Positions 1 through 64,000 of a stretch of 64,000 bases of DNA are shown here, piece by piece. The position numbers and the translations under genes are program-made. Location of the stretch: NCBI RefSeq assembly GCF_902652685.1, contig NZ_CACRUY010000010.1:1-64000 (forward strand), given 5' to 3'. The notes under the pieces are model-generated. The model saw only the letters and a list, made by a program, of their open reading frames with translations. It made no database searches and was not told the origin of the DNA. Position 1 is the stretch's first letter, and each line of letters begins with the position of its first letter. The DNA is from Mycobacterium sp. Marseille-P9652 (GTDB lineage: Bacteria > Actinomycetota > Actinomycetes > Mycobacteriales > Mycobacteriaceae).

Positions 1-216
1 TTCGGCGGAGCATCCTCCACCCTCATCGCCACCCAATCCGGTAATGATGGCGCTCCCGGCGGCCCCCAGGGCACCGGCTCCGGTGGACAGGGCGTCGGTA
101 CCGCCGACAACGGCGGCGGTTTAGGCGGTGCAGGCGGCTTCCAGGGAGGAAACGCCGGCTCAGGAGGAGGGGGTTATACCGGCCTCGGAAACGGCCTCCC
201 GGGCGGCTCGACCTAG
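1..216 (+). CDS. C-terminal fragment of a glycine-rich protein (partial)
   Basis: Frame 1 is open from the window edge to TAG at 214-216, giving 71 residues that are the tail of a longer protein. Nearly half are Gly, with Ala, Ser, Asn and Gln between, in short GG and GGN steps. No membrane segment, cysteine or catalytic motif is visible. Low-complexity Gly-rich tails are common in mycobacterial secreted and surface proteins. The regular GGA/GGN triplet repeat of PE_PGRS proteins is too weak here to assign that family. No function can be given without the upstream part. Confidence 0.55.
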   Translation, partial: FGGASSTLIATQSGNDGAPGGPQGTGSGGQGVGTADNGGGLGGAGGFQGGNAGSGGGGYTGLGNGLPGGST

Positions 217-247
217 GAGATGGGCGCGGACGCTACCTGCTCCCTCG

Positions 248-598
248 TCAAGGCTTCGGGTTCGTTGCGGTGCGGTCGTAGAAGGCGGTCCACACCGAAA
301 GCCTCGACAGCACAAGAACGGCCAGGCGGCCGCGCTCCGTGTGCCGGTATCGGTTGTCTGCGGATCCGATGTCGTCCCAGCTGCCCGCGGTCGCGCCCGT
401 CACCAGGCGGCCGACGACGAGATCCCGCAGCGCCGCGCCGATAGCCCGGCGCCGCAGGCGCAGCGCGGCTTGGATTTCGCGCATCGTCATGGGTCCCGAC
501 GACAGCACGTCGAGCACCTCGAGCACATGGGGTTGGCCGACCACTGTGCGTAGGTCCGCGACAAGATCCAGCCGTTCATGCGGGGGCATAGCGGGCAC
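248..598 (-). CDS. Small winged-helix transcriptional regulator
   Basis: A 116-residue protein starting at GTG 598; ATG 589 would give 113 residues. Residues about 20-80 read as a winged helix: a helix beginning at VLEVLDVLSSG, then PMTMREIQAALRL as helix 2/turn, and RRAIGAALRDLVVGRLV as the recognition helix. A conserved-looking Tyr-Arg-His-Thr follows, as in HxlR/PadR-type proteins. It is divergent from the APC permease at 697, so it may control that gene; this is inference. Effector unknown, with no metal-binding Cys cluster as in ArsR sensors. Confidence 0.6.
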   Translation of the reverse strand: MPAMPPHERLDLVADLRTVVGQPHVLEVLDVLSSGPMTMREIQAALRLRRRAIGAALRDLVVGRLVTGATAGSWDDIGSADNRYRHTERGRLAVLVLSRLSVWTAFYDRTATNPKP

Positions 599-629
599 CG
601 TAAGGGTCGGCGCCGCACCGGCGCACCGG

Positions 630-680
630 TCTTTACGGAACGTGCGGGTGCGCGCCGCATATCTTTACGAAATCTCTACG
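630..680. promoter_or_regulatory. Three direct TCTTTACG-type repeats in a divergent promoter region
   Basis: TCTTTACG occurs at 630-637 and 662-669, and TCTCTACG at 673-680, between the divergent winged-helix gene and the permease. The spacing (start to start 32 and 11 bases) is close to whole helical turns, as expected for a protein binding one face of the DNA. The binding protein is not known. Confidence 0.3.
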
Positions 681-696
681 GCTTGAGGCCGACCCG

Positions 697-2709
697 GTGC
701 GGGCGCCGAAATTACGCTCCTTAAACGTGTCTTCACCGACGTCGCTGATGAAACGCCTTGTGGTCGGGCGGCCTTTCCGCAGCGACAGCCTTGGCCACAC
801 CCTGCTGTCCAAGCGCATCGCCCTGCCGGTTTTCGCCAGCGACCCACTGTCCTCGGTGGCGTATGCCACGCAGGAGATCCTGCTGATCCTCACCCTCGGG
901 GGCCTGGCTTACCTGCATCTGACGCCGTGGATAGCCGGCGGCGTGGTGGTGCTGCTGGCCGTCGTCGTGTTGTCGTACCGCCAGGTGGTCCGCGCCTACC
1001 CGAGCGGGGGCGGTTCCTACGAGGTGGTGTCGAAAAACCTCGGTCCGGCGGCGGGGCTCGTCGTGGCGGCGGCCCTCATGGTCGACTACGTGATGACGGT
1101 CGCCGTGTCGGTGGCGGCCGGCGTCGACAACATCATCTCGGCCGTCCCGGATCTCAACCCCTACCGGGTGGCGATCAACATCGGGTTCATCGCCACGCTG
1201 ACCGCGATGAATTTGCGGGGCGTCCGCGAGTCGGGCCGCGCATTCGCCGTTCCCACGTACGCCTTCGTGGTGGGCGTCTACCTGATGGTGGGCCTGGGAA
1301 TCCTGCGAACGCTGATGGGGCATCCACCGGTGGCCGAGAGCGCGAATTACGGGATCAGGGCCGAGCAGGTCGGCCTCACGTCCGTGGCCCTCGTTCTGCT
1401 CGTGCTTCGCGCGTTCTCGTCGGGCTGTACGGCGCTGACGGGCGTGGAGGCCATCTCCAACGGGGTGCCGGCCTTCCGAAAGCCCAAGGCGCTCAACGCC
1501 GCCCGCACCATGACCGCGATGGGCCTGCTGGCCATCACGATGTTCGTCGGCGTGACGGCCCTGGCGCTCATCGCCAAGACCCGCGTCGTGGAGAACGCGT
1601 GCGACCTTACGGGATTCGCCGGAAACTGCGAGACCGACCCGCAGCGAACGGTGATCGCCCAGATCGCCGCGGCGGTGTTCGGCAACAACAGCATCATGTT
1701 CTTCTATATCCAGGCCGCCACGGCGCTGATCCTGATCCTGGCCGCCAACACCGCCTTCAACGGTTTCCCGCTGCTGGCCTCGATCCTCGCGCAGGACCGG
1801 TACCTGCCCCGGCAGCTGCACAACCGCGGCGACCGGTTGGCCTTCTCGAACGGCATCATGGTGCTCGCGCTCATCGCCGGCGGGCTGATCTACGCCTTTG
1901 ACGGCTCCGTGACCCGGCTGATCCAGCTCTACATCATGGGCGTGTTCACGTCGTTCACACTGTGCCAGGCCGGCATGGTGAGGCACTGGAACGCGGAGCT
2001 CGCCGACGCGGCCACACCGGGCGAGCGGCGCCGAATCAATACGGCCCGCGGCATCAACGCCTTTGGCTCCCTGCTCACCGGCCTGGTCCTGGTCGTCGTG
2101 ATGATCACCAAGTTCACCCACGGCGCCTACCTCGTGGTCATCGCCATTCCGGCGCTGTGCCTGCTGATGCAGGCCATCCACAAGCACTACGCCACCGTCC
2201 GCAAGGAACTACGGGTCGACGACCGCGGCGACCAGACGCTTCCCAGCAGGGTGCACGCGGTGGTGCTGGTGTCCGGGTGGAACAAGGCCACGCAGCGGGC
2301 GGTCCTGTTCGCCAGGGCCACCAGACCGGACACGCTGACGGCCCTCACCGTGAACGTCAACGACGACGACACCCGGGCGCTCGACCGCGAATGGGAAGAG
2401 TTGGACGTCAACGTACCGCTCAAAGTGGTCGAGTCGCCCTACCGCGAGATCACCCGCCCGGTGCTGGCCTACATCAAACGGCTCCCGGTCAGCCCGCGCG
2501 ACGTGGTGTGCGTCTACATCCCCGAGACCGTCGTCGGCCGCTGGTGGGAAAACCTTCTGCACAATCAGAGTTCGCTGCGTCTGAAGGCCCGGCTGCTCTT
2601 TGAGCCCGACGTGATGGTGACCAGCGTGCCGTACCAACTGCACTCGGCGACGAATCGCGATCTCGCCGGGATCGACCGCGCCGAGAGTTACGAGGCCACC
2701 CTCGGCTGA
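697..2709 (+). CDS. APC-family permease with C-terminal soluble domain
   Basis: 670 residues from GTG 697; ATG 748 is a possible internal start. Residues about 40-500 hold around 12 hydrophobic helices. The APC hallmark near the first helix is FASDPLSSVAYATQE, and a GGGSYEVV loop follows. Residues about 510-670 are soluble and mixed alpha/beta, resembling the C-terminal domain of Rv2690c-type permeases. It probably moves an amino acid or cation across the inner membrane; substrate unknown. It stands alone and is convergent with the CocE-like gene, with one base between the stop codons. Confidence 0.8.
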   Translation: MRAPKLRSLNVSSPTSLMKRLVVGRPFRSDSLGHTLLSKRIALPVFASDPLSSVAYATQEILLILTLGGLAYLHLTPWIAGGVVVLLAVVVLSYRQVVRAYPSGGGSYEVVSKNLGPAAGLVVAAALMVDYVMTVAVSVAAGVDNIISAVPDLNPYRVAINIGFIATLTAMNLRGVRESGRAFAVPTYAFVVGVYLMVGLGILRTLMGHPPVAESANYGIRAEQVGLTSVALVLLVLRAFSSGCTALTGVEAISNGVPAFRKPKALNAARTMTAMGLLAITMFVGVTALALIAKTRVVENACDLTGFAGNCETDPQRTVIAQIAAAVFGNNSIMFFYIQAATALILILAANTAFNGFPLLASILAQDRYLPRQLHNRGDRLAFSNGIMVLALIAGGLIYAFDGSVTRLIQLYIMGVFTSFTLCQAGMVRHWNAELADAATPGERRRINTARGINAFGSLLTGLVLVVVMITKFTHGAYLVVIAIPALCLLMQAIHKHYATVRKELRVDDRGDQTLPSRVHAVVLVSGWNKATQRAVLFARATRPDTLTALTVNVNDDDTRALDREWEELDVNVPLKVVESPYREITRPVLAYIKRLPVSPRDVVCVYIPETVVGRWWENLLHNQSSLRLKARLLFEPDVMVTSVPYQLHSATNRDLAGIDRAESYEATLG

Positions 2710-2710
2710 T

Positions 2711-4426
2711 CTACCCGAGCACGGGAAGCAGGAGCCGCGACGACGAGCGAATCGTGTTGAGGCTGCTGGTCCCGACGCTCGCATGCCGGAAGTTCATGAT
2801 CGCCGGGGTGGACGGGTCCTGGTCGTCGCTGGCGAGCACGAGGCGGATGCGGTGGCCGGCCGCGAACCGGCGGGCATTGGGCACCAACGGGATTCGATAG
2901 GTGACGTCCTCGCCCACCGGCACCGCGCGTGGGGTGGTGCACGGCAGCACCGGCGCCCCGGGCCGGCTCGCGGCCTCGTCGACCTCGCGCATGCTGGCCC
3001 GCAACCACCCCGCCGTCACGTCGCCGACGGTCCCGTCGGGCGCCACGTCCTGCAGCACCGCCATCCAGGCGGTGTCGATCGCGGTCGCCGAGGCAACGAG
3101 CCGCAGTTCGATCTCGCCGACCACGTCGATGTCCCCTTCCAGGGGTGGGCCGGTCCAGGTGAGCGTCGACGGCGGATCGATCTCGCTCGGCTTGACGCGC
3201 CCCAACCCGGCTCCGAGCACCATGAGCGTGCGGCTGCCCGGCTCGCCCTCGTCCTCGTCCAGCGCGCCGTCGGCCCGCAAGGCCAGTTCGCGGTGGGCGG
3301 CACCCGGCGGCGGCCACGAGCCGGCGGTGCGCCATTCGTCGGCGCCGGGCAGGATATAGCGGATCGGCGGCCCCTCGGTGATGCCGGTGTCGCGGCCCTT
3401 GAGCCAATGGTCGTACCAGGCCAGCGCTTCGGTGTGCAGGCTCTCCCAGGGCCACGTCAGGCCGAACTTGCCCAGCATGCCCATCCGCACGCAGGCGTTG
3501 TGCGACAACCCCTTCCACGTCGCGAACGTGGAAGGAAGGTGCAGCGGAACGTTTTCCCAGTCGCAGCCCAGGTACACGGGGATGTCGATCTGCTTCAGCA
3601 GCGGCAAGACGCTGCGCTCCTCCCACCACTCGTCGCGGGTGGGATGCTCGACCGCGGCCTGCAGCCACAGCTCGTCCCACGGGTGCGGGTCGTGCGGCAG
3701 CCGGAGAAGTTGGCGCAGCATCGTCACCGCCGCCTCGCCGTTCAATGTCTCGAACTTCTTGTGCAGCCGTGGGGTGTTGAGCACCCGACGGGCCAGGCCG
3801 ATCGGCCTGCTCCGCCAGAGCTCGTCGCTGCGGTCGGACGTCAGACCCATCATCGCCAGAAACGGCGTGACAAACGACGAACTCAGCAGCCCGTGGTGGT
3901 TGGCGCCCTCGTAGAGATCGCTGGTCACCGCCAGCGGGAAGATCGCCTTGAGGTGCGGGGGTCGCTCGACGGCCGCTTCGAGCTGCGTCATCGCGAAATA
4001 GCTGATGCCGATCATGCCGACGTTGCCGTCGCACCAGGGTTGCGCCGCAACCCATTCGACAAGGTCGTATACGTCGCGCCGTTCCTGCCCGTCGAAGAAG
4101 CCGAACGTGCCGCCGGAGCCGCACGTGCCGCGCAGGTTGGCGATCACGTGCACGTACCCGCGCGGCACCCAGAAATCGGTCACGCCGGCCTCGATGAATC
4201 CGGCGGGAGCGCCGAAGTCCTGCATCTGCCGCGGGTACGGCGAGGCGGCCAGCAGCGCGGGAAACCGGCCGTCGGCGTCGGGGCGGTGAACGTCGGCCAG
4301 AAGCGTTGTGCCGTCGCGCATCCCGATGGCGATGTTGATGTCGGTGCGCGTGCGGTGTTGCGGCTCGCTGAGGTTGCGGTAGTGCCGTCCAGTGGTCTGT
4401 GGGCCGTTGAGCGTCCGGGTCGCCAT
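2711..4426 (-). CDS. CocE/NonD-family alpha/beta hydrolase (S15 peptidase-like)
   Basis: 571 residues. The N-terminal half is an alpha/beta hydrolase: a DIxxAxxMRDGTTLLADVHRP opening typical of CocE/X-Pro dipeptidyl peptidases, an oxyanion-loop region NLRGTCGSGG near residue 98, and the nucleophile elbow GISYFA with Ser about 142. The last third, from about residue 340, looks like the beta jelly-roll (PepX_C) domain. Members hydrolyse acyl, ester or amide bonds; this substrate cannot be told. No signal peptide is visible, so it is probably cytoplasmic. A strong nested dyad lies between it and the divergent TetR at 4488, which makes TetR control likely. Confidence 0.85.
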   Translation of the reverse strand: MATRTLNGPQTTGRHYRNLSEPQHRTRTDINIAIGMRDGTTLLADVHRPDADGRFPALLAASPYPRQMQDFGAPAGFIEAGVTDFWVPRGYVHVIANLRGTCGSGGTFGFFDGQERRDVYDLVEWVAAQPWCDGNVGMIGISYFAMTQLEAAVERPPHLKAIFPLAVTSDLYEGANHHGLLSSSFVTPFLAMMGLTSDRSDELWRSRPIGLARRVLNTPRLHKKFETLNGEAAVTMLRQLLRLPHDPHPWDELWLQAAVEHPTRDEWWEERSVLPLLKQIDIPVYLGCDWENVPLHLPSTFATWKGLSHNACVRMGMLGKFGLTWPWESLHTEALAWYDHWLKGRDTGITEGPPIRYILPGADEWRTAGSWPPPGAAHRELALRADGALDEDEGEPGSRTLMVLGAGLGRVKPSEIDPPSTLTWTGPPLEGDIDVVGEIELRLVASATAIDTAWMAVLQDVAPDGTVGDVTAGWLRASMREVDEAASRPGAPVLPCTTPRAVPVGEDVTYRIPLVPNARRFAAGHRIRLVLASDDQDPSTPAIMNFRHASVGTSSLNTIRSSSRLLLPVLG

Positions 4427-4427
4427 A

Positions 4428-4469
4428 GTTTCACGCTACGTTGAAAATAGTCTCAACGCAATATGAAAC
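4428..4469. promoter_or_regulatory. Nested palindromic operator between CocE-like gene and TetR
   Basis: Two inverted repeats share one centre at 4448.5: the inner CGTTGA (4439-4444) with TCAACG (4453-4458), and the outer GTTTCA (4428-4433) with TGAAAC (4464-4469). It fills the divergent 61-base gap. Concentric dyads like this suit two TetR dimers on one site, presumably the TetR encoded at 4488. Confidence 0.7.
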
Positions 4470-4487
4470 TTCGCGTATGGTGGGACC

Positions 4488-5087
4488 GTGGCGAAGCGGT
4501 CATCACGCCCCGGCCCGCGGGACGAACGCGGCGTGCTGTCCGCGCGCATCCTTGCCGCGGCGCGCGACGAATTCGCCGAACACGGCTGGGCCGGCACCGC
4601 GATCCGGGCGGTTGCCCGGAACGCCGGCGTGGATCCCGCGCTGATCTACCACTACTACGGCTCCAAGGAAGGCTTGCTCGACGCGGCCACCGCGCCCCCG
4701 CAGAAGTGGCTCGACTCGGTCGCCGCCACCTGGGCGGCGCCCCGAATAGAACTCGGCCGGAGCCTGATCCGCACGGTGTTGACCGCCTGGACCGACGAGG
4801 ACGTCGGGCCCGCGCTGCGCGCTGTCGTGCTGACCGCCGCCCACGAGCCGAGAACCCGCGAGAAGCTGCGGCTGATCGTCGAGCGCGGCCTGATCGGCGG
4901 ATCGACCCTCGGTGGCGACGAGCACGAACGGTTGCGCCGCAGCGGGCTGATCGCCAGCCAGCTGATCGGCTTCGCGCTGTTGCGCTACGTCTGGAAGATC
5001 GAGCCGCTCGCGTCGATGCCCGAGGACGAGGTAGTGGCGGCTGTGGCGCCGAACCTGCAGCGCTACGTCGACGGCGACCTCGGCTAG
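4488..5087 (+). CDS. TetR-family transcriptional regulator
   Basis: 199 residues from GTG 4488. Residues 16-65 are a classic TetR DNA-binding domain: ILAAARDEFAEHGWAGTAIR, then the helix-turn-helix AVARNAGVDPALIYHYYGSKEGLL. The rest is a helical ligand pocket of unknown specificity. It is divergent from the CocE/NonD hydrolase, with a concentric dyad in the gap, so it probably represses that gene and itself. The next gene starts 46 bases downstream in the same direction, so read-through is possible. Confidence 0.85.
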   Translation: MAKRSSRPGPRDERGVLSARILAAARDEFAEHGWAGTAIRAVARNAGVDPALIYHYYGSKEGLLDAATAPPQKWLDSVAATWAAPRIELGRSLIRTVLTAWTDEDVGPALRAVVLTAAHEPRTREKLRLIVERGLIGGSTLGGDEHERLRRSGLIASQLIGFALLRYVWKIEPLASMPEDEVVAAVAPNLQRYVDGDLG

Positions 5088-5133
5088 GCCGCGGCTCACG
5101 CGTTTTGGCGGGGAAACCCGCGACAATGTACGG

Positions 5134-5823
5134 ATGCCTCGCATCGTCGCGGCCGTGGTTGCCGCCGGGTTGATCGTGGTGTCCGGCGCGGTGGCGCCGG
5201 CGAGGGCCGACGTGCCGCCCGTCAGCGACGCGGCCCTGCAGGCCGGATTCCTGGACGTCCGGACCGTCGTTCCCGACGCCGTGATCGACCTGCGCTACGC
5301 CACCACCAACAACTTCACCCACACCCAGCTCTATCCGTCCGACGCCCGATGCCTCGTGCATCAGTCGATGGCGCCCGGCCTGGCGACGGCCGCGAACGCG
5401 CTGCGCGGGCAGGGCCACCTGATGGTGTTCTGGGACTGCTATCGCCCGCACGACGTCCAGGTCAAGATGTTCAACGTCGTGCCCAATCCGGCCTGGGTGG
5501 CCCGCCCGGGCCAGTACGCCCACAGCCACGAGTCGGGGCGGTCGGTGGACGTGACGGTCACCGCCGTCGAGCCGCAGTGCCCGCCCGAACGGCATGCGGA
5601 CGGCCTCTGCCTGGCCGACATGGGCACCGACTTCGACGACTTCTCGCCCCGCGCAACGGCATACGCGACCCAGGGCGTCAGCGCCGAGGCCCAGGCCAAC
5701 CGGGCCCGGCTGCGGGACGCCATGAAGTACGGCGGGCTGTCGCCGTACTCCGGTGAGTGGTGGCACTTCGACGGGCCGGGGGCGGCCGTCGACCGCCCGA
5801 TCCTGAATGTGCCCGTCGACTAG
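5134..5823 (+). CDS. Secreted D-Ala-D-Ala dipeptidase, VanX/M15D type (LpqR-like)
   Basis: 229 residues. Residues 1-25 form a Sec signal peptide ending APARA, so the enzyme acts outside the membrane. The M15 zinc site is intact: His132 and Asp139 in SHESGRSVD, and His211 with catalytic Glu208 in GEWWH. Arg104 in CYRPHD matches the VanX transition-state arginine. It should cleave D-Ala-D-Ala or a related peptidoglycan dipeptide. By neighbours it matches the Rv0838 (lpqR) position of M. tuberculosis, but there is no lipobox Cys here, so it is predicted soluble rather than a lipoprotein. Confidence 0.85.
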   Translation: MPRIVAAVVAAGLIVVSGAVAPARADVPPVSDAALQAGFLDVRTVVPDAVIDLRYATTNNFTHTQLYPSDARCLVHQSMAPGLATAANALRGQGHLMVFWDCYRPHDVQVKMFNVVPNPAWVARPGQYAHSHESGRSVDVTVTAVEPQCPPERHADGLCLADMGTDFDDFSPRATAYATQGVSAEAQANRARLRDAMKYGGLSPYSGEWWHFDGPGAAVDRPILNVPVD

Positions 5824-5825
5824 CT

Positions 5826-5860
5826 GTCTCGCAATATGAGACGATAATCTCGAAATATGA
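5826..5860. promoter_or_regulatory. Repeated dyad over the methyltransferase promoter
   Basis: GTCTC (5826-5830) and GAGAC (5838-5842) form a perfect dyad. A near copy follows, so TCTCGCAATATGAG is repeated as TCTCGAAATATGAG about 21 bases later. A GATAAT at 5843-5848 between the copies is a good -10 box, which would place transcription start at or beside ATG 5857 (leaderless). The regulator is not obvious from the neighbours. Confidence 0.45.
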
Positions 5861-6696
5861 GTCGGCCGGGTAAGCTGCCGGGCATGAGCGAAGCCGACCA
5901 CAACCAGTACACGCACGGGCACCACGAGTCGGTCCTGCGCAGCCACCGGCGGCGCACCGCGGCGGACTCCGCGGCCTACCTCCTCCCGCACCTCGCGCCT
6001 GGGCTGTCCGTGCTGGACATCGGATGCGGGCCCGGAACGATCACCGCCGACCTCGCAGCGCGCGTCGCGCCCGGCGAAGTGGCGGCGGTCGACCGGTCCG
6101 CCGACGTGCTCGAGGCGGCCAGTGCCGAGGCGCGCACACGCGGCCTGAGCAACGTCACGTTCGCGACCGCGGACGTGCACCACCTGGACTTCCCCGACGC
6201 CTCGTTCGACGTCGTCCATGCGCATCAGGTGTTGCAGCACGTGGCCGATCCCGTGCGGGCGCTGCGCGAGATGAGGCGGGTATGCCGGCCGGGCGGGATC
6301 GTGGCCGCCCGCGACGCGGACTACGCGGGCTTCATCTGGTTCCCGGTGCTGCCGGCACTGGATGCGTGGCTGGACCTCTATCGGCAGGCGGCTTACGCCA
6401 ACGGCGCCGAACCCGACGCCGGGCGTCGGTTGCTGTCGTGGGCCCGACAGGCCGGGTTCGAGGACGTCACGCCGACGGGCAGCGTGTGGTGCTACGCGAC
6501 CCCCGACACCCGCGACTGGTGGGGCGGGATGTGGGCCGACCGCATCCTTCATTCCGACGTGGCGGATCAGTTGCTGCGTTCGGGGTTGGCCACTACCGAG
6601 GCGCTCGAGGACATCTCCGCGGCGTGGCGCACCTGGGCGGCGGCGCCGGACGGGTGGTTGTCGATGCCGCACGGCGAGATCCTCTGCCGGGCGTAG
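5857..6696 (+). CDS. Class I SAM-dependent methyltransferase
   Basis: 279 residues from ATG 5857; ATG 5884 is the alternative. Motif I is VLDIGCGPGTITADLA near residue 53, followed by the acidic residue of motif II in VAAVDRS. DASFDVVHAHQVLQHVADP is motif IV, and MRRVCRPGGIVAARD is the post-motif of the UbiE/Methyltransf_11 type. An N-terminal His-rich stretch (THGHHESVLRSH) is unusual. The acceptor is unknown. Position after the VanX-like gene matches Rv0839 in M. tuberculosis (from memory). After it the window leaves the M. tuberculosis order. Confidence 0.8.
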   Translation: MSRPGKLPGMSEADHNQYTHGHHESVLRSHRRRTAADSAAYLLPHLAPGLSVLDIGCGPGTITADLAARVAPGEVAAVDRSADVLEAASAEARTRGLSNVTFATADVHHLDFPDASFDVVHAHQVLQHVADPVRALREMRRVCRPGGIVAARDADYAGFIWFPVLPALDAWLDLYRQAAYANGAEPDAGRRLLSWARQAGFEDVTPTGSVWCYATPDTRDWWGGMWADRILHSDVADQLLRSGLATTEALEDISAAWRTWAAAPDGWLSMPHGEILCRA

Positions 6697-6725
6697 ATCG
6701 GCGGTCGCTTTGTAGCATCGGCACG

Positions 6726-8075
6726 GTGCGCGGCGATCGGGTCCCGGAGGTCAAGTCGCCGACCCGCGCTCCCGGCGAAGCCGCCACCGATGCCGGCTTT
6801 CCGAAACGCGTGGCGGTCGCGTGCATGGTGGGCACCGCCGTCGAGTACTACGACTTCTACATCTACGGCACGGCGGCGGCCCTGGTGTTTCCCTCGGTGT
6901 TCTTTCCGCACCTGAGCCACACGATGGCGACGATCGCCTCGATGGGGACCTTCGCCGCTGCGTTCGTGTCGCGGCCATTGGGCGGGGCGGTGTTCGGCCA
7001 TTTCGGCGACCGCCTGGGCCGCAAGGCCACGCTCGTCGCGACCCTGCTGATCACCGGCCTCTCGACCGTCGCGGTGGGGCTCACCCCCGGCGCGGCGACG
7101 ATCGGCGTGGCCGCGCCCCTGATCGTGCTCACCCTGCGGCTGCTGCAGGGGTTCGCCGTCGGCGGGGAGTGGGCGGGTTCGGCGCTGTTGGGCGCCGAAT
7201 ACGCGCCGGCGGCCAAGCGCGGCCGGTTCGGCATGTTCACCCCTCTGGGCGTCGGCGTCTCGCTGTTCCTCACCAGCCTGACCTTCCTGCTCGTGAACCT
7301 CACGATCGGGCAGACCAGCGCGGCATTCCTGCAGTGGGGATGGCGCGTCCCCTTTCTCTTGAGCGCGCTGCTGGTCGCGATCGCCCTGTACGTTCGACTC
7401 AACATCGCCGAAACGCCCGTCTTCGCAAGCCAATTGGCGACCCAGCGGCCCCCTCGGGCGCCGCTTGCCGAGGTCATCCGCTCGCAGCCCGGCGGCCTGG
7501 TGCTGGCGTCGGGCAGCTTCGTGGCCGTCTTCACCTTCGTGTTCATGGCGGGTACCTACCTGACCAGTTACGCCTACGGCCGCGGCCTGACGCGAAACTC
7601 CGTCCTGGTCGCCGGAATGCTCGGCGGCCTCGTGTGGACCGTCGGCGTGGTGTTCTCGGGCACCACGTGCGACCGGGTCGGGCGACGGCCGGTCATCATG
7701 GCCGCCTGGGTGATCGGCCTGGCGTGGTCCTTCGCCGTCATCCCGTTGATCGATACCGGAAGCGGTGTCCTGCTCGCGGTCGCGATCTGCGGCATCTACG
7801 CCATCGCGGCGGTCGCCTTCGCGCCGATGGCGTCGTTCATACCCGAGTTGTTCCCGACGCGGCATCGCTACACCGGCGCGGGACTGGCGATCAACCTCGC
7901 TGGGGTCGTCGGGGGCGCGGTGCCGCCGGTGCTCGCGGGGCCCTTGCTCGCCCACTACGGCGGCCGGGCCGTCGGGCTGATGATGGCCACCCTGGTCCTG
8001 GTCAGCCTCGCGTCGACCCATCGGCTACCGGAAACGAAGGGCCGGGTCCTCGAGGACGTGGCCGCTCCGCGCTGA
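6726..8075 (+). CDS. MFS transporter, metabolite:H+ symporter family
   Basis: 449 residues from GTG 6726, 29 bases after the methyltransferase stop. About 12 membrane helices. The opening VGTAVEYYDFYIYGTAAAL and the loop 2-3 motif FGDRLGRKA are diagnostic of the MHS group (ProP, ShiA and KgtP relatives), as is the RLLQGFAVGGEW helix. Such proteins import organic acids or zwitterions with protons. Standing just ahead of the acyl-CoA mutase/CoA-transferase operon, it may bring in the acid that operon uses; that is inference from position. Confidence 0.8.
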   Translation: MRGDRVPEVKSPTRAPGEAATDAGFPKRVAVACMVGTAVEYYDFYIYGTAAALVFPSVFFPHLSHTMATIASMGTFAAAFVSRPLGGAVFGHFGDRLGRKATLVATLLITGLSTVAVGLTPGAATIGVAAPLIVLTLRLLQGFAVGGEWAGSALLGAEYAPAAKRGRFGMFTPLGVGVSLFLTSLTFLLVNLTIGQTSAAFLQWGWRVPFLLSALLVAIALYVRLNIAETPVFASQLATQRPPRAPLAEVIRSQPGGLVLASGSFVAVFTFVFMAGTYLTSYAYGRGLTRNSVLVAGMLGGLVWTVGVVFSGTTCDRVGRRPVIMAAWVIGLAWSFAVIPLIDTGSGVLLAVAICGIYAIAAVAFAPMASFIPELFPTRHRYTGAGLAINLAGVVGGAVPPVLAGPLLAHYGGRAVGLMMATLVLVSLASTHRLPETKGRVLEDVAAPR

Positions 8076-8110
8076 AGCCGCCGAGTGTTTGCGCTGATCA
8101 GCGCGTGGTA

Positions 8111-8139
8111 TTGGCATTCTCTTTTTTTGCAAGTACGTT
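8111..8139 (+). promoter_or_regulatory. Probable SigA promoter of the mutase operon, leaderless
   Basis: TTGGCA at 8111-8116, then 17 bases, then TACGTT at 8134-8139. Transcription would begin about 7 bases on, at or just before ATG 8148, so the mutase mRNA is probably leaderless. A perfect GCGCTGATCAGCGC palindrome lies just upstream at 8091-8104 and could be an operator. Confidence 0.5.
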
Positions 8140-8147
8140 ATTCACCG

Positions 8148-9734
8148 ATGGATAATGCTGCTCAGACACCGTCGGGCATCCCGCTGCGGCCCGTGTACGG
8201 GCCGACTGAACGCACAGGACGGACCGGTGAACCGCCGCCGCCGGGGGAGTTTCCCTTCACCCGGGGCAACTTCGCGTCCGGCTACCGGGGCAAGCTGTGG
8301 ACGTTTCGGCAGTACTCGGGTTTCGGCACCGCCGAGGAGTCCAACCGGCGCTACCGTTACCTGCTGGATCAGGGCGGGACGGGATTGTCGGTGGCGCTGG
8401 ATCTGCCGACCCAGTGTGGGTACGACTCCGACGATCCCGAGTTCGGTGAGGAGGTGGGCCGCGTCGGGGTCGCGGTCGACACCCTGGCGGACGCGGAGAT
8501 CCTGTTCGACGGCATCCCGCTCGACAGGATCAGCACCAGCATGACCATCAACGGCACCGCGGCCATCCTGCTGGCGTTCTACGTGGCGGCCGCCGAACGC
8601 AAGGGCATCCCGCGGGCCAAGCTCACCGGGACCATCCAGAATGACATCCTCAAGGAGTACGCCTCGCGCGGCACCTGGATCTGGCCGCCGGAGCCGTCGC
8701 TGCGCCTGATCGCCGACACGATCGAGTTCTGCGCGTCGGAAGTGCCCAGGTTCAACGCGATTTCGGTGGCGGGGGCGCACTTTCGGGACGCCGGGGCCAA
8801 CGCGGTGCAGGAGATGGCGTTCACGTTGGCCGACGGCGTCACCTACTGCGACACCGTGGTCGAACGCGGCCGCATGACCATCGATGAATTCGCGCCGCAG
8901 ATCTCGTTCTTCTTCTACACCCACGGCGACTTCTTCGAGGAAATCGCGAAATACCGTGCGGGACGGCGCCGTTGGGCGACGATCGTGCGCGAGCGGTACG
9001 GCGCGAAGACCGACAAGGCGTCGATGTTCCGCTTCGGTTGCGTGTGTGGCGGCGCGTCGCTGTACGCCCCGCAGGCCCACAACAACGTCGTGCGGGTGGC
9101 CTACGAGGCGATGGCCGCGGTCCTCGGCGGCGTCCAGTCGATGTTCACCGCCGCCTGGGACGAGCCGTTCGCCCTGCCCACCGAGGAGTCCACGACGCTG
9201 GCGCTGCGCACGCAGCAGATCCTGGCGTACGAAACCGGTGTCGCGGCGGTCGCCGATCCGTTGGGTGGGTCCTACTTCGTCGAGGCGCTCACCGATGCCA
9301 CCGAGGCGCGCATCGTCGAGATCATGGACGATCTCGAGCGTCACGGCGGCATGGTCAGCGCGATCGAGGACGGCTATCTGCAGGGCCTGATCGCCGACGA
9401 GGCCTATCGCGTGCACCAGGACATCGAGGGGGGCGCGCGCCCCGTCGTCGGGGTCAACCGCTTCGTGACCGACGAACCGGAACCCGACGTGGTCACCTAC
9501 GAACTCGACGCCGAGGGCCGCGACCTGCAGCTCAAGCGGCTGTCGAAGGTGAAGGCCGAAAGGGACTCGGCCGCAGTCCAATCCAGTCTGGCGGCGCTGT
9601 CGCGGTCGGCCGAGGGACCCGACAACCTCATGCACAGGCTCATCGACTGCGCCAACGCCTACTGCACCGTGGGTGAGATGGTCGCCGCGCTCAAGGCGGT
9701 GTGGGGCGAGTTCCAGCAACCGGTGGTCTTCTAG
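8148..9734 (+). CDS. Acyl-CoA mutase large (TIM-barrel) subunit, methylmalonyl-CoA mutase family
   Basis: 528 residues from ATG 8148, placed by the promoter. It covers only the substrate-binding barrel; the B12 domain is the next gene. Known family members isomerise acyl-CoA carbon skeletons by a radical mechanism. Specificity residues can be read: Tyr56 in RQYSGF (MCM Tyr89; Phe or Ile in isobutyryl- or 2-hydroxyisobutyryl-CoA mutases), Ala83 in SVALDL (Asp in the 2-hydroxyisobutyryl enzyme) and Arg174 in ASRGTW (MCM Arg207; Gln in the others). This favours a carboxylated, methylmalonyl-like substrate. The split form differs from mycobacterial MutAB. Stop and next start are directly adjacent. 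Confidence 0.88.
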   Translation: MDNAAQTPSGIPLRPVYGPTERTGRTGEPPPPGEFPFTRGNFASGYRGKLWTFRQYSGFGTAEESNRRYRYLLDQGGTGLSVALDLPTQCGYDSDDPEFGEEVGRVGVAVDTLADAEILFDGIPLDRISTSMTINGTAAILLAFYVAAAERKGIPRAKLTGTIQNDILKEYASRGTWIWPPEPSLRLIADTIEFCASEVPRFNAISVAGAHFRDAGANAVQEMAFTLADGVTYCDTVVERGRMTIDEFAPQISFFFYTHGDFFEEIAKYRAGRRRWATIVRERYGAKTDKASMFRFGCVCGGASLYAPQAHNNVVRVAYEAMAAVLGGVQSMFTAAWDEPFALPTEESTTLALRTQQILAYETGVAAVADPLGGSYFVEALTDATEARIVEIMDDLERHGGMVSAIEDGYLQGLIADEAYRVHQDIEGGARPVVGVNRFVTDEPEPDVVTYELDAEGRDLQLKRLSKVKAERDSAAVQSSLAALSRSAEGPDNLMHRLIDCANAYCTVGEMVAALKAVWGEFQQPVVF

Positions 9735-10148
9735 ATGGCCGTCCGGATCCTCGTCGCCAAGCCCGGCCTCGACGGCCACGACCGCGGGGCCAAGATCGTC
9801 GCCCGCACCCTGCGCGACGCCGGGTTCGAGGTGATCTACACCGGCATCCGCCAGCGCATCGAGGACATCGCGTCGATCGCCGTGCAGGAGGACGTGGCCG
9901 TCGTCGGGCTCAGCATTCTGTCCGGCGCGCACCTCGCGCTCACCGCGCGGACCATCGAGGCGCTGCGCGCCGCCGACGCCGCCGACATCGCCGTCGTCGT
10001 CGGGGGCACCATCCCGCACGCCGACGTGCCCAAGCTCCTGGCGGCCGGCGCCGCGGCGGTGTTCCCCACCGGCACACCGCTCGACGTGCTCGTGCGCGAG
10101 ATCCGCGCACTTACCGGAACCCCCGAACCCGTGAAGGAAACGGAGTAA
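9735..10148 (+). CDS. Acyl-CoA mutase small subunit, cobalamin-binding
   Basis: 137 residues, starting at the base after the large-subunit stop. The B12 signature DxHxxG is Asp13-Gly-His15-Asp-Arg-Gly18; His15 would be the lower cobalt ligand. The Ser of VGLSILSGAH and the GG of VVVGGTIPHAD complete the nucleotide-tail site. It should pair with the 8148 product as in archaeal or Hcm/Icm-type split mutases. Reactivation would need a G-protein chaperone; a MeaB gene lies at 21002, about 11 kb away. Confidence 0.9.
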   Translation: MAVRILVAKPGLDGHDRGAKIVARTLRDAGFEVIYTGIRQRIEDIASIAVQEDVAVVGLSILSGAHLALTARTIEALRAADAADIAVVVGGTIPHADVPKLLAAGAAAVFPTGTPLDVLVREIRALTGTPEPVKETE

Positions 10149-10150
10149 CA

Positions 10151-11107
10151 GTGCGCGTCGGAGTGATGATCGGACCCGAGCGCGGCGATTCCGCGCGCAA
10201 GGTCAGCAGGATGCTGGCCGACATCGACTGGGCCGAGAGCGCCGGTCTGGACACCGCGTGGATTCCGCAGATTCCCAACGACTTCGACGCGCTGGTGGCC
10301 GTCGCGCTGATGGCGGCGCGCACCAGCCGGATCGAGCTGGGCACCGCCGTCGTCCCGCTGCAGGCCCAGCACCCGATCGCGTTGGCGCGCCAGGCGTTGT
10401 CCGTGCACGCCGCCACCGGCGGCCGGTTGGCGCTCGGCGTCGGTCCGTCGCATCACTGGATCGTCGACGACATGCTCGGAATCCCCTACGAGCGGCCGGC
10501 GGCCTACACCCGCGACTATCTCGAGGTTCTGCACGCAGCCTTCGCCAACCCCGGCCCCGTCGACGTGCAGAACGACACCTTCCGGGTGCACAACCCGCTC
10601 GACCTGGCACCCGTCGCGCCGCTGCCGGTGCTGGTCGCGGCGCTCGGGCCGGTGATGCTGGCCATCGCCGGCGAACGCGCCGACGGCACCGTGCTGTGGA
10701 TGGCCGACGAGCGCGCGGTCGCCGAGCATGTCGTGCCGCGGATCACCAAGGCCGCCGACAACACCGGACGCCCCGCCCCACGCATCGTCGCCGGCATCCC
10801 GGTATGCCTCTGTGGCGCAGACGAAGTCGACGCAGCGCGGGAGCGCGCCAACCGGATCCTGGGGGAGGCCGAGGTTTCGCCCAACTATCAGCGGCTGCTC
10901 GGGTATGGCGACGCCAAGGACGTGGGCGACATCTGCGCGGCCGGTGACGAGGGCGCCATCCTGGCCCGCATGCGCCGGTTCGCCGACGCCGGCGTGACCG
11001 ACCTGTCGGTGCGGCTGCTGCCGATCGGCGACACCCGCGACGAGCTGGTCGCCTCCAAGCGCCGCACGCGCGAGATGATCGCCTCTCTCGCAGCGGAATT
11101 GCGGTGA
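10151..11107 (+). CDS. LLM-class (F420-dependent) oxidoreductase
   Basis: 318 residues from GTG 10151, two bases after the mutase small subunit. The fold is luciferase-like TIM barrel: an MRVGVMIGPE start, ADIDWAESAGLDTAWIPQ, IELGTAVVPLQAQHPIALARQA and RLALGVGPSHH are typical of mycobacterial F420-dependent LLM proteins. It would transfer hydride to or from a small organic compound using F420. Its place inside the mutase operon suggests oxidation or reduction of a metabolite of the same acid. The precise substrate is unknown. Confidence 0.8.
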   Translation: MRVGVMIGPERGDSARKVSRMLADIDWAESAGLDTAWIPQIPNDFDALVAVALMAARTSRIELGTAVVPLQAQHPIALARQALSVHAATGGRLALGVGPSHHWIVDDMLGIPYERPAAYTRDYLEVLHAAFANPGPVDVQNDTFRVHNPLDLAPVAPLPVLVAALGPVMLAIAGERADGTVLWMADERAVAEHVVPRITKAADNTGRPAPRIVAGIPVCLCGADEVDAARERANRILGEAEVSPNYQRLLGYGDAKDVGDICAAGDEGAILARMRRFADAGVTDLSVRLLPIGDTRDELVASKRRTREMIASLAAELR

Positions 11108-12147
11108 CGTCAGGCGTGACGGGAACCGGGCCGCTGGCCGGCGTGCGGATCCTCGAGGTCGGCACCATGCTGGCCGGCCCGTACGCCACCATGCTGCTCG
11201 CCGACCTGGGGGCCGACGTCACCAAGATCGAGCCGCCCGGCGGGGAGATCTCGCGCGGTGTCGGGGCCAGCTACTTCGCCAGCCTCAACCGCAACAAGTC
11301 CAGCCTGTTTCTGGACCTGAATTCCGATGCCGGACAACGGCGTCTCGGTGAGCTGGTTGCCGAGTCCCACGCGCTGCTGGTCAACCTGAAGCCGTCGGCG
11401 ATCCGCCGCCTCGGGCTCACCTATGAGGCGCTGCGGCGGCACAACGAGCGCATCGTCTGCGTCGCGATCACCGGCTTCGGTTTGCACGGCGGCGACGATC
11501 CGGCCTTCGACTACGTGGTCCAGGCCTCCACCGGCATCGCCGCGCTGACGGGCGATCCGGACGGCCCGCCGACGCTGCCGGGTTACTCCTCCGCCGACAA
11601 CTCCACCGGAATGTGCGCGGCGCTCGGCCTCCTGGCCAAGATCGTCTCCGGCACCGGTGGGCAGGTGGACGTGTCGCTGCGCGACGTCATGCTCTCGCAG
11701 CTCAATTACCACGCCTCGGCCTACCTGAACGACGGCGTGCGGCCGCAGCGCCGTCCCAACGGCGCGCACTCGTATTACGTTCCGGCGCAGCTTTTTCCGA
11801 CCGCGGACGGCTATCTGGCGCTCTTCGTCACCCACGACGGGTTCTGGAAGGCCTTCGCGGCCGAGGCCGGCATCGGCGGTTTCGAGACGATGGCCGAACG
11901 GGTGGATCGCCGCGACGAGGTACTCGCCGTCGTCACCGCCATGCTCGCGACCGACACCGCCGCGGGCTGGGAGCGGCGTCTGCGTCCCCTCGGTGTCCCG
12001 GCGGCGGCCGTTCGCACGCTGCCCGAGGCGCTCGACGCCACGCCCGGAGTGGTCGTGACCGCGGGCGAATTCCGGCTCGTCGGCAGTCCCATCCATGTCG
12101 ACGGGTATGAGCCCGAGTACCGTCCGCCGCCCGAGTTGGGTTCCTGA
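11104..12147 (+). CDS. Family III CoA-transferase (CaiB/BaiF type)
   Basis: 347 residues, GTG overlapping the previous stop by 4 bases. The opening GPLAGVRILEVGTMLAGPYA and the LADLGADVTKIEPPGG loop are the family III hallmark. The catalytic Asp is probably Asp165 in SADNSTG. It is somewhat shorter than the usual ~400 residues. It would move CoA onto a carboxylic acid, which fits an activating step before the mutase. It ends the operon and is convergent with the LysR gene, with a hairpin between. Confidence 0.85.
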   Translation: MTSGVTGTGPLAGVRILEVGTMLAGPYATMLLADLGADVTKIEPPGGEISRGVGASYFASLNRNKSSLFLDLNSDAGQRRLGELVAESHALLVNLKPSAIRRLGLTYEALRRHNERIVCVAITGFGLHGGDDPAFDYVVQASTGIAALTGDPDGPPTLPGYSSADNSTGMCAALGLLAKIVSGTGGQVDVSLRDVMLSQLNYHASAYLNDGVRPQRRPNGAHSYYVPAQLFPTADGYLALFVTHDGFWKAFAAEAGIGGFETMAERVDRRDEVLAVVTAMLATDTAAGWERRLRPLGVPAAAVRTLPEALDATPGVVVTAGEFRLVGSPIHVDGYEPEYRPPPELGS

Positions 12148-12169
12148 ACGTGTTCTGCTGAGCCGAATT

Positions 12170-12184
12170 TCGCCGCTTCGGCGA
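12170..12184. terminator. Hairpin between convergent genes
   Basis: TCGCCG (12170-12175), CTT loop, CGGCGA (12179-12184): a tight 6-bp stem between the CoA-transferase stop and the LysR stop. It has no T-run, as is common for mycobacterial terminators, and could serve both directions. Confidence 0.4.
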
Positions 12185-12185
12185 G

Positions 12186-13079
12186 TCAGGAGGCGAGGTG
12201 CGCCTCGGCGAGCTTGCGGAAGGCCGCCACCAGGCGGCCGCGATCCCCGGCCCGCGTTGCCAGCACGACGTGACTGGGTTCGACGCCTTCCAGCGGGACG
12301 GTCGTGATGTCGGGTCGGAGGGCGGTGCCGTGGGGCCCGGCGGTGATGGCCACCGCCTGCCCCGACGCGATCAGTTCGAACTTGTCCTGAAGCGCGTCGA
12401 TGAACGGACCGTCGGGCGCCCGCCGGCCGTCGGGGCGGGGATCGATGCGCCAGAAGGCGCTCCACGTCGGGTCGGAGCCGCGCACCCGCGGCATGGGTTC
12501 GTCGGCGATGTCGTCGAGCGTCACCGACTGCCGGCCCGCCAGGCGATGATCGGTCGACACCGCCAGCACCCGCGGCTCGTCGTAGAGCACGGTCACGTGC
12601 AGCCGCTCGGTGGGGAACGGCAGGCGGGTCACCAGCGCGTCCACTCGATGCTCCAGGATCGCGTCGCGCGCCTGGTCCCAATCCACGTACACGACCTGCA
12701 CATCGGCGTCGGGGTGCTCGCGGCGCATCTCGCGCACCGCCGGCGTGACGATCATGCCCATGGTGTAGCCGATGACGATGCGGCTGGGCTGGGCGGCGGC
12801 GCGGGCCTGGGCGGTGGCCTGGGCAGCCGAGCGCAGCAGCGCCTTGGCCCGCGGCAGGAACACCTCACCGGCCTCGGTCAGCCGGGTGCCCTGCGGCGTG
12901 CGGTCCAGCAAGCGCACACCCAACTGCTGCTCGAGCCGGCGAATCTGCCGGCTCAGCGACGGCTGGGCGACGCGCAATGCGGTTGCGGCCCGGCCGAAGT
13001 GCCGGTGTTCGGCGACGACGACGAAGTATCCGACCAGCCGCAGGTCGAGGTCCACCCCGGTTGATGCCGCGTCGGTCAT
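12186..13079 (-). CDS. LysR-family transcriptional regulator
   Basis: 297 residues from ATG 13079; an in-frame extension to 13142 would run into the operator and is not preferred. The N-terminal helix-turn-helix is textbook: LVGYFVVVAEHRHFGRAATA, then LRVAQPSLSRQIRRLEQQLGV. The C-terminal part is the two-lobed effector-binding domain. It is divergent from the NAD-binding protein at 13222, with a perfect dyad of LysR form in the gap, so it most likely controls that gene and the LLM behind it. Confidence 0.88.
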   Translation of the reverse strand: MTDAASTGVDLDLRLVGYFVVVAEHRHFGRAATALRVAQPSLSRQIRRLEQQLGVRLLDRTPQGTRLTEAGEVFLPRAKALLRSAAQATAQARAAAQPSRIVIGYTMGMIVTPAVREMRREHPDADVQVVYVDWDQARDAILEHRVDALVTRLPFPTERLHVTVLYDEPRVLAVSTDHRLAGRQSVTLDDIADEPMPRVRGSDPTWSAFWRIDPRPDGRRAPDGPFIDALQDKFELIASGQAVAITAGPHGTALRPDITTVPLEGVEPSHVVLATRAGDRGRLVAAFRKLAEAHLAS

Positions 13080-13135
13080 GGGCCGATCGTAGCGGTTCCG
13101 CCCATCGGTCGCTCTCGAGCTGCGGTGATGCACTT

Positions 13136-13155
13136 TTCGCATCGCGTCATGCGAA
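13136..13155. promoter_or_regulatory. LysR-type operator
   Basis: TTCGCAT (13136-13142) and ATGCGAA (13149-13155) form a perfect 7-bp dyad with 6 bases between. This fits the T-N11-A rule for LysR boxes and sits between the divergent LysR and NAD-binding genes. A TTGGAC at 13164-13169 downstream could be the -35 box of the rightward promoter. Confidence 0.6.
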
Positions 13156-13221
13156 TCAGGACTTGGACAGTTCGGCGGCCCCGCTCATGTACTGGAATCA
13201 CCCCAACCTCAAGGAGTCACC

Positions 13222-14118
13222 ATGCATGTCTTTGTCACCGGCGCGGCCGGTCACATCGGGTCCGCCGTCGTCGACGAACTTCTCGAAGCAGGGCACCGGG
13301 TCACCGGGCTGGCGCGTTCCGACCAGAACGTCGCCGCCCTCGAGGCCAAGGGCGTCACGCCGCACCGGGGCGACCTCGAAGACCTCGACAGCCTGCGTTC
13401 GGCCGCGGCGGCGGCCGACGGGGTCATCCACCTCGCCTTCAAGCACGACGACTTCGGCGACATGCCGGCCGCCGCCGGAGTCGATCTGCGCGCCGTCGAG
13501 GCGATGGGGGAGGTGCTCGCCGGCTCCGACCGGCCGTTCGTCATCACCTCCGGAACGCTGCTGCTGACCCTGTCGGGGCAGGGCGGCGTCGGGACCGAGA
13601 ACGACACGATGGCCGCCGGCCCCCGGATCGACTCGGAGAACGCGGTGATCGCGCTCGCCGAGCGCGGGGTGCGATCGTCGGTCATCCGGCTCTCGCCGTT
13701 GGTGCACAGCACCCTGGACCGCCACGGCTTCCTGCACCACTTGATCAACACCGCGCGCGACAGCGGCGTCTCGGCCTACCTCGGCGACGGGTCCAACCGT
13801 TGGCCCGCCGTCCACACGCTCGACGCCGCCCACCTGTACCGGCTTGCGCTCGAAAACGCGCCCGCGGGAACGCGTTTGCACGGCGTCGCCGACGAGGGCG
13901 TGCCTTTCCGCGAGATCGCCGGCGTCATCGGGCGCCACCTGAACGTGCCGGTGGCCGGCATCCCCGCGGAGGAGGCCGGCCACTTCGGCTTCCTCGCCCT
14001 GTTCGCGTCGCTGGACAACCCGACCTCGAGCGCGCTGACTCAGAAGGTGCTCGACTGGCACCCCGAGCGGCCGGGACTGATCGAGGACCTCGACGCCGGC
14101 CACTACTTCGGCAAATGA
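13222..14118 (+). CDS. NAD(P)-binding epimerase/dehydratase-like protein (extended SDR)
   Basis: 298 residues with a clear ribosome site AAGGAGT 8 bases before ATG 13222. The Rossmann motif is TGAAGHIGSAVV (GxxGxxG, residues 6-14). The body resembles atypical NmrA/epimerase proteins. The usual YxxxK pair is not evident, so catalysis is uncertain. It is the first gene after the LysR box and overlaps the following LLM gene by 4 bases, so the two are translationally coupled and probably act on one compound. Confidence 0.78.
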   Translation: MHVFVTGAAGHIGSAVVDELLEAGHRVTGLARSDQNVAALEAKGVTPHRGDLEDLDSLRSAAAAADGVIHLAFKHDDFGDMPAAAGVDLRAVEAMGEVLAGSDRPFVITSGTLLLTLSGQGGVGTENDTMAAGPRIDSENAVIALAERGVRSSVIRLSPLVHSTLDRHGFLHHLINTARDSGVSAYLGDGSNRWPAVHTLDAAHLYRLALENAPAGTRLHGVADEGVPFREIAGVIGRHLNVPVAGIPAEEAGHFGFLALFASLDNPTSSALTQKVLDWHPERPGLIEDLDAGHYFGK

Positions 14119-15032
14119 GCGCCGTTTCCGGCTCAGTGGTCGACGCGGCCCGCGAAGCGTTGGGACCGGTGGGGGCGTGCCTTCCGGTCTCCTTCACCGG
14201 CCCAACGCCTTTCGCATCGCTACGCGACGCCGTCGGCCGGCTGGAACGCGCCGGGTACAGCGCGGTGTGGACGAACGAGGTCATCGGCAAGGACGCCCTG
14301 GTGCAACTCGCGATGCTGCTGGCCGCCACCGAACGGACGGTGTTCGGCACGTGCATCGCCAACGTCTGGGCCCGGCCCCCGCAGACCATGCATGCCGCGG
14401 CCGCCCAACTGGCGGAAGCGCATCCGGGCAGGATCGTGCTCGGCCTCGGGGTGGGCTACCCCGAACAGGCCGCCGCGGTCGACCGCGAATTCGGCCGTCC
14501 GCTCGCCACCATGCGCGAGTATCTGGACGGGATGGACGAGCCCACCTGGCCGCCGGCGCCCACCGCCGCGTATCCGCGGATCATCGCCGCCAACGGCCCG
14601 AGAATGCTTGCGCTGGCGGGCGAGAACGCGGACGGCGCGCTGCCGGCCATGCTTCCCGCGGAGTTCACCGCGCGCGCCCGCCGGGCGCTCGGACCTGACA
14701 AACTGCTCGTGGTCGGGTTATCCGTCGTGCACGATTTCGGTGCGGCGCGGCAGACGCTCTCGGACAGGCTGGCTGTGCCGTCCTATGCGGCCAGGCTTTC
14801 GGAGCTGGGCTACTCGGCCCGCGACATCGCCGAGACGAGCGACCGGTTGGTCAATGCCATTGTCGCGCATGGTGAGTCATCGTCGATCGCGGCGAAGGTC
14901 CGCGAGCATCTCGCCGCCGGGGCGGATCACGTCACGCTGCTGACGCCCCTCGGCGGTGACTTTGCGACTGGGGTGGCGCAACTCGAAGAGTTGTCCCCCG
15001 CGGTCAAGCGTTCGCGCGCTGTTCGGTCGTGA
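14115..15032 (+). CDS. LLM-class (F420-dependent) oxidoreductase
   Basis: 305 residues from ATG 14115 inside the previous stop codon. Luciferase-like features are AGYSAVWTNEVIGKDALVQLAMLLAATERTVFG at the front (split here only as a description), then the conserved HPGRIVLGLGVGYPEQA strand-loop and LAGENADGALP. It is expected to use F420. Its last 29 bases overlap the convergent EthD-like gene. Substrate unknown; LysR control is likely through the shared upstream operator. Confidence 0.78.
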   Translation: MSAVSGSVVDAAREALGPVGACLPVSFTGPTPFASLRDAVGRLERAGYSAVWTNEVIGKDALVQLAMLLAATERTVFGTCIANVWARPPQTMHAAAAQLAEAHPGRIVLGLGVGYPEQAAAVDREFGRPLATMREYLDGMDEPTWPPAPTAAYPRIIAANGPRMLALAGENADGALPAMLPAEFTARARRALGPDKLLVVGLSVVHDFGAARQTLSDRLAVPSYAARLSELGYSARDIAETSDRLVNAIVAHGESSSIAAKVREHLAAGADHVTLLTPLGGDFATGVAQLEELSPAVKRSRAVRS

Positions 15033-15324
15033 GCTCGAGCACGCGCGGAATGGGCGCCGGATCCAGCTGAATCGCATCGGACATGTGCAGCTGGCCGGCG
15101 CTGGCGCCCATGTTGTCCAGGATGGCTTGCAGGTCATCGCCTTCCAGCTCGTAGATGGCGACATACGGGCCCTGACCGTCGACCGGGCGAAACCGGCGCG
15201 CCCCCACGATCCCGTCGAGCGCCAGCAATTCGGGGATGTGCACGGTTTCGTACCAGGTGTTGTACTCCTGCTCGCGGTCGGGCGAGCTCGGCCGACTCTC
15301 GACGTACATGATTCCCTTGGCCAT
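15004..15324 (-). CDS. Small EthD-like dimeric alpha/beta-barrel protein
   Basis: 106 residues from ATG 15324, chosen because GGAAGG lies 8 bases upstream while GTG 15333 would overlap that ribosome site. The sequence has the ferredoxin-like-fold pattern of EthD/stress-response dimeric barrels: REQEYNTWYETVHIPELLAL near the front, where Trp-Tyr and His are typical of the family. Such proteins often act as accessories in ring or ether oxidation, as EthD does. It follows the ferredoxin by 19 bases, so they form one transcript controlled from the 15724 palindrome. Confidence 0.65.
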   Translation of the reverse strand: MAKGIMYVESRPSSPDREQEYNTWYETVHIPELLALDGIVGARRFRPVDGQGPYVAIYELEGDDLQAILDNMGASAGQLHMSDAIQLDPAPIPRVLELTTEQRANA

Positions 15325-15343
15325 CGCCGCCACCTTCCCGTAG

Positions 15344-15685
15344 TTACTCGTAGCGCACGGTCACCGAAGCGGTGTCCGGTACGCCCTGGCACGTCAGAAT
15401 GTAACCCTCGGCCACCTCGTCGTCGTCGAGCGCGTCGTTGACCCGCATCGTCGCGTGGCCTTCGACCAGCCGCGCCATGCACGTGCCGCAGTTGCCCGCC
15501 TCGCAGTTGAACGGCGGCTCCAGCCCGGCCCGCCGCGCGCTCTCCAACAGCGTCTCGCCGGGCACCAACGGCACCGAAACCTTCTTGCGGTCCAGGTGAA
15601 TGGTCACCGTGCCGCTCACGGCCGCGTCGCATGCCGGGTCTGTCACCGGTGCCGTCTCCTCGATCTGCGCGGTGACCGTCCCCAT
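15344..15685 (-). CDS. [2Fe-2S] plant-type ferredoxin
   Basis: 113 residues from ATG 15685, which has GGAGG 8 bases upstream. The cluster ligands are Cys61, Cys66, Cys69 (CEAGNCGTC) and Cys99 (LTCQG): the C-x4-C-x2-C-x29-C pattern of plant and oxygenase-type ferredoxins. It would deliver electrons to an oxygenase. None is encoded beside it. The Rieske oxygenase at 55850 and the P450 at 63148 share its operator motif, so either could be its partner; that is inference. No reductase gene is nearby. Confidence 0.85.
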   Translation of the reverse strand: MGTVTAQIEETAPVTDPACDAAVSGTVTIHLDRKKVSVPLVPGETLLESARRAGLEPPFNCEAGNCGTCMARLVEGHATMRVNDALDDDEVAEGYILTCQGVPDTASVTVRYE

Positions 15686-15723
15686 GACCGCCCCCTCCTG
15701 CCGTACTTGCATTCTTCACTATA

Positions 15724-15738
15724 GAGAATAGTATTCTC
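15724..15738. promoter_or_regulatory. Site A: perfect palindrome GAGAATAGTATTCTC
   Basis: A 7-bp perfect dyad about a central G, between the divergent ferredoxin and AMP-ligase operons. An additional ATTCT half-site lies at 15711-15715. Its TAGTAT can serve as a -10 box, with TTGCAT at 15707-15712 as -35 (16-base gap), so a bound repressor would block the rightward promoter. The same 15-mer recurs at 50364. Confidence 0.75.
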
Positions 15739-15808
15739 ATCAAGCGATAGGATCTTCTCAAGCTGTGTGGACGTCGGGTCGACCCGGTCTGTCACGGGAG
15801 GGCGGGAT

Positions 15809-17224
15809 GTGACCGAGCCGGCGGCGCTCGCGTTCGAGGAACGGCGGTACGGCCTGCCCGAGCTGGACGCGCTCGCCGACGGGTGGGCCGCGGCCCTGGC
15901 CGGGAGCGGTGTCAGGGAGCACCAACGCGTCGCGGTCATGTCGTCCAACCGGCCGGAGTTCGTCGCGGCCCTGCTGGGGATCTGGCGGCTGGGCGCGACG
16001 GCGGTGTTGCTCAGCCCCGCCTGGCGGCGCGAGGAGGTCGACCACGCGCTCGCGCTGACCCGGCCCACCCACGCCGTCGGCGACCACCCGGTGCTGGGCG
16101 AGGCGATGCCGATGCTGCACCTCGACGAACCCCGGCCCCCCGCGAGCCCGACTTCGGCTGCCCACCAGCCGAACACGGACGCCGTGCTGGTGTTCAGCTC
16201 CGGCACCACCGGCCTGCCGAAGGCCGTCCGCCACACCCACGCGTCACTGGACGCCGCCGTGCGGCACTGGCGGGGAGCCCTACGCATGACCGGGCGCGAC
16301 CGGATCCAAGTCGCCACCCCGCCCTCGCACATCCTCGGGCTGCTGAACATCTTGACGGCGCTGAGGACCGGCGCCGGCCTTCGGCTGCATCACCGATTCG
16401 ACGTCGACAGGATGCTCCACCACATCGAAAGCGACCGCATCACCATCGAAATGGTGGTCGGGCCCATCGCCCTGGCGCTCGCCTCCCATCCCGCCCTCGA
16501 GTCCTACGACTTGTCGTCGCTGCGATTCCTGATGTGGGGCGCGACGCCCGTGAGCGCCGACGTCGCCGAGGCGGTGACCGCGCGCGTCGGCGTCGGTTGG
16601 GTGCCCGCCTACGGCACCACCGAACTGCCGGTCATCGCGTGCAATCCGCTGCGCGGGGCGCGGCTCGACGCGGTGGGGCGCGCGGTTCCGGGCGTGGACC
16701 TGCGGGTGGTCGCACCCGAGACGCGGGAGCCGGTGGGCGCGGGCCGGATCGGTGAGATCGAGGCCCGTTCGGCATCGCTGATGGCCGGGTACCTGCCGCC
16801 CGAGGCGACGGCCGAGGCCGTTTGCGACGGCTGGTACCGCACGGGGGACGTCGGCTGGCTCGACGGGGAGGGGTGGTTGCGGATCACCGATCGGTTGAAG
16901 GAGATGATCAAGGTCCGCGGATTTCAGGTCGCCCCGGCGGAGGTCGAGATGGTGCTGCACGGTCATCCGGCCGTCAAGGATTGCGCGGTGTTCGGCATTC
17001 CCGACGGCGCCAACGGGGAAGCGGTCGTCGCCGCGGTCGCGACGTGTCCGTCGACCGACACCGATGCGCTGGCCGCAGAACTCGCCGCGCGCGTCGAACA
17101 GCGCCTCGCCTCCTACAAACGCCTGAGCCGCGTCGTCTTCGTCCCCGACATTCCCCGCCTGCCCTCGGGTAAGGCGCTGCGCCGAATCCTCAAGGAGCGC
17201 TATGGATGTACGTCTGACACGTGA
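15809..17224 (+). CDS. AMP-binding acyl-CoA synthetase (FadD-like)
   Basis: 471 residues from GTG 15809, which has GGAGGG about 7 bases upstream; GTG 15767 is the longer alternative. ANL-family motifs are present in order: FSSGTTGLPKAVRHTH (P-loop), a YGTTELP adenine-side motif, YRTGDVGWLD, DRLKEMIKVRGFQVAP hinge, and PSGKALRR with the catalytic Lys. It activates a carboxylic acid as its CoA ester. It leads the FadE-FadE-hydratase operon and overlaps the next gene by 23 bases. It is short for the family, mainly in the N-terminal part. Confidence 0.85.
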   Translation: MTEPAALAFEERRYGLPELDALADGWAAALAGSGVREHQRVAVMSSNRPEFVAALLGIWRLGATAVLLSPAWRREEVDHALALTRPTHAVGDHPVLGEAMPMLHLDEPRPPASPTSAAHQPNTDAVLVFSSGTTGLPKAVRHTHASLDAAVRHWRGALRMTGRDRIQVATPPSHILGLLNILTALRTGAGLRLHHRFDVDRMLHHIESDRITIEMVVGPIALALASHPALESYDLSSLRFLMWGATPVSADVAEAVTARVGVGWVPAYGTTELPVIACNPLRGARLDAVGRAVPGVDLRVVAPETREPVGAGRIGEIEARSASLMAGYLPPEATAEAVCDGWYRTGDVGWLDGEGWLRITDRLKEMIKVRGFQVAPAEVEMVLHGHPAVKDCAVFGIPDGANGEAVVAAVATCPSTDTDALAAELAARVEQRLASYKRLSRVVFVPDIPRLPSGKALRRILKERYGCTSDT

Positions 17225-18107
17225 GCAGCAGCAGCTGCGCGACGCCGCCGCCAAGCTGGCCGACGACCTGGGCCCGGCGGCCGTGCAGGATCTCGCCGAC
17301 GACGGCCGAATCACGCGGCTGGACAAGCAGATCGACCGCACCGGGTGGCGGTCACTGCGCTCCGACGGGGCGTCCGGCGTCGAAGTCGCCATCATCGCCG
17401 AGGAACTGGGCCGCCGGGTGGTCGACGCGCCGTTTCTGGGTCCGATACTGGCCGACGACCTCGCGCGCCACGTCGACGCCGACAGCCGGGCGGCGACCGT
17501 CGCCTTCGGTGACCGGGTGCTGGACGGGCGGGGCGCTCGCCGCGCCCTGTGGTTGTCCGGTCACACGGTCATGGGGGCGGGTGTCGAGGACGTTCGCACC
17601 GGTGCGGACCTGACGCGCGCCGACGCGGACGTGGCGGGTACGCCGGCCGCCCTCGGCGAGGTGAGCGCGGAGACGGCCGCCCGGTGGCGGGCCCTTGCGT
17701 TGGTTGCCACCACCGCCGATCTCGTCGGGATCGCCCGCGGCGCCCACGCCGTCGCGTGCGACTACGCGAAAATCCGCGAGCAATACGGCAAGCAGATCGG
17801 GTCCTATCAGGCGGTCGCACACATGCTGGCCGAAACCCTTGCGCTGATCGAGGGTTCGGTGAGCGTGCTGCGCCATGCCGCCTGGGCGGTCGACGAGCTG
17901 CCGGTGGCCGAGGCCGTCCGCGCGGCTCAGATCGCGAAGGTCTACTGCGCGCGCGCCGCGCGCACGGTCTGCGAAACGGCGGTGCAGGTGCACGGCGGCA
18001 TCGGCAACACCTGGGACTGCATGGTTCACGTCTATCTGCGCCGCGCGCTGACGTCGACCGAGCTGTGGCCCGCCCGACTGAAGGAGATCGACTTTGGACT
18101 TTCGTGA
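17202..18107 (+). CDS. Acyl-CoA dehydrogenase, small subunit of a heteromeric pair
   Basis: 301 residues from ATG 17202. It opens MDVRLTREQQQLRDAAAKLA and keeps the C-terminal helical domain with QVHGGIGNTWD. Length is well below the usual ~380, as in the alpha2beta2 FadE pairs known from mycobacterial sterol degradation, where the two subunits share FAD sites. In those the catalytic base is the Glu of GGIGFTWE; here the aligned residue is Asp. It overlaps the next acyl-CoA dehydrogenase by 14 bases, supporting a complex of the two. Confidence 0.82.
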   Translation: MDVRLTREQQQLRDAAAKLADDLGPAAVQDLADDGRITRLDKQIDRTGWRSLRSDGASGVEVAIIAEELGRRVVDAPFLGPILADDLARHVDADSRAATVAFGDRVLDGRGARRALWLSGHTVMGAGVEDVRTGADLTRADADVAGTPAALGEVSAETAARWRALALVATTADLVGIARGAHAVACDYAKIREQYGKQIGSYQAVAHMLAETLALIEGSVSVLRHAAWAVDELPVAEAVRAAQIAKVYCARAARTVCETAVQVHGGIGNTWDCMVHVYLRRALTSTELWPARLKEIDFGLS

Positions 18108-19182
18108 CTCTCCCGACGAGGCGGCCTTCCGCGAGCGCTTGCGCGGGTGGCTTTCCCTGCACGCCAAGGATTTTCCCAGCTCCGGCGACGAGTATTGGGC
18201 CCGGCAGGCGCAGTGGCACCAGGCGCTCTACCGCGCAGGCTTCTTCGGTGTGTCGTGGCCACGGGAGTACGGCGGCCAGGAGCTGGCGCCGGTATACGAC
18301 GTCATCGTCGACGAGGAGCTGGCGCGCGCCGGCTCCCCGCCCCGGCCGAGCGTCGGGTATCTGGTCTTCGGCATCGGACGGCACGCGAGCGACGAGCTGA
18401 GGCAACGCTTTCTGCCCGGCATCATCGACGGCACCGAGCGGTGGTGCCAGGGCTTCAGTGAACCCGGCGCGGGTTCGGACCTGGCGTCGCTGACCACCAC
18501 CGCCCGGCGCGACGGCGACACCTACGTGGTGCAGGGGCACAAGATCTGGACCAGCTACTCCGACGTCGCCGACTACTGCCTGCTGCTGGCCCGCACCGAT
18601 CCCGACGCGAAGCGCCACCGCGGCCTGTCGGCCTTCGTCTTGGACATGAAACAGCCCGGCGTGCAACAGCGTCCGCTGCGCATGATCAACGGCGTCACCA
18701 ACGAATTCGGCCAGGTGTTCTTCGACGGCGCGACGGTGCCCGCAAGCCGGATGGTCGGCGCTCCTGGGGACGGCTGGGCGGTCGCCATGACCGTCGTCGG
18801 GCACGAGCGCGAGCCGTCGACGCTCGGTTACGCGGCCCGGTACGGCAAGCTCGTGCGGAACATGTTCGCGCGCTGCGACGGTGACGTGCCCGACGACCTC
18901 GCGTGGGCGGCCGTCGAGTCCGAGATGCTGACGCACCACGTGCGTCGCCGGCTCTCGGAGCAGCTGGACGGCGTCTCGCACGGCCCCGAAGGGTCGCTCG
19001 ACAAGCTGCTGATGACCTGGGTCGAGCAGTCCGTCGGCCATGCGGCGCTGGCGGTTTCGGGAACCCGCGACCCGGATCTGCTCAGCGCCTACCTGTACAG
19101 CCGCGCGCAGAGCGTGATGGGCGGCACCTCGCAGATACAGAAGAACATCATCGCCTCGCGGATCTTGGGATTGTCGGAGTGA
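18094..19182 (+). CDS. Acyl-CoA dehydrogenase, large subunit of a heteromeric pair
   Basis: 362 residues from TTG 18094, with AAGGAG 8 bases upstream. FAD/substrate motifs are WCQGFSEPGAGSDLASL and GHKIWTSYSD, and the C-terminus has MGGTSQIQKNIIASRILGL. It lacks the GGxG-x-x-E catalytic stretch, which its partner at 17202 supplies in altered form. It would oxidise the acyl-CoA made by the ligase at 15809. The hydratase gene follows after 63 bases. Confidence 0.85.
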   Translation: MDFRDSPDEAAFRERLRGWLSLHAKDFPSSGDEYWARQAQWHQALYRAGFFGVSWPREYGGQELAPVYDVIVDEELARAGSPPRPSVGYLVFGIGRHASDELRQRFLPGIIDGTERWCQGFSEPGAGSDLASLTTTARRDGDTYVVQGHKIWTSYSDVADYCLLLARTDPDAKRHRGLSAFVLDMKQPGVQQRPLRMINGVTNEFGQVFFDGATVPASRMVGAPGDGWAVAMTVVGHEREPSTLGYAARYGKLVRNMFARCDGDVPDDLAWAAVESEMLTHHVRRRLSEQLDGVSHGPEGSLDKLLMTWVEQSVGHAALAVSGTRDPDLLSAYLYSRAQSVMGGTSQIQKNIIASRILGLSE

Positions 19183-19245
19183 TCGCGAACGCGGGCGAAG
19201 CCCGGGTGAAGCGGGTCACGACGATAGAAATAGAAGGAGTCTGAC

Positions 19246-20013
19246 GTGTACGACATGCCCGCGGAAGTCGAAGTCCGGGCCGAAGGTCCGCTGCGGATCA
19301 TCACCCTGAACCGGCCGGACTCACTGAACTCGGTCAACGACGACCTGCATGTCGGACTGGCGCGGCTCTGGCAACGGCTGACCGACGACCCCAGCGCCCG
19401 CGCCGCCGTCATCACCGGGGCGGGCAGGGCGTTCTCGGCCGGCGGCGACTTCGCCTATCTCAAGGAGCTTTCGGCGGATGCCGACCTGCGCGCCAAGACG
19501 ATCCGGGACGGACGCGAGATCGTGCTGGGCATGGCGCGGTGCCGAATCCCGGTGGTGGCGGCCGTCAACGGGCCGGCCGTCGGGTTGGGCTGCAGCCTGG
19601 TCGCGCTGAGCGACATCGTGTACATCGCCGAGGACGCCTACCTCGCCGACCCGCACGTGCAGGTGGGGTTGGTGGCCGCCGACGGCGGACCGCTGACGTG
19701 GCCGCTGCACATCAGCCTGCTGCTGGCCAAGGAGTACGCCCTGACCGGCACCCGCATCAGCGCGCAACGCGCCGTCGAACTGGGGCTGGCCAACCATGTG
19801 GCGGCCGACCCGCTGGCCGAGGCGATCGCCTGCGCCAAGAAGATCCTCGAGTTGCCGCAGCAGGCGGTCGAAAGCACCAAGCGGGTGCTCAACATTCACC
19901 TGGAGCGGGCGGTGCTGGCCAGCCTGGACTACGCCCTGTCGGCCGAGCACCAGTCGTTCACCACCGACGACTTCCGCTCGATCATCACCAAGCTGAGCGC
20001 CGGGAAGAACTGA
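19246..20013 (+). CDS. Enoyl-CoA hydratase/isomerase (EchA-like)
   Basis: 255 residues from GTG 19246 with AGAAGGAG upstream. Crotonase motifs: ITLNRPDSLNSVND, the oxyanion-hole loop AFSAGGDFAYLKE, and VNGPAVGLGCSLVALSDI. The Glu of LLAKEYALTG matches the hydratase Glu164. The position of Glu144 (usually PEI) reads PHV, so the second catalytic acid appears missing and isomerase or lyase chemistry is possible. It closes the operon begun at 15809. Confidence 0.83.
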   Translation: MYDMPAEVEVRAEGPLRIITLNRPDSLNSVNDDLHVGLARLWQRLTDDPSARAAVITGAGRAFSAGGDFAYLKELSADADLRAKTIRDGREIVLGMARCRIPVVAAVNGPAVGLGCSLVALSDIVYIAEDAYLADPHVQVGLVAADGGPLTWPLHISLLLAKEYALTGTRISAQRAVELGLANHVAADPLAEAIACAKKILELPQQAVESTKRVLNIHLERAVLASLDYALSAEHQSFTTDDFRSIITKLSAGKN

Positions 20014-20016
20014 GCG

Positions 20017-20886
20017 TCAGGCGTCGTGGTCGCGGAGGAAGTCGCGCATCACCCGGTCGAACCTCTCGGGTTCCTCGATGAACGGCATGTGGGCGCTCGA
20101 CTCGAAGAGCACGAAGCGCGAGCCGGGGATGCGCCGGTGCATGTCCTCCATGTGTTCGGGCACGCATTCGTCGAACCTGCCGGCGAGAACCAAAGTGGGC
20201 ACCGCGATCTCGGCCAGCCGGTCGACGACGTCCCAGTCGCGGATCGTGCCGACGATGTGAAAGTCGCTGGGGCCGAACATCGTTTCGAAGATTTCGGCGC
20301 CCATCCGCCGGAAGGCGTCCTCGAGTTCCGCGGGCCAGGGGCGGACGCGGCAGAGGTAGGTCTCGTTCCAGGTGCGGATGGCGGCCTGGTAGTCCGGCGA
20401 ATGCGTGGTGCCCGCCGCCTCGTGACGATCGATCGCGGCCTGCGTCGCCGGGTCCAGCTCGGACTTCAGGCGGGCGACCATGCCGGCGAACTGGGGGATG
20501 GACGCGATGGTGTTCGAGATCGTGAGGCTGACCGCCCCCGACGGCACGTCGAGGGCGAACTGCTGCGCCAGCATCCCGCCCCACGAGTTGCCGAAAATGT
20601 GAAAGCGGTCCAGGCCGAGGCCGCGCACCACGGCATCCATTTCAGCCACCGAGCGGTCCATCGTCCACAGAGCCGGATTGGGAGGGCATGGCGAATTGCC
20701 GCACCCCAGTTGATCCCAGAAGATCACCTCACGCTCGTCGGCCAGGCGCTCCAGCGACCGAATGTAGTTGTGCGGCAAGCCCGGTCCACCGTGCACGGCC
20801 AGCAGCGGCAATCCCGCACCGCCGCCCACGCGCCGGAACCACACGTCCCCGCCGGGGACGGCGATCATCCCGTCGCGTCGAGCCAT
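20017..20886 (-). CDS. pip: Proline iminopeptidase-family alpha/beta hydrolase
   Basis: 289 residues from ATG 20886, with GAAGGA upstream. S33 features: oxyanion-hole HGGPGLPHNY, nucleophile GNSWGG (Ser), catalytic Asp in AGRFDECVPE and His in SSAHMPFIEEP. It would remove N-terminal proline or hydrolyse a related amide or ester. Length and neighbours match Rv0840c (pip) of M. tuberculosis from memory, making it one of the backbone markers flanking the inserted blocks. The stop is three bases from the hydratase stop. Confidence 0.8.
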   Translation of the reverse strand: MARRDGMIAVPGGDVWFRRVGGGAGLPLLAVHGGPGLPHNYIRSLERLADEREVIFWDQLGCGNSPCPPNPALWTMDRSVAEMDAVVRGLGLDRFHIFGNSWGGMLAQQFALDVPSGAVSLTISNTIASIPQFAGMVARLKSELDPATQAAIDRHEAAGTTHSPDYQAAIRTWNETYLCRVRPWPAELEDAFRRMGAEIFETMFGPSDFHIVGTIRDWDVVDRLAEIAVPTLVLAGRFDECVPEHMEDMHRRIPGSRFVLFESSAHMPFIEEPERFDRVMRDFLRDHDA

Positions 20887-21001
20887 CGCCGCCGTCCTTC
20901 GAATCGAGTCGTGTGGAATGCGTTTGTGCACCCGCCGCGACGATTCTCCCACGGCGGCCCCGCATTCGATCCCGCCGCGGCGGCCGCGGGATAATGCGCG
21001 G

Positions 21002-21883
21002 GTGAACATCGCCGACCTGATCACCGGCGCGCGCAATGGATCCCCGCGGGCGATCGGTCGGTTGCTCAGCCTCGTGGAGGGCGACGAACGGGACGAGGTG
21101 TTGGCCGCCATCGGCCCGTCGTCGGTCCGCGTCCTGGGCGTCACGGGACCGCCCGGCGCGGGCAAGTCGACAACGATCGCCGCGCTGGTCGGCGCCTACC
21201 GGCAGCGCGGCTGCCGCGTGGCGGTGCTGGCCGTCGATCCGTCGTCGGAGTTCAGCGGCGGTGCGCTGCTCGGCGACCGGATCCGGATGGCGGCCCACAT
21301 CAACGACTCCAACGTGCTGATCCGCTCGGTGGCCTCCCGCGGTCACCTCGGGGGGCTGGCGGCGGCGGTCCCGGCCGCCATCCAACTGCTGGGGGCCGTG
21401 GGGTATGGCGTTGTCTTGCTGGAGACGGTGGGGGTGGGGCAGTCCGAGATCGAGATCGCCGCGCTCGCCGATCCGACCATCGTCGTCCTCAACCCGGGGG
21501 CCGGCGACGCGGTGCAGGCCGCCAAGGCCGGGGTGCTCGAGGTCGCCGACATCGTCGCGGTCAACAAGGCCGACCGCGAGGGCGCGGAACAGACCGTTCG
21601 CGATCTCCGGGCCGAAACCGACGCCCCCATCGTCAGCCTCGTCGCCGTCCGGGGCGAGGGCGTCGACGAGCTGATGGCCGCCATCGACGCACACCACCGC
21701 GCCGACAGCTACGAGCGACGGGTCGCCCGCGCCCGCGCGCAGATCCTCTCGCTGGCGCAGACCCGGCTGCGGTCCCGGCCGGACATCGACGCGCTCGCCG
21801 AGGCGGTGGCCGACGGCCGCGACGACCCCTATTCGGCGGCCGAGAGGCTGCTGTCCGCGCCGCCCGAAACCCACGCTCCGTAA
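21002..21883 (+). CDS. meaB: MeaB/ArgK-type G-protein chaperone of B12 mutases
   Basis: 293 residues from GTG 21002. The G3E GTPase motifs are complete: Walker A GPPGAGKST (49-57), VDPSSEFSGGALLGDRIRM, ETVGVGQSE (switch/Walker B region) and NKAD for guanine. The N-terminal arm of longer ArgK proteins is reduced. Known members load and protect adenosylcobalamin mutases using GTP. The best local client is the split mutase at 8148-10148, though any genomic MutAB is also possible. It is followed by a perfect palindrome at 21910. Confidence 0.88.
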   Translation: MNIADLITGARNGSPRAIGRLLSLVEGDERDEVLAAIGPSSVRVLGVTGPPGAGKSTTIAALVGAYRQRGCRVAVLAVDPSSEFSGGALLGDRIRMAAHINDSNVLIRSVASRGHLGGLAAAVPAAIQLLGAVGYGVVLLETVGVGQSEIEIAALADPTIVVLNPGAGDAVQAAKAGVLEVADIVAVNKADREGAEQTVRDLRAETDAPIVSLVAVRGEGVDELMAAIDAHHRADSYERRVARARAQILSLAQTRLRSRPDIDALAEAVADGRDDPYSAAERLLSAPPETHAP

Positions 21884-21909
21884 CAACCGCCAGCGGGGTG
21901 GACCCCGGT

Positions 21910-21927
21910 GTCCCCCGATCGGGGGAC
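21910..21927. terminator. Perfect 18-bp GC palindrome after meaB (terminator or operator)
   Basis: GTCCCCCGATCGGGGGAC. As RNA it would fold into a 7-bp GC stem with a GATC loop, 26 bases after the meaB stop, and a TTTTT run follows at 21944-21948. That suits a terminator. The complete symmetry would also suit an operator for the dehydrogenase-like gene at 22054. Confidence 0.45.
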
Positions 21928-22053
21928 CCCCGCGTTCCTCCCGTTTTTCGTCCGATCGGTGGAGTTCTCCCCACGCGAGTTTCCCTAACTTGAGGGGTGT
22001 TCGGCTCGGCGGTCACTTCGGCCGACGAGAGCCACCGCGTGAGGAGGCCTGGC

Positions 22054-22962
22054 ATGACGCGCAACCCGGAACTGTCGGAGGCGATCATGGGTGACCAACT
22101 GGAGCTGTACCGCCGGATGTGGGTGCTTCGGCTGCTCGACATGGCACTCGAGGAATCGCGCATCGACGGCCTGCTGAAAGAGGCCATCCAGCCGGCGTTC
22201 GGCCAGGAGGCCGTGGCCGTGGGAGTCGCCGCCGCCCTTCGCCCGGGTGACGAGATCGACACCGCCATACCGCATTTCCGGCACGCCCGCCGGATCGCCG
22301 ACGCCCTGCCGCTCGCCCCGACGATGGCGCGGTTGATCGGCCTGAGGACCGCCTCGAATGAACCGACGGACGGGTTGGCCCTCGGTGACTGGAAGAACTC
22401 CCTTGCCGCGACAACCACTTTGGGGCAGTCGACACTTTTCGCCCTCGGTAACGCGCACCAGCGGTCGCTGGCCGGCGACGGCGACGTCACCGTGTGTGCG
22501 ATCGGGCACCGTGACGCCGACTCACCCGAGTTCACCGCGGCGGCGAGCATCGCGCTGGCGTGGCGGCTTCCGGTGGTGTTCGTCGTCGAGAACGTCCGCA
22601 CGGCCTCCGGGGCGCGTCACGACAACTACGTGCGTCGGGCCGACGGCATGCCGGCGAGGTGGGTCGACGGTAAGGACGTCGTGGCGGTCCGTGACGCCGT
22701 TGCCGGCGCTGTTCATCGCGCCGGCGCCGGCGGCGGACCCACCCTGGTCAGCGCGGTCACCTACCGGACGGATCACCCCGCCGGTGCGGACCCCCTGGTC
22801 TTCGCCCGCCGCCGGCTGACCGCGACCGGTGTTGACGCGGGCCACCTCTACGAGGTCGAACGCCGCGCCCGCCAGCTGGTGGCCGAGGCCGAGCGCGTGG
22901 CCAGGGCGACGTTCCGGGCGGAGGAGCCGCCGTCGGCGAGGGACCCCTTGGTGGGCGGATAG
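22054..22962 (+). CDS. E1-alpha-like dehydrogenase protein with degenerate TPP motif (Rv0843-like)
   Basis: 302 residues from ATG 22054, chosen for GAGGAGG 6 bases upstream; GTG 21997 is a longer alternative. The fold matches the alpha subunit of pyruvate/branched-chain E1: LYRRMWVLRLLDMALEE, AIQPAFGQEAVAVGVAAAL and WRLPVVFVVEN. However the thiamin-diphosphate motif, normally GDG-A...N, reads GHRDADSPE, and no beta-subunit gene is present. It may not bind TPP. It sits beside narL as Rv0843 does in M. tuberculosis. The protein may be a structural or regulatory relic. Confidence 0.75.
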   Translation: MTRNPELSEAIMGDQLELYRRMWVLRLLDMALEESRIDGLLKEAIQPAFGQEAVAVGVAAALRPGDEIDTAIPHFRHARRIADALPLAPTMARLIGLRTASNEPTDGLALGDWKNSLAATTTLGQSTLFALGNAHQRSLAGDGDVTVCAIGHRDADSPEFTAAASIALAWRLPVVFVVENVRTASGARHDNYVRRADGMPARWVDGKDVVAVRDAVAGAVHRAGAGGGPTLVSAVTYRTDHPAGADPLVFARRRLTATGVDAGHLYEVERRARQLVAEAERVARATFRAEEPPSARDPLVGG

Positions 22963-22992
22963 CGCGGTGGGCCGCAGCCGGCCACCTCCGAA

Positions 22993-23634
22993 CTACGTCA
23001 GCAGGCCTTGACGCATAGCCTCGGCGACGGCCGCGGCCCGATCGCTGACGCCCAGCTTCTCGTAGAGGCGTTGGACGTGGGTCTTGACCGTCGACGGGGC
23101 CACATAGAGCTCACCCGCTATCGCGGGGATGCTCTGCCCGCGCGCGATCCGGCCGAGCACCTCGCGCTCCCGCGCGCTGAGGACGGGCGCCGACGGCGCC
23201 GCGCGCTGGCGGATCTCCGCGGCGAGTCCTCCGGCGAGCGCGGGTGCGAGCACCTCGCGGCCCGCCGCGCAGTCGAGCACGGCCTGGACGATCTCCCCGC
23301 GCGTCGAGTCCTTGAGCAGGAAGCCGGCCGCACCCTGCTGCAATGCCTGGTAGACGATCGCCGGCTCGTCGTGCGCCGAGAGCAGCAAAACGCGGGTGGT
23401 CAGGCCCTGGCCCCGCGCGGCCGCCGCCACCTGGGCTCCGTCCATCCCGGGCATCCGGTAGTCGAGCAGCGCGACGTCGGGTTGATGCGCCTTGATCAGT
23501 TCGAGCGCCGCCGCCCCGTCTTGGGCCTCACCGACGACGTCCACCGAACCGCTCGACTCGAGCGCCCGTACGACGCCCTCCCGAAACAGCGGGTGATCGT
23601 CACCGATAACCACACGGGGCTTCGGGGCCGTCAT
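22993..23634 (-). CDS. narL: NarL-type response regulator
   Basis: 213 residues from ATG 23634. Receiver domain 1-120 with acidic GDD, phospho-acceptor Asp58 (LLDYRMPGMDG) and Lys in LLKDST. The C-terminal LuxR/FixJ helix-turn-helix is LSAREREVLGRIARGQSIPA followed by YVAPSTVKTHVQRLYEKLGV. The wording is very close to Rv0844c NarL of M. tuberculosis, and the kinase narS is divergent 49 bases away as there. It should regulate genes of nitrate/anaerobic respiration. Confidence 0.92.
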   Translation of the reverse strand: MTAPKPRVVIGDDHPLFREGVVRALESSGSVDVVGEAQDGAAALELIKAHQPDVALLDYRMPGMDGAQVAAAARGQGLTTRVLLLSAHDEPAIVYQALQQGAAGFLLKDSTRGEIVQAVLDCAAGREVLAPALAGGLAAEIRQRAAPSAPVLSAREREVLGRIARGQSIPAIAGELYVAPSTVKTHVQRLYEKLGVSDRAAAVAEAMRQGLLT

Positions 23635-23683
23635 GGCGAAGAGTGTAAGCCCGGCGGGGCGCCGGGCACAGAAGGGAAACCTG

Positions 23684-24958
23684 ATGCGAAACCTCATCGT
23701 TCGCCCCGGGCAAGCGGTGGAGGATGAGTACTGTGTTCGCGTGGCGGTAGCCGACGACGCGGAACTGCGCCGGGTGCGCGCGCTTCATCAGCTGCGCTCG
23801 TACCGGATCGCGTCGGTGATCCGGGTCGGCGTGGTGGGCCTGATGGTGGCCGCCATGATCATCGGTACCCAGCGCTCCGAGTGGGCGCAACAAAGCGTGT
23901 TGATCGTCTCGTACGCCTTCTTCGCGCTCTGCGCTGTGGCGCTGGCGTTTCCGCGTTTGCGGCGGTGGATCGGCATGGGCCGCCTGGGTGCGGTGGGCCG
24001 CGTGGAGCCGCTCGCGTTCACCGTGGTCGACGTCGTCGCCCTGACGGTGCTCCAGCTGTTGTCGACCGGCGGTGTCTACCCGCTACTGATCATGACCTTG
24101 CTGCCCATCCTGTTGGGGCTCGACGTGTCGTCGCGGCGAGCGGCGGTCGTGCTGACCTTCTCCATGGCCGGGTTCGCCCTCGCGGTGCTGACCGACCCGG
24201 TGATCGTGGACTCGATCGGCATGACGGAGTCGGTGTTCTGGTTCGTGCTCTACGCGTTCTTCTGCGCGACGGCGTTCATGGTGGTCCGGATCGAGGAGGG
24301 CCACACCCGCTCGGTGGCGGGCCTCAGCGCGCTGCGGGAAGAGCTTCTCGCGCAGACGATGTCGGCGTCGGACGTGATGCAGCGGCGCATATCGGAGTCG
24401 ATCCACGACGGGCCCCTGCAGGACATTCTTGCGGTGCGCCAGGACCTCGACGAGTTGCACACCGCCCTTCCGCAAGACGAGCGCATCGGCCGAGCCCTCA
24501 CGGGGCTGCAGGCGGCCTCGGACCGCCTGCGGCAGGCCACTTTCGAGCTGCACCCCGCCGTTCTCGATCGGGCGGGGCTGGGCGCGGCGGTGCAGCAGCT
24601 GGCCTCGTACACCGCACAGCGTTCGGGCATCGAGGTCTCCACCGACATCGACTACCCCGTCCGCAATGCGATCGACCCCGTGATGTTCGGGGTGGCGCGC
24701 GAGCTGTTGTCCAACGTCGCAAGGCATTCGCAGGCACGATCCGCGTCGGTGCGGCTGGGCGTCACCGATGGCACCTGCGTCCTGGACGTGGTGGACGACG
24801 GCGTCGGATTCGACGACGAAGCGGTGGCGCGGCGCCTGGGTGAGGGGCACATCGGGCTGGCCTCGCACCGGGCACGCGTGGAGGCCGCGGGCGGGGAGTT
24901 CCTCGTCCTCGAGACGCCGGTGGGTGCGCACGTCTGCGTGGAACTGCCGCTGAAATGA
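23684..24958 (+). CDS. narS: NarS-type sensor histidine kinase
   Basis: 424 residues from ATG 23684 (AAGGGA upstream), matching the roughly 425 residues of Rv0845. Residues about 40-200 hold six hydrophobic segments. The HisKA_3 box is ISESIHDGPLQDILAV with phospho-His241. N-box LLSNVARHSQA, then DDGVGFDD, complete the ATPase. It should phosphorylate the divergent NarL. After this gene the M. tuberculosis order would continue with mmcO, but here about 11.6 kb of other genes intervene. Confidence 0.9.
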   Translation: MRNLIVRPGQAVEDEYCVRVAVADDAELRRVRALHQLRSYRIASVIRVGVVGLMVAAMIIGTQRSEWAQQSVLIVSYAFFALCAVALAFPRLRRWIGMGRLGAVGRVEPLAFTVVDVVALTVLQLLSTGGVYPLLIMTLLPILLGLDVSSRRAAVVLTFSMAGFALAVLTDPVIVDSIGMTESVFWFVLYAFFCATAFMVVRIEEGHTRSVAGLSALREELLAQTMSASDVMQRRISESIHDGPLQDILAVRQDLDELHTALPQDERIGRALTGLQAASDRLRQATFELHPAVLDRAGLGAAVQQLASYTAQRSGIEVSTDIDYPVRNAIDPVMFGVARELLSNVARHSQARSASVRLGVTDGTCVLDVVDDGVGFDDEAVARRLGEGHIGLASHRARVEAAGGEFLVLETPVGAHVCVELPLK

Positions 24959-25031
24959 CCGCCGATCGCCGCGGTGGGAGCAGCTCGGCTGGCCGGTGCA
25001 GGAGTGATTCACCCAGGGCTGATCCCGGCCA

Positions 25032-26648
25032 TTATTGCAGGTCGACCGACTTTCCGGTGGCCGCCGCATACCCGGCACGATAGCCGAATACCATTGCGGG
25101 ACCGAGTGTTCCGCCGGCTCCGCCGTACGCCCGCCCCGTCACACCGCCCATCGCATTGCCGGCGGCGAAGAGCCCCGGTATCGGCTCCCCGCCGACGTGC
25201 AGGACGCGGCCGTCGTGGTCGGTGCGCGGGCCGCCCTTGGTGCCCATCGCCCCGATGCGCACGGGGACCGCGTAGTAGGGCGCGGTGTCGATCGGGCCGA
25301 GCGTCTTGCCGGCCGCCGTGGCCGCGGTGTCGTCCCCCCAGTAGCCGTCGTAGGCGCTGGAGCCGCGCCCGAAGTCGGGGTCGGCGCCGGCGGCGACGTG
25401 GCGGTTCCACTGCTCGACGGTGCGGGTGAGGCCGTCGGGGTCGATGCCGGTCTTCGCGGCGAGTTCGGTCAGTGTCGCGGATTCGCAGAACCAGTCGGGC
25501 ACGGGCTCGCCGGGCGCGACGCCGAGGAAGCCATAGCGTTGCAGGTGGACGGAATCGAACACCATCCAGCCGTCGTCGTTGACGTAGCCGCCCCGCGGGT
25601 CGAGGTAGTGGAACGCGCCGGCCATCGAGTTGTAGTCGCAGGCCTCGTTGACGAATCGGCGGCCCGCCGAGTTGACGATGATGCTCCTGGGCCGGGTGCG
25701 CTCCAGGCGTACACTGCGGCTGCGCGGCTGGCCATCGATCGTGTCGCCCGGGATCTGCACGATCGGCACCCACCAGGCCTCGCCCATGTTGGCCAGGTCG
25801 GCGCCGTGTTCCATCGCCATGCGCAGCCCGTCACCGGTGTTGTTCGGTGGGGACACCGCGCCGTGCATCGGGCCGCGCAGGAAGGCCTGCACCAGGTTGG
25901 GATCCCATTCGAATCCGCCGGTGGCCAGGATGACGCCGTGGCGGGCGCGAACGTCGACGACCCCGTGGCTCAACGCGATTCGCACCCCGACGATTTCGCC
26001 GGCCTCCTCGAGCAGGCGTTCGGCGCGGGCGTTGGTGTGCAGCTCGACCCCCGCGTCCAGCAGTCCCTTGATCAGTCCGGCGATCAACGCGGTACCGGCG
26101 ACGCACACATCGCCGGTGCTCTCGTCGACCGCGGCATGCAGCCGGGCCCGCGTTTCGGCGTCGGTACCGACGTTGGACCAGTCGGCGGGAAAGGATGTGA
26201 TGCGGGTGGCCCAGTCGCCCAGCCGGGCGAGTTCGAAGGGCGCAGGGCTGAGGGAGCGGCCGCCGCCGGGCTGCCCTCCCGGCAGTTCCGGGCGGTAGTC
26301 GGGGAAGCCGGTCGCGATCTCGAAACGCACGCCGCTGTGCGCCTCGACGAAGTCGAGCATCGCCGGCCCGGTGCGCACGAACGTCTCGACCAGGGCGTCG
26401 TCCATCGACCCCAGGGACTGCGCACGCAGGTAGCGCAGCGCATCGTCCGGCGTCAATTCGCCTTCCCGGCAACGGTTGTGGGCCGGGATCCACACGACGC
26501 CACCCGACACCGCGGTGGTGCCGCCCACGGTCGGCGCCTTCTCGCAGACCGCCACGGACGCGCCGGCGGCCGCCGCCGCGAGTGCCGCGGTGAGGCCGGC
26601 TCCGCCGCTGCCGAGCACGACGACATCGACTTCGTGATCCCAAGGCAT
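25032..26648 (-). CDS. KstD-like FAD-dependent dehydrogenase
   Basis: 538 residues. N-terminal FAD motif VVVLGSGGAGLTAALAAA with a downstream acidic residue in VCEKA, then GGTTAVSGG. The C-terminus has the KstD/fumarate-reductase ending GRAYGGAGGTLGPAMVFGY, in which the Tyr and Gly match catalytic residues of 3-ketosteroid delta1-dehydrogenase. It would dehydrogenate a ring ketone or similar carbonyl. It lies 27 bases behind the IclR gene in the same transcript, and faces a second KstD-like gene in the divergent operon. Confidence 0.8.
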   Translation of the reverse strand: MPWDHEVDVVVLGSGGAGLTAALAAAAAGASVAVCEKAPTVGGTTAVSGGVVWIPAHNRCREGELTPDDALRYLRAQSLGSMDDALVETFVRTGPAMLDFVEAHSGVRFEIATGFPDYRPELPGGQPGGGRSLSPAPFELARLGDWATRITSFPADWSNVGTDAETRARLHAAVDESTGDVCVAGTALIAGLIKGLLDAGVELHTNARAERLLEEAGEIVGVRIALSHGVVDVRARHGVILATGGFEWDPNLVQAFLRGPMHGAVSPPNNTGDGLRMAMEHGADLANMGEAWWVPIVQIPGDTIDGQPRSRSVRLERTRPRSIIVNSAGRRFVNEACDYNSMAGAFHYLDPRGGYVNDDGWMVFDSVHLQRYGFLGVAPGEPVPDWFCESATLTELAAKTGIDPDGLTRTVEQWNRHVAAGADPDFGRGSSAYDGYWGDDTAATAAGKTLGPIDTAPYYAVPVRIGAMGTKGGPRTDHDGRVLHVGGEPIPGLFAAGNAMGGVTGRAYGGAGGTLGPAMVFGYRAGYAAATGKSVDLQ

Positions 26649-26675
26649 GGATGAAATCCCTTCAGCTGGGCGGCT

Positions 26676-27341
26676 TTAGTTCAGAAGCTCGGACAGGTGC
26701 CGGGCGGCGTCGATGACCGCGTCCTTGCCGCGCAGCACCACGTCTTCGCGGTGCGAGATGAGGTTGATGCAGGTGGGCGGCGACGGTGCCCGGCGACGGA
26801 CCGCGACGGCCAGGCCATAGGTGTTCGGCTCGATCTCCCCGTAGGTCGTCACCCAGCCGCATTCGCGGGCGCGGGACACCAGATCGCGTTCCCCGGGGCG
26901 CGGGGGCATGCTCGCCAGCAACGCGATTCCGGCCGCGCCGCGGTTCAGGGGATACCGGCTGCCCTCATGGAAAGACAGTTGGTAGGCAACATGACTCGGC
27001 ACGATGACGGCGACCGCCACCTGCTGGTCGCCCTCGGCCATCAGCAGAGACACGGTGGTGCCGAGATCGTCGGCCAGCGCTCGCAGCGTCGGCAGGCTGA
27101 CCTGGCGCACGTTGCGGTCGAACGACGCGCCGAGCACCGCCAGTCCCGCGGCGGGCCGGTAGCGCCCGTCGTCCCCTTTGGCCACCAGCCGGAATTCGGC
27201 GAGGGTCGACAGCAGCCGGTACGCGATGGTGCGATGCACCCCCACCTGATCGGCAAGCTGCTGCGCGGTGAGCCCGCTCGGCGAATCCGCCACCATCTGC
27301 AGCGCGGTCAACCCGCGGGCCAGTGTCTGGGAACCGGTCAC
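26676..27341 (-). CDS. IclR-family transcriptional regulator
   Basis: 221 residues from GTG 27341. The winged helix is LARGLTALQMVADSPSGLTA with QQLADQVGVHRTIAYRLLSTL as helix-turn-helix; the remainder is the IclR effector (GAF-like) domain. IclR proteins often control aromatic-acid pathways. It is divergent from the aromatic-cleavage operon and leads the KstD-like gene. A perfect dyad overlaps a second dyad in the 137-base gap, so it probably controls both directions. Confidence 0.87.
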   Translation of the reverse strand: MTGSQTLARGLTALQMVADSPSGLTAQQLADQVGVHRTIAYRLLSTLAEFRLVAKGDDGRYRPAAGLAVLGASFDRNVRQVSLPTLRALADDLGTTVSLLMAEGDQQVAVAVIVPSHVAYQLSFHEGSRYPLNRGAAGIALLASMPPRPGERDLVSRARECGWVTTYGEIEPNTYGLAVAVRRRAPSPPTCINLISHREDVVLRGKDAVIDAARHLSELLN

Positions 27342-27380
27342 AGCCTTGACAGACCTCCACGTGAGAGCGAAGCTCTATAT

Positions 27381-27412
27381 ATATCGCACGTTAGTGTGCG
27401 ATATTAGCACAC
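27381..27412. promoter_or_regulatory. Overlapping dyads: probable IclR operator
   Basis: ATATCGCAC (27381-27389) and GTGCGATAT (27396-27404) form a perfect 9-bp dyad with 6 bases between. GTGTGC (27394-27399) and GCACAC (27407-27412) form a second dyad sharing an arm. Both lie between the IclR gene and the divergent cleavage operon. Confidence 0.65.
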
Positions 27413-27478
27413 ATGGTAGGCCGAAAACGAGAATAAGATTTCCAGGTCTCCGGTTGCCTACCGGCGTTGAAAGGAATC

Positions 27479-28342
27479 GTGGCGGAGTTCGAGAGCATAT
27501 GGAGCGACCTGCAGGGCGTCGCTTTCGAGCAGGGTTACCTGGACGCCGGCGGCGTGCGCACGCGCTACCTGCGCGCCGGTGAGCCGGGCAAGCCGGTGCT
27601 CGTGCTGCTGCACGGCTCCGGAGGCCACGCCGAGGCCTACGTTCGCAACCTGGCGGCCCACGGGGAGCACTTCTGGACGTGGTCGATTGACATGCTGGGC
27701 CACGGCTACACCGAAAAGCCGGGTCACCCGTTGGAGGTGTCGCACTACGTCGAACATCTGATGGCGGTGCTCGACGCCATCGGCGCCGACCGCGCCTCGG
27801 TCAGCGGGGAATCCCTCGGCGGTTGGGTGGCCGCGCGCGCCGCCGTCGACCATCCCGACGTCGTCGAGAAGCTGGTCCTCAACACCGCCGGCGGCTCCCA
27901 GGCCGACCCCGCCGTGATGCGGCGAATCATCACGCTGTCCATGGCGGCAGCCGAGAACCCGACCTGGGACACCGTCGCGGCGCGCATCAAGTGGCTGATG
28001 GCCGACAAGTCGAAGGGCTACGACGACCTGGTCGCCAGCCGCCAAAGGGTCTATCGCCAACCGGGTTTCGTGGACGCGATGCGCGACATCATGGCGCTGC
28101 AGGATCCCGAAATCCGGGCCCGCAACCTGCTCGGTCCGGCGGAGTACGGGGCGATCACCGCGCCCACGCTGGTGTTGTGGACGAGCGACGACCCGACCGC
28201 CGACGTCACCGAGGGGCGTCGCATCGCGTCGATGATCCCCGGCGCGCGTTTCGAGGTCATGCCCGGCTGCGGACACTGGCCGCAGTACGAGGACGCCAAG
28301 ACCTTCAACCGGTTGCACCTCGACTTCCTGTTGGGGCGGTGA
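27479..28342 (+). CDS. Meta-cleavage (C-C) hydrolase, MhpC/HsaD/BphD family
   Basis: 287 residues from GTG 27479; TTG 27467 is an alternative and the ribosome site AAAGGA does not decide cleanly. Alpha/beta hydrolase motifs: oxyanion loop HGSGG (45-49), nucleophile GESLGG with Ser112, acidic residue in [10 protein letters not shown], and GCGHWPQYE with catalytic His. This family splits the vinylogous diketone made by extradiol ring cleavage. It stands first in an operon with an extradiol dioxygenase two genes on, which supports the assignment. ATG of the next gene overlaps its stop. Confidence 0.85.
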
Positions 28343-30057
28343 TGACCGGCACCGGGCAGGACGCCGACGTCGACGTGGTCGTGGTGGGCGCCGGTCCGGT
28401 CGGTCTCACCCTGGCCAATATCCTTGGCCTGCAGGGTGTTCGGACGCTGGTGGTCGAGGAACGCGACACGCTCATCGACTACCCGCGCGGGGTGGGGCTG
28501 GATGACGAGGCATTGCGAACCTTCCAGGCGATCGGGCTCGTCGACCGCGTGCTCCCGCACACGGTGCCCAACCAGATCCTGCGGTTCGTCGACGGGAAGC
28601 GGCGGGTGCTTGCCGAAATGGCGCCTCCCGACGCGTGTTTCGGCTGGCCGAAGCGCAACGGCTTCGTGCAGCCGCTCGTCGACGCCGAGTTGCTGGCGGG
28701 GCTGGACAGGTTCGCGCACGTCGAGGTCAACTGGGGCCGCCCGATGACAGGCTGCCGGGAAAGCGCCGACGCGGTGACCGTCGAGTTCGGCAGCAATGGC
28801 GAAACGGCCGGCGTACGTGCGCGCTACGTCATCGGATGCGACGGGGGCCGCAGCGCGACGCGGCGCGTCATGGGCGTGTCCTTCGACGGCACGACGTCGT
28901 CGACGCGGTGGCTGGTCGTCGACGTCGCCAACGATCCCCTGGGCCACCCGAACAGCGAGGTGGGGGCCGACCCCGAACGCCCGTACGCATCGATATCCAT
29001 CGCCCACGGTATCCGCCGCTTCGAGTTCATGATTCACGCCGACGAGACCGACGAGCAGGCGGAGGACCCGGCGTTTCTCCTGCGCATGCTGGCGCGGTTC
29101 GTCCCTTATCCCGAACGGGTCGAGGTCATCCGGCGCCGCATCTACACCCATCATTCGCGGATCGCCGGCGCCTTCCGGCGCGGCCGCCTCCTGCTCGCCG
29201 GCGACGCCGCGCACCTGATGCCGGTGTGGCAGGGCCAGGGCTACAACAGCGGCATCCGCGATGCGTTCAACCTCGGGTGGAAGCTCGCCGCGGTGGTCAA
29301 GGGCCAAGCGCAGGACGCGTTGCTGGACACCTATGACGTCGAACGCCGCAAGCACGCTCGGGCGATGATCGACCTGTCGACGATGGTGGGCCGCGTCATC
29401 TCGCCCACCAACCGCCGCGTGGCCGGGGCGCGCGACCTGCTCGTGCGGTCGGCGTCGATTGTTCCCACGCTCAAACGGTATGTCCTGGAAATGCGGTTCA
29501 AGCCGATGCCGCGCTACGAGCAGGGCGCTATCGCAAGATTGCCCGTGCACGCCGCCACCGACGGCGCCGACTCGCCCCTCGGCACCCTGTTCATCCAGCC
29601 CCGGGTCGACACCCGCACCCGGCGCGACGTGCTGCTCGACGACGTGCTGGGCGACTGGTTCGCCGTGCTGTGCTGGAACAACGACCCCCGGACCATTCTC
29701 GGCGAGGCGGCGTTCGCCAGCTGGAAGGCGCTGGGCGCCAAATTCTTTGCGGTCCGGCCCTCGACTCAGCTCGACTGGGGCGGGCAGGACGATCCGGACG
29801 TCGTGATCGTCGGCGATCGCGGGGGCGGCCTCAAGTCCTGGTTCGACGTCCACCGGGAGTCGGTGCTGTTCCTGCGCCCCGACCGCTGCATTGCGGGTGC
29901 GTGCATCGCCCAGCGTGCGCCGGAACTGAGCGTCGCCCTCCTCGACGCCCTCACCCTGACGCCGGAAGGGGGTGAATCGCACGGTGACACTGGCCCTGTG
30001 CTGCATGTCGCACAGCCCGCTCCTGAATCTCCCCGGGCCGTCGCGGGACCTGCTTGA
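28342..30057 (+). CDS. FAD-dependent aromatic hydroxylase, MhpA-like
   Basis: 571 residues from ATG 28342. Flavoprotein hydroxylase motifs: [18 protein letters not shown], the DG motif [13 protein letters not shown], and [21 protein letters not shown], whose wording is characteristic of 3-(3-hydroxyphenyl)propionate hydroxylases. The C-terminal ~170 residues are thioredoxin-like. It would add a second ring hydroxyl before cleavage by the next gene product. The two genes overlap (74 bases with the preferred dioxygenase start), indicating tight coupling. The exact phenolic substrate is not known. Confidence 0.85.
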
Positions 30058-30922
30058 CGACGTAGAAGCCGCGATCGCCGACGCGCGGCGGTTCGTCGAA
30101 GACTACGACCCCGAACTCGTCGTCGCCTTCTCGCCCGACCACTACAACGGCTTCTTCTACAAGGTGATGCCGCCGTTCTGTATCGGCAGGAGCGCCAACG
30201 GCGTTGGGGACTACGGCACCCACACGGGCCCGCTTGACGTCCCGGAGAAGCTCGCGGGCGACTGCGCGAAAGCCGTGCTGAGCGCCGGGGTGGACATCGC
30301 CGTCTCGGCCTGCATGGACGTCGACCACGGCACGGTGCAGCCGCTGGAGAAGCTGTTCGGCGACGCCACCGCACGCCCAGTGATCCCGATCTTCGTCAAC
30401 GCGATCGCCACGCCGCTGGGACCGCTGCACCGTTGCCGGGCCCTCGGGACCGCGGTCGGCGAATACCTCGCCGGGCTGGACCTGCGGGTCCTGGTGCTCG
30501 GCTCCGGCGGCCTCTCACACAGCCCTCCCGTGCCGACGCTGGCGACCGCGCCGCCCCCGGTCTTGGAACGGATCGTGCAGGGCACGCCGATGACGCCCGA
30601 GCAGCGAAACGCCCGGCAGGCGGCGGTGATCGAAGCGGCGCGCAGCTTCGCCGACGGCGAGAGCGGGTTGCAGCCGCTCAACCCCGCCTGGGACCACCGG
30701 TTCCTCGACATCATCGACAACGGACGGCTCGCCGAGCTCGACGGATGGTCGAACTCGTTCATCGTTCACGAGGGCGGCAGCTCCGCGCACGAGATCCGTT
30801 CGTGGGTGGCCGCATTCGCCGCCCTGGAAACCGCCGGTCCGTACCGCACCGTCGTGCGCTACTACAAACCGGCCGCCGAGCTGATCGCCGGGTTCGCCAT
30901 CAGGACGGCGGTGCCGGAATGA
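29984..30922 (+). CDS. mhpB: 2,3-dihydroxyphenylpropionate-type extradiol dioxygenase (MhpB)
   Basis: 312 residues from GTG 29984; GTG 29972 is possible, but 29984 matches where E. coli MhpB begins. The class III extradiol pattern is strong: [41 protein letters not shown] and [13 protein letters not shown] supply the iron-binding and catalytic His residues seen in MhpB. It opens a catechol ring next to the hydroxyls. In most mycobacterial sterol clusters this step is done by HsaC, a different family, so the operon is of the phenylpropionate type. Confidence 0.9.
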
Positions 30923-32646
30923 GCGCGCCCTCGACCGGTTTCGACCACATGGTCGACGTGCTCGTCGTCGGCTCCGGCGGCGGCGGCATGGCGGCGGCGC
31001 TCACCGCACAGGCCGCCGGGCTCGACGTGCTGGTGATCGAGAAGTCCGCGCATTTCGGTGGTTCCACCGCGCTGTCCGGCGGCGGCATCTGGGTGCCCGG
31101 CGCCCCCGCCCAGCGCCGCGAGGGCTACGCGCCCCCGCCGGAAGGAGTGGTCGAGTACCTGAGCCGGATCACCGAGGGCCTGGTGAGCGAGGCGAAGATC
31201 CGGCAGTACGTCGACGCGGCGCCGCGCATGCTGGAGTTTCTCGAAAAGACTTCGCGCTGGCTGGAATTCGTGTGGAAGCCAGGATACGCCGACTACTACC
31301 CGGAACTGCCCGGGGGCTCGGAGCTCGGCAGCACGATCAACGTGCCGCCGATCGACCTGCGCGAGCTCGGCGCCGACGAGCACAGGCTGCTTCAGCCGCT
31401 CGCCCTGGCGCCCAAGGGGATTTGGCTGGGTCCGAAAGAGCTTCGCACCTTCTACCGGATCAGGCAGTCGTGGGCGGGCAAGGGCGTGCTGCTGAAGCTC
31501 GTCGCCCGGATGGTCAGGGCCCGGGTGCTCGGCGAGCGGATGGCCGCGATCGGGCAGTCGCTGGCGGCCCGGCTGAGGCTCGCCATGCGCGAGCGCGGCA
31601 TCCCGCTGTGGCTCGAGTCGCCGATGTCCGACCTGCTGACCGACGCCGACGGGTCGGTGACCGGCGCGCTGGTGCACCAAGACGGCACCACCCGGCGGAT
31701 CGGCGCGCGGCGCGGGGTCATCCTGGCCACCGGCGGCTTCGACCACGACCTCGCGTGGCGCAAGGAGGAACTGCCCGTCCTGGAACACGATTGGAGCTTC
31801 GGCAATCCAGCCGCGATGGGCGACGGCATCCGGGCGGCGCAGAAAATCGGCGCCGCCACGGAGTTGCTCGACGAGGCCTGGTGGTTCCCGGCGATCCAAT
31901 GGCCCGACGGGCGCATGCAGTTCATGCTCAACGAGCGCATGATGCCCGCGCAGTTCGTGGTCAACGGCGACGGCAGGCGGTTCATCAACGAGGCGGCGCC
32001 GTACATGGACTTCGGGCACGCGATGATCGACGGCCAGAAGTCCGGAGTCACGCACATCCCGTGCTGGCTGATCACCGATCACCGGTCGTGGAATCGGTAC
32101 GTCATCGGCGGGCACCTGCCGATACCGAAGGCGCCCGGGGCCCCGGTCCCCACCGGGCGCCGGATCCCACCAACGTGGCTCGAGTCCGGTGTGGTGAAGG
32201 CGGCACGGACCTGGGAGGAAATGGCGGCCAAGATCGGCGTGCCGGCCGGCAACCTCGCCGAAACCGCCGGCCGCTTCAACGAATTGGCTCGCAAGGGCCA
32301 CGACGATGACTTCAACCGCGGCGACAGCGTGTACGACAACTACTACGGCGATCCGACGCTGCCCAATCCGAACCTGCATCCGCTGAGCGGTCCGCCGTAC
32401 TACGCCTTCCGCATCGTGCTCGGCGACCTCGGGACGTCCGGCGGCCTGTGCACCGACGAGCACGCGCGGGTGCTGCGTTCCGACGACACCGTGGTGCCGG
32501 GCCTGTACGCGGTGGGCAATACCTCGGCGCCGGTCATGGGCCGCAGCTATGCCGGCGCCGGGGCGACCATCGGCCCGGCCATGACGTTCGGCTTCGTCGC
32601 CGCGAGACACCTTGCAGCCCAGACCCTTGACTCTCCCAGGAGGTAA
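30919..32646 (+). CDS. KstD-like FAD-dependent dehydrogenase
   Basis: 575 residues, ATG overlapping the dioxygenase stop. FAD motif [34 protein letters not shown]-terminal [19 protein letters not shown] holds the Tyr and Gly of the KstD active site. It is a distant relative of the 25032 product on the other side of the IclR gene. The long middle domain suggests a steroid- or decalin-like ketone, but this is inference. Its presence inside an mhp-type operon is unusual. Confidence 0.82.
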
Positions 32647-32648
32647 CG

Positions 32649-33953
32649 ATGAAGATCTCGCTGTTCTACGAATTCGCGCTCCCCAGGCCGTGGGCGCCCG
32701 ACGACGAGCGAATCATGCTGCAGGAGTGCCTCGACGAGGTCGAGGCCGCGGACAAGGCCGGCTTCTCGACCGTCTGGCTCACCGAGCACCACTTCCTCGA
32801 GGAGTACTGCCACTCCACGGCGCCCGAGATCTTCCTGGCCGCGGCCAGCCAGCGGACCAAGAACATCCGACTCGGGTTCGGCATCATGCACCTGTTGCCG
32901 GCGGTCAATCACCCGGCCCGCGTCGCCGAACGCGTCGCCACCATCGACCTGCTCTCCAACGGCCGAGTCGAGTTCGGCACCGGGGAAGGGTCCTCCGTCG
33001 GTGAACTCGGCGGGTTCGACGTCGACCCCGCCGACAAGCGCGCGCAGTGGGAGGAGTCCCTCGAGGTGGCGATCCGCTGCATGATCGAGGAGCCGTTCAC
33101 GGGTTTCAAAGGCGAGCAAATCCAGATGCCGCCCCGCAACGTGGTCCCCAAGCCGATGCAGAAGCCGCACCCACCGGTCTGGGTCGCCTGCACCCGGCCG
33201 GCCAGCGTGCAGATGGCCGCCCAGAAGGCCATCGGCGCACTGAGTTTCGCCTACACCGGTCCGGGGCCGCTGAGCGAGCGGGTCAACGGCTACTACGAGG
33301 AACTCGAACGGAACGGCGCCCCGATCACGCCGGCGATCAACCCGAACATCCTCGCCATCGGCGGCGACCTGTCGATGATGGTCGCCAAGACCGACGAGCA
33401 GGCGCTGCAACGGCTGGGGCAGGGCGGTGGATTCTTCTCGTTCGGGATCATGCACTACTACCTGACGGGCATGCACATCCCGGGCCGGACCGGGGTGTGG
33501 GAGCGGTACCTCGAGGAGGTCGAGAAGGATCCCACGCTCGCCTATGGCCCCGGGCGCGGCGCCATCGGCTCCCCGGCCACCGTTCGCGAATTTCTGCGCG
33601 GCTACGAGGAGAGCGGGGTCGACGAGATCATCCTGTTGCTCAACCCGCGCAGCCACGAGGGCACCATGGAATCCATCGAGTTGATGGGCAAGGAGGTGCT
33701 GCCCGAGTTCATCGAGCGCGACGCGAAGGCGGTGGCCGACAAGGCCAAGCGGCTGGAGCCCGTGATCGAGAAGATCGAGGCGCGCCGCCCTGCGTCGTCG
33801 GCACCGCAGTTCGATGAGACGTACGCGTTCGGCGGGCTGCCCACCGGGCGGGACAAGTTCACCGCCAGCGAGATTCCGGAGGCCATGGCCGAGATCAACG
33901 AAGGCCGGGTGCAGGCGGCGCAGCGCGCCAAGGAGGAGAGCCGCGGCAAGTGA
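32649..33953 (+). CDS. Luciferase-like monooxygenase (LLM)
   Basis: 434 residues after a strong AGGAGGT ribosome site. Alkanal-monooxygenase features: MKISLFYEFALPRPW, FSTVWLTEHHFLEEYCHS and IRLGFGIMHLLPAVNHPARVAERVA, then GRVEFGTGEG. This EHHF group uses FMNH2 rather than F420 in characterised members. The C-terminal ~60 residues are a charged, helical extension. Possible roles are a Baeyer-Villiger or hydroxylation step within the operon. Confidence 0.82.
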   Translation: MKISLFYEFALPRPWAPDDERIMLQECLDEVEAADKAGFSTVWLTEHHFLEEYCHSTAPEIFLAAASQRTKNIRLGFGIMHLLPAVNHPARVAERVATIDLLSNGRVEFGTGEGSSVGELGGFDVDPADKRAQWEESLEVAIRCMIEEPFTGFKGEQIQMPPRNVVPKPMQKPHPPVWVACTRPASVQMAAQKAIGALSFAYTGPGPLSERVNGYYEELERNGAPITPAINPNILAIGGDLSMMVAKTDEQALQRLGQGGGFFSFGIMHYYLTGMHIPGRTGVWERYLEEVEKDPTLAYGPGRGAIGSPATVREFLRGYEESGVDEIILLLNPRSHEGTMESIELMGKEVLPEFIERDAKAVADKAKRLEPVIEKIEARRPASSAPQFDETYAFGGLPTGRDKFTASEIPEAMAEINEGRVQAAQRAKEESRGK

Positions 33954-33984
33954 CAGCGGAGGACCTCTGAGCCAAGGAAAGGCG

Positions 33985-34815
33985 TTGGGACGCATCGACG
34001 AACTCCTGCGCTACGACGGTCGCCGCGCCGTGGTGACCGGGTGCGCGTCCGGCATCGGCGCGCACGTGGTCCGGCAGCTCACCGAGCTGGGCGCAGACGT
34101 CGTCGGGCTCGACGTTCGCCGCCCGGACGTTCCCGTCGCCGAGTTCCACGAGATCGACCTTGCCGACCCCGACTCGATCGACTCGGCCGTCGCGTCCGTC
34201 GGCGGGCCGGTCGACGCCCTGTTCAACGTCGCCGGAGTCTCGTCGGGAATCGGCAATCCGCCGCTGGTCGTCACCATCAACTTCCTCGGGCTGCGCCACC
34301 TCACCGAGGCGCTGACCCCGCGCATGGGTGCCGGATCGGCTGTGGTCAGCGTGTCATCCCTTGCGGCGGCGGGCTACCGCGAGCATTTGCGTTCCGTCGC
34401 CCCGCTGCTGAACACGGCCACCATGCGGGAGGGAGTCGAGTGGTGTCACCGCCACGCCGACGCGCTGGCCGGCGGCGGGTACCAATTGTCGAAGGAAGCG
34501 ATCATCCTGTACACCATGCACAGCGCCACACCCCTGGGCTCGCGGGGCATCCGGATCAACTGCACCGGACCGGGGGTCACGGAGACGCCCATCCTCGACC
34601 AGCTGCGAACGGCGTACGGCCAGGCGTTCCTCGACGACATCCCCAAACCGCTCGGCCGCGTCGCCGACCCGGCCGAGCAGGCGTCGGTGCTGGTCTTCCT
34701 CAACAGCCCTGCGGCCAGCTACATCACGGGTCAGGTCGTGTGGGTTGACGGGGGCAACGTGGGCGCCGCGATCGCCCGCGAACTCGAGAAGGGGCGGGCC
34801 GAGTGGCCGGCCTGA
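33985..34815 (+). CDS. SDR oxidoreductase, 3-alpha-HSD/carbonyl reductase-like
   Basis: 276 residues from TTG 33985, with AAGGAAAGG just upstream. Cofactor motif TGCASGIGAHVV; NVAGVS in place of NNAG; catalytic Tyr-x3-Lys in GGYQLSKEA; and a C-terminal SYITGQVVWVDGG. The short-gap style and a long helix before the catalytic Tyr resemble Comamonas 3-alpha-hydroxysteroid dehydrogenase. It may oxidise a hydroxyl on the operon substrate. Its end overlaps the next gene by 13 bases. Confidence 0.8.
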   Translation: MGRIDELLRYDGRRAVVTGCASGIGAHVVRQLTELGADVVGLDVRRPDVPVAEFHEIDLADPDSIDSAVASVGGPVDALFNVAGVSSGIGNPPLVVTINFLGLRHLTEALTPRMGAGSAVVSVSSLAAAGYREHLRSVAPLLNTATMREGVEWCHRHADALAGGGYQLSKEAIILYTMHSATPLGSRGIRINCTGPGVTETPILDQLRTAYGQAFLDDIPKPLGRVADPAEQASVLVFLNSPAASYITGQVVWVDGGNVGAAIARELEKGRAEWPA

Positions 34816-35792
34816 CCGAGTTCCGGCGGGTCGCCCGCGACGTCAGCAACTGGGGGCGCTGGGGTGCCGAGGATCAACTCGGCACGCTGAATTTCATTAC
34901 CGCGGAGAAGGTCCGGCAGGCTGCCGGTCTGGTCCGGCACGGAAAAGTCTTCCCGCTCGGGGTGGACTTCGGCTCGTCCGGGCCGCAGGGCGCCTTCCAC
35001 TTCCGGCACAATCCCGTTCTCGTGATGACCGTGGACGGGGGAGACGCGCACACGCTGGCGCAGTACGGCCCGGGGTGGACGGCCAACCCCACGGCCCAGC
35101 AGATGGGAAACTACCTCGTCGACAACCTGTTCCGCTTCAACGAAGACATGGTCATCATGCCGCTGCAGGCGGCCACCCAGTGGGACGCGCTGTCCCACGT
35201 GTACTACGAGGGCAAGCTCTACAACGGCTTCCCGTCCGAATCGGTGACCAGCCTCGGGGCCTACCACTGCAGCATCGACAAGGTCGACGTCAAGGGCATC
35301 ACCTCCCGCGGTGTCCTGCTCGACGTGGTGCGCCACCGCGGCGCGGAAGTCTTTCTCGAGCAGGGTAATCCGATCACTGCGTCGGAACTGGACGACGTGG
35401 CCCGCGCGCAGGGGGTGACCATCGAGCGCGGGGACGTGGTGCTTGTCCGGACGGGCTGGTGGACGAGGTACCTGCAGACGGGCGACAAGACCGAACCTTT
35501 CTCGGGTCTGCACTGGCGCTGCGCCTCGTGGCTGCACGACCACGAGGTCGCGGCGGTCGCGTCCGACAACCTCCAGGTCGAGGACCTCGTGCCCGACGTC
35601 GACGGCGCCTTCCTGCCCCTGCACCTGCTGTGCCTGCGCGACATGGGGCTGATGCTCGGTGAGTATTGGGACCTCACCGCGCTCGCCGACGACTGCGCCG
35701 CGGACGGCGTATACGAATTCCAGCTCATCGCACCGCCCCTGAGATTCGTTGGCGCGGTGGGCTCCCCGGTCAACCCGATCGCGATCAAATAA
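34803..35792 (+). CDS. Cyclase-family metal-dependent hydrolase (kynurenine formamidase-like)
   Basis: 329 residues from GTG 34803. It matches the putative cyclase family: an opening NWGRWGAEDQLGTLNFIT, and QAATQWDALSHVYYEGKLYNG, which corresponds to the HGTHxDxxxH metal motif with the first His replaced by Gln-Trp-Asp. RGVLLDV and GDVVLVRTGWW follow. Relatives hydrolyse cyclic amides, lactones or enol compounds. In this operon it may open a ring or remove an acyl group; uncertain. Confidence 0.78.
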   Translation: MAGLTEFRRVARDVSNWGRWGAEDQLGTLNFITAEKVRQAAGLVRHGKVFPLGVDFGSSGPQGAFHFRHNPVLVMTVDGGDAHTLAQYGPGWTANPTAQQMGNYLVDNLFRFNEDMVIMPLQAATQWDALSHVYYEGKLYNGFPSESVTSLGAYHCSIDKVDVKGITSRGVLLDVVRHRGAEVFLEQGNPITASELDDVARAQGVTIERGDVVLVRTGWWTRYLQTGDKTEPFSGLHWRCASWLHDHEVAAVASDNLQVEDLVPDVDGAFLPLHLLCLRDMGLMLGEYWDLTALADDCAADGVYEFQLIAPPLRFVGAVGSPVNPIAIK

Positions 35793-35796
35793 GCCG

Positions 35797-36630
35797 ATGG
35801 AGATTCGGCGCAGGACGATGATGGTCGACGGGCTGGCCACCAGCTATCTGGAGGCCGGCGAGGGCGATCCGGTGGTGCTGCTGCACGGTGGCGAATTCGG
35901 GGCCAGCGCCGAGCTGGGCTGGGAACACACCATTCCCGCCCTCGCCGCCCACTACCGGGTGCTCGCCCCGGATCAACTGGGCTTCGGGCAGTCTGCGAAG
36001 GTGATCGACTTCGTCGACGGACGCGGCATGCGGATCAGGCACGTGGCCCGGTTCTGTGAGGTCCTCGGCACCGGGCCGGCGCACTTCGTCGGAAATTCGA
36101 TGGGGGCCATCAACCTCCTCACGGACGCCACATCGGAGAATCCCCTGCTGCCTTTGCGGAGTCTCGCGGTGATCTGCGGCGGCGGGGAGATCCAGCAGAA
36201 CCGGCACTTCGAGGCCCTCCAGCAGTACGACGCGACCCCGCCGGGGATGCGGCGCATCGTCGAGGCGTTGTTTCACGACCCGCGCCGCCCGGCCGACGAC
36301 GACTATGTGCGGCGCCGATTCGAGTCGAGCACCGCACCGGGCGCGTGGGAGGCGGTGGCGGCGGCCAGGTTTCGTCGTCCCGGTGCCGGACCGTCCGCCA
36401 CGCCGTCAAGCGGCCGTCGGTACGACCGCATCCGCGTGCCGACACTCGTCATCGAGGGCGGTGACGACAAGCTACTCCCCGCCGGGTGGGCCGCGGAGAT
36501 CGCCAAGCAGATCGACGACTCCCGTTCGGCCGTGGTGCACGGGGCCGGGCACTGCCCGCAGATCGAGCGGGCGGACGAGGTCAACCGCCTGCTGCTCGAC
36601 TTCCTGCGCGAGGCCGCTCAGAAGACGTAG
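35797..36630 (+). CDS. Second alpha/beta hydrolase of the cleavage operon
   Basis: 277 residues from ATG 35797. Motifs: HGGEFGASAELGWE at the oxyanion hole, nucleophile GNSMGA, Asp in EGGDDKLLP and His in HGAGHCPQIER. It resembles C-C hydrolases of the 27479 type but with HGGE in place of HGSGG, so substrate or reaction may differ. It is the last gene of the operon and its final 13 bases overlap the convergent mmcO. Confidence 0.8.
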   Translation: MEIRRRTMMVDGLATSYLEAGEGDPVVLLHGGEFGASAELGWEHTIPALAAHYRVLAPDQLGFGQSAKVIDFVDGRGMRIRHVARFCEVLGTGPAHFVGNSMGAINLLTDATSENPLLPLRSLAVICGGGEIQQNRHFEALQQYDATPPGMRRIVEALFHDPRRPADDDYVRRRFESSTAPGAWEAVAAARFRRPGAGPSATPSSGRRYDRIRVPTLVIEGGDDKLLPAGWAAEIAKQIDDSRSAVVHGAGHCPQIERADEVNRLLLDFLREAAQKT

Positions 36631-38228
36631 TTCAGCAGCGTCTGCATGCCGGCGAACTGGTGGTAGGTGTTGTGACAGTGCATGACCCACGTGCCGGGGT
36701 TGTCGGCGACGAGCACCGCGTTGACCGTCTGCCGCGGCAGGACGATCACCGTGTCCTTCCGCGGCCCCAGGCCCCCGTCGGCGTTGATGAGCTGAAACGT
36801 GTGCCCGTGCAGGTGAATCGGGTGATACATCATCGTCGCGTTGTCGAACATCAGGCTCGGCCGCTGGCCCTGGCGCACCTGCAGCGGCTTCGTCCGGCTG
36901 TAGGGCTCGTTGTTGATGGTCCAGTTGTACTGCTTCATGTTGCCCCCGAGCACCACCGGCAGCTCGAGGCCCGGTTCGGGCCGCCCGAGGTTGACCGGTG
37001 TTGTGGCAGTGAACATCTCGGCTGTGCCGACCACCTTGTTGAGCTCGGCAGGCTGGAATTGCGGGTCCGGCGGGCCGCCGGCCCCGGTCGACAGGAGCGC
37101 GCGCGCCAGGGCCCCCTTGCCTTCGGCCAGGGCCACTAGGGGAAAGACGCCGTCGGCCGCGGTGACGATGACGTCGTAGCGCTCGGCCATGCCGATCAGC
37201 AGGGCGTCGACCTGTTTGGGCACCACCGGGTAGCCGTCGGTGTGGGTGACGGTCATCGAGTGGCCGGCCAGTGCGACCCGGAACGCGGTGTCGGAGCCGG
37301 CGTTGATGAAGCGAATCCTGATCCGCTGCCCCGGTTTCGCGCTGAACGACGTGGGCGCGGTCGGAATGCGGCCGTTGATCAGGTAGTAGGGATACGCGAT
37401 GTCACCCGCGTCGCCGCCGAGCAGGTCACTGCTGCCGACGCGCCCGGCCGGTGCCCCGGGCGTCGGGCTCGTCGACGTCGTCGGGGATGTCGAGGTGGTT
37501 TCGGACGTGGTCGTCTCGGACGTGCTGGTCGTCGTGGTCGTCGTCGTTGTCGTTGTGGCGGGGCCCGGTGCGGGCCGGTTGGGATCCGTCAGATCGCTGT
37601 AGAGCTGCTGGGGACTCTTGCCGACGCCGTCGGTCCAATCGTCCAAGACGACAATCCATTCCGCTTCGTAATCGCCCTCGCCCGGATCGTCGACGATGAC
37701 CGGGAGGTACATCCCCATGTCGGCGTCGAGGCCGACATGGGGATGCGCCCAGTACGTGCCCGGATTCGGGACCGAGAACCGGTACGTGAAGTCGTGGCCG
37801 GCAGCGATGTTGGGGGTGGCGGGCTCGGCGCCGTCCATGTCGTTGCGCAGGGCGATGCCGTGCCAGTGCACCGAGGTCGGCTGGTCGAGCCGGTTGGAGA
37901 CGGTGACCACCAGTTCGTCACCGACCCGGGCCCGAATCAGGGGACCGGGGATGCTGTTGCCGTAGGCGAACGTCCGCGCGATCGGACCGCCCAGGTCGAC
38001 GTCCGTCGGCTGTGGCGTCAGACTCGCGGTCACGGTGCGGCCGCTGTGCGGCCGGGCCGCCTCGGCGGCGGCGATGGCGGCGGACAGCCGGGCATTGGCG
38101 GACGGCGGGGCCTTGGACTGGCTGCAGGCCGCCAGGGCGAACCCACCGGCGACCCCGGCCAGCATGAATCCGCGTCTGCTGAGCCGAGTTTCGTGCGGCG
38201 GGATGTCGCTTCCCGGTGACGCAGGCAT
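36618..38228 (-). CDS. mmcO: Multicopper oxidase, MmcO-like lipoprotein
   Basis: 536 residues. The N-terminus carries a Tat motif (SRRGFML, 17-23) and a lipobox LAAC (Cys35), so it is folded, exported and lipid-anchored. Copper ligands: HWHG (121-124), HPH (162-164), HPIHLHGHTF, and HCHNTYHQ at the end. It should oxidise Cu(I) at the cell surface, protecting against copper. It matches Rv0846c by neighbours (narS side) and motifs. A Thr/Ser-rich stretch at 225-256, not remembered in the ~504-residue M. tuberculosis protein, makes it longer. Confidence 0.9.
   Translation of the reverse strand: MPASPGSDIPPHETRLSRRGFMLAGVAGGFALAACSQSKAPPSANARLSAAIAAAEAARPHSGRTVTASLTPQPTDVDLGGPIARTFAYGNSIPGPLIRARVGDELVVTVSNRLDQPTSVHWHGIALRNDMDGAEPATPNIAAGHDFTYRFSVPNPGTYWAHPHVGLDADMGMYLPVIVDDPGEGDYEAEWIVVLDDWTDGVGKSPQQLYSDLTDPNRPAPGPATTTTTTTTTTSTSETTTSETTSTSPTTSTSPTPGAPAGRVGSSDLLGGDAGDIAYPYYLINGRIPTAPTSFSAKPGQRIRIRFINAGSDTAFRVALAGHSMTVTHTDGYPVVPKQVDALLIGMAERYDVIVTAADGVFPLVALAEGKGALARALLSTGAGGPPDPQFQPAELNKVVGTAEMFTATTPVNLGRPEPGLELPVVLGGNMKQYNWTINNEPYSRTKPLQVRQGQRPSLMFDNATMMYHPIHLHGHTFQLINADGGLGPRKDTVIVLPRQTVNAVLVADNPGTWVMHCHNTYHQFAGMQTLLNYVF
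37461..37556 (-). repeat. Thr/Ser-rich low-complexity linker inside mmcO
   Basis: Codons for residues 225-256 of the oxidase are almost all Thr or Ser, including ten Thr in a row, then repeats of TSETTTSETTSTS form. It lies between cupredoxin domains 1 and 2. It is probably a flexible, perhaps glycosylated, loop, and repeat-slippage variation between strains is likely. Confidence 0.8.
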
Positions 38229-38432
38229 CGGTCGCTCCTCGTCTCTACCCCGAGTCGGCCCCTACTCTCTCATATCGGCGGCGAGAAACACCCCTAACGG
38301 ATGCTTTCGAGATTGCGGGGGCGCGGCGTCGTCGTCGGCGCGTGCGGGGCTCAGACGGCGACGCCGCCCCATCGAGGTGCAAGGGTTGACCCGGTGCCGA
38401 AACTGGACCGGGAAGAGCACAGGTGCTGGCGA

Positions 38433-39206
38433 CTAAGCCGCGCCCGTCGGCACTCGGGAGGCCGTCCAGTCGCCGAAGCGGGTCTCGAAGATCGTGGCGT
38501 GTTCGCTCTCCGTCGGCACGATGGTCCACTCGTCGAGCAGCGTGCCGAAATAGCGGGCAGTAGGGTCGGCCACCACGTTCCGGGGATCGCCGGACGCCGC
38601 GAGGCGGTTGCGGATGAATTCGTCCATGCCGAGCTTCTCGGGCCCCGCGATGTTCACGATCCCGTTGAGCGGCTCGCCGATTGCCGCACGGGTTACCGCC
38701 GCGGCGACGTCCTTCGAAGCAATGGGCTGAAACGCCCCGTGCGGCAGCCGAACCGTGTCGCCATCGGTCGCCGAATCGGCTATCGCGTCGACGAACTCGA
38801 AGAACTGCGTCGCGCGGACGATCGAATACGGGGCGCCCGATTCCTCGATCAGCTTCTCCTGCGCGACCTTGGCGCGCATGTAGCCGCTGTCCTGGGCCCG
38901 GTCGGCGCCCACGATCGAGAGCGCGACGTGGTGCTGCACCCCGGCGGCGCGCTCCGCGGCCAACAGGTTGCGGGTCGACGTCGTGAAGAACTGCATCACC
39001 GGGTCGTCGTCGAACGACGGAGAGTTGGACACGTCCACCACCGTGTGCGCGCCGGCGACCGCTTCGGCGAGACCTTCGCCGGTGATGGTGTCGACACCCG
39101 AGCGCGGCGAGGCCGATACCGCCTCGTGCCCGAGTTCGGTCAGATTCGCGATGACCTGCGAGCCGATGAGCCCGGTGCCGCCGATAACTAGGATCTTCCG
39201 CGCCAT
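38433..39206 (-). CDS. NAD(P)H-binding protein, NmrA/atypical SDR
   Basis: 257 residues from ATG 39206. Motif GGTGLIGSQVI (GxxGxxG), then a SPR segment that favours NADP, and YMRAKVAQEKLIEESGAPYSIVRATQFFEF, the typical NmrA-like core. Proteins of this kind act as redox sensors or quinone/flavin reductases. It has no partner gene. A dyad at 39229-39255 lies directly upstream. The 204 bases between it and mmcO show no gene or clear signal. Confidence 0.78.
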   Translation of the reverse strand: MARKILVIGGTGLIGSQVIANLTELGHEAVSASPRSGVDTITGEGLAEAVAGAHTVVDVSNSPSFDDDPVMQFFTTSTRNLLAAERAAGVQHHVALSIVGADRAQDSGYMRAKVAQEKLIEESGAPYSIVRATQFFEFVDAIADSATDGDTVRLPHGAFQPIASKDVAAAVTRAAIGEPLNGIVNIAGPEKLGMDEFIRNRLAASGDPRNVVADPTARYFGTLLDEWTIVPTESEHATIFETRFGDWTASRVPTGAA

Positions 39207-39228
39207 GATCTTTGTCCTCCCGAGTGGT

Positions 39229-39255
39229 GCGATGAGCTGGCCAACTCAGCATCGC
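39229..39255. promoter_or_regulatory. Palindrome upstream of the NmrA-like gene
   Basis: The core TGAGCTGGCCAACTCA (39233-39248) is symmetric except one pair. It is flanked by GCGATG and CATCGC in slightly offset register. It sits 23 bases before ATG 39206. The regulator is unknown. Confidence 0.4.
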
Positions 39256-39398
39256 GCGACCGGGGGCCGCTCGAACCCTTGGAAGTCCGTAGTCTCTGCC
39301 CGCCAGTGGGGAGCCGCACCCCGGTGTCGCCTGCGCGACGCGATGCCGAGGTTCCCGCACCCGCCTCCGTAACCTGCGGGTGCACGCACCATCTTCTG

Positions 39399-39420
39399 TT
39401 AAATCAACTGCTTGACTTAA
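39399..39420. promoter_or_regulatory. TTAAATCAA-N4-TTGACTTAA operator over a leaderless promoter
   Basis: TTAAATCAA (39399-39407) and TTGACTTAA (39412-39420) are an 8/9 dyad. The right arm supplies the -35 box TTGACT (39412-39417). TTAACT at 39435-39440 is the -10 box after 17 bases, placing transcription start at GTG 39447. An almost identical element occurs at 41043. Confidence 0.7.
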
Positions 39421-39446
39421 TCCGGTGGCGCCGATTAACTCGTCGT

Positions 39447-40259
39447 GTGGGCAACGATCTCGCGGGCAAGGTCGCCGTCGTCACGGGCGGCGCGTCGGGC
39501 ATCGGCCGTGCCGTGGCGGAGCGATTCGTTTCCGAGGGAGCGCGGGTCGTCATCGCCGACGTCCAGACGGACTTGGGCGAAGAACTCGCCGCCAACCTGG
39601 GCCCCGACGCCCACTTCTGCCGCACGGACGTGTCGGATGCCGACCAAGTCGGCGCCTTGGTGGCGCTCGCGGTCGAGCGTTTCGGCGGTCTGCACGTGAT
39701 GGTCAACAACGCCGGGGTCTCGGGCACGATGCACGCCAGGTTCCTCGACGACGACCTTGCCGACTTCGACCGCATCATGCGGGTGAATGTCCTGGGTGTG
39801 ATGGCAGGCACCCGCGACGCCGCGCGGCACATGGCCGTCAACGGCGGGGGATCGGTCATCAACATGACCTCGATCGGCGGGATCCAGGCCGGCGGGGGAG
39901 TGATGACCTACCGGGCGTCCAAAGCCGCGGTCATCCAGTTCACCAAGTCGGCGGCAATCGACCTGGCGCATTACGAAATTCGCGTCAACGCCATCGCGCC
40001 GGGCAACATTCCCACGCCGTTCGTCGCGTCGTCGGCCGCGCATATGGACTCCGAACAGGTCGCGCGCTACGAGGCCGCGATCCGGGCGACGATGCGGGCC
40101 GACCGGCCGCTGAAGCGTGAGGGCACCCCCGCCGACATCGCCGAAGCGGCACTGTATTTCGCCGGCGAGCGCTCCCGCTACGTCACCGGAACCGTGCTGC
40201 CCGTCGACGGCGGAGTTGCCGCGGGTAAGCCCATCCGCCGCCGGAACGAGGATCGTTAG
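39447..40259 (+). CDS. Classical SDR oxidoreductase
   Basis: 270 residues from GTG 39447, the start indicated by the promoter; longer in-frame extensions run through the operator. TGGASGIGRAVA cofactor motif, Asp in IADVQ favouring NAD, NNAGVSG, Ser of SIGG, YRASK for Tyr-x3-Lys and RYVTGTVLPVDGG. It oxidises or reduces an alcohol/ketone. The shared operator suggests it belongs to the TetR/P450 regulon that begins at 41043. Confidence 0.85.
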   Translation: MGNDLAGKVAVVTGGASGIGRAVAERFVSEGARVVIADVQTDLGEELAANLGPDAHFCRTDVSDADQVGALVALAVERFGGLHVMVNNAGVSGTMHARFLDDDLADFDRIMRVNVLGVMAGTRDAARHMAVNGGGSVINMTSIGGIQAGGGVMTYRASKAAVIQFTKSAAIDLAHYEIRVNAIAPGNIPTPFVASSAAHMDSEQVARYEAAIRATMRADRPLKREGTPADIAEAALYFAGERSRYVTGTVLPVDGGVAAGKPIRRRNEDR

Positions 40260-40273
40260 GAATCCGGCGACGC

Positions 40274-40906
40274 TCAGGAGTCCGCCGCCGGACGACCGGC
40301 GCGGGCCTCCAGCCGCAGCCTGGCCAAGGCCTCGGCGCGTCGGAAGTCAGGCGCCCCGCAGTCCTCCATGACCGTGCTGAGCGAATGAGTCAACACGCTC
40401 AACACCGCCGCGGCGGGCAGCGTCGGGAACTGCTCGGCCAGCACCTCGGCCGCACGACGCAGTGCGGTCAGCTCCCGGCCGGCCCCCTGGGGAACCGCGC
40501 GGGTGACGTCCTCGACGTGATGCAGGATGCCCACCGTCTTGCGGTCCTCCTTGATCGGCGAGTGCACCGGCGTCCAGACCCGGTAGACGAACTCGCCCGG
40601 GTGCTGCCGATCCGGCGCGTCGTGCCGCTGTACGCCCATCCAGTGCCGGGTGCCCCGGCGCCACACCCGCTCGATAGAGGCCACCGCCTTGGCCACGCCG
40701 TCCGCTTCGGGGTTGGCGGGGTTATCCGGGAAGGCCTCCGGTAGCAGCAACCCCACCAGGCTCTCGCGCGGATGCTGCGTCACGCGTTCGTAGGCCGCGT
40801 TCACCGCCCGGATCCGCAAGTCGTGGTCGAGCAACAGGTAGGGCGCCCACCTCGTCTGAAACCAGGCGGACGCCTCGACCGCAGACACCTGCCGGACTGA
40901 CAGCAT
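40274..40906 (-). CDS. PAS-domain protein, possible sensor/regulator
   Basis: 210 residues from ATG 40906, with GGGGGA upstream; longer starts are possible. Residues about 15-135 are a PAS fold: RWAPYLLLDHDLRIRAVNAAYERV, then LLLPEAFPDNP, and a second half with RRGTRHWMGVQRHD. The last ~60 residues are helical without a recognisable DNA-binding or kinase motif. It lies between two genes of the second regulon, convergent with the SDR and divergent from the TetR. It may sense a ligand for that system. Confidence 0.65.
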   Translation of the reverse strand: MLSVRQVSAVEASAWFQTRWAPYLLLDHDLRIRAVNAAYERVTQHPRESLVGLLLPEAFPDNPANPEADGVAKAVASIERVWRRGTRHWMGVQRHDAPDRQHPGEFVYRVWTPVHSPIKEDRKTVGILHHVEDVTRAVPQGAGRELTALRRAAEVLAEQFPTLPAAAVLSVLTHSLSTVMEDCGAPDFRRAEALARLRLEARAGRPAADS

Positions 40907-41042
40907 CACATCCCCCGTGAACGGTTCTTCGCCTGGACACCACCCTGATGCCGTCGCGCAAACACCATCGTGGCGGAGCGGGACGGCCGGGGACGAGGGA
41001 CTTTGGTCATCGTCAGACCGGCACATCGACTCAATGCGCGAA

Positions 41043-41064
41043 TTAAATCAATCGCTTGACTTAA
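41043..41064. promoter_or_regulatory. TTAAATCAA-N4-TTGACTTAA operator upstream of TetR operon
   Basis: TTAAATCAA (41043-41051), TCGC, TTGACTTAA (41056-41064). Both arms equal those at 39399-39420; only the 4-base spacer differs. TTGACT at 41056-41061 is a -35 box. The distance to ATG 41091 is that of a leaderless promoter, though the -10 is weak. The TetR at 41091 probably binds both sites. Confidence 0.72.
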
Positions 41065-41090
41065 CGACCGATGCGCGGTTGACTGTCTGA

Positions 41091-41768
41091 ATGACCACCG
41101 CGGGCAAGGCCGTTCGCACCGAGCGGGCAAGCTCCACCCAGGAGGCGATCCTGGTCGCGGCCGAAAGGCTCTACGCCGAGCACGGCATGTTCGCGGTGTC
41201 CAACCGGCAGGTGAGCGAGGCCGCGGGCCAGGGCAACAACGCCGCGGTCGGCTATCACTTCGGCACCAAGGCCGATCTGGTGCGCGCGATCGAGCAGAAG
41301 CACCGCGGGCCCGTCGAGCGGCTGCGCGACCAGATGGTCGCCGAGTTGCTCTCCTCGCGCGGCGATCCGGTGCCGGCGCCCTCCTTGCGGGACTGGGTCG
41401 CATGCCTCGTGCTCCCGCTGACCGACCACCTTGCCGACCTCGGCAACCCCACCTGGTACGCGCGGTTTGCCGCGCAGGCGATGACCGACCCCGCGTACTA
41501 CAACATCATCGTCAAGGGAGCGCTCAGCTCACCGTCGCTGGTGCAGGTCGTCGAGGGCATCAATCGCTGCCTGCCCGACCTGCCGGCCGAGGTCCACTTC
41601 GAACGCAACATCATGGCGCGCAACCTGTTGATGCACACCTGCGCCGACCGCGAACGCGCCCTCGCGGCGGGAACACCGTTGTCCCAACGCTCCTGGCGGG
41701 CCGCCGCCTCCGGACTTATCGACGCGATCGTGGGCCTGTGGCTGGCGCCCGTGACGCCGTACGAGTAA
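41091..41768 (+). CDS. TetR-family regulator leading a P450 operon
   Basis: 225 residues from ATG 41091. DNA-binding domain: STQEAILVAAERLYAEHGMF, then QVSEAAGQGNNAAVGYHFGTKADLV. The GNNAAVGYHF recognition helix belongs to a TetR group common in mycobacterial P450 loci. It lies in front of ferredoxin and P450 genes in the same direction and 12 bases away. It probably represses its own operon and the SDR at 39447 via the paired operators. Confidence 0.87.
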   Translation: MTTAGKAVRTERASSTQEAILVAAERLYAEHGMFAVSNRQVSEAAGQGNNAAVGYHFGTKADLVRAIEQKHRGPVERLRDQMVAELLSSRGDPVPAPSLRDWVACLVLPLTDHLADLGNPTWYARFAAQAMTDPAYYNIIVKGALSSPSLVQVVEGINRCLPDLPAEVHFERNIMARNLLMHTCADRERALAAGTPLSQRSWRAAASGLIDAIVGLWLAPVTPYE

Positions 41769-41780
41769 GCGAACGACACG

Positions 41781-41975
41781 ATGAAAGTGACTGTAAATCA
41801 GGATGTTTGCGCATCGTCGGGCAACTGTGTGCTGAACGCGCCCGAGCTGTTCGACCAGCGCGACGAGGACGGCGTCGTCGTGCTGCTCAACCCGAATCCG
41901 TCACCCGAGCAGGCCGAGGCGGCCCGGAAGGCCGCCGCCGCCTGCCCCGCGCTCGCCATCCACATCGAGGAATGA
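41781..41975 (+). CDS. Small [3Fe-4S] ferredoxin
   Basis: 64 residues. Cys10 and Cys16 in VCASSGNC, and Cys55 in ACPALAI, give the three-cysteine pattern of [3Fe-4S] ferredoxins paired with actinobacterial P450s. It is one base ahead of the P450 gene, which it most likely reduces. A ferredoxin reductase must come from elsewhere in the genome. Confidence 0.9.
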   Translation: MKVTVNQDVCASSGNCVLNAPELFDQRDEDGVVVLLNPNPSPEQAEAARKAAAACPALAIHIEE

Positions 41976-41976
41976 C

Positions 41977-43221
41977 ATGTCGGAAACGTTGACGGACAAC
42001 GCGACCCGGGCGACTCACGGGGTTCCCGACTACCCGATGGCCAGGCGGGCGAGTTGTCCCTTCGCCCCGCCCCCGGACGTGATGGCGCTCGCCGCCGACG
42101 CGCCGCTGTCGAGAGTCCGGATCTGGGACGGCAGCACCCCGTGGCTCGTCACGGGTTACGAGCAGGTGCGCGAACTCTTTTCGGATTCCCGCGTGAGCGT
42201 CGACGACCGCCTGCCGGGCTTCCCGCACTGGAATGCGGGCATGGTGTCAACCGTCCACAAGCGGCCCCGGTCGGTCTTCACCGCCGATGGCGAGGAGCAC
42301 ACCCGCTTCCGGCGGATGCTGTCGAAGCCGTTCACGTTCAAGCGGGTCGAAGCCCTCCGCCCCTTCATCCAGCAGGTCACCGACGACCACATCGATGCCA
42401 TGCTGGCCGGACCGCAACCCGCCGACCTCGTCGCCGCGATCGCCCTGCCGGTCCCGTCCCTGGTGATCAGCCAGCTGCTAGGGGTGCCGTACGAAGACGC
42501 CGAGATGTTCCAGCACCACGCCAACGTGGGGCTGGCCCGGTATGCCACGGGCGAGGACACCGTCAAGGGCGCGATGAGCCTGCACTCCTACCTCGCCCGG
42601 CTCGTGGAGGCCAAAATGGAATCCCCCGCCGAGGACGCGGTGTCCGACCTCGCCGAGCGGGTGAAGGCGGGCGAGCTGAGCGTCAAGGAGGCCGCCCAGC
42701 TGGCCACCGGGCTGCTCATCGCCGGCCACGAGACCACCGCCAACATGATCGGCCTCGGAGTCCTTGCGCTGCTGCAAAATCCGGACCAGCTGGCCGTTCT
42801 GCGCGACGCCGAAGAGCCCAAGATCATCGCCAGTGCGGTCGAGGAGCTGCTGCGCTATCTCAGCATCATCCAGAACGGCCAGCGGCGAATCGCGCTGGAG
42901 GACATCCATATCGCCGGCGAGACCATCAGCGCCGGCGACGGCATCATCATCGACCTGGCCCCCGCCAACTGGGATGCGGACGCGTTCTCCGAGCCCGAAC
43001 GGCTGTATCTGCACCGCTCGAACGCGGACCGCAACGTCGCATTCGGTTACGGCCGCCACCAATGTGTGGGCCAGCAGCTTGCGCGCGCGGAGCTGCAGAT
43101 CGTGTACCGCACGCTGCTTCGCCGTGTCCCGACGCTGGCGCTGGCCATCCCGTTCGAGCAGGTGCCCTTCAAAGACGACCGCCTGGCCTACGGCGTCTAC
43201 GAGCTACCGGTGACCTGGTAA
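41977..43221 (+). CDS. Cytochrome P450
   Basis: 414 residues from ATG 41977. I-helix AGHETT, K-helix EELLRY (ExxR) and heme loop FGYGRHQCVG with Cys363 as the iron ligand. Soluble bacterial class with ferredoxin partner; the N-terminal segment has no membrane helix. It is CYP105-like in general wording, but I do not assign a family number. It should hydroxylate a substrate worked on by the downstream hydrolases and SDR. Confidence 0.9.
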   Translation: MSETLTDNATRATHGVPDYPMARRASCPFAPPPDVMALAADAPLSRVRIWDGSTPWLVTGYEQVRELFSDSRVSVDDRLPGFPHWNAGMVSTVHKRPRSVFTADGEEHTRFRRMLSKPFTFKRVEALRPFIQQVTDDHIDAMLAGPQPADLVAAIALPVPSLVISQLLGVPYEDAEMFQHHANVGLARYATGEDTVKGAMSLHSYLARLVEAKMESPAEDAVSDLAERVKAGELSVKEAAQLATGLLIAGHETTANMIGLGVLALLQNPDQLAVLRDAEEPKIIASAVEELLRYLSIIQNGQRRIALEDIHIAGETISAGDGIIIDLAPANWDADAFSEPERLYLHRSNADRNVAFGYGRHQCVGQQLARAELQIVYRTLLRRVPTLALAIPFEQVPFKDDRLAYGVYELPVTW

Positions 43222-43253
43222 CCGGACTGATACCAATTCCGAATGGAGGGTCG

Positions 43254-44432
43254 ATGATGACGACTTCTACGAGCACCGTTTCGCTCTACCCGCCCGGCGG
43301 CTTTGGCGCACCGAAGGATCGGCGCGGGCACGCCCGCGACAGCAAGGTGGGACTGCCGGAGGGGACGGTGGTGTTCTCCGCCGACAACCACATCTCCTTG
43401 GCGGATGACATCTTCTACGAGCGCTTCCCGGAGGAGTTCAAGGAGAAGGCGCCGCGTATCTGGTACGAGGAGGGCGCCTACCAGGTCGGGCGCAAGGGAC
43501 AGTCGTTCCTGCCCGGCGACTTCAGCGCGGTCCTCATGCAGTACGACGACCTGCCCGGCGCCGCGAGCACCAACATCGAGGCCCGCATCCAGGAGCTGCG
43601 GGAGGACGGCGTCGACAAGGAGCTGGCCTTCCCCAACGCCGTGCTCGCCCTGTTCCACTACCCGGACAAAAAGCTTCGCGAGCTGACGTTCCGGATCTAC
43701 AACGAGTACATCGCCGAGCTCCAGGAACGCTCGGGCGGCCACTTCTACGGGGCCGGGCTGATCAACTGGTGGGACCCGGCCGGCACCCGCCGCACGCTGG
43801 ACGAATTGAAGTCGTTGGGACTCAAGACCTTCCTCATGCCGCTGAACCCGGGCAAGGACGACGACGGCAATCCGATCGACTACTCGTGCCGCGCCATGAG
43901 CGCGGTCTGGGACGAGATCGAGGCCTCCGGCCTCCCGGTCACGCACCACATCGGCGAGACCCCGCCGAAGAGCCCCTGCGAGTTCAACAGCGTGGTCGTC
44001 GGGATGATGATCAACATCGACGGGTTCCGGGAAACGTTCTCCAAGTACATCTTCGGGGGCATCCTTGACGAGCACCCCGGCCTGCGCATCGGTTGGTTCG
44101 AGGGCGGAATTTCCTGGGTGCCATGGGCGCTGCAGGACGCCGAGCACCTCGTGGCGTCGTATCAGCACATGTTCAACCGATCGCTGCAGCACGACGTGCG
44201 GTACTACTGGGACAACCACATGAGCGCGTCGTTCATGGTCGACCCCCTCGGCCTGGAACTGATCGACCGGATCGGCGTCGACAAGGTCATGTGGTCCAGC
44301 GACTACCCGCACAACGAAAGCACTTTCGGCTACTCGGAGAAGTCCCTGGCCGCCGTGGTCGACGCCGTCGGCCCGGCGAACGCGGTGAAGATCGTCAGCG
44401 ACAACGTGACGAAGTTCCTGGGGCTGCAGTGA
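43254..44432 (+). CDS. Amidohydrolase_2-family TIM-barrel hydrolase
   Basis: 392 residues from ATG 43254; ATG 43257 fits GGAGG spacing slightly better. FSADNHISLAD at the front, THHIGETPP mid-barrel, and WSSDYPHNESTFGYS with the Asp-x-x-His near the end follow the COG2159 (ACMSD-like) pattern. The first metal motif is DNH rather than HxH. Members decarboxylate or hydrolyse ring-derived acids. It overlaps the following M24 gene by 4 bases. Confidence 0.82.
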   Translation: MMTTSTSTVSLYPPGGFGAPKDRRGHARDSKVGLPEGTVVFSADNHISLADDIFYERFPEEFKEKAPRIWYEEGAYQVGRKGQSFLPGDFSAVLMQYDDLPGAASTNIEARIQELREDGVDKELAFPNAVLALFHYPDKKLRELTFRIYNEYIAELQERSGGHFYGAGLINWWDPAGTRRTLDELKSLGLKTFLMPLNPGKDDDGNPIDYSCRAMSAVWDEIEASGLPVTHHIGETPPKSPCEFNSVVVGMMINIDGFRETFSKYIFGGILDEHPGLRIGWFEGGISWVPWALQDAEHLVASYQHMFNRSLQHDVRYYWDNHMSASFMVDPLGLELIDRIGVDKVMWSSDYPHNESTFGYSEKSLAAVVDAVGPANAVKIVSDNVTKFLGLQ

Positions 44433-45676
44433 CCACCGTCGCGCCGGCGCCGGAAGGCGCCGGCCTGGTGATCCCCGAGACGCCGGACCCGGCGCGGCTG
44501 CGCCGCGAGACCGGCGCGCGGCTGCGCTCGGCGATGACCGCGCGCGGCGTGGACGCGATGATCCTGCTGGGTAACAGCGCCGTCGTGTACGCCACGGGCA
44601 CCAGTTGGCCGCTCGGCGACGCCGGGCTTTCGTACGTCGAGCGACCGGTCGCCGTGGTGCTCGCCGACGACGAATGGCCGCATCTGTTCCTGCCCTACCG
44701 CGAGGGCGCGGCGCAGGAAGCGGAGTTGCCCGCCGACCACGTCCACGGACCGGTGTACCTCGAATTCGACGAGGGCGTGCGCAATTTCGCGCGCCTGCTG
44801 GCCGAGCTCATCCCGGCCGGGGCGGTGCTGGCGGTCGACGAGTGCACCGGCGCGATGTCACGCGCGGCGACGTCGCTCTTCCCCGGCGGCGCGCCCGCCG
44901 ACGCGTCGGCGATCGTGAGCGCCGCCAAGGTCGTCAAGACGCCGGACGAACTGGCCTGCATCCGCACCGCCATCCGGATCACCGACGAGGCCATGATCGA
45001 CGTGGACAAGGCGCTGGCTCCCGGCATCCGCCAGAGCGACCTGTCGGCGAGCTTCTTGCGCCGGGCGTTCGAATTGGGCGCCATGGCCAGCATGCTCGAG
45101 CCGATCTGGCAGGTGATGCCGCCCAGCAAGGCCGAGGGCGTGTGGACAACACACGGCGACCTGGCGCTGCCGTTGTTGAGCACCGAGCGGGAACTGGCCG
45201 AGGGCGACGTGCTGTGGACCGACGTCAGCATCACCTACCGCGGCTACTGCTCCGACTTCGGGCGAACCTGGATCGTCGGCCGCAATCCGTCACCCCGGCA
45301 GCAGGCGCAGTTCCACCGGTGGTCGGAGATCATGACCGCGGTCCTGGACGTCGCGCGGGCCGGCGTGACCGCCGGTGACCTCGGCCGGGCCGCCACGGCC
45401 GCCAACGACGGCCGCAAGCCGTGGTTGCCCCACTTCTACCTCGGCCACGGCATCGGCGTGAACGCGGCCGAAATGCCAATGATCGGAACCGATCTCGGTC
45501 AGGCCTTCGACGACGACTTCGTGCTGCAACCGGGCATGGTGCTGGTCCTCGAGCCCGTGGTCTGGGAGGACGGCACCGGCGGATACCGCAGCGAAGAGGT
45601 CGTGGTGATCACCGAGGAGGGCTGGATCAAGTTGACCGACTACCCGTACGACCCCTATGGCTCCCATGTCAGTTGA
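44429..45676 (+). CDS. M24-family metallopeptidase (Xaa-Pro aminopeptidase-like), intact site
   Basis: 415 residues from GTG 44429. A creatinase-type N-terminal domain precedes the pita-bread domain. All five metal ligands are readable: Asp in LWTDVSITY, Asp in CSDFGRTW, His in GHGIGVN, Glu in VLEPVVW and Glu in SEEVVVI. It may cleave an amide or C-N bond, like creatinases, rather than peptides. It overlaps by 20 bases a second M24 gene whose site is destroyed. Confidence 0.87.
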   Translation: MTTVAPAPEGAGLVIPETPDPARLRRETGARLRSAMTARGVDAMILLGNSAVVYATGTSWPLGDAGLSYVERPVAVVLADDEWPHLFLPYREGAAQEAELPADHVHGPVYLEFDEGVRNFARLLAELIPAGAVLAVDECTGAMSRAATSLFPGGAPADASAIVSAAKVVKTPDELACIRTAIRITDEAMIDVDKALAPGIRQSDLSASFLRRAFELGAMASMLEPIWQVMPPSKAEGVWTTHGDLALPLLSTERELAEGDVLWTDVSITYRGYCSDFGRTWIVGRNPSPRQQAQFHRWSEIMTAVLDVARAGVTAGDLGRAATAANDGRKPWLPHFYLGHGIGVNAAEMPMIGTDLGQAFDDDFVLQPGMVLVLEPVVWEDGTGGYRSEEVVVITEEGWIKLTDYPYDPYGSHVS

Positions 45677-46784
45677 GGTTTGCCCGGACGAGACCGCCCT
45701 GAGGCTGGGGCGCCGGGAGCGGGCGCTGGAGCAGATGGCGGCGCACGACCTCGACGTCCTCGTGCTCGGGCGTCAGGCCAACGTCCGCTACGTCACCGGG
45801 ACGCCGCAGCTATGGGTCGCCGGGACGCGGCCGTTCGGTCCCGGCTGCGTGCTGGTGCGCGCGACGGGCGCGGTCCACCTGCTGAGCACGTGGGACGAGG
45901 GGGTGCCCGACGACATCCCGCACGAAAACCTCTACGGCATCTCGTGGAACCCGATGACCACCATGGCGGTGCTGGGGCGCATCGACGGTGCGGCCACCGC
46001 CCGCCGCGTCGGAACCGACGCCCTTTCACCGGCTTTCGCGAAGCTGCTGCCGACCGCGTTCCCCAACGCCGAGCTGGTCGACGGTGAACTCGCGATGCGT
46101 GCGGCCCGGCGCGTCAAGACGGCCGACGAGGTGGCCGCCATACGGAACGCCATCGCGGTCGCCGAGTCGGGTCTGGCGGCCGCCGTGGCCGAACTGCACC
46201 CGGGGGTGCGCGAGCAAACGCTGGCCGGCGCGATGATCGAGGCGATGGCCGCCGGCGGGGTGAGCACGCCGTCGAACCAGGACGTCGCGTGGGTGACGTC
46301 CCGTGACCACCCGTGGCGGCGCGTCGATGGCGGCGGCCGCGTCAATGACGGTGACCTGGTGGCGTTCTCGGCCGGGGTGCTCGCCGGCGGCTACATGGGT
46401 GAGGTCGGGCGCACCTGGCCCGCGGGCAGTGGTCGGGGCGCCGCGCCTCTCTACCGCCGGTGGGACGACCTCTGGGCCGGGCTGCTCAGCGCGTGCCGGC
46501 CGGACGCACCCACAAGCGACCTGCTGGCCGCCTACGAGGCCGCGGGGGAGCCGCCGCCGCCGATGCCGGTGGCCCGGGGCCTGGGCATGGGCTTCGACCC
46601 GCCCGTCGTCTCCCAGCGCCTGCCGGAGACCGCGGCCGGCGACCGGCTGGAGCCGGAAATGGTGCTGGCCGTGACGGGTTACGTCTGGGAGCCCGGGGTG
46701 GGTGCCGTCTTCGGGCGCGAGGCGGTCCTCATCACGGCTGACGGCGCGGAGGTGCTGACCTCCAGCCCCGCCTGGCGGGGATGA
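45657..46784 (+). CDS. Degenerate M24-family protein, likely inactive partner
   Basis: 375 residues from ATG 45657; ATG 45666 is possible. The M24 fold is retained (GRRERALEQMAAHDLDVLVL, RRVKTADEVAAIRNAI), but metal positions have changed. LWTD becomes AFSA, SDFGRT becomes GEVGRT, GHGIG becomes ARGLG, and LEP becomes VTG. Only Glu in FGREAVLI remains clearly. Overlap with the intact gene suggests a heteromeric complex in which this copy is structural or regulatory. Confidence 0.8.
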   Translation: MAPMSVEVCPDETALRLGRRERALEQMAAHDLDVLVLGRQANVRYVTGTPQLWVAGTRPFGPGCVLVRATGAVHLLSTWDEGVPDDIPHENLYGISWNPMTTMAVLGRIDGAATARRVGTDALSPAFAKLLPTAFPNAELVDGELAMRAARRVKTADEVAAIRNAIAVAESGLAAAVAELHPGVREQTLAGAMIEAMAAGGVSTPSNQDVAWVTSRDHPWRRVDGGGRVNDGDLVAFSAGVLAGGYMGEVGRTWPAGSGRGAAPLYRRWDDLWAGLLSACRPDAPTSDLLAAYEAAGEPPPPMPVARGLGMGFDPPVVSQRLPETAAGDRLEPEMVLAVTGYVWEPGVGAVFGREAVLITADGAEVLTSSPAWRG

Positions 46785-46793
46785 TCGACTCCG

Positions 46794-47603
46794 GTGACGA
46801 TCGATCCGTCCACGATTCTGCTGACGGGGCGCGTCGCGGTCGTGACCGGCGCCGGCTCCGGTATCGGCCGCGGGGTCGCGGCGGGGATGGCCGCCTTCGG
46901 GGCCCGAGTGGCGATCTGGGAGCGCGACCCGCAGACCTGCGCGGCCGCCGCGGAATCGATTGGCGCGCTCGGGATCGTCACGGACGTTCGGGACAGCGCT
47001 CAGGTCGACGCCGCGCTGCAGCGCACGACCGCCGAACTCGGTACGCCCACGATCCTGGTGAACAACGCCGGCGGCGTGTTCTCCTCCCCGTTGCTGGACA
47101 CGAGCGAAAACGGTTGGGACGCCTTGTACAAGGCCAACCTCCGGCACGTCCTGCTGTGCACCCAGCGGGTCGCGCGTGAGCTCGTGTCGGCGAAGCTGCC
47201 GGGCAGCGTCATCTCGCTGACGTCGATCGAGGGCGTCCGCGCCGCCCCCGGTTATGCCGCGTACGCCGCGGCGAAGGCCGGCGTCATCAACTACACGAAA
47301 ACCGCCGCGCTGGAACTCGCGACCCACGGCATCCGGGTCAACGCGATCGCGCCCGACATCACGCTCACCGAGGGGCTGGAGCGCCTCGGCGGTGAAGGGG
47401 CGCTGACCGGCATGAAAAGCGTTGTGCCAATGGGCCGTCCCGGGCATGTCGACGAGATCGCCGGTGTGGCCGTGTTTCTTGCGTCCGACATGGCGGCCTA
47501 CCTGACCGGGCAGACGCTCCACGTCGACGGCGGCACGCACGCGGCGGGCGGCTGGTACCACGACCCGCTGACTGGGGACTACCGGCTCGGGCCGTCGGGT
47601 TAG
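46794..47603 (+). CDS. SDR oxidoreductase ending the P450 operon
   Basis: 269 residues from GTG 46794, 9 bases after the M24-like gene. TGAGSGIGRGVA, NNAGG, SIEG, YAAYAAAKAG (Tyr-x3-Lys) and YLTGQTLHVDGG. It is a classical SDR, probably NAD(P)-dependent, and may oxidise the alcohol produced by the P450. It is followed by a long inverted repeat and the convergent SDR at 47714. Confidence 0.85.
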   Translation: MTIDPSTILLTGRVAVVTGAGSGIGRGVAAGMAAFGARVAIWERDPQTCAAAAESIGALGIVTDVRDSAQVDAALQRTTAELGTPTILVNNAGGVFSSPLLDTSENGWDALYKANLRHVLLCTQRVARELVSAKLPGSVISLTSIEGVRAAPGYAAYAAAKAGVINYTKTAALELATHGIRVNAIAPDITLTEGLERLGGEGALTGMKSVVPMGRPGHVDEIAGVAVFLASDMAAYLTGQTLHVDGGTHAAGGWYHDPLTGDYRLGPSG

Positions 47604-47631
47604 CTCACCGCCGGCCCGGGCTCTCCTGCAT

Positions 47632-47695
47632 CACCGAACGTGTGCGTTATGTACGGTTTGCGCGAGACTTTCGTCCATAGGCCCCACGTTCGGTG
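47632..47695. terminator. 11-bp inverted repeat with 42-base loop between convergent SDR genes
   Basis: CACCGAACGTG (47632-47642) and CACGTTCGGTG (47685-47695) are perfectly complementary. It lies in the 110-base gap between the stops of two convergent genes, so a structural terminator for both is likely. It recalls GAACGTG...CACGTTC intergenic elements seen in other mycobacteria. Confidence 0.5.
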
Positions 47696-47713
47696 GACAA
47701 ATGGACCGAGCTT

Positions 47714-48544
47714 TCAGTGATTCCATCCCTCGGCGGCCTGGTCGTCGAAGGTGCGGTCGATGCGTTCGAACCTGCGGCGAACCGACGCCTGGGCCGCTCG
47801 GTGCGGCAGGACGTACAACCGGTTGGCGAGGATTGCGTCGGCGGTGAGCCGCGCGACCTCCTCGACTCCCACGCCCTCGTCCTGCGTCGGCAGCTCGCCG
47901 CCCGCCGCCTCGGGTGAAGATGCCAGCCCGTAGTCGGCGCCGCGAATCCGTTCCGAATTGGAGACCAGCTTGGTGTCGACGACCATCGGGCACAGCACCG
48001 ACACCCCGATGCCGTTGGGCTTGACCTCGCGGGCCAGGGTCTCGGCGAGCCCGACGACGCCGTACTTCGCGACGCCGTAGGCACCGAGCCCCGCGTTGGG
48101 CACCAATCCGGCGAACGATGCGGTGAAGGCGATATGACCGCCGGTGCCCTGCTCGAGCAGCCGCGGCAGGAACGCCTCGACGGCGTGGATCGAACCCCAC
48201 AGGTCGATGTCGATCACCCACCGCCAGTCGTCGTGCGTCATCTGCGCGATCGGGCCGGCGACCACGATGCCGGCGTTGCTGAAGACGACGTCGACGCTAC
48301 CGAGCAGGCGGAAAGCCTCGTCAGCGAGATGACGCACCTCGCTAAGGTGGCGGACGTCGCACAGCACACCGTGCGCGTCAAAACCGTTGGCCCTCAGATG
48401 CTGCACGGCCAACTCCAGCGAAGGCTTGTCGACGTCGCCGAGCACCACCCGAGCGCCGCGGCGCCGGGACTCGGTCGCCGTCGCCAGTCCGATGCCGCTT
48501 GCCCCGCCGGTGACAACCGCCCCGCGTCCCGCAAATCCGTCCAT
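47714..48544 (-). CDS. SDR oxidoreductase
   Basis: 276 residues from ATG 48544. TGGASGIGLATA cofactor motif, GDVDKPS acidic end favouring NAD, SNAGIV, ASFAG Ser, and YGVAK catalytic Tyr/Lys. It follows the mycofactocin-type SDR gene by 11 bases in the same direction, so both may be expressed from the promoter carrying site E. The C-terminal tail of about 50 residues after the fold is charged and of unknown use. Confidence 0.83.
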   Translation of the reverse strand: MDGFAGRGAVVTGGASGIGLATATESRRRGARVVLGDVDKPSLELAVQHLRANGFDAHGVLCDVRHLSEVRHLADEAFRLLGSVDVVFSNAGIVVAGPIAQMTHDDWRWVIDIDLWGSIHAVEAFLPRLLEQGTGGHIAFTASFAGLVPNAGLGAYGVAKYGVVGLAETLAREVKPNGIGVSVLCPMVVDTKLVSNSERIRGADYGLASSPEAAGGELPTQDEGVGVEEVARLTADAILANRLYVLPHRAAQASVRRRFERIDRTFDDQAAEGWNH

Positions 48545-48555
48545 ACGACGGAACC

Positions 48556-49395
48556 CTATTTCAGGCAGCCGCCCGCATCGACGGGCAGGGTGACACCGGT
48601 GATGTAGCGGGACTCATCGGATGCCAGGAATAGAACCGCGTTGCTGATGTCCTGCGGCTCCACCCACGGAATCGGCAGGGTGTGGAACAGCTGGCAGATC
48701 GGGGCCATGTCGTCGGGCCCCGGGTTCTCCAGGTCGGGGCGGAACATCTTGAACGTGCCGTCGTTGTGGAGCATCGGCGTCTTCACGTGGGTCGGATGCA
48801 CGGAGTTGACGCGAATCATGTGCTGCCCCAATTCGACCGCGAAAGCCCGCATCAGCCCGACCACCCCGTGTTTGGCGGCGACGTAGTGACCGGTGTGCGG
48901 GTAGGCCTTCAGGCCTCCGACGGAACTGGTCAACACGATCGATCCGCCGCGCCCGCCAGAGAGGATGTGCGGCACAGCGGCTTTCACCGTCTTCCACACC
49001 CCGGACAGGTTGACGTCGATCATCTGCGACCAATCCGCCTCGCTGGTCTTGTCCAGCGTCTCGCCGCCGTTGCCGATGCCGGCATTGGCAACAACGATGT
49101 CCAGGCGGCCCAACTGCTCGACGCCCGCGTCGACGGCGGCCTTCATGGCGTCGTAGTCGCGCACGTCGACCTCGGCCGTGAAGATGCGGCGGTTGTGGCC
49201 CTTGACGAGGTCCGCTGTCTCGGCGAGGTCCTCGGGCGTCGACGCCGGGATGGTGGTGTTCTCGACGATGGGCTTGCAGACGTCGATGGCGATGATGTCG
49301 GCGCCTTCCTGCGCCAGCCGCACCGCGTGGCTGCGGCCCTGGCCCCGCGCGGCCCCGGTGATGAAAGCGACCTTGCCTTCGACGCGTCCCGTCAT
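48556..49395 (-). CDS. Mycofactocin-coupled SDR oxidoreductase
   Basis: 279 residues from ATG 49395. The opening GKVAFITGAARGQGRSHAVR and DIIAIDVCKP are hallmarks of the mycofactocin-dependent SDR group, which has an insertion after the second strand (here ENTTIPASTPEDLAETADLV) that shields a non-exchangeable NAD. Catalytic Ser in TSSVGG and Tyr/Lys in YVAAKHG. Known members pass electrons from an alcohol to mycofactocin. No mft biosynthesis gene is in the window. Promoter site E lies about 140 bases upstream. Confidence 0.88.
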   Translation of the reverse strand: MTGRVEGKVAFITGAARGQGRSHAVRLAQEGADIIAIDVCKPIVENTTIPASTPEDLAETADLVKGHNRRIFTAEVDVRDYDAMKAAVDAGVEQLGRLDIVVANAGIGNGGETLDKTSEADWSQMIDVNLSGVWKTVKAAVPHILSGGRGGSIVLTSSVGGLKAYPHTGHYVAAKHGVVGLMRAFAVELGQHMIRVNSVHPTHVKTPMLHNDGTFKMFRPDLENPGPDDMAPICQLFHTLPIPWVEPQDISNAVLFLASDESRYITGVTLPVDAGGCLK

Positions 49396-49531
49396 GCCTG
49401 CCCTCGTTTCCTGACCCGGGCGGCATGCCCCCACGGGTCACCCGACCGATGCCGCCTTCTGCACTCTGTCATCGGCGCCCGACGAGTGTCAATGCCGAAT
49501 CCGTTTTTGTCATCTCGCACTCTCATCACGA

Positions 49532-49546
49532 GAGAGGCACATTCTC
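49532..49546. promoter_or_regulatory. Site E: GAGAGGCACATTCTC, relaxed copy of the regulon box
   Basis: It keeps GAGA-N5-ATTCTC of sites A-C with a different centre, and equals site D (63105) at 14 of 15 bases. An extra CTCTC half-site lies just upstream. It is in the 195-base gap upstream of the leftward mycofactocin-type SDR. Confidence 0.6.
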
Positions 49547-49590
49547 GCGACGGCACGCCGAACCGGTCAGTGCTGCGGGGTGGCTGGCGG

Positions 49591-50307
49591 CTAGCCGACG
49601 AATCCTCGTGAGCAGAAGTCCCACACCTCGTCGGCGGTGATGGGATGAACGGTCGCATCGTCGGAACCGCCGCTGGACTGGGCGATGAACATCACAGTCT
49701 GCATCGTCATCGCCGCGACGCGCTTCGGATTCACGCCCGAGCGAAGTTCGCCCGCGTCACCGGCGGCCTCCATGAGCTCCGTCAGCAAAGCCAGCAACGG
49801 CGCATGAGCGATCTTGACCTCGGCCGGATGCGTGACCAGCAACCGCGGCGCGAAGTCGGTGAACAGCGGCCGCTTGGCCGTCGGGTCGGGCCGGGAGGCC
49901 TCGTAAAGCAGCTCGACGGCCACCTTGAGCCGCTCCAGCGGATCTGAATGGCTCTCCGTGGCGGCGCGGATCTGGTCCGCCGACCGGCTCAGCGCGTCTT
50001 CGAAGAGGGCCAGGAGAAGTTCGTGCTTGCCGTCAAACTGCAGGTAGAAGCTGCGCAGCGACTGACGTGAGCGGTCGACGACCTCCTGCACGGTAAAGTC
50101 TGTGCTGCCCTTCTCGATGATGATGGCTTGCGCCGCGTCGAGAAATCGCTGAACGCGTTGGGCCGCCCGCAGTTTCGCGGTCTTGATGGACCGCTCGACC
50201 GCGCGCTGCTTCCAGGCCGGTTCTTCGCTCGGGCTTGTCACGGCCGGCTCGCCTGATTGCCGTGCAGGGAGAACATGATTGGACTCTACCGGAGAACGCC
50301 GTGACAT
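49591..50307 (-). CDS. TetR-family regulator, candidate master of the GAGAATAGTATTCTC regulon
   Basis: 238 residues from ATG 50307; GTG 50328 adds seven. The N-terminal ~40 residues are a basic, disordered-looking extension. DNA-binding domain: RVQRFLDAAQAIIIEKGSTD, then VQEVVDRSRQSLRSFYLQFDGKHELL, an unusual recognition helix for TetR proteins. The C-terminus ends WDFCSRGF. It is divergent from the acyl-CoA dehydrogenase, with the perfect palindrome (site B) between, which indicates autoregulation. The ligand is probably an acyl-CoA or substrate of the pathway. Confidence 0.85.
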   Translation of the reverse strand: MSRRSPVESNHVLPARQSGEPAVTSPSEEPAWKQRAVERSIKTAKLRAAQRVQRFLDAAQAIIIEKGSTDFTVQEVVDRSRQSLRSFYLQFDGKHELLLALFEDALSRSADQIRAATESHSDPLERLKVAVELLYEASRPDPTAKRPLFTDFAPRLLVTHPAEVKIAHAPLLALLTELMEAAGDAGELRSGVNPKRVAAMTMQTVMFIAQSSGGSDDATVHPITADEVWDFCSRGFVG

Positions 50308-50363
50308 CGCTGCGCTCGACCCCCTCACGGATGCCGTGTCTGAGATTGTAACTTTCTCGATGT

Positions 50364-50378
50364 GAGAATAGTATTCTC
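50364..50378. promoter_or_regulatory. Site B: perfect palindrome GAGAATAGTATTCTC
   Basis: Identical to site A over 15 bases. TTGTAA (50346-50351) and TAGTAT (50369-50374) with a 17-base gap form a rightward promoter whose -10 lies inside the palindrome. It is between the TetR gene and the divergent acyl-CoA dehydrogenase. Confidence 0.8.
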
Positions 50379-50482
50379 TTACATTCGCTTATGGAAGCGG
50401 AAATGTTTAGAAGGACTCGTGCCGCGCGCGGAAATCGCGATCTACCGTCCGCGCACACGCGCAGCAATTCGCGGGGAGCGCC

Positions 50483-51670
50483 GTGCAACTGACCTTTGAC
50501 CCTGACGTGGAGGCGTTTCGCGCGGAATTCGCGGCCTTCCTGGACGCGCACCTGCCTTCCGAGGCCGAGGCGGTCGAGCGCCCGCGGTCGAGCTCGCACG
50601 TTCCCGGTTGGGCCCGCCGTTGGCAGCGGCTGCTGTTCGACAGCGGTTGGCTGGTGCCCGGCAACCCGCCGGAGTTCGGGGGGCGCAACGCGACGCTGCT
50701 GCAGCAATACGTGTACATGGAGGAGTTGGGGCGTCGCCGCATTTATCAAAGCTTCAATCCGCAAGGGGTCGGCATCGTCGCGGCGTCGTTGTTGACCTTC
50801 GGTACGCCGGAGCAGAAACAGCAATGGGTAGTGCCCATTCTGCGGGCGGACATCACCGCGTCGCTGGGCATGAGCGAACCGGGGGCGGGATCGGACCTGG
50901 CGTCGCTCAAGACGCGGGCGGTGCTCTCCTCCGACTCGCAAGGTGACCACTTCGTCGTCAATGGGCAGAAGGTATGGACCTCCGGCGCCCACGACGCCGA
51001 CGTGTTGCTGACCTTCGTGCGCACGGACCCGAATGTCCCGAAGCACAAGGGCATCAGCGCATTGATGATTCCGACCGACACCCCGGGCGTGGTGCGCAGG
51101 CCGTTCGCGTCGATGTGTGACAACGACGAGCTCGACTTCAACGAGGTGTTCTTCACCGACGCGCGGGTGCCGGCCGAGAACCTCGTCGGTCAGCTGAACG
51201 GCGGCTGGCGGGTGGCGACCGGTTCCCTCGGGCACGAGCGCATCATGCTGTGGACGGGTTACGTCGACTTGTTGCACGAGCTGACAATCGATTTCGACCC
51301 GTCCGGGCCGCTGCAGCGCGATCACTTTGCGACCTTGATCATGGACGCGTACGCGCTGCGGCTCCTCGGGTCGGCGGCCCTGGCACGGGCCGCTCGCGGG
51401 GAAGAGGACGTGCCCGCCCAGTCGGTCCTGAAGCTGCTGGGCTCCGAGGCCCTGCAGCGCGCGTCGGAGGATGCGCTGAACGCCGCGGGCGCCGACGGGC
51501 TCGTCGCCCGGGCGGTCACCGCCCCCTTCGCGCCGCTGAACCTCGACAGTCACTACCGCAGCTGGTTCGACCGGTATGCGCGCAGCTTCGCGGCGACCAT
51601 CGCCGGCGGAACGTCGGAGATCCAGCGCAACATCATCGCCGAGCGGGTGCTCGGACTGCCGCGCAACTAG
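50483..51670 (+). CDS. Acyl-CoA dehydrogenase (FadE-like)
   Basis: 395 residues from GTG 50483, with GGGGAG upstream. SLGMSEPGAGSDLASL, NGQKVWTSGAHDAD and the C-terminal GGTSEIQRNIIAERVLGL are clear FadE motifs. It resembles the large subunit of heteromeric pairs; no small subunit is adjacent, though one is encoded at 52019. Transcribed from the promoter overlapped by site B, so direct TetR control is likely. The leader is about 100 bases. Confidence 0.87.
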   Translation: MQLTFDPDVEAFRAEFAAFLDAHLPSEAEAVERPRSSSHVPGWARRWQRLLFDSGWLVPGNPPEFGGRNATLLQQYVYMEELGRRRIYQSFNPQGVGIVAASLLTFGTPEQKQQWVVPILRADITASLGMSEPGAGSDLASLKTRAVLSSDSQGDHFVVNGQKVWTSGAHDADVLLTFVRTDPNVPKHKGISALMIPTDTPGVVRRPFASMCDNDELDFNEVFFTDARVPAENLVGQLNGGWRVATGSLGHERIMLWTGYVDLLHELTIDFDPSGPLQRDHFATLIMDAYALRLLGSAALARAARGEEDVPAQSVLKLLGSEALQRASEDALNAAGADGLVARAVTAPFAPLNLDSHYRSWFDRYARSFAATIAGGTSEIQRNIIAERVLGLPRN

Positions 51671-51930
51671 CGGGCGTCACGCCAGGCGTAGAAACCGACG
51701 GCGACGATGCCCGCCGCGATCGCTACCGCACCCAAGATCATGCCCGCCAACGCAATTCGCGGGTTGCTCGCTTCGCCACGCCGTACCCGCCGCCGGGCGA
51801 TGTCCCCGGTGACCACCGCCGCCACACCGAGTGGCACCCCGAGGAGGAGCCAGCACGTCATGAGGGCGACGAGGGCCAGGATCAGCGAGGCGACGCCGAA
51901 CTGGTTCTGCGGTGCGTCGGGATGACTCAT
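51667..51930 (-). CDS. Small DUF4190-type membrane protein
   Basis: 87 residues from ATG 51930. Two hydrophobic segments: FGVASLILALVALMTCWLLL and IALAGMILGAVAIAAGIVAV, separated by a basic loop with RRRVRRGE. This is the two-helix DUF4190 arrangement common in actinobacteria. Function unknown. It overlaps the dehydrogenase stop by four bases on the opposite strand and does not seem part of the regulon. Confidence 0.75.
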   Translation of the reverse strand: MSHPDAPQNQFGVASLILALVALMTCWLLLGVPLGVAAVVTGDIARRRVRRGEASNPRIALAGMILGAVAIAAGIVAVGFYAWRDAR

Positions 51931-52018
51931 GGCCAACAAATTTAGCGCCCAGCGTCGACCTGTCGTGCGAGCGGGCGGACATTTGCCGCAACCAAGTCGA
52001 CGTTCGGCCTGTCGAAAG

Positions 52019-52828
52019 TTACAGATGGGCCAGCCGAGGCGCAAATCCGTTCGCCAGCAACACCTTCCCCGCTTCGCGGGTCAAATCGCGTGTGCTGCCC
52101 AGCAGTCCGTCCAGGACGAGTGACCGCTTGACGTGGTGATGCAGCCCGTGTTCGGCGGTGAAGCCGATCCCACCCAGCACCTGCTGGCAATGGCGCGCGG
52201 CCGTCAGCGCCGCCTGCCCGGCGGCGGCCTTGGCTAGCAGCGAGGCGAGGCCCTCGCCCGGCTCGTCGGTCGCCACGTGCAACGCGGCCTCGGCGCCCTC
52301 GATCGCCACCAGCGTCTCGGCCAGCCGGTGCCGCACCGCCTGGAAGGAGGCGATGCGGCGACCGAACTGGACCCGGTCGACGGCATGTTGGCGGGCCAGC
52401 AACAGCATCGCCCGGGCGGTGCCCACCAGCCACCAGCCGAGCGCCCGCCGCCCGGCGGCCAGCGCGTCGTCCGACAGCGGATCTCCCTGCCCCACAGTGT
52501 GAATCGGCAGGGCCTCGTCGATGGCAGGGCCGGGCACGTCACCGCGATCCCATATCACCCATGCGCCACCGGTGAACGGCAGCGGCAGCGTGCCCCCGGG
52601 CGCGCGCCCAGCCGCCGCCAGCACGACGTCGTTGAGCACGGGGGCCTGCGCGCCCGTCTCTCCCAGCAGCCGGAACACCAAAGCGATAGCGGGCTCGGGC
52701 ATCTCGTCCAGCATGTCGAACCAGCCCAGATCTTTCAGCGCGGCGTCGAGGCGGGCGCCTGAGGCCGTGGTCATCGTCGTCCGGAGCGGGTCGGCGAGTA
52801 GGTCCAGCGAGTCGACGTCCACGCTCAC
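52019..52828 (-). CDS. Acyl-CoA dehydrogenase, small subunit
   Basis: 269 residues from GTG 52828, overlapping the preceding gene by four bases. It has only the C-terminal half well conserved: RVQFGRRIASFQAVRHRLAE and QVLGGIGFTAEHGLHHHVKR, where the Glu is the catalytic base. Short length and direct coupling to 52825-53913 indicate an alpha2beta2 enzyme like sterol side-chain FadE pairs. It is the last gene of the Rieske operon. Confidence 0.82.
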   Translation of the reverse strand: MSVDVDSLDLLADPLRTTMTTASGARLDAALKDLGWFDMLDEMPEPAIALVFRLLGETGAQAPVLNDVVLAAAGRAPGGTLPLPFTGGAWVIWDRGDVPGPAIDEALPIHTVGQGDPLSDDALAAGRRALGWWLVGTARAMLLLARQHAVDRVQFGRRIASFQAVRHRLAETLVAIEGAEAALHVATDEPGEGLASLLAKAAAGQAALTAARHCQQVLGGIGFTAEHGLHHHVKRSLVLDGLLGSTRDLTREAGKVLLANGFAPRLAHL

Positions 52829-53913
52829 TCCTTGCCGAGGTCGAGCAGCCGGCGGGCGATGATGTTGCGCTGGATCTCCGCGGTGCCGCCGTAGATGGTC
52901 GCCGCGCGCGAGTACAGGTATTCGGGCCGCCATGACGTGTCCTCGAGCTCCAGCGTCCCCGGCAGCAGATCCCGCACGGTGTCGTAGAGCCGCTGCTCGG
53001 CCCCTGCCAGCAGCACCTTGTCCACCGAGGTGTCCGGCCCGAGGCGCGCGCCGTCGCCCAGCCGGTGCTGGGTGTCGCGGGATCGGCAGCGCAGGGTGTG
53101 CAGCGCTAAATACGCCGCCCCCAGCGACGATTCGTCGGGATCAACCGCCTCGCCGATCAGCGCGTCGAACCGCGAGTAGAGGTAGGCGATCCGCTGCCAG
53201 AAGCAGGTCGAACGCTCGTAGGGCAGCAGGTCCATCGCCAGCCGCCAGCCGTCGCCCGGCCGGCCCAGCATCCGGCCGGACGGGATCACCACGTCGTCGT
53301 AGTACACCTCGCAGAATTCGTCGACGCCGTGCATCGTGCGCAGCGGCCGGATGGTGATGCCCGGTGTGTCGAGGTCGACGAAGAATGCCGTGATCCCCTC
53401 ATGCCCCGGCCCGGTACGGGTCAGCAAAATGCAGCGGGTGGAAAATTGGGCGAAGCTGGTCCAGACCTTCTGCCCGTTGACAATCCAGTTGTCCGCGTCG
53501 GGTACGGCGCGGGTGGTCAGCGACGCCAGGTCGCTGCCCGAGCCCGGTTCGGAGAAGCCCTGACACCACTGCTCGCGCCCGCTCAGGAGGCGGGGGACCA
53601 TCTCGGCGGCGAGTTCCGCGGGAGCGTAGTCGATCATGGTGGGGGCGAGCACTTCCAGCATCGAGTAAGGGCCCGGCTCGGCCAGCCGCCGGCCCACCAC
53701 CTCTTCGCCGACGATCGCGCGCAGCACCGCTGGCCCGCCCAGGCCGCCGACCTCCACGGGCCAGCCGTAGCGCATCCAATCGGCGTCGTAGAGGGCGCGG
53801 TGCACGCGGGCCAGTTGCCGCATCTGGCCCCCCAGCGAGTGGTCGGGCCCGGGCGTCAGGTCGTTGTCGTCCAGCCACGCCCGCAGATCGTCGCGAAATT
53901 CCGCGACGTTCAC
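52825..53913 (-). CDS. Acyl-CoA dehydrogenase, large subunit
   Basis: 362 residues from GTG 53913, overlapping the SnoaL-like stop by four bases. WCQGFSEPGSGSDLASL, NGQKVWTSFAQFS, and C-terminal YGGTAEIQRNIIARRLLDL. The catalytic Glu region is absent and is supplied by the 52019 partner. It should oxidise the CoA ester of the Rieske operon substrate. Confidence 0.86.
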   Translation of the reverse strand: MNVAEFRDDLRAWLDDNDLTPGPDHSLGGQMRQLARVHRALYDADWMRYGWPVEVGGLGGPAVLRAIVGEEVVGRRLAEPGPYSMLEVLAPTMIDYAPAELAAEMVPRLLSGREQWCQGFSEPGSGSDLASLTTRAVPDADNWIVNGQKVWTSFAQFSTRCILLTRTGPGHEGITAFFVDLDTPGITIRPLRTMHGVDEFCEVYYDDVVIPSGRMLGRPGDGWRLAMDLLPYERSTCFWQRIAYLYSRFDALIGEAVDPDESSLGAAYLALHTLRCRSRDTQHRLGDGARLGPDTSVDKVLLAGAEQRLYDTVRDLLPGTLELEDTSWRPEYLYSRAATIYGGTAEIQRNIIARRLLDLGKE

Positions 53914-54335
53914 GAGTCGCCGGCGGGCCGCCCGATGGCGTGCGGGCGGCCGGAGTCGTGCACGCCGCTGCGGCGGATGAACGTCATGGCCCGCGTCTTC
54001 AGCCGCCACCCGTCGGCGGTGCGGGAGTAGGTGTCGCGGTAGTAGCCGATCCGCATGTCGTGCGTGGCGTGGTCGATGAAGCACAGCGGCTGCGTCCCGC
54101 TGGCGGAGTCCCCGTCCAGTTCGACCGCCGCGGTCCCGGTGAGGAACAGGCCCTTCGGCGCGGCCGCCACCAACTCCGGAAAACGGTTGAGGCTGTACGT
54201 CTCACCGAAGGCGCTGTAGGTCCCGTCGGGGGTGAAGACGCCGACCAGCCCGTCGATGTCTTCCTGGGTGATGGTCACCGCATAGCGGGCGAGCATCTGC
54301 TGGATCTCGACGAGGTCGTCAGTTCTGGTGGGCAT
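53910..54335 (-). CDS. SnoaL/NTF2-like protein
   Basis: 141 residues from ATG 54335, overlapping the amidohydrolase by 17 bases. DDLVEIQQMLARYAVTITQED, then GVFTPDGTYSAFG and GYYRDTYSRTADGWRLKTR, match the SnoaL-like cone fold often used for cyclases, hydratases or as the small subunit of ring dioxygenases. In a Rieske operon it may be a beta-like accessory or a dehydratase. No catalytic residue can be fixed. Confidence 0.75.
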   Translation of the reverse strand: MPTRTDDLVEIQQMLARYAVTITQEDIDGLVGVFTPDGTYSAFGETYSLNRFPELVAAAPKGLFLTGTAAVELDGDSASGTQPLCFIDHATHDMRIGYYRDTYSRTADGWRLKTRAMTFIRRSGVHDSGRPHAIGRPAGDS

Positions 54336-55539
54336 ACACCTTGCCGCCTTTCATCACAAAGCTGACATTGCGGGTAACTGTGATGTCCTCCAACGGGTTT
54401 CCCGGCACCGCGATGATGTCGGCGAGCTGTCCCTCGGCCAGCCGCCCGCGGTCGGTGCAGTTGATCAGTTCGGCGGCGGTCACCGTCGCGGCCCGCAGGA
54501 CCGCCAGGGGCGGCAGTCCCCAGTCGACGAGCGTCACGAGCTCGTCGGCGTTGCGGCCGTGCGGAATCGCCGGGGCGTCGGTCCCCACGGCGATCTTTAC
54601 GCCAGCCTTGTAAGCGGCGAGGATCGAGGTTCGCGCCTTGGGGAACATCTCGGCGGCCTTCGCCTGCAACTCGGGCGGGGCGTGCGAGACGTCCATCGCG
54701 TCGCCGTCGGCGAGGCGGCGGGTGCTGACGAGGAACGTGCCGTGCTCCACCAGCATCGCGATGGCATCGTCGTCGATCAGGAAGCCGTGCTCGATGCAGT
54801 CGATGCCCGCGGCGACGGCGTGTCGCACCGCCTCGGCGCCGTGCGTGTGCGCGGCGACCCGCAGGCCGCGCCGATGCGCCTCGTCGACGATGGCGCGCAG
54901 CTCTTCATCCGAATAGTGTTGCGCGCCCGGCGGTCCCGTCAACGACATCACGCCGCCCGAGCAGCACACCTTGATGAGCTCCGCCCCGTGCTTGATCTGG
55001 TAGCGCACGGCCTTGCGGATCTCGTCGACACCGTTGGCGATGCCCTCCTCGACCGTGAGGTCGAGCACGTGGGGGGCGAACGCCGCGAACATCGTTGGGT
55101 CCAGGTGCCCCCCGGTGGGCGTGATGGCGTGCCCGGCCGGGACGATCCGCGGGCCGTCGATCCAGCCCGCGTCGATCGCCTTGCCGAGCGCCACGTCGAG
55201 CAGGTAGCCGCCGGTCTTGACGAACAGGCCGAGGTTGCGCACGGTGGTGAATCCCGCGCGCAGGGTGCGGCGCGCGTTGCCGACCGCGCGCAGCATCCGC
55301 GTCGGCGGGTCGTCCTGGACTTGGGACAGGCCCGGCTTTTCCCCGCGCCCGCCCATGAGGAGGTTGACCTCCATGTCCATCAGGCCCGGCAGCAGGATCG
55401 CCTCGCCGAGGTCGAGCACATCACCCTCGACCGCGCCGCCGACGCCCACGATGCGGTCGCCCTCGACGCGCACCACGCCGGGCCGCCGGATCTCCCCGGC
55501 GTCGACGTCGAGCAGTCCGGCGGCCTTGAGCGTCAGCAC
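54319..55539 (-). CDS. Imidazolonepropionase-like amidohydrolase lacking its HxH motif
   Basis: 406 residues from ATG 55539. The barrel motifs are carboxylated-Lys region LIKVCCSGG, His in AAHTHGAEA, His in IEHGFLID and Asp in GTDAPAIPHG. But the first metal motif, normally PGLxDxHxH, reads PGLMDMEVN, so both His are replaced (Glu57, Asn59). A mononuclear or altered metal site is implied. It may hydrolyse a lactone or amide in the pathway. Confidence 0.82.
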   Translation of the reverse strand: MLTLKAAGLLDVDAGEIRRPGVVRVEGDRIVGVGGAVEGDVLDLGEAILLPGLMDMEVNLLMGGRGEKPGLSQVQDDPPTRMLRAVGNARRTLRAGFTTVRNLGLFVKTGGYLLDVALGKAIDAGWIDGPRIVPAGHAITPTGGHLDPTMFAAFAPHVLDLTVEEGIANGVDEIRKAVRYQIKHGAELIKVCCSGGVMSLTGPPGAQHYSDEELRAIVDEAHRRGLRVAAHTHGAEAVRHAVAAGIDCIEHGFLIDDDAIAMLVEHGTFLVSTRRLADGDAMDVSHAPPELQAKAAEMFPKARTSILAAYKAGVKIAVGTDAPAIPHGRNADELVTLVDWGLPPLAVLRAATVTAAELINCTDRGRLAEGQLADIIAVPGNPLEDITVTRNVSFVMKGGKVYAHQN

Positions 55540-55542
55540 CGT

Positions 55543-55866
55543 TCAGATCACCGGTTCCCGGATCAGCTCGACCCAGGCCGCCCCGCTGTCCGGTACGCGC
55601 GGCTGCTTCCACGCCTCGATCGGAAACGACACCATGACCAGCGACTGCATGATGTGCATGAGCGTCCTGGCGTCCTCGGGAAGATCGTCGAGCGGGTACT
55701 GGTCACAGTAGGCGATCACGTCGTTCATGCGGGGGAACGCGGCGTCGTAGAACTGCTGCATCTCGGCCATGGTCGAGGCCAGCCGCTTGGCGTAGCGCTC
55801 CGGTTCGGTCGCGAGGTCCCAATCCAGATAGGGCTCCAGGTCGGCGAATTCAGACGGTAGCGCCAT
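55543..55866 (-). CDS. Conserved hypothetical protein of the Rieske operon
   Basis: 107 residues from ATG 55866, overlapping the Rieske gene by 17 bases. All-helical composition, Trp/Tyr/Asp-rich: LEPYLDWDLATEPERYAKRL, then QQFYDAAFPRMNDVIAYCDQ. No cysteine pair, metal site or membrane segment. I do not recognise the family. Constant coupling to the oxygenase suggests an accessory or assembly role. Confidence 0.6.
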   Translation of the reverse strand: MALPSEFADLEPYLDWDLATEPERYAKRLASTMAEMQQFYDAAFPRMNDVIAYCDQYPLDDLPEDARTLMHIMQSLVMVSFPIEAWKQPRVPDSGAAWVELIREPVI

Positions 55867-57127
55867 TGGTCTGGTATCCCTTCACGTAGTCGCCGGTCGT
55901 CTTGTGCAGATGGCGGATCAAGACTTCCTGGTCGCACAGCAGGAACTCCTTGACGGCCCGTGTGCCGATCATGGTCTGGGTCGCTTCCAGGGTGTTGGCG
56001 TCCTGCAGCGCGTACTCCTTGAACGTCACCGCGGCCAACTCCTGGGCGAGGCGTTCGCGCGCGTTGCGTGGCGGCACGAAATACAGCGAGCACTCGAAGA
56101 TGTGCTTGTCCACGGCCGTCGGCCAGTAGTGGTAGGTCAAGTACCAGCCGGGTTCCCAGATCAGCAACATGAAGTTCGGATAGAACAGCCACGAGTCGAT
56201 GCCCCACTGCGGCACCCTTTTCACGTTGACCCCGGGCGGCAGTTCCAGGTTCTCGATGACCTCCGGCTTGTCCCACGGACCGAACAAGCCGCTGCGCAGC
56301 ACCTGGTCCATCGGCTTGACCATGGACAGGTCGGCGGGCGGAGCCTGACCACCCCATGTCGACTGCAGGCTGTGCGGGCCGGCCACCTCGTAGTGCAGCG
56401 CCTCGTAGCCGTACTTCTGGATCTTGGCCGCTTCCTCCCTGGTGTACTGCCCCTGGTGCAGGATCGGCGCGTGGTAGAACTCGACGAACGCGTCGATGAA
56501 CAGCTTCCAGTTGCTGCCGACCTCGGCCCGGTAGGAGTAGGTCTCCGTCATCGCGCCGAAGGGGTAGCCCTCGATGCCCTTGGCGAGCGGCCCCAGGTAG
56601 TCGGTGAGCGGCGCCGTGGTGTTGTCGAAGTTGATGAAGATGAAGCCTTCCCAGACCTCGCAGCGCACAGGCACGAGCCCGTACTGGCTCTTGTCGAGGT
56701 CGAAGAACTCGTCCTCCTGCTGGACGAAGGTCAGATCACCGTCCAGGCTGTACCGCCACGCGTGGTACTTGCAGGTGAACTGCCGGCAGGTGCCCGAGGT
56801 CTCCTCGTGCGGAAAGTCGTTCCACACCAGCTTGTTTCCGCGGTGGCGGCACACGTTGTGGAATGCCTTGACGGCCCCGTCCTTGGTCTTGACGACGATC
56901 ACCGACATGCCGGGGCCCGCCGAGGGCAGCTCCTTGGTGAAGTAGCTGCCGGTGCGCGGGAGCCGCTCCACGCGGCCGACGTTGAGCCAGGTCCGTTTGA
57001 AGATCGCCTCGCGCTCCGCTTCGAAGAAGGCCGGATCGATCGAGTCGCTGTAATCCACCGGGGCGGTGCCCAATTCGGGATAGTGCTGCGTCCAGCTGCC
57101 CTCGGCCGGTTTGGTGAAGTGGGGCAC
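55850..57127 (-). CDS. Rieske non-heme iron oxygenase, alpha subunit
   Basis: 425 residues from GTG 57127, with GAGAGGTAGC upstream. Rieske centre: Cys-x-His in CRHRGNKLVW and Cys-x2-His in FTCKYHAWRY (about 85-120). Catalytic iron region: FIDAFVEFYHAPILHQ, giving the Asp/His-His facial triad. It would hydroxylate or dealkylate an aromatic or sterol-like ring. It has no beta subunit or reductase beside it; the 2Fe-2S ferredoxin at 15344, under an equal operator, is a candidate donor. Confidence 0.88.
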   Translation of the reverse strand: MPHFTKPAEGSWTQHYPELGTAPVDYSDSIDPAFFEAEREAIFKRTWLNVGRVERLPRTGSYFTKELPSAGPGMSVIVVKTKDGAVKAFHNVCRHRGNKLVWNDFPHEETSGTCRQFTCKYHAWRYSLDGDLTFVQQEDEFFDLDKSQYGLVPVRCEVWEGFIFINFDNTTAPLTDYLGPLAKGIEGYPFGAMTETYSYRAEVGSNWKLFIDAFVEFYHAPILHQGQYTREEAAKIQKYGYEALHYEVAGPHSLQSTWGGQAPPADLSMVKPMDQVLRSGLFGPWDKPEVIENLELPPGVNVKRVPQWGIDSWLFYPNFMLLIWEPGWYLTYHYWPTAVDKHIFECSLYFVPPRNARERLAQELAAVTFKEYALQDANTLEATQTMIGTRAVKEFLLCDQEVLIRHLHKTTGDYVKGYQTNGATV

Positions 57128-57131
57128 GTTG

Positions 57132-57671
57132 CTACCTCTCTGTTCGGTCCTGCTCGACCTCGACGCCGAAAGTGTTGATTGCCATCGCGAGTCCCGCATA
57201 GCCGCCGACGGTGAAGACGAGGTCCATCAGTTGCCGCTCGTCGAGCCGTCCGCTCAACGCGGCCCAGGTTTCGTCGGAGAGGTCGGACCGCTCCTCGAGC
57301 TCGTCGACGGCGGTGATCACCGCACGGTCGAACTCGTCGTCCGCGGCGCCGGTGCGGGTGGCGGCGATATCGGAATCCGACAGCCCCGCCTGCCGCGCCA
57401 GCTTGACGTGATGCGTCCATTCGTAGTCGCACCGGCGCCGATGGGCGACCCGCAGGACGGCCAGCTCGCGGACGCGGGGCGGGAGAGTGGAGCCGTAGAG
57501 CAGGTAGCCGCTGAAACGGAGGTACGCGCGCGCCAGCTTGGGGTGGCGCGCGAGAGTCGACATGAGGTTGCCGGCGTCCTTCGGGTTGCGCCGCTCCGGC
57601 GGCAGCATGCCGGACAGTGAGTGCTCGACAGCCTCGTCCCACTGGTCCGCGGGCAGCGGCTGCAGGCGCAT
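57132..57671 (-). CDS. Carboxymuconolactone decarboxylase/AhpD-family protein
   Basis: 179 residues from ATG 57671; GAGGAG upstream supports this start over longer ones, which run into site C. The core YLLYGSTLPPRVRELAVLRVAHRRRCDYEWTHHVKLAR (quoted only by its ends here: YLLYGS to HVKLAR) is the CMD fold. The usual Cys-x2-Cys of AhpD is reduced to one Cys followed by EWTHH. Roles in this family include decarboxylation and peroxide reduction. First gene of the Rieske operon. Confidence 0.8.
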   Translation of the reverse strand: MRLQPLPADQWDEAVEHSLSGMLPPERRNPKDAGNLMSTLARHPKLARAYLRFSGYLLYGSTLPPRVRELAVLRVAHRRRCDYEWTHHVKLARQAGLSDSDIAATRTGAADDEFDRAVITAVDELEERSDLSDETWAALSGRLDERQLMDLVFTVGGYAGLAMAINTFGVEVEQDRTER

Positions 57672-57714
57672 CCGCAATCTCCTCTCGGCGTCCACGCGGC
57701 TACTCTCGGTTATG

Positions 57715-57729
57715 GAGAATCGTATTCTC
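57715..57729. promoter_or_regulatory. Site C: GAGAATCGTATTCTC, regulon box
   Basis: It differs from sites A and B at one base. It sits 44 bases upstream of the Rieske operon start and about 240 bases upstream of the rightward amidohydrolase at 57971, in a 299-base gap that has no other gene. Confidence 0.75.
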
Positions 57730-57849
57730 ATTTCCAACCAACAGACTTGCACGAATCGAGCGGCCGGTCAATCCCGGCGCCGAATACCTCGGCGCGATTT
57801 GAGTCGATCGCTCTCGTCGAGACCTGCCGAGACGGTCGCTGGATGTTGA

Positions 57850-57866
57850 TTCTCACTTCACGAGAA
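57850..57866. promoter_or_regulatory. TTCTC-N7-GAGAA dyad upstream of amidohydrolase
   Basis: TTCTC (57850-57854) and GAGAA (57862-57866). The arms are the half-sites of the regulon box in inverted order, as with the extra half-site next to site A. It probably adds control to the rightward gene at 57971. Confidence 0.45.
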
Positions 57867-57970
57867 GCTAGTTTTCAAGAAGGGATCTCGGCTGCGCGGC
57901 GTCCGTGTGCCGTGTGGGAACAGAAGGATTCGCACGAAACCAGATGGACTCGATGGAGAGGGTAGTGGCC

Positions 57971-59269
57971 ATGAACAAAGAGGACATGATGCTCATCAGC
58001 GTCGACGACCACACGGTCGAGCCGCCGGACATGTTCAAGAACCACCTCCCCAGCAAGTACCTGGACGACGCGCCCCGGCTGGTGCACAACCCCGACGGCT
58101 CGGACATGTGGAAGTTCCGCGACACCGTCATCCCGAACGTGGCCCTCAACGCCGTGGCCGGGCGGCCCAAGGAGGAGTACGGCATCGAGCCCACGGGTCT
58201 CGACGAGATCCGGCCCGGCTGCTACAACGTCGACGAGCGCGTCAAGGACATGAACGCCGGCGGCATCCTGGCCTCGATCTGCTTCCCGTCCTTCCCGGGC
58301 TTCGCCGCGCGGCTGTTCGCGACGGACGACCCCGAATTCTCGCTGGCGCTTGTGCAGGCCTACAACGACTGGCACATCGAGGAGTGGTGCGGCGCCTACC
58401 CGGCGCGATTCATCCCGATGGCGATACCGGTGATCTGGGACGCCGAGACGTGCGCCGCCGAGGTGCGGCGGGTCTCGAAGAAGGGCGTGCACGCGCTGAC
58501 CTTCACCGAGAACCCCGCCGCGATGGGCTATCCCAGCTTCCACGACGAGTACTGGAACCCCCTGTGGAAAGCATTGGTGGAGACCGACACCGTCATGAAC
58601 ATCCACATCGGTTCCTCGGGTCGGTTGGCCATCACCGCGCCGGATGCGCCGATGGACGTGATGATCACGCTGCAGCCCATGAACATCGTGCAGGCCGCCG
58701 CGGACCTGCTGTGGTCGCGGCCGATCAAGGAGTACCCGGACCTGAAAGTCGCCCTGTCCGAGGGCGGGACCGGCTGGATCCCGTACTTCCTGGAGCGCGC
58801 CGACCGGACCTATGAGATGCATTCCGCGTGGACGCATCAGAACTTCAAGGGCAAGCTGCCCAGCGAGGTCTTCCGCGACCACTTCCTCACGTGTTTCATC
58901 AGCGACAAGGTCGGTGTGGCGTTGCGCAACATGATCGGCATCGACAACATCTGCTGGGAGGCCGACTATCCGCACAGCGACTCGATGTGGCCCGGCGCGC
59001 CGGAGGAGCTGTGGGACGTCTTGAGCGCGAACAACGTTCCCGACGACGAGATCAACAAGATGACGTACGAGAACGCGATGCGCTGGTACTCGTTCGACCC
59101 GTTCACCCACATCTCGCGCGAACAGGCGACGGTCGGCGCGCTGCGCAAGGCCGCCGAGGGGCACGACGTGTCGATCAAGGCGAAGGGCCACGACAAGGAC
59201 TCCAGAGGCGGGTCGTCCTTCGCGGAGTTCGCGGCCAACGCGAAGGCCCTCACCGGCAATAAGGATTAA
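57971..59269 (+). CDS. Amidohydrolase_2-family protein
   Basis: 432 residues from ATG 57971, chosen for GGAGAGGG 8 bases upstream; ATG 57944 and 57953 also exist. LISVDDHTVEPPDMF at the front and CWEADYPHSDSMWP near the end are the mycobacterial COG2159 pattern, with His/Asp metal ligands. INIHIGSSG is a further ligand strand. It may decarboxylate or hydrolyse a ring-cleavage acid. The C-terminal ~60 residues are a Lys/Gly-rich tail. The acyl-CoA dehydrogenase gene at 59390 follows after 120 bases. Confidence 0.83.
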   Translation: MNKEDMMLISVDDHTVEPPDMFKNHLPSKYLDDAPRLVHNPDGSDMWKFRDTVIPNVALNAVAGRPKEEYGIEPTGLDEIRPGCYNVDERVKDMNAGGILASICFPSFPGFAARLFATDDPEFSLALVQAYNDWHIEEWCGAYPARFIPMAIPVIWDAETCAAEVRRVSKKGVHALTFTENPAAMGYPSFHDEYWNPLWKALVETDTVMNIHIGSSGRLAITAPDAPMDVMITLQPMNIVQAAADLLWSRPIKEYPDLKVALSEGGTGWIPYFLERADRTYEMHSAWTHQNFKGKLPSEVFRDHFLTCFISDKVGVALRNMIGIDNICWEADYPHSDSMWPGAPEELWDVLSANNVPDDEINKMTYENAMRWYSFDPFTHISREQATVGALRKAAEGHDVSIKAKGHDKDSRGGSSFAEFAANAKALTGNKD

Positions 59270-59389
59270 CGGCGGGGTTGGCTCGGCCGGGGTGCGCCGC
59301 GTCGACATTGCGATGAGGGTCGCGATTTTCGGCACATTCACGACCACCACGGCAATCTCGCCGTTGGCAATGAAGAGGAGATCCCAGCA

Positions 59390-60571
59390 GTGCCCGGCGA
59401 CGGAATGAACTTCGAGCTGACCGAGGACCAGGAGCTGATCCGCCGGTCGGTCGCGGAGTTGGCGCGCAAGTTCGACGACCACTACTGGACGGAGAAGGAC
59501 CAGGCGCACGAATTCCCGACGGAGTTCTACCGGGCCATCGCCGACGGCGGCTGGCTGGGCATGACGATCCCCACCGAGTACGGGGGGCACGGCCTGGGCA
59601 TCACTGAGGCCACGATCCTGCTCGAGGAGGTCGCCAAGTCCGGCGGCGGCATGAACGCGGCCAGCTCGATCCACCTGTCCATCTTCGGCATGCAGCCGGT
59701 GGTGGTGCACGGGTCCGAGGAACTCAAGGCGCGCACGCTGCCCAGCGTCGCCACCGGCGAGGTGCATGTCTGCTTCGGCGTGACCGAACCCGGTGCGGGG
59801 CTTGATACCTCGCGCATCACCACCTTCGCCAAGCGCGACGGCGATCGCTACGTCGTCAACGGTCGCAAGGTCTGGATCTCCAAGGCGATGGAGTCAGACA
59901 AGATCCTGCTCCTCACGCGCACGCAGGCCTACGACGAGGTGGCCAAGAAGACCGACGGCATGACGTTGTTCCTCACGGACCTCGACCGCAGCCGCGTCGA
60001 CATCCGTCCGATCCGCAAGATGGGACGCAACGCCGTCAGCTCCAACGAGCTGTTCATCGACAACCTGGAGGTGCCGGTCGAGGACCGAGTCGGGGAGGAG
60101 GGCAAGGGATTTCAGTACATCCTCGACGGACTCAACCCCGAGCGGATGCTGATCGCCGCCGAGGCGCTCGGCATCGGCAGGGTGGCGCTGGAGAAGGCCG
60201 TCAAGTACGCCAACGACCGCGAGGTCTTCGGCCGGCCCATCGGCATGAACCAGGGCATCCAGTTCCCGCTCGCGGACTCGCTGGCCCGGCTCGACGCCGC
60301 CGAGCTGATGCTGCGCAAGGCCACCTGGCTCTACGACAACGGCAAACCCTGTGGACGCGAGGCGAATACGGCCAAGTACCTGTGCGCCGACGCCGGCTTC
60401 ACCGCCGCCGACCGCGCCCTGCAGACCCACGGCGGCATGGGCTACGCGGAGGAGTACCACGTCGCCCGGTACTTCCGCGAGGCCCGGCTGATGAAGATCG
60501 CGCCGATCAGCCAGGAGATGATCCTCAACTTCCTGGGTTCGCATACCCTGAAGCTGCCGAGGAGCTACTGA
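59390..60571 (+). CDS. Acyl-CoA dehydrogenase (homotetramer type)
   Basis: 393 residues from GTG 59390 with GAGGAG 9 bases upstream; ATG 59405 is possible. It has the full set: CFGVTEPGAGLDTSRI, NGRKVWISKAMESD, REVFGRPIGMNQGIQFPLAD and THGGMGYAEEYHVARYFREAR, in which the Glu before Tyr is the catalytic base. Unlike the paired FadE genes it should work alone. It probably oxidises a short or branched acyl-CoA from the regulon. Confidence 0.88.
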   Translation: MPGDGMNFELTEDQELIRRSVAELARKFDDHYWTEKDQAHEFPTEFYRAIADGGWLGMTIPTEYGGHGLGITEATILLEEVAKSGGGMNAASSIHLSIFGMQPVVVHGSEELKARTLPSVATGEVHVCFGVTEPGAGLDTSRITTFAKRDGDRYVVNGRKVWISKAMESDKILLLTRTQAYDEVAKKTDGMTLFLTDLDRSRVDIRPIRKMGRNAVSSNELFIDNLEVPVEDRVGEEGKGFQYILDGLNPERMLIAAEALGIGRVALEKAVKYANDREVFGRPIGMNQGIQFPLADSLARLDAAELMLRKATWLYDNGKPCGREANTAKYLCADAGFTAADRALQTHGGMGYAEEYHVARYFREARLMKIAPISQEMILNFLGSHTLKLPRSY

Positions 60572-60594
60572 CGGTAAGTTGCTACTCGTCGAAT

Positions 60595-60640
60595 GTGCAC
60601 TGATCGCGATTTTTTCGTGGTTTCATCGCGCTGAGTGCAC
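60595..60640. promoter_or_regulatory. Concentric dyad upstream of thiolase
   Basis: GTGCAC (60595-60600) and GTGCAC (60635-60640), with CGCGAT (60605-60610) and ATCGCG (60625-60630), share the centre 60617.5. The TTTTTT at 60609 region adds an A/T core. It lies in the 105-base gap before the thiolase; operator is more likely than terminator. Confidence 0.5.
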
Positions 60641-60676
60641 GCTCGGCGCAGGGGCGCATAGGAGCGGAGTGGGCGC

Positions 60677-61825
60677 ATGCGTGAGACAGTCATCGTCGAG
60701 GCCGTGCGGACGCCGGTGGGCAAGCGCAACGGCGCCCTGTCGGGCATGCACGCCGCCGACCTGTCCGCGGTCGTCCTGAACGAGCTGCTGGACCGCACCG
60801 GCATCGAACCGACGATCGTCGACGACGTCATCTGGGGATGCGTGTCCCAGGTGGGCGACCAGTCGAGCAACATCGGGCGGTACGCCGTCCTCGCCGCGGG
60901 CTGGCCCGAGAGCATCCCCGGCACCACGGTGAACCGTGCGTGCGGCTCCAGCCAACAGGCGCTCGACTTCGCGGTGCAGGCGGTGATGTCCGGCCAGCAG
61001 GACGTCGTCGTGGCCGGCGGCGTCGAGGTGATGAGCCGGGTCCCCCTCGGCGCGGCCCGCGCGACGGGAATGCCGTACGGCCCGAAAGTCCTTGCGCGCT
61101 ATGACGATTTCTCCTTCAACCAGGGGCTCTCGGCCGAGATGATCGCCAAGAAGTGGGGCTTTCCCCGGGCCGCCCTGGACGAGTACTCGGTCCGGTCGCA
61201 CGAACGGGCGGCCGCCGCCCAGGACGCCGGCGCCTTCACCGACCAGATCGTGCCCGTGTTCGCCGACGGCGGCGCCCCCGTCGCCGCGGACGAGGGCGTG
61301 CGGCGGGGGTCCACCGTCGAGAAGCTGGCCGCGCTCAAGCCCGCGTTCGTCGAGGACGGCGTCATCCATGCCGGCAACTCGTCGCAGATCTCCGACGGCG
61401 CCGCCGCCCTGCTGGTGACGACGTCCCAGATGGCCGTCGAGTTGGGACTCACGCCGATCGTGCGCTACCGGGCGGGCGCGGTCACCGGCGCCGACCCCGT
61501 GCTCATGCTCACCGGCCCGATCCCGGCCACCGAGAAGGTCCTCAAGAAGGCCGGCGTCCCGCTGGCGGAAGTGGGCGTGTTCGAGGTGAACGAGGCATTC
61601 GCCCCGGTGCCGCTCGCGTGGATCGCGGAGACGGGCGCCGACCCGGCGCGGGTCAATCCGCTCGGGGGCGCGATCGCGCTTGGTCACCCGCTGGGCGCCT
61701 CCGGCGCGGTGCTGATGACCCGCATGGCGCACCACATGCGCGACCACGGCATCAGGTACGGGCTGCAGACCATGTGCGAGGGCGGCGGCACGGCCAACGC
61801 CACGCTGGTCGAACTCGTCCGCTGA
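60677..61825 (+). CDS. Thiolase (acetyl-CoA acyltransferase, FadA-like)
   Basis: 382 residues from ATG 60677. Nucleophile Cys89 in NRACGSSQQA, NEAFAPVPLAW, His in GGAIALGHPLGASGA, and Cys in MCEGGGTANA complete the thiolase site. It would release acetyl- or propionyl-CoA in the last step of beta-oxidation. It closes the set of hydrolase and dehydrogenase genes beginning at 57971. Confidence 0.9.
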   Translation: MRETVIVEAVRTPVGKRNGALSGMHAADLSAVVLNELLDRTGIEPTIVDDVIWGCVSQVGDQSSNIGRYAVLAAGWPESIPGTTVNRACGSSQQALDFAVQAVMSGQQDVVVAGGVEVMSRVPLGAARATGMPYGPKVLARYDDFSFNQGLSAEMIAKKWGFPRAALDEYSVRSHERAAAAQDAGAFTDQIVPVFADGGAPVAADEGVRRGSTVEKLAALKPAFVEDGVIHAGNSSQISDGAAALLVTTSQMAVELGLTPIVRYRAGAVTGADPVLMLTGPIPATEKVLKKAGVPLAEVGVFEVNEAFAPVPLAWIAETGADPARVNPLGGAIALGHPLGASGAVLMTRMAHHMRDHGIRYGLQTMCEGGGTANATLVELVR

Positions 61826-61866
61826 GCCGGGCAAGCGTCTGACTGAGACCCTTGTCACAGGCGCCA

Positions 61867-61898
61867 AACCAACCTACTGTGTGTTCACTAGGTTGGTT
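61867..61898. promoter_or_regulatory. Perfect 10-bp-arm palindrome upstream of TetR
   Basis: AACCAACCTA (61867-61876) and TAGGTTGGTT (61889-61898) with 12 bases between. It ends 22 bases before GTG 61921. It is almost certainly the operator of the TetR encoded there. Confidence 0.72.
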
Positions 61899-61920
61899 GC
61901 GATCCGCATGAAGGAGTCCG

Positions 61921-62535
61921 GTGCCCGACGCGCGGCGATACGACACGCTCCTCGCCAAGGGTGAGGACCGCAAGCAGCGGATCCTCGAGGTCGCCCAGCG
62001 CCTGGTCGCGCGGAACGGTTGGCGCAACACGACGCTGGCGCAGATCGCGGGCGAAGCCGGCGTCACACCCGCCGGACTGCTGCACCATTTCGAATCCAAG
62101 GAGCAGTTGCTCAACGCGGTGCTCGACGCGCGCGACCTCGACGACGACCTGCACGCCGACCGGGCCGGCGACCTCATCGGCGAGATCGCGCAGGTGGCCG
62201 ACCGGTTCACCCGCGCGCCGGAACTGATCGGCACCTTCACCGTGCTGCTGGCGGAGAACATCTCACCCGACGCGCCGTTGCACGACCGCATGCTCGAACG
62301 GCACCGCGCCGCGACGCAGATCGTCGCCGACCTCATTCGCCGCGGCCAGGCGGACGGCCGATTCCGCACCGACATAGACCCCGCCGTCAAGGCGATCGAA
62401 ATCCTCGCCTTCGTCCACGGAATGGAAACCACATGGTTGCTCGACCCTTCGATACCGCTCACCGATGTGTTCAAGCAGTACGCGGAGACACTGGCGCGGG
62501 ACTTCGCGCCGCCCACGACGGGGCAGACGACATGA
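61921..62535 (+). CDS. TetR-family transcriptional regulator
   Basis: 204 residues from GTG 61921 with AAGGAGT upstream. DNA-binding domain: RKQRILEVAQRLVARNGW, then IAGEAGVTPAGLLHHFESKEQLL; the GLLHHF helix is of the BetI/KstR-like kind. Its operator is unlike the GAGAATAG box, so it runs a separate circuit. It overlaps the next gene by four bases, so they are co-translated. Confidence 0.87.
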   Translation: MPDARRYDTLLAKGEDRKQRILEVAQRLVARNGWRNTTLAQIAGEAGVTPAGLLHHFESKEQLLNAVLDARDLDDDLHADRAGDLIGEIAQVADRFTRAPELIGTFTVLLAENISPDAPLHDRMLERHRAATQIVADLIRRGQADGRFRTDIDPAVKAIEILAFVHGMETTWLLDPSIPLTDVFKQYAETLARDFAPPTTGQTT

Positions 62536-63047
62536 GGTACCGGCTCGACGTGGTCGCGGCCGATGTCGTGGACGTGGTCTTGTTCGCGGGCGGTTGGCTC
62601 TTCGACCGGGCGATGGCCGGGTGGGACGTCACCGTGCTCCTCACGGACCTGTCCGGGCGCCCCGACTGCCGGCCGCTGCAGATCCTGGGCGCGCGGGTGG
62701 CGGACCTCGACGATGCGCTGGCGTCGGTCGGGGTGCGCCCCAAGCCTCAGGCACTGGCCGCCGCCGCCGATCTCTTCGGCTGCGATTCGCGTGTCCGGCA
62801 AGGAGTTTCGCAGGCTCTCGACCACGGCGTCACCGAGGTGACGCTCTGGGGCAACGACTGGCCCGCCGAACTGGACGGCAGTGTCGGCCAGGTGCGACAC
62901 CGGCTGAGCGCCGCCGCGCGGATCTTCAAGGGGCGGGCGCTGTCCGCCGTCGCCCTGGACGGCTCGGTCGTCGACGCCTACGAGACCTTCCGGGGCGGCC
63001 TGCTGGCCAGCCCCTCGGTGGCCGCGGACCTGATCCCCGCCGGCTGA
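62532..63047 (+). CDS. Conserved hypothetical protein co-transcribed with TetR
   Basis: 171 residues from ATG 62532. The first half is hydrophobic but not membrane-spanning (DVVAADVVDVVLFAGGWLFD), followed by VTVLLTDLSGRPDCRPLQIL. It ends in a helical part with VRHRLSAAARIFKGRAL. No known motif found. Coupling to the TetR suggests a ligand-handling or modulatory role. Confidence 0.6.
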   Translation: MRYRLDVVAADVVDVVLFAGGWLFDRAMAGWDVTVLLTDLSGRPDCRPLQILGARVADLDDALASVGVRPKPQALAAAADLFGCDSRVRQGVSQALDHGVTEVTLWGNDWPAELDGSVGQVRHRLSAAARIFKGRALSAVALDGSVVDAYETFRGGLLASPSVAADLIPAG

Positions 63048-63104
63048 CGCCCCCGCCTGCGTTGACGACCAACGCGGCCGTGTGGAAATGTAATACTCAT
63101 CTCC

Positions 63105-63119
63105 GAGAGGGACATTCTC
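63105..63119. promoter_or_regulatory. Site D: GAGAGGGACATTCTC, relaxed regulon box
   Basis: It equals site E at 14 of 15 bases and matches GAGA-N5-ATTCTC of sites A-C. It follows TAATAC (63091-63096), a likely -10 box, so it overlaps the start of transcription of the P450 gene 29 bases downstream. Confidence 0.6.
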
Positions 63120-63147
63120 ACTAGCCGAGATCGAACGGAGCGATTCA

Positions 63148-64000
63148 GTGAACGAGTTCGCCGACATGGACTTCTTCAAGGACGCCCGGCTCGTCGAGGA
63201 TCCCTACCCGTACTACGAGTCCCTGCGGCAGCGGTGCCCTGTCACCCGGGAAAGCCACCACGGGGTGACGATGGTGACCGGCTGGGACGAGGCCTGCGCC
63301 GTGCTGAACGACGCCGAAACCTTTTCGTCATGCGTCTCGGTGACCGGCCCGTTCCCCGGCTTCCCGGTGTCGCTGGAGGGTCTGGAGAACAGCGACATCA
63401 CCGAGCTGATCGAGCAGCATCGCGACGAGCTGCCCTTCAGCGACCAGCTGCCCACCCTCGACCCGCCGACGCACACCAATCACCGCGCGCTGCTCATGCG
63501 GCTGATCACCCCCAAGCGCCTCAAGGAGAACGAGGACGCCATGTGGCTGCTCGCCGACCGGGTGCTCGACGACTTCCTGGCCCCCGGTGAGGGCGACTTC
63601 ATCAAGGCCTTCGCCGGCCCCTTCACTTTGCTGGTCATCGCCGACCTGCTCGGCGTGCCCGACGAGGACCGCGACCAGTTCGTCAAGGGCATCGGTCGCC
63701 ACGCGGGCGGCGGCGTGGGCGGCACCGGGGACAAGGCGCTGGCGCACAGCCCGCTCGAGTTCCTCTACGGCACCTTCGCCGACTACGTGCGCGACCGTCG
63801 CCGCGAGCCCCGGGACGACGTGCTGACCGGCCTGGCCACCGCCACATTCCCCGACGGATCCGTCCCCGACGTCGAGGACGTCGCGCGCGTTGCGACCAAC
63901 GTCTTCTCCGCGGGCCAGGAGACGACGGTGCGACTGCTGGGCGCCGCGCTGCAGATCATCGGCGAACGCCCCGACATCCAGCAACAACTGCGCAAGGACC
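63148..64000 (+). CDS. Cytochrome P450, N-terminal part (runs off the window)
   Basis: 284 codons from GTG 63148 without a stop to the edge. FFKDARLVEDPYPYYESLRQ is a typical P450 start, LPTLDPPTHTNHRALLMRLI is the C-helix region and SAGQETT is the I-helix oxygen-activating motif. The ExxR and heme Cys lie beyond the window. Its operator (site D) places it in the proposed regulon, where it could do the first hydroxylation. Confidence 0.87.
   Translation, partial: MNEFADMDFFKDARLVEDPYPYYESLRQRCPVTRESHHGVTMVTGWDEACAVLNDAETFSSCVSVTGPFPGFPVSLEGLENSDITELIEQHRDELPFSDQLPTLDPPTHTNHRALLMRLITPKRLKENEDAMWLLADRVLDDFLAPGEGDFIKAFAGPFTLLVIADLLGVPDEDRDQFVKGIGRHAGGGVGGTGDKALAHSPLEFLYGTFADYVRDRRREPRDDVLTGLATATFPDGSVPDVEDVARVATNVFSAGQETTVRLLGAALQIIGERPDIQQQLRKD

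Follow-up and report, generated by a model that had tools for sequence, protein, structure and literature searches.

A conserved palindromic operator, GAGAAT-N3-ATTCTC, and its predicted autoregulated TetR repressor over an Mce importer and a degradation route in mycobacteria

Results

The palindrome and its neighbourhood

The window analysed here is a stretch of 64,000 nucleotides, positions 1-64000 of the 131,372-bp contig C10 in a genome of 5.70 Mb. Scanning it for the 15-mer GAGAATAGTATTCTC returned perfect matches at 15724-15738 and 50364-50378 and a copy with one mismatch (A to C at the seventh base) at 57715-57729, just as a first-pass annotation of this DNA had reported; no match beyond these three copies appeared in the 64 kb at up to three mismatches. 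The annotation's description of the 57715 copy as imperfect holds for the 15-mer only, since the pattern that is conserved is GAGAAT-N3-ATTCTC with a free centre, to which this copy is a full match. The sites and the genes around them are listed below; several of the sites in the window were recognised only because orthologs keep better copies of them.

15344..15685, minus strand: 2Fe-2S ferredoxin, start at 15685 or 15712
15724..15738, unstranded: operator S1, GAGAATAGTATTCTC, exact, between the ferredoxin (minus) and the FadD operon (plus)
15767..20013, plus strand: FadD, two FadE-type genes and an enoyl-CoA hydratase, one operon as judged by spacing
27429..27443, unstranded: weak operator S2, GAGAATAAGATTTCC, 2 mismatches, between an IclR gene (minus) and a FAD monooxygenase gene (plus)
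48556..49434, minus strand: SDR of the carveol dehydrogenase type
49532..49546, unstranded: weak operator S3, GAGAGGCACATTCTC, 2 mismatches, upstream of the SDR gene 48556-49434 and just behind the TetR-1 gene
49591..50307, minus strand: TetR-1, a TetR-family regulator of 238 aa, ATG at 50307, reading frame open to GTG 50328
50342..50358, minus strand: second conserved element, GAGAAAGTTACAATCTC, on the TetR-1 side, containing the -10-like TACAAT (50345-50350)
50364..50378, unstranded: operator S4, GAGAATAGTATTCTC, exact, in the TetR-1/FadE divergent promoter
50483..51670, plus strand: FadE (acyl-CoA dehydrogenase), nearest solved relatives Tcur3483 and 4x28
55850..57671, minus strand: CMD-family protein and Rieske oxygenase alpha subunit
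57715..57729, unstranded: operator S5, GAGAATCGTATTCTC, exact to the N3 pattern, between the CMD/Rieske operon (minus) and an amidohydrolase (plus)
57905..61825, plus strand: amidohydrolase (PF04909), FadE and thiolase
63105..63119, unstranded: weak operator S6, GAGAGGGACATTCTC, 2 mismatches, 28 nt before the P450 start at 63148
63148..64000, plus strand: cytochrome P450, running past the window to contig position 64428

S1, S4 and S5 all lie between divergent genes and are intergenic once the starts are set, in keeping with the earlier placement of the three copies at divergent promoters. For S5 this holds with the CMD gene beginning at ATG 57671, a possible start 43 nt from the site; the longest open reading frame reaches 57752 and would cover it. 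S4 is 56 nt from the TetR-1 ATG (50307) and 104 nt from the FadE GTG (50483). Pfam and NCBIfam scans identified ferredoxin, FadD, several FadE, enoyl-CoA hydratases, thiolase, the Rieske oxygenase alpha subunit, CMD-type proteins, PF04909 amidohydrolases, P450s, SDRs and an Mce operon. The gene list of the first-pass annotation is thus correct except at 15004-15333, called EthD-like there, for which no Pfam family matched at 1e-3. No structured RNA in Rfam matched 48000-64000 at the gathering score. Separately, an A/T-rich inverted repeat of the type ATATCGCAC...GTGCGATAT lies at about 27379-27406, between the IclR and FAD-monooxygenase genes and just before S2; it may be the operator of the IclR protein itself, in which case the S2 promoter may have two regulators.

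Distribution in the genome

GAGAAT-N3-ATTCTC has six exact copies in the 5.70 Mb genome, at 15724, 50364, 57715, 78297 and 105223 on C10 and at 4226 on C104, and eight copies at up to one mismatch, those with one mismatch being C10 76153 and C63 12785. Five of the six exact copies sit inside one 90-kb stretch of C10, and the scatter over unrelated places that the first-pass annotation had named as evidence against a regulon is not what the genome-wide search found. The reversed pattern gave no genome match at up to one mismatch and six at up to two, versus 69 for the operator pattern; C10, at 2.3% of the genome, has 16 of those 69. We also compared the operator with 59 palindromes made from permuted half-sites. 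On C10 the observed counts at up to 0, 1 and 2 mismatches were 5, 6 and 16, versus control means of 0.02, 0.05 and 1.02 (maxima 1, 1 and 6). Dinucleotide shuffles (n=100) gave a mean of 0.14 matches to GAGAATAGTATTCTC, and at most 2, versus 6 strand-matches observed, which bears out the earlier opinion that chance recurrence is very unlikely. The alternative that the palindrome recurs by chance, or has a non-regulatory origin as the end of a mobile element or as a structural feature, has nothing in its favour beyond the fact that a palindrome is repeated. Chance is refuted by the shuffled and permuted controls, the three window copies have (by eye) no longer flanking repeat in common, and the operator stands at corresponding promoter positions across three genera where permuted controls are near zero; we therefore give this explanation practically no credence.

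Outside the window, the C10 78297 site lies 31 nt before the FadE ATG at contig 78343. The site at C10 105223 is covered by a called ORF that probably extends too far; 22 nt downstream of the site there is an ATG that has a GGAGG ribosome-binding site. The C104 4226 site is within the called ORF of a phosphotransferase-type gene. Starting that gene at the in-frame ATG 24 nt past the site would leave the site upstream, but in three relatives the protein alignments extend across it, and to judge from these it may be inside coding sequence. Leaving aside 105223, only one of the 16 sites on C10 is inside a gene: the 2-mismatch match at 8637, which lies in a mutase gene and was excluded from the regulon. 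Two further sites with 2 mismatches, at contig 107928 and 123654, were judged doubtful and left out of the targets. As a side observation, 84% orthologs of the methylmalonyl-CoA-mutase-type gene at window 8085-9734, in two genomes of another genus (G378 and G290; loci L187 and L198), have an exact operator about 100-120 bp upstream; the window gene has no upstream operator.

Across 87 unique exact sites, position -1 of the centre is most often A (53%) and seldom T (3%), with a preference for T at +1; in effect the half-site reads GAGAATV. The flanks 9-11 bases from the centre are weakly A/T-rich. A is at the seventh or T at the ninth base in 69 of these 87 sites. We had considered that the free centre might serve to complete a -10 box (TANNNT) on the strand of the target gene, but either base yields a -10-like hexamer on both strands, and the idea was dropped as non-discriminating.

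Conservation of the sites

The named loci are the best 80 of 394 TetR-1 loci, all from mycobacteria (one labelled Mycolicibacterium) and 86-96% identical. An exact operator starts 42-70 nt before the TetR-1 match in 79 of the 80, the sole exception, without a promoter copy, being M. tilburgii (L093). Over the 1.53 Mb of these loci there are 196 exact copies, and 194 of them stand at three orthologous places: 79 at the TetR-1 promoter, 69 at the CMD/amidohydrolase distance (73 of the 80 loci reach at least 9 kb on that side) and 46 behind TetR-1 on the SDR side, with 2 elsewhere. The 59 permuted controls gave one match in total across the same loci. This recurrence at orthologous places supports the earlier proposal of a regulon and shows it to be conserved.

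The same places are recognisable at greater distance. We fetched 74 regions, comprising 66 around exact copies in 12 genomes with TetR-1 from three genera, six around single copies in genomes that lack it and one each from genomes G280 and G299. In the 12 genomes exact copies precede orthologous genes, the conserved targets being TetR-1 itself, the ferredoxin/FadD pair, CMD or Rieske with the amidohydrolase, the FadE pair at contig 78343, the amidohydrolase at contig 105260 and the C104 gene. Copies without a recognisable C10 or C104 neighbour were seen at L155, L167, L188 and L193 in genomes with TetR-1 and at L202, L203, L205 and L206 in genomes without it. S1 has exact counterparts at orthologs in G061, G029, G065, G049, G034, G101, G191, G166, G132 and G110. 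The weak sites likewise have better relatives: the S2 place is exact in G065 and G049 (2 mismatches in G034); S3 has exact counterparts in G061 and G034, and 46 of the 80 named loci have an exact copy behind the TetR-1 gene; and at the S6 place there are sites with 1-2 mismatches in G061, G132, G110 and G034 and an exact one in G101. Beyond the window, the contig 76153 site recurs in G061, G132 and G110, and the pair at contig 103716/103738 has both members in G061, one in G132 and a 1-mismatch site in G378. Six long segments were compared, namely C10 and five further genome segments, one of them from another genus; at up to two mismatches the five hold 14-16 sites, versus control means of 1.1-1.9 (maxima 7-9).

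The TetR-1 gene and its promoter

TetR-1 has one TetR_N domain (Pfam PF00440; E 2e-7, 31.1 bits versus a cut-off of 24). In the 79 loci with an operator at its promoter, the centre, which was not selected for, has outer bases A in 100% and T in 99%, and 14 of the 15 columns from +22 to +36 relative to the operator start are 97-100% conserved. Judged by its sequence, TACAAT in the second element would make a good -10 hexamer of the TetR-1 promoter, and the operator would then cover the -35 region. The 17-bp block at 50342-50358 is itself almost invariant in the 79 loci and has GAGA...TCTC ends like those of the operator at a wider spacing; it may be a second TetR site, or merely the -10 region. 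A tblastn search of 72,556 plasmid records found no TetR-1 match at 1e-20, and on that ground a plasmid-borne regulator was rejected.

Which regulator binds the operator

The first-pass annotation had taken the TetR gene beside the 50364 copy as the natural regulator, and TetR-1 is indeed the best-supported candidate, with the promoter copy in the named loci and no multi-copy genome lacking the gene. We examined 148 genomes of the genus and 251 genomes of the family in 31 genera, calling TetR-1 in the latter at 1e-40. An ortholog-grade TetR-1 match is present in 122 of the 148 genus genomes; at least two exact operator copies occur in 118 of the 122, versus none of the 26 without TetR-1, the exceptions being G026 and G063 with one exact copy and G056 and G089 with none. 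In the family TetR-1 was found in 64 genomes of nine genera, with at least two exact copies in 54 of the 64, versus 0 of 187 without it (16 of the 187 have one exact copy). TetR-1 is the only one of four cluster regulators tested to be present in every multi-copy genome. The corresponding figures with and without the gene are 51/55 versus 3/196 genomes for TetR-2 (61921-62535), 49/52 versus 5/199 for TetR-3 and 25/33 versus 29/218 for the IclR protein (26676-27341), which was rejected as the regulator on this co-occurrence.

TetR-2 follows the motif nearly as closely, so co-occurrence alone does not cleanly separate it from TetR-1, and position helps to tell the two apart. In the rival reading TetR-2 binds the operator and TetR-1 only counts among its targets. 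In favour of this, TetR-2 is present in 51 of the 54 genomes with at least two copies (and in four others), and its gene is inside the cluster and adjoins S6. A single exact copy accompanies TetR-1 in seven family genomes, and in four of them (G220, G235, G346 and, 12 kb off, G294) that copy is away from TetR-1, which also suits TetR-2. In the other three (G280, G299 and G328), however, the only exact copy is upstream of TetR-1 despite the presence of TetR-2, which is weak in G328. Moreover, G177, G262 and G226, with six, four and two copies, have no TetR-2 at 1e-40 and do have an exact copy about 60 bp before TetR-1, and the near-universal operator at the TetR-1 promoter of the named loci also argues against TetR-2 as the binding protein. 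On balance we consider it improbable that TetR-2 takes this role. Of the 64 family genomes with TetR-1, 10 have no more than one exact copy. Three of these have none: a 1-mismatch site lies 52 bp upstream of TetR-1 in G351 and only behind the TetR-1 gene in G241, and G344 has no site at up to one mismatch near TetR-1.

A division of labour is also conceivable, in which at least two TetR proteins, paralogous or cooperating, use the operator and split the targets among them; the candidates are TetR-1, its 55-65% paralogs and TetR-2. Several genomes, G310 included, have two or three TetR-1-like genes at 1e-40. The window genome, however, has one TetR-1 match at 1e-40 for its six exact copies, and we judge such sharing unlikely. 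TetR-1 acting as the regulator of the operator thus remains our preferred reading.

Three observations are recorded here in their own right. The highest number of exact operators in any genome, 14, was found in G310, which belongs to another genus and has three TetR-1-like genes. Across the family the presence of TetR-2 coincides almost perfectly with the regulon, and the protein may rule a sub-branch, for example the P450s. In G308 (L204), which has no TetR-1, an exact operator lies at a 63% ortholog of the C104 phosphotransferase-type gene.

Relation to known TetR regulons

The gene content resembles that of KstR-type regulons, and the KstR consensus TnnAACnnGTTnnA has three exact matches on the 131 kb of C10 (28304, 72481 and 76955); assignment of the operator to the KstR, KstR2 or BkaR regulon might seem natural on these grounds. 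None of the three matches is at an operator site described here, however. The KstR2 consensus AnCAAGnnCTTGnT has no exact match on C10, and the BkaR consensus GTTAnTn4AnTAAC none at up to one mismatch. All three are unlike GAGAAT-N3-ATTCTC, in agreement with the statement of the first-pass annotation that the box differs from the KstR and KstR2 motifs, and TetR-1 scores 20.6 bits on the KstR model NF033703 versus a cut-off of 280. Membership in any of the three was rejected on the operators, and for KstR on this score as well; we regard it as extremely improbable.

The likeness is one of kind. In the available excerpt of PMC1995591, KstR is an autoregulated TetR repressor whose short palindromic operator overlaps a putative -10 region, and its regulon is a large one for lipid degradation, with fadD, ech and thiolase genes and an mce operon. 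The system described here shares with it a TetR protein that is predicted to be autoregulated, a short palindrome, lipid-degradation genes and an mce operon under the same operator; it differs in the operator itself, in TetR-1 being no KstR ortholog and in its Rieske, CMD and amidohydrolase content. KstR2, according to the part of PMC3068626 that describes it, is a TetR repressor of a few divergent promoters in one cluster (15 genes, three operators), an arrangement that TetR-1 resembles with an operator other than AnCAAGnnCTTGnT. BkaR is presented in an excerpt of PMC3920632 as an autoregulated mycobacterial TetR repressor with a palindromic operator and a branched-chain keto-acid regulon; the palindrome in the regulator's own promoter is common to both mycobacterial systems, the operator and the pathway are not. 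Mce3R, as described in PMC11667970, has a double TetR motif and a non-palindromic site, unlike TetR-1 with its one TetR_N domain and palindromic operator.

Mce3R is a TetR-like repressor whose name and literature connect it with mce genes, and KstR and KstR2 helped to open up cholesterol catabolism. We found no paper containing the exact pattern string GAGAAT-N3-ATTCTC; 'GAGAAT' in the matched text of PMC8228715 and PMC6768106 is primer sequence, and the hexamer also stands in further listed papers, among them PMC4694148 and PMC8538451. None of the matches listed was recognisable as a description of the regulon; the search covered few subscription papers, so one may have been published. Earlier work on motifs conserved in mycobacteria began, as far as its excerpt goes, from M. 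tuberculosis expression data (PMC3388012) and so need not have met this pattern.

Content of the regulon

The regulon is larger than the first-pass annotation proposed: the promoters that it listed all belong, and to them are added the Mce operon, a further FadE pair, an amidohydrolase-FadD operon and the weaker sites. Two weak sites lie between an SDR gene (contig 82187, minus strand) and a CoA-transferase gene (83315, plus strand), and the same place is occupied in 6 of 6 segments. The CoA-transferase heads the Mce operon, which as read on C10 includes an MlaE permease and MlaD/Mce4_CUP1 domains, and the MceA-type protein of this operon has matches to Mce4A and to 8fed, a solved protein of the Mce family. 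Two solved relatives of the FadE beside TetR-1, 4x28 and Tcur3483, are steroid side-chain acyl-CoA dehydrogenases. At contig 68661-70322 (L016:8661-10322) one gene encodes a 553-aa protein in which a ChsH2-type DUF35 domain and a thiolase-like domain are fused. It matches both chains of 6ok1, the lipid-transfer protein and ChsH2(DUF35), which are separate there; the 6ok1 pair is an aldolase acting on steroid side chains. This gene has a 2-mismatch site upstream in G061, G110 and G132, and on C10 no site at up to four mismatches within 70200-70900. The FadE, DUF35-thiolase and carveol-dehydrogenase-type SDR components suggest, speculatively, a substrate whose skeleton, bearing an acyl side chain, is steroid-like or of another polycyclic isoprenoid type; the literature search yielded no name for it.

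Discussion

GAGAAT-N3-ATTCTC is very probably the operator of TetR-1, acting as an autoregulated repressor over an Mce importer and a degradation route. The operator, its conservation, its targets and its tie to TetR-1 are results of computation, and the mechanism that we propose on them is as follows. A TetR-1 dimer would bind the operator at its own promoter, at some ten other promoter regions spread over about 90 kb and at one on another contig, and the bound protein would block transcription by covering promoter elements, much as the excerpted account of KstR proposes (PMC1995591). An intermediate of the pathway, probably an acyl-CoA thioester, would then act as the inducer that releases TetR-1. 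The genes so controlled would form a single import-and-degradation system working like the KstR regulon with mce4, and made up of the CoA-transferase/Mce importer operon, CoA ligases, paired acyl-CoA dehydrogenases, enoyl-CoA hydratases and a thiolase, together with the Rieske oxygenase and its ferredoxin, P450, SDRs and amidohydrolases. The regulon is a new example of a KstR-type TetR regulon, a kind that is already known. The stronger reading, that this is a further KstR-class system in which one TetR repressor couples an Mce importer to the complete degradation route for a steroid-like or polycyclic isoprenoid compound with an acyl side chain, is a serious possibility that we hold at slightly less than even confidence.

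The KstR and KstR2 operators were useful for cholesterol catabolism because one motif showed which genes belong together. The operator described here offers the same handle for a second, unexplained cluster, whose TetR-1 gene is found in eight other genera as well as in most mycobacterial genomes of our sample. The operator places an Mce importer in one pathway with many genes of the FadE, FadD, Rieske, P450 and amidohydrolase types, and it could serve as a reporter in screening for the inducer and hence as a route to the substrate. Should the KstR-class reading be true, the operator map would define the pathway and make its substrate findable, and the system would be one that occurs in nine genera of the family, with a minority of mycobacteria lacking it.
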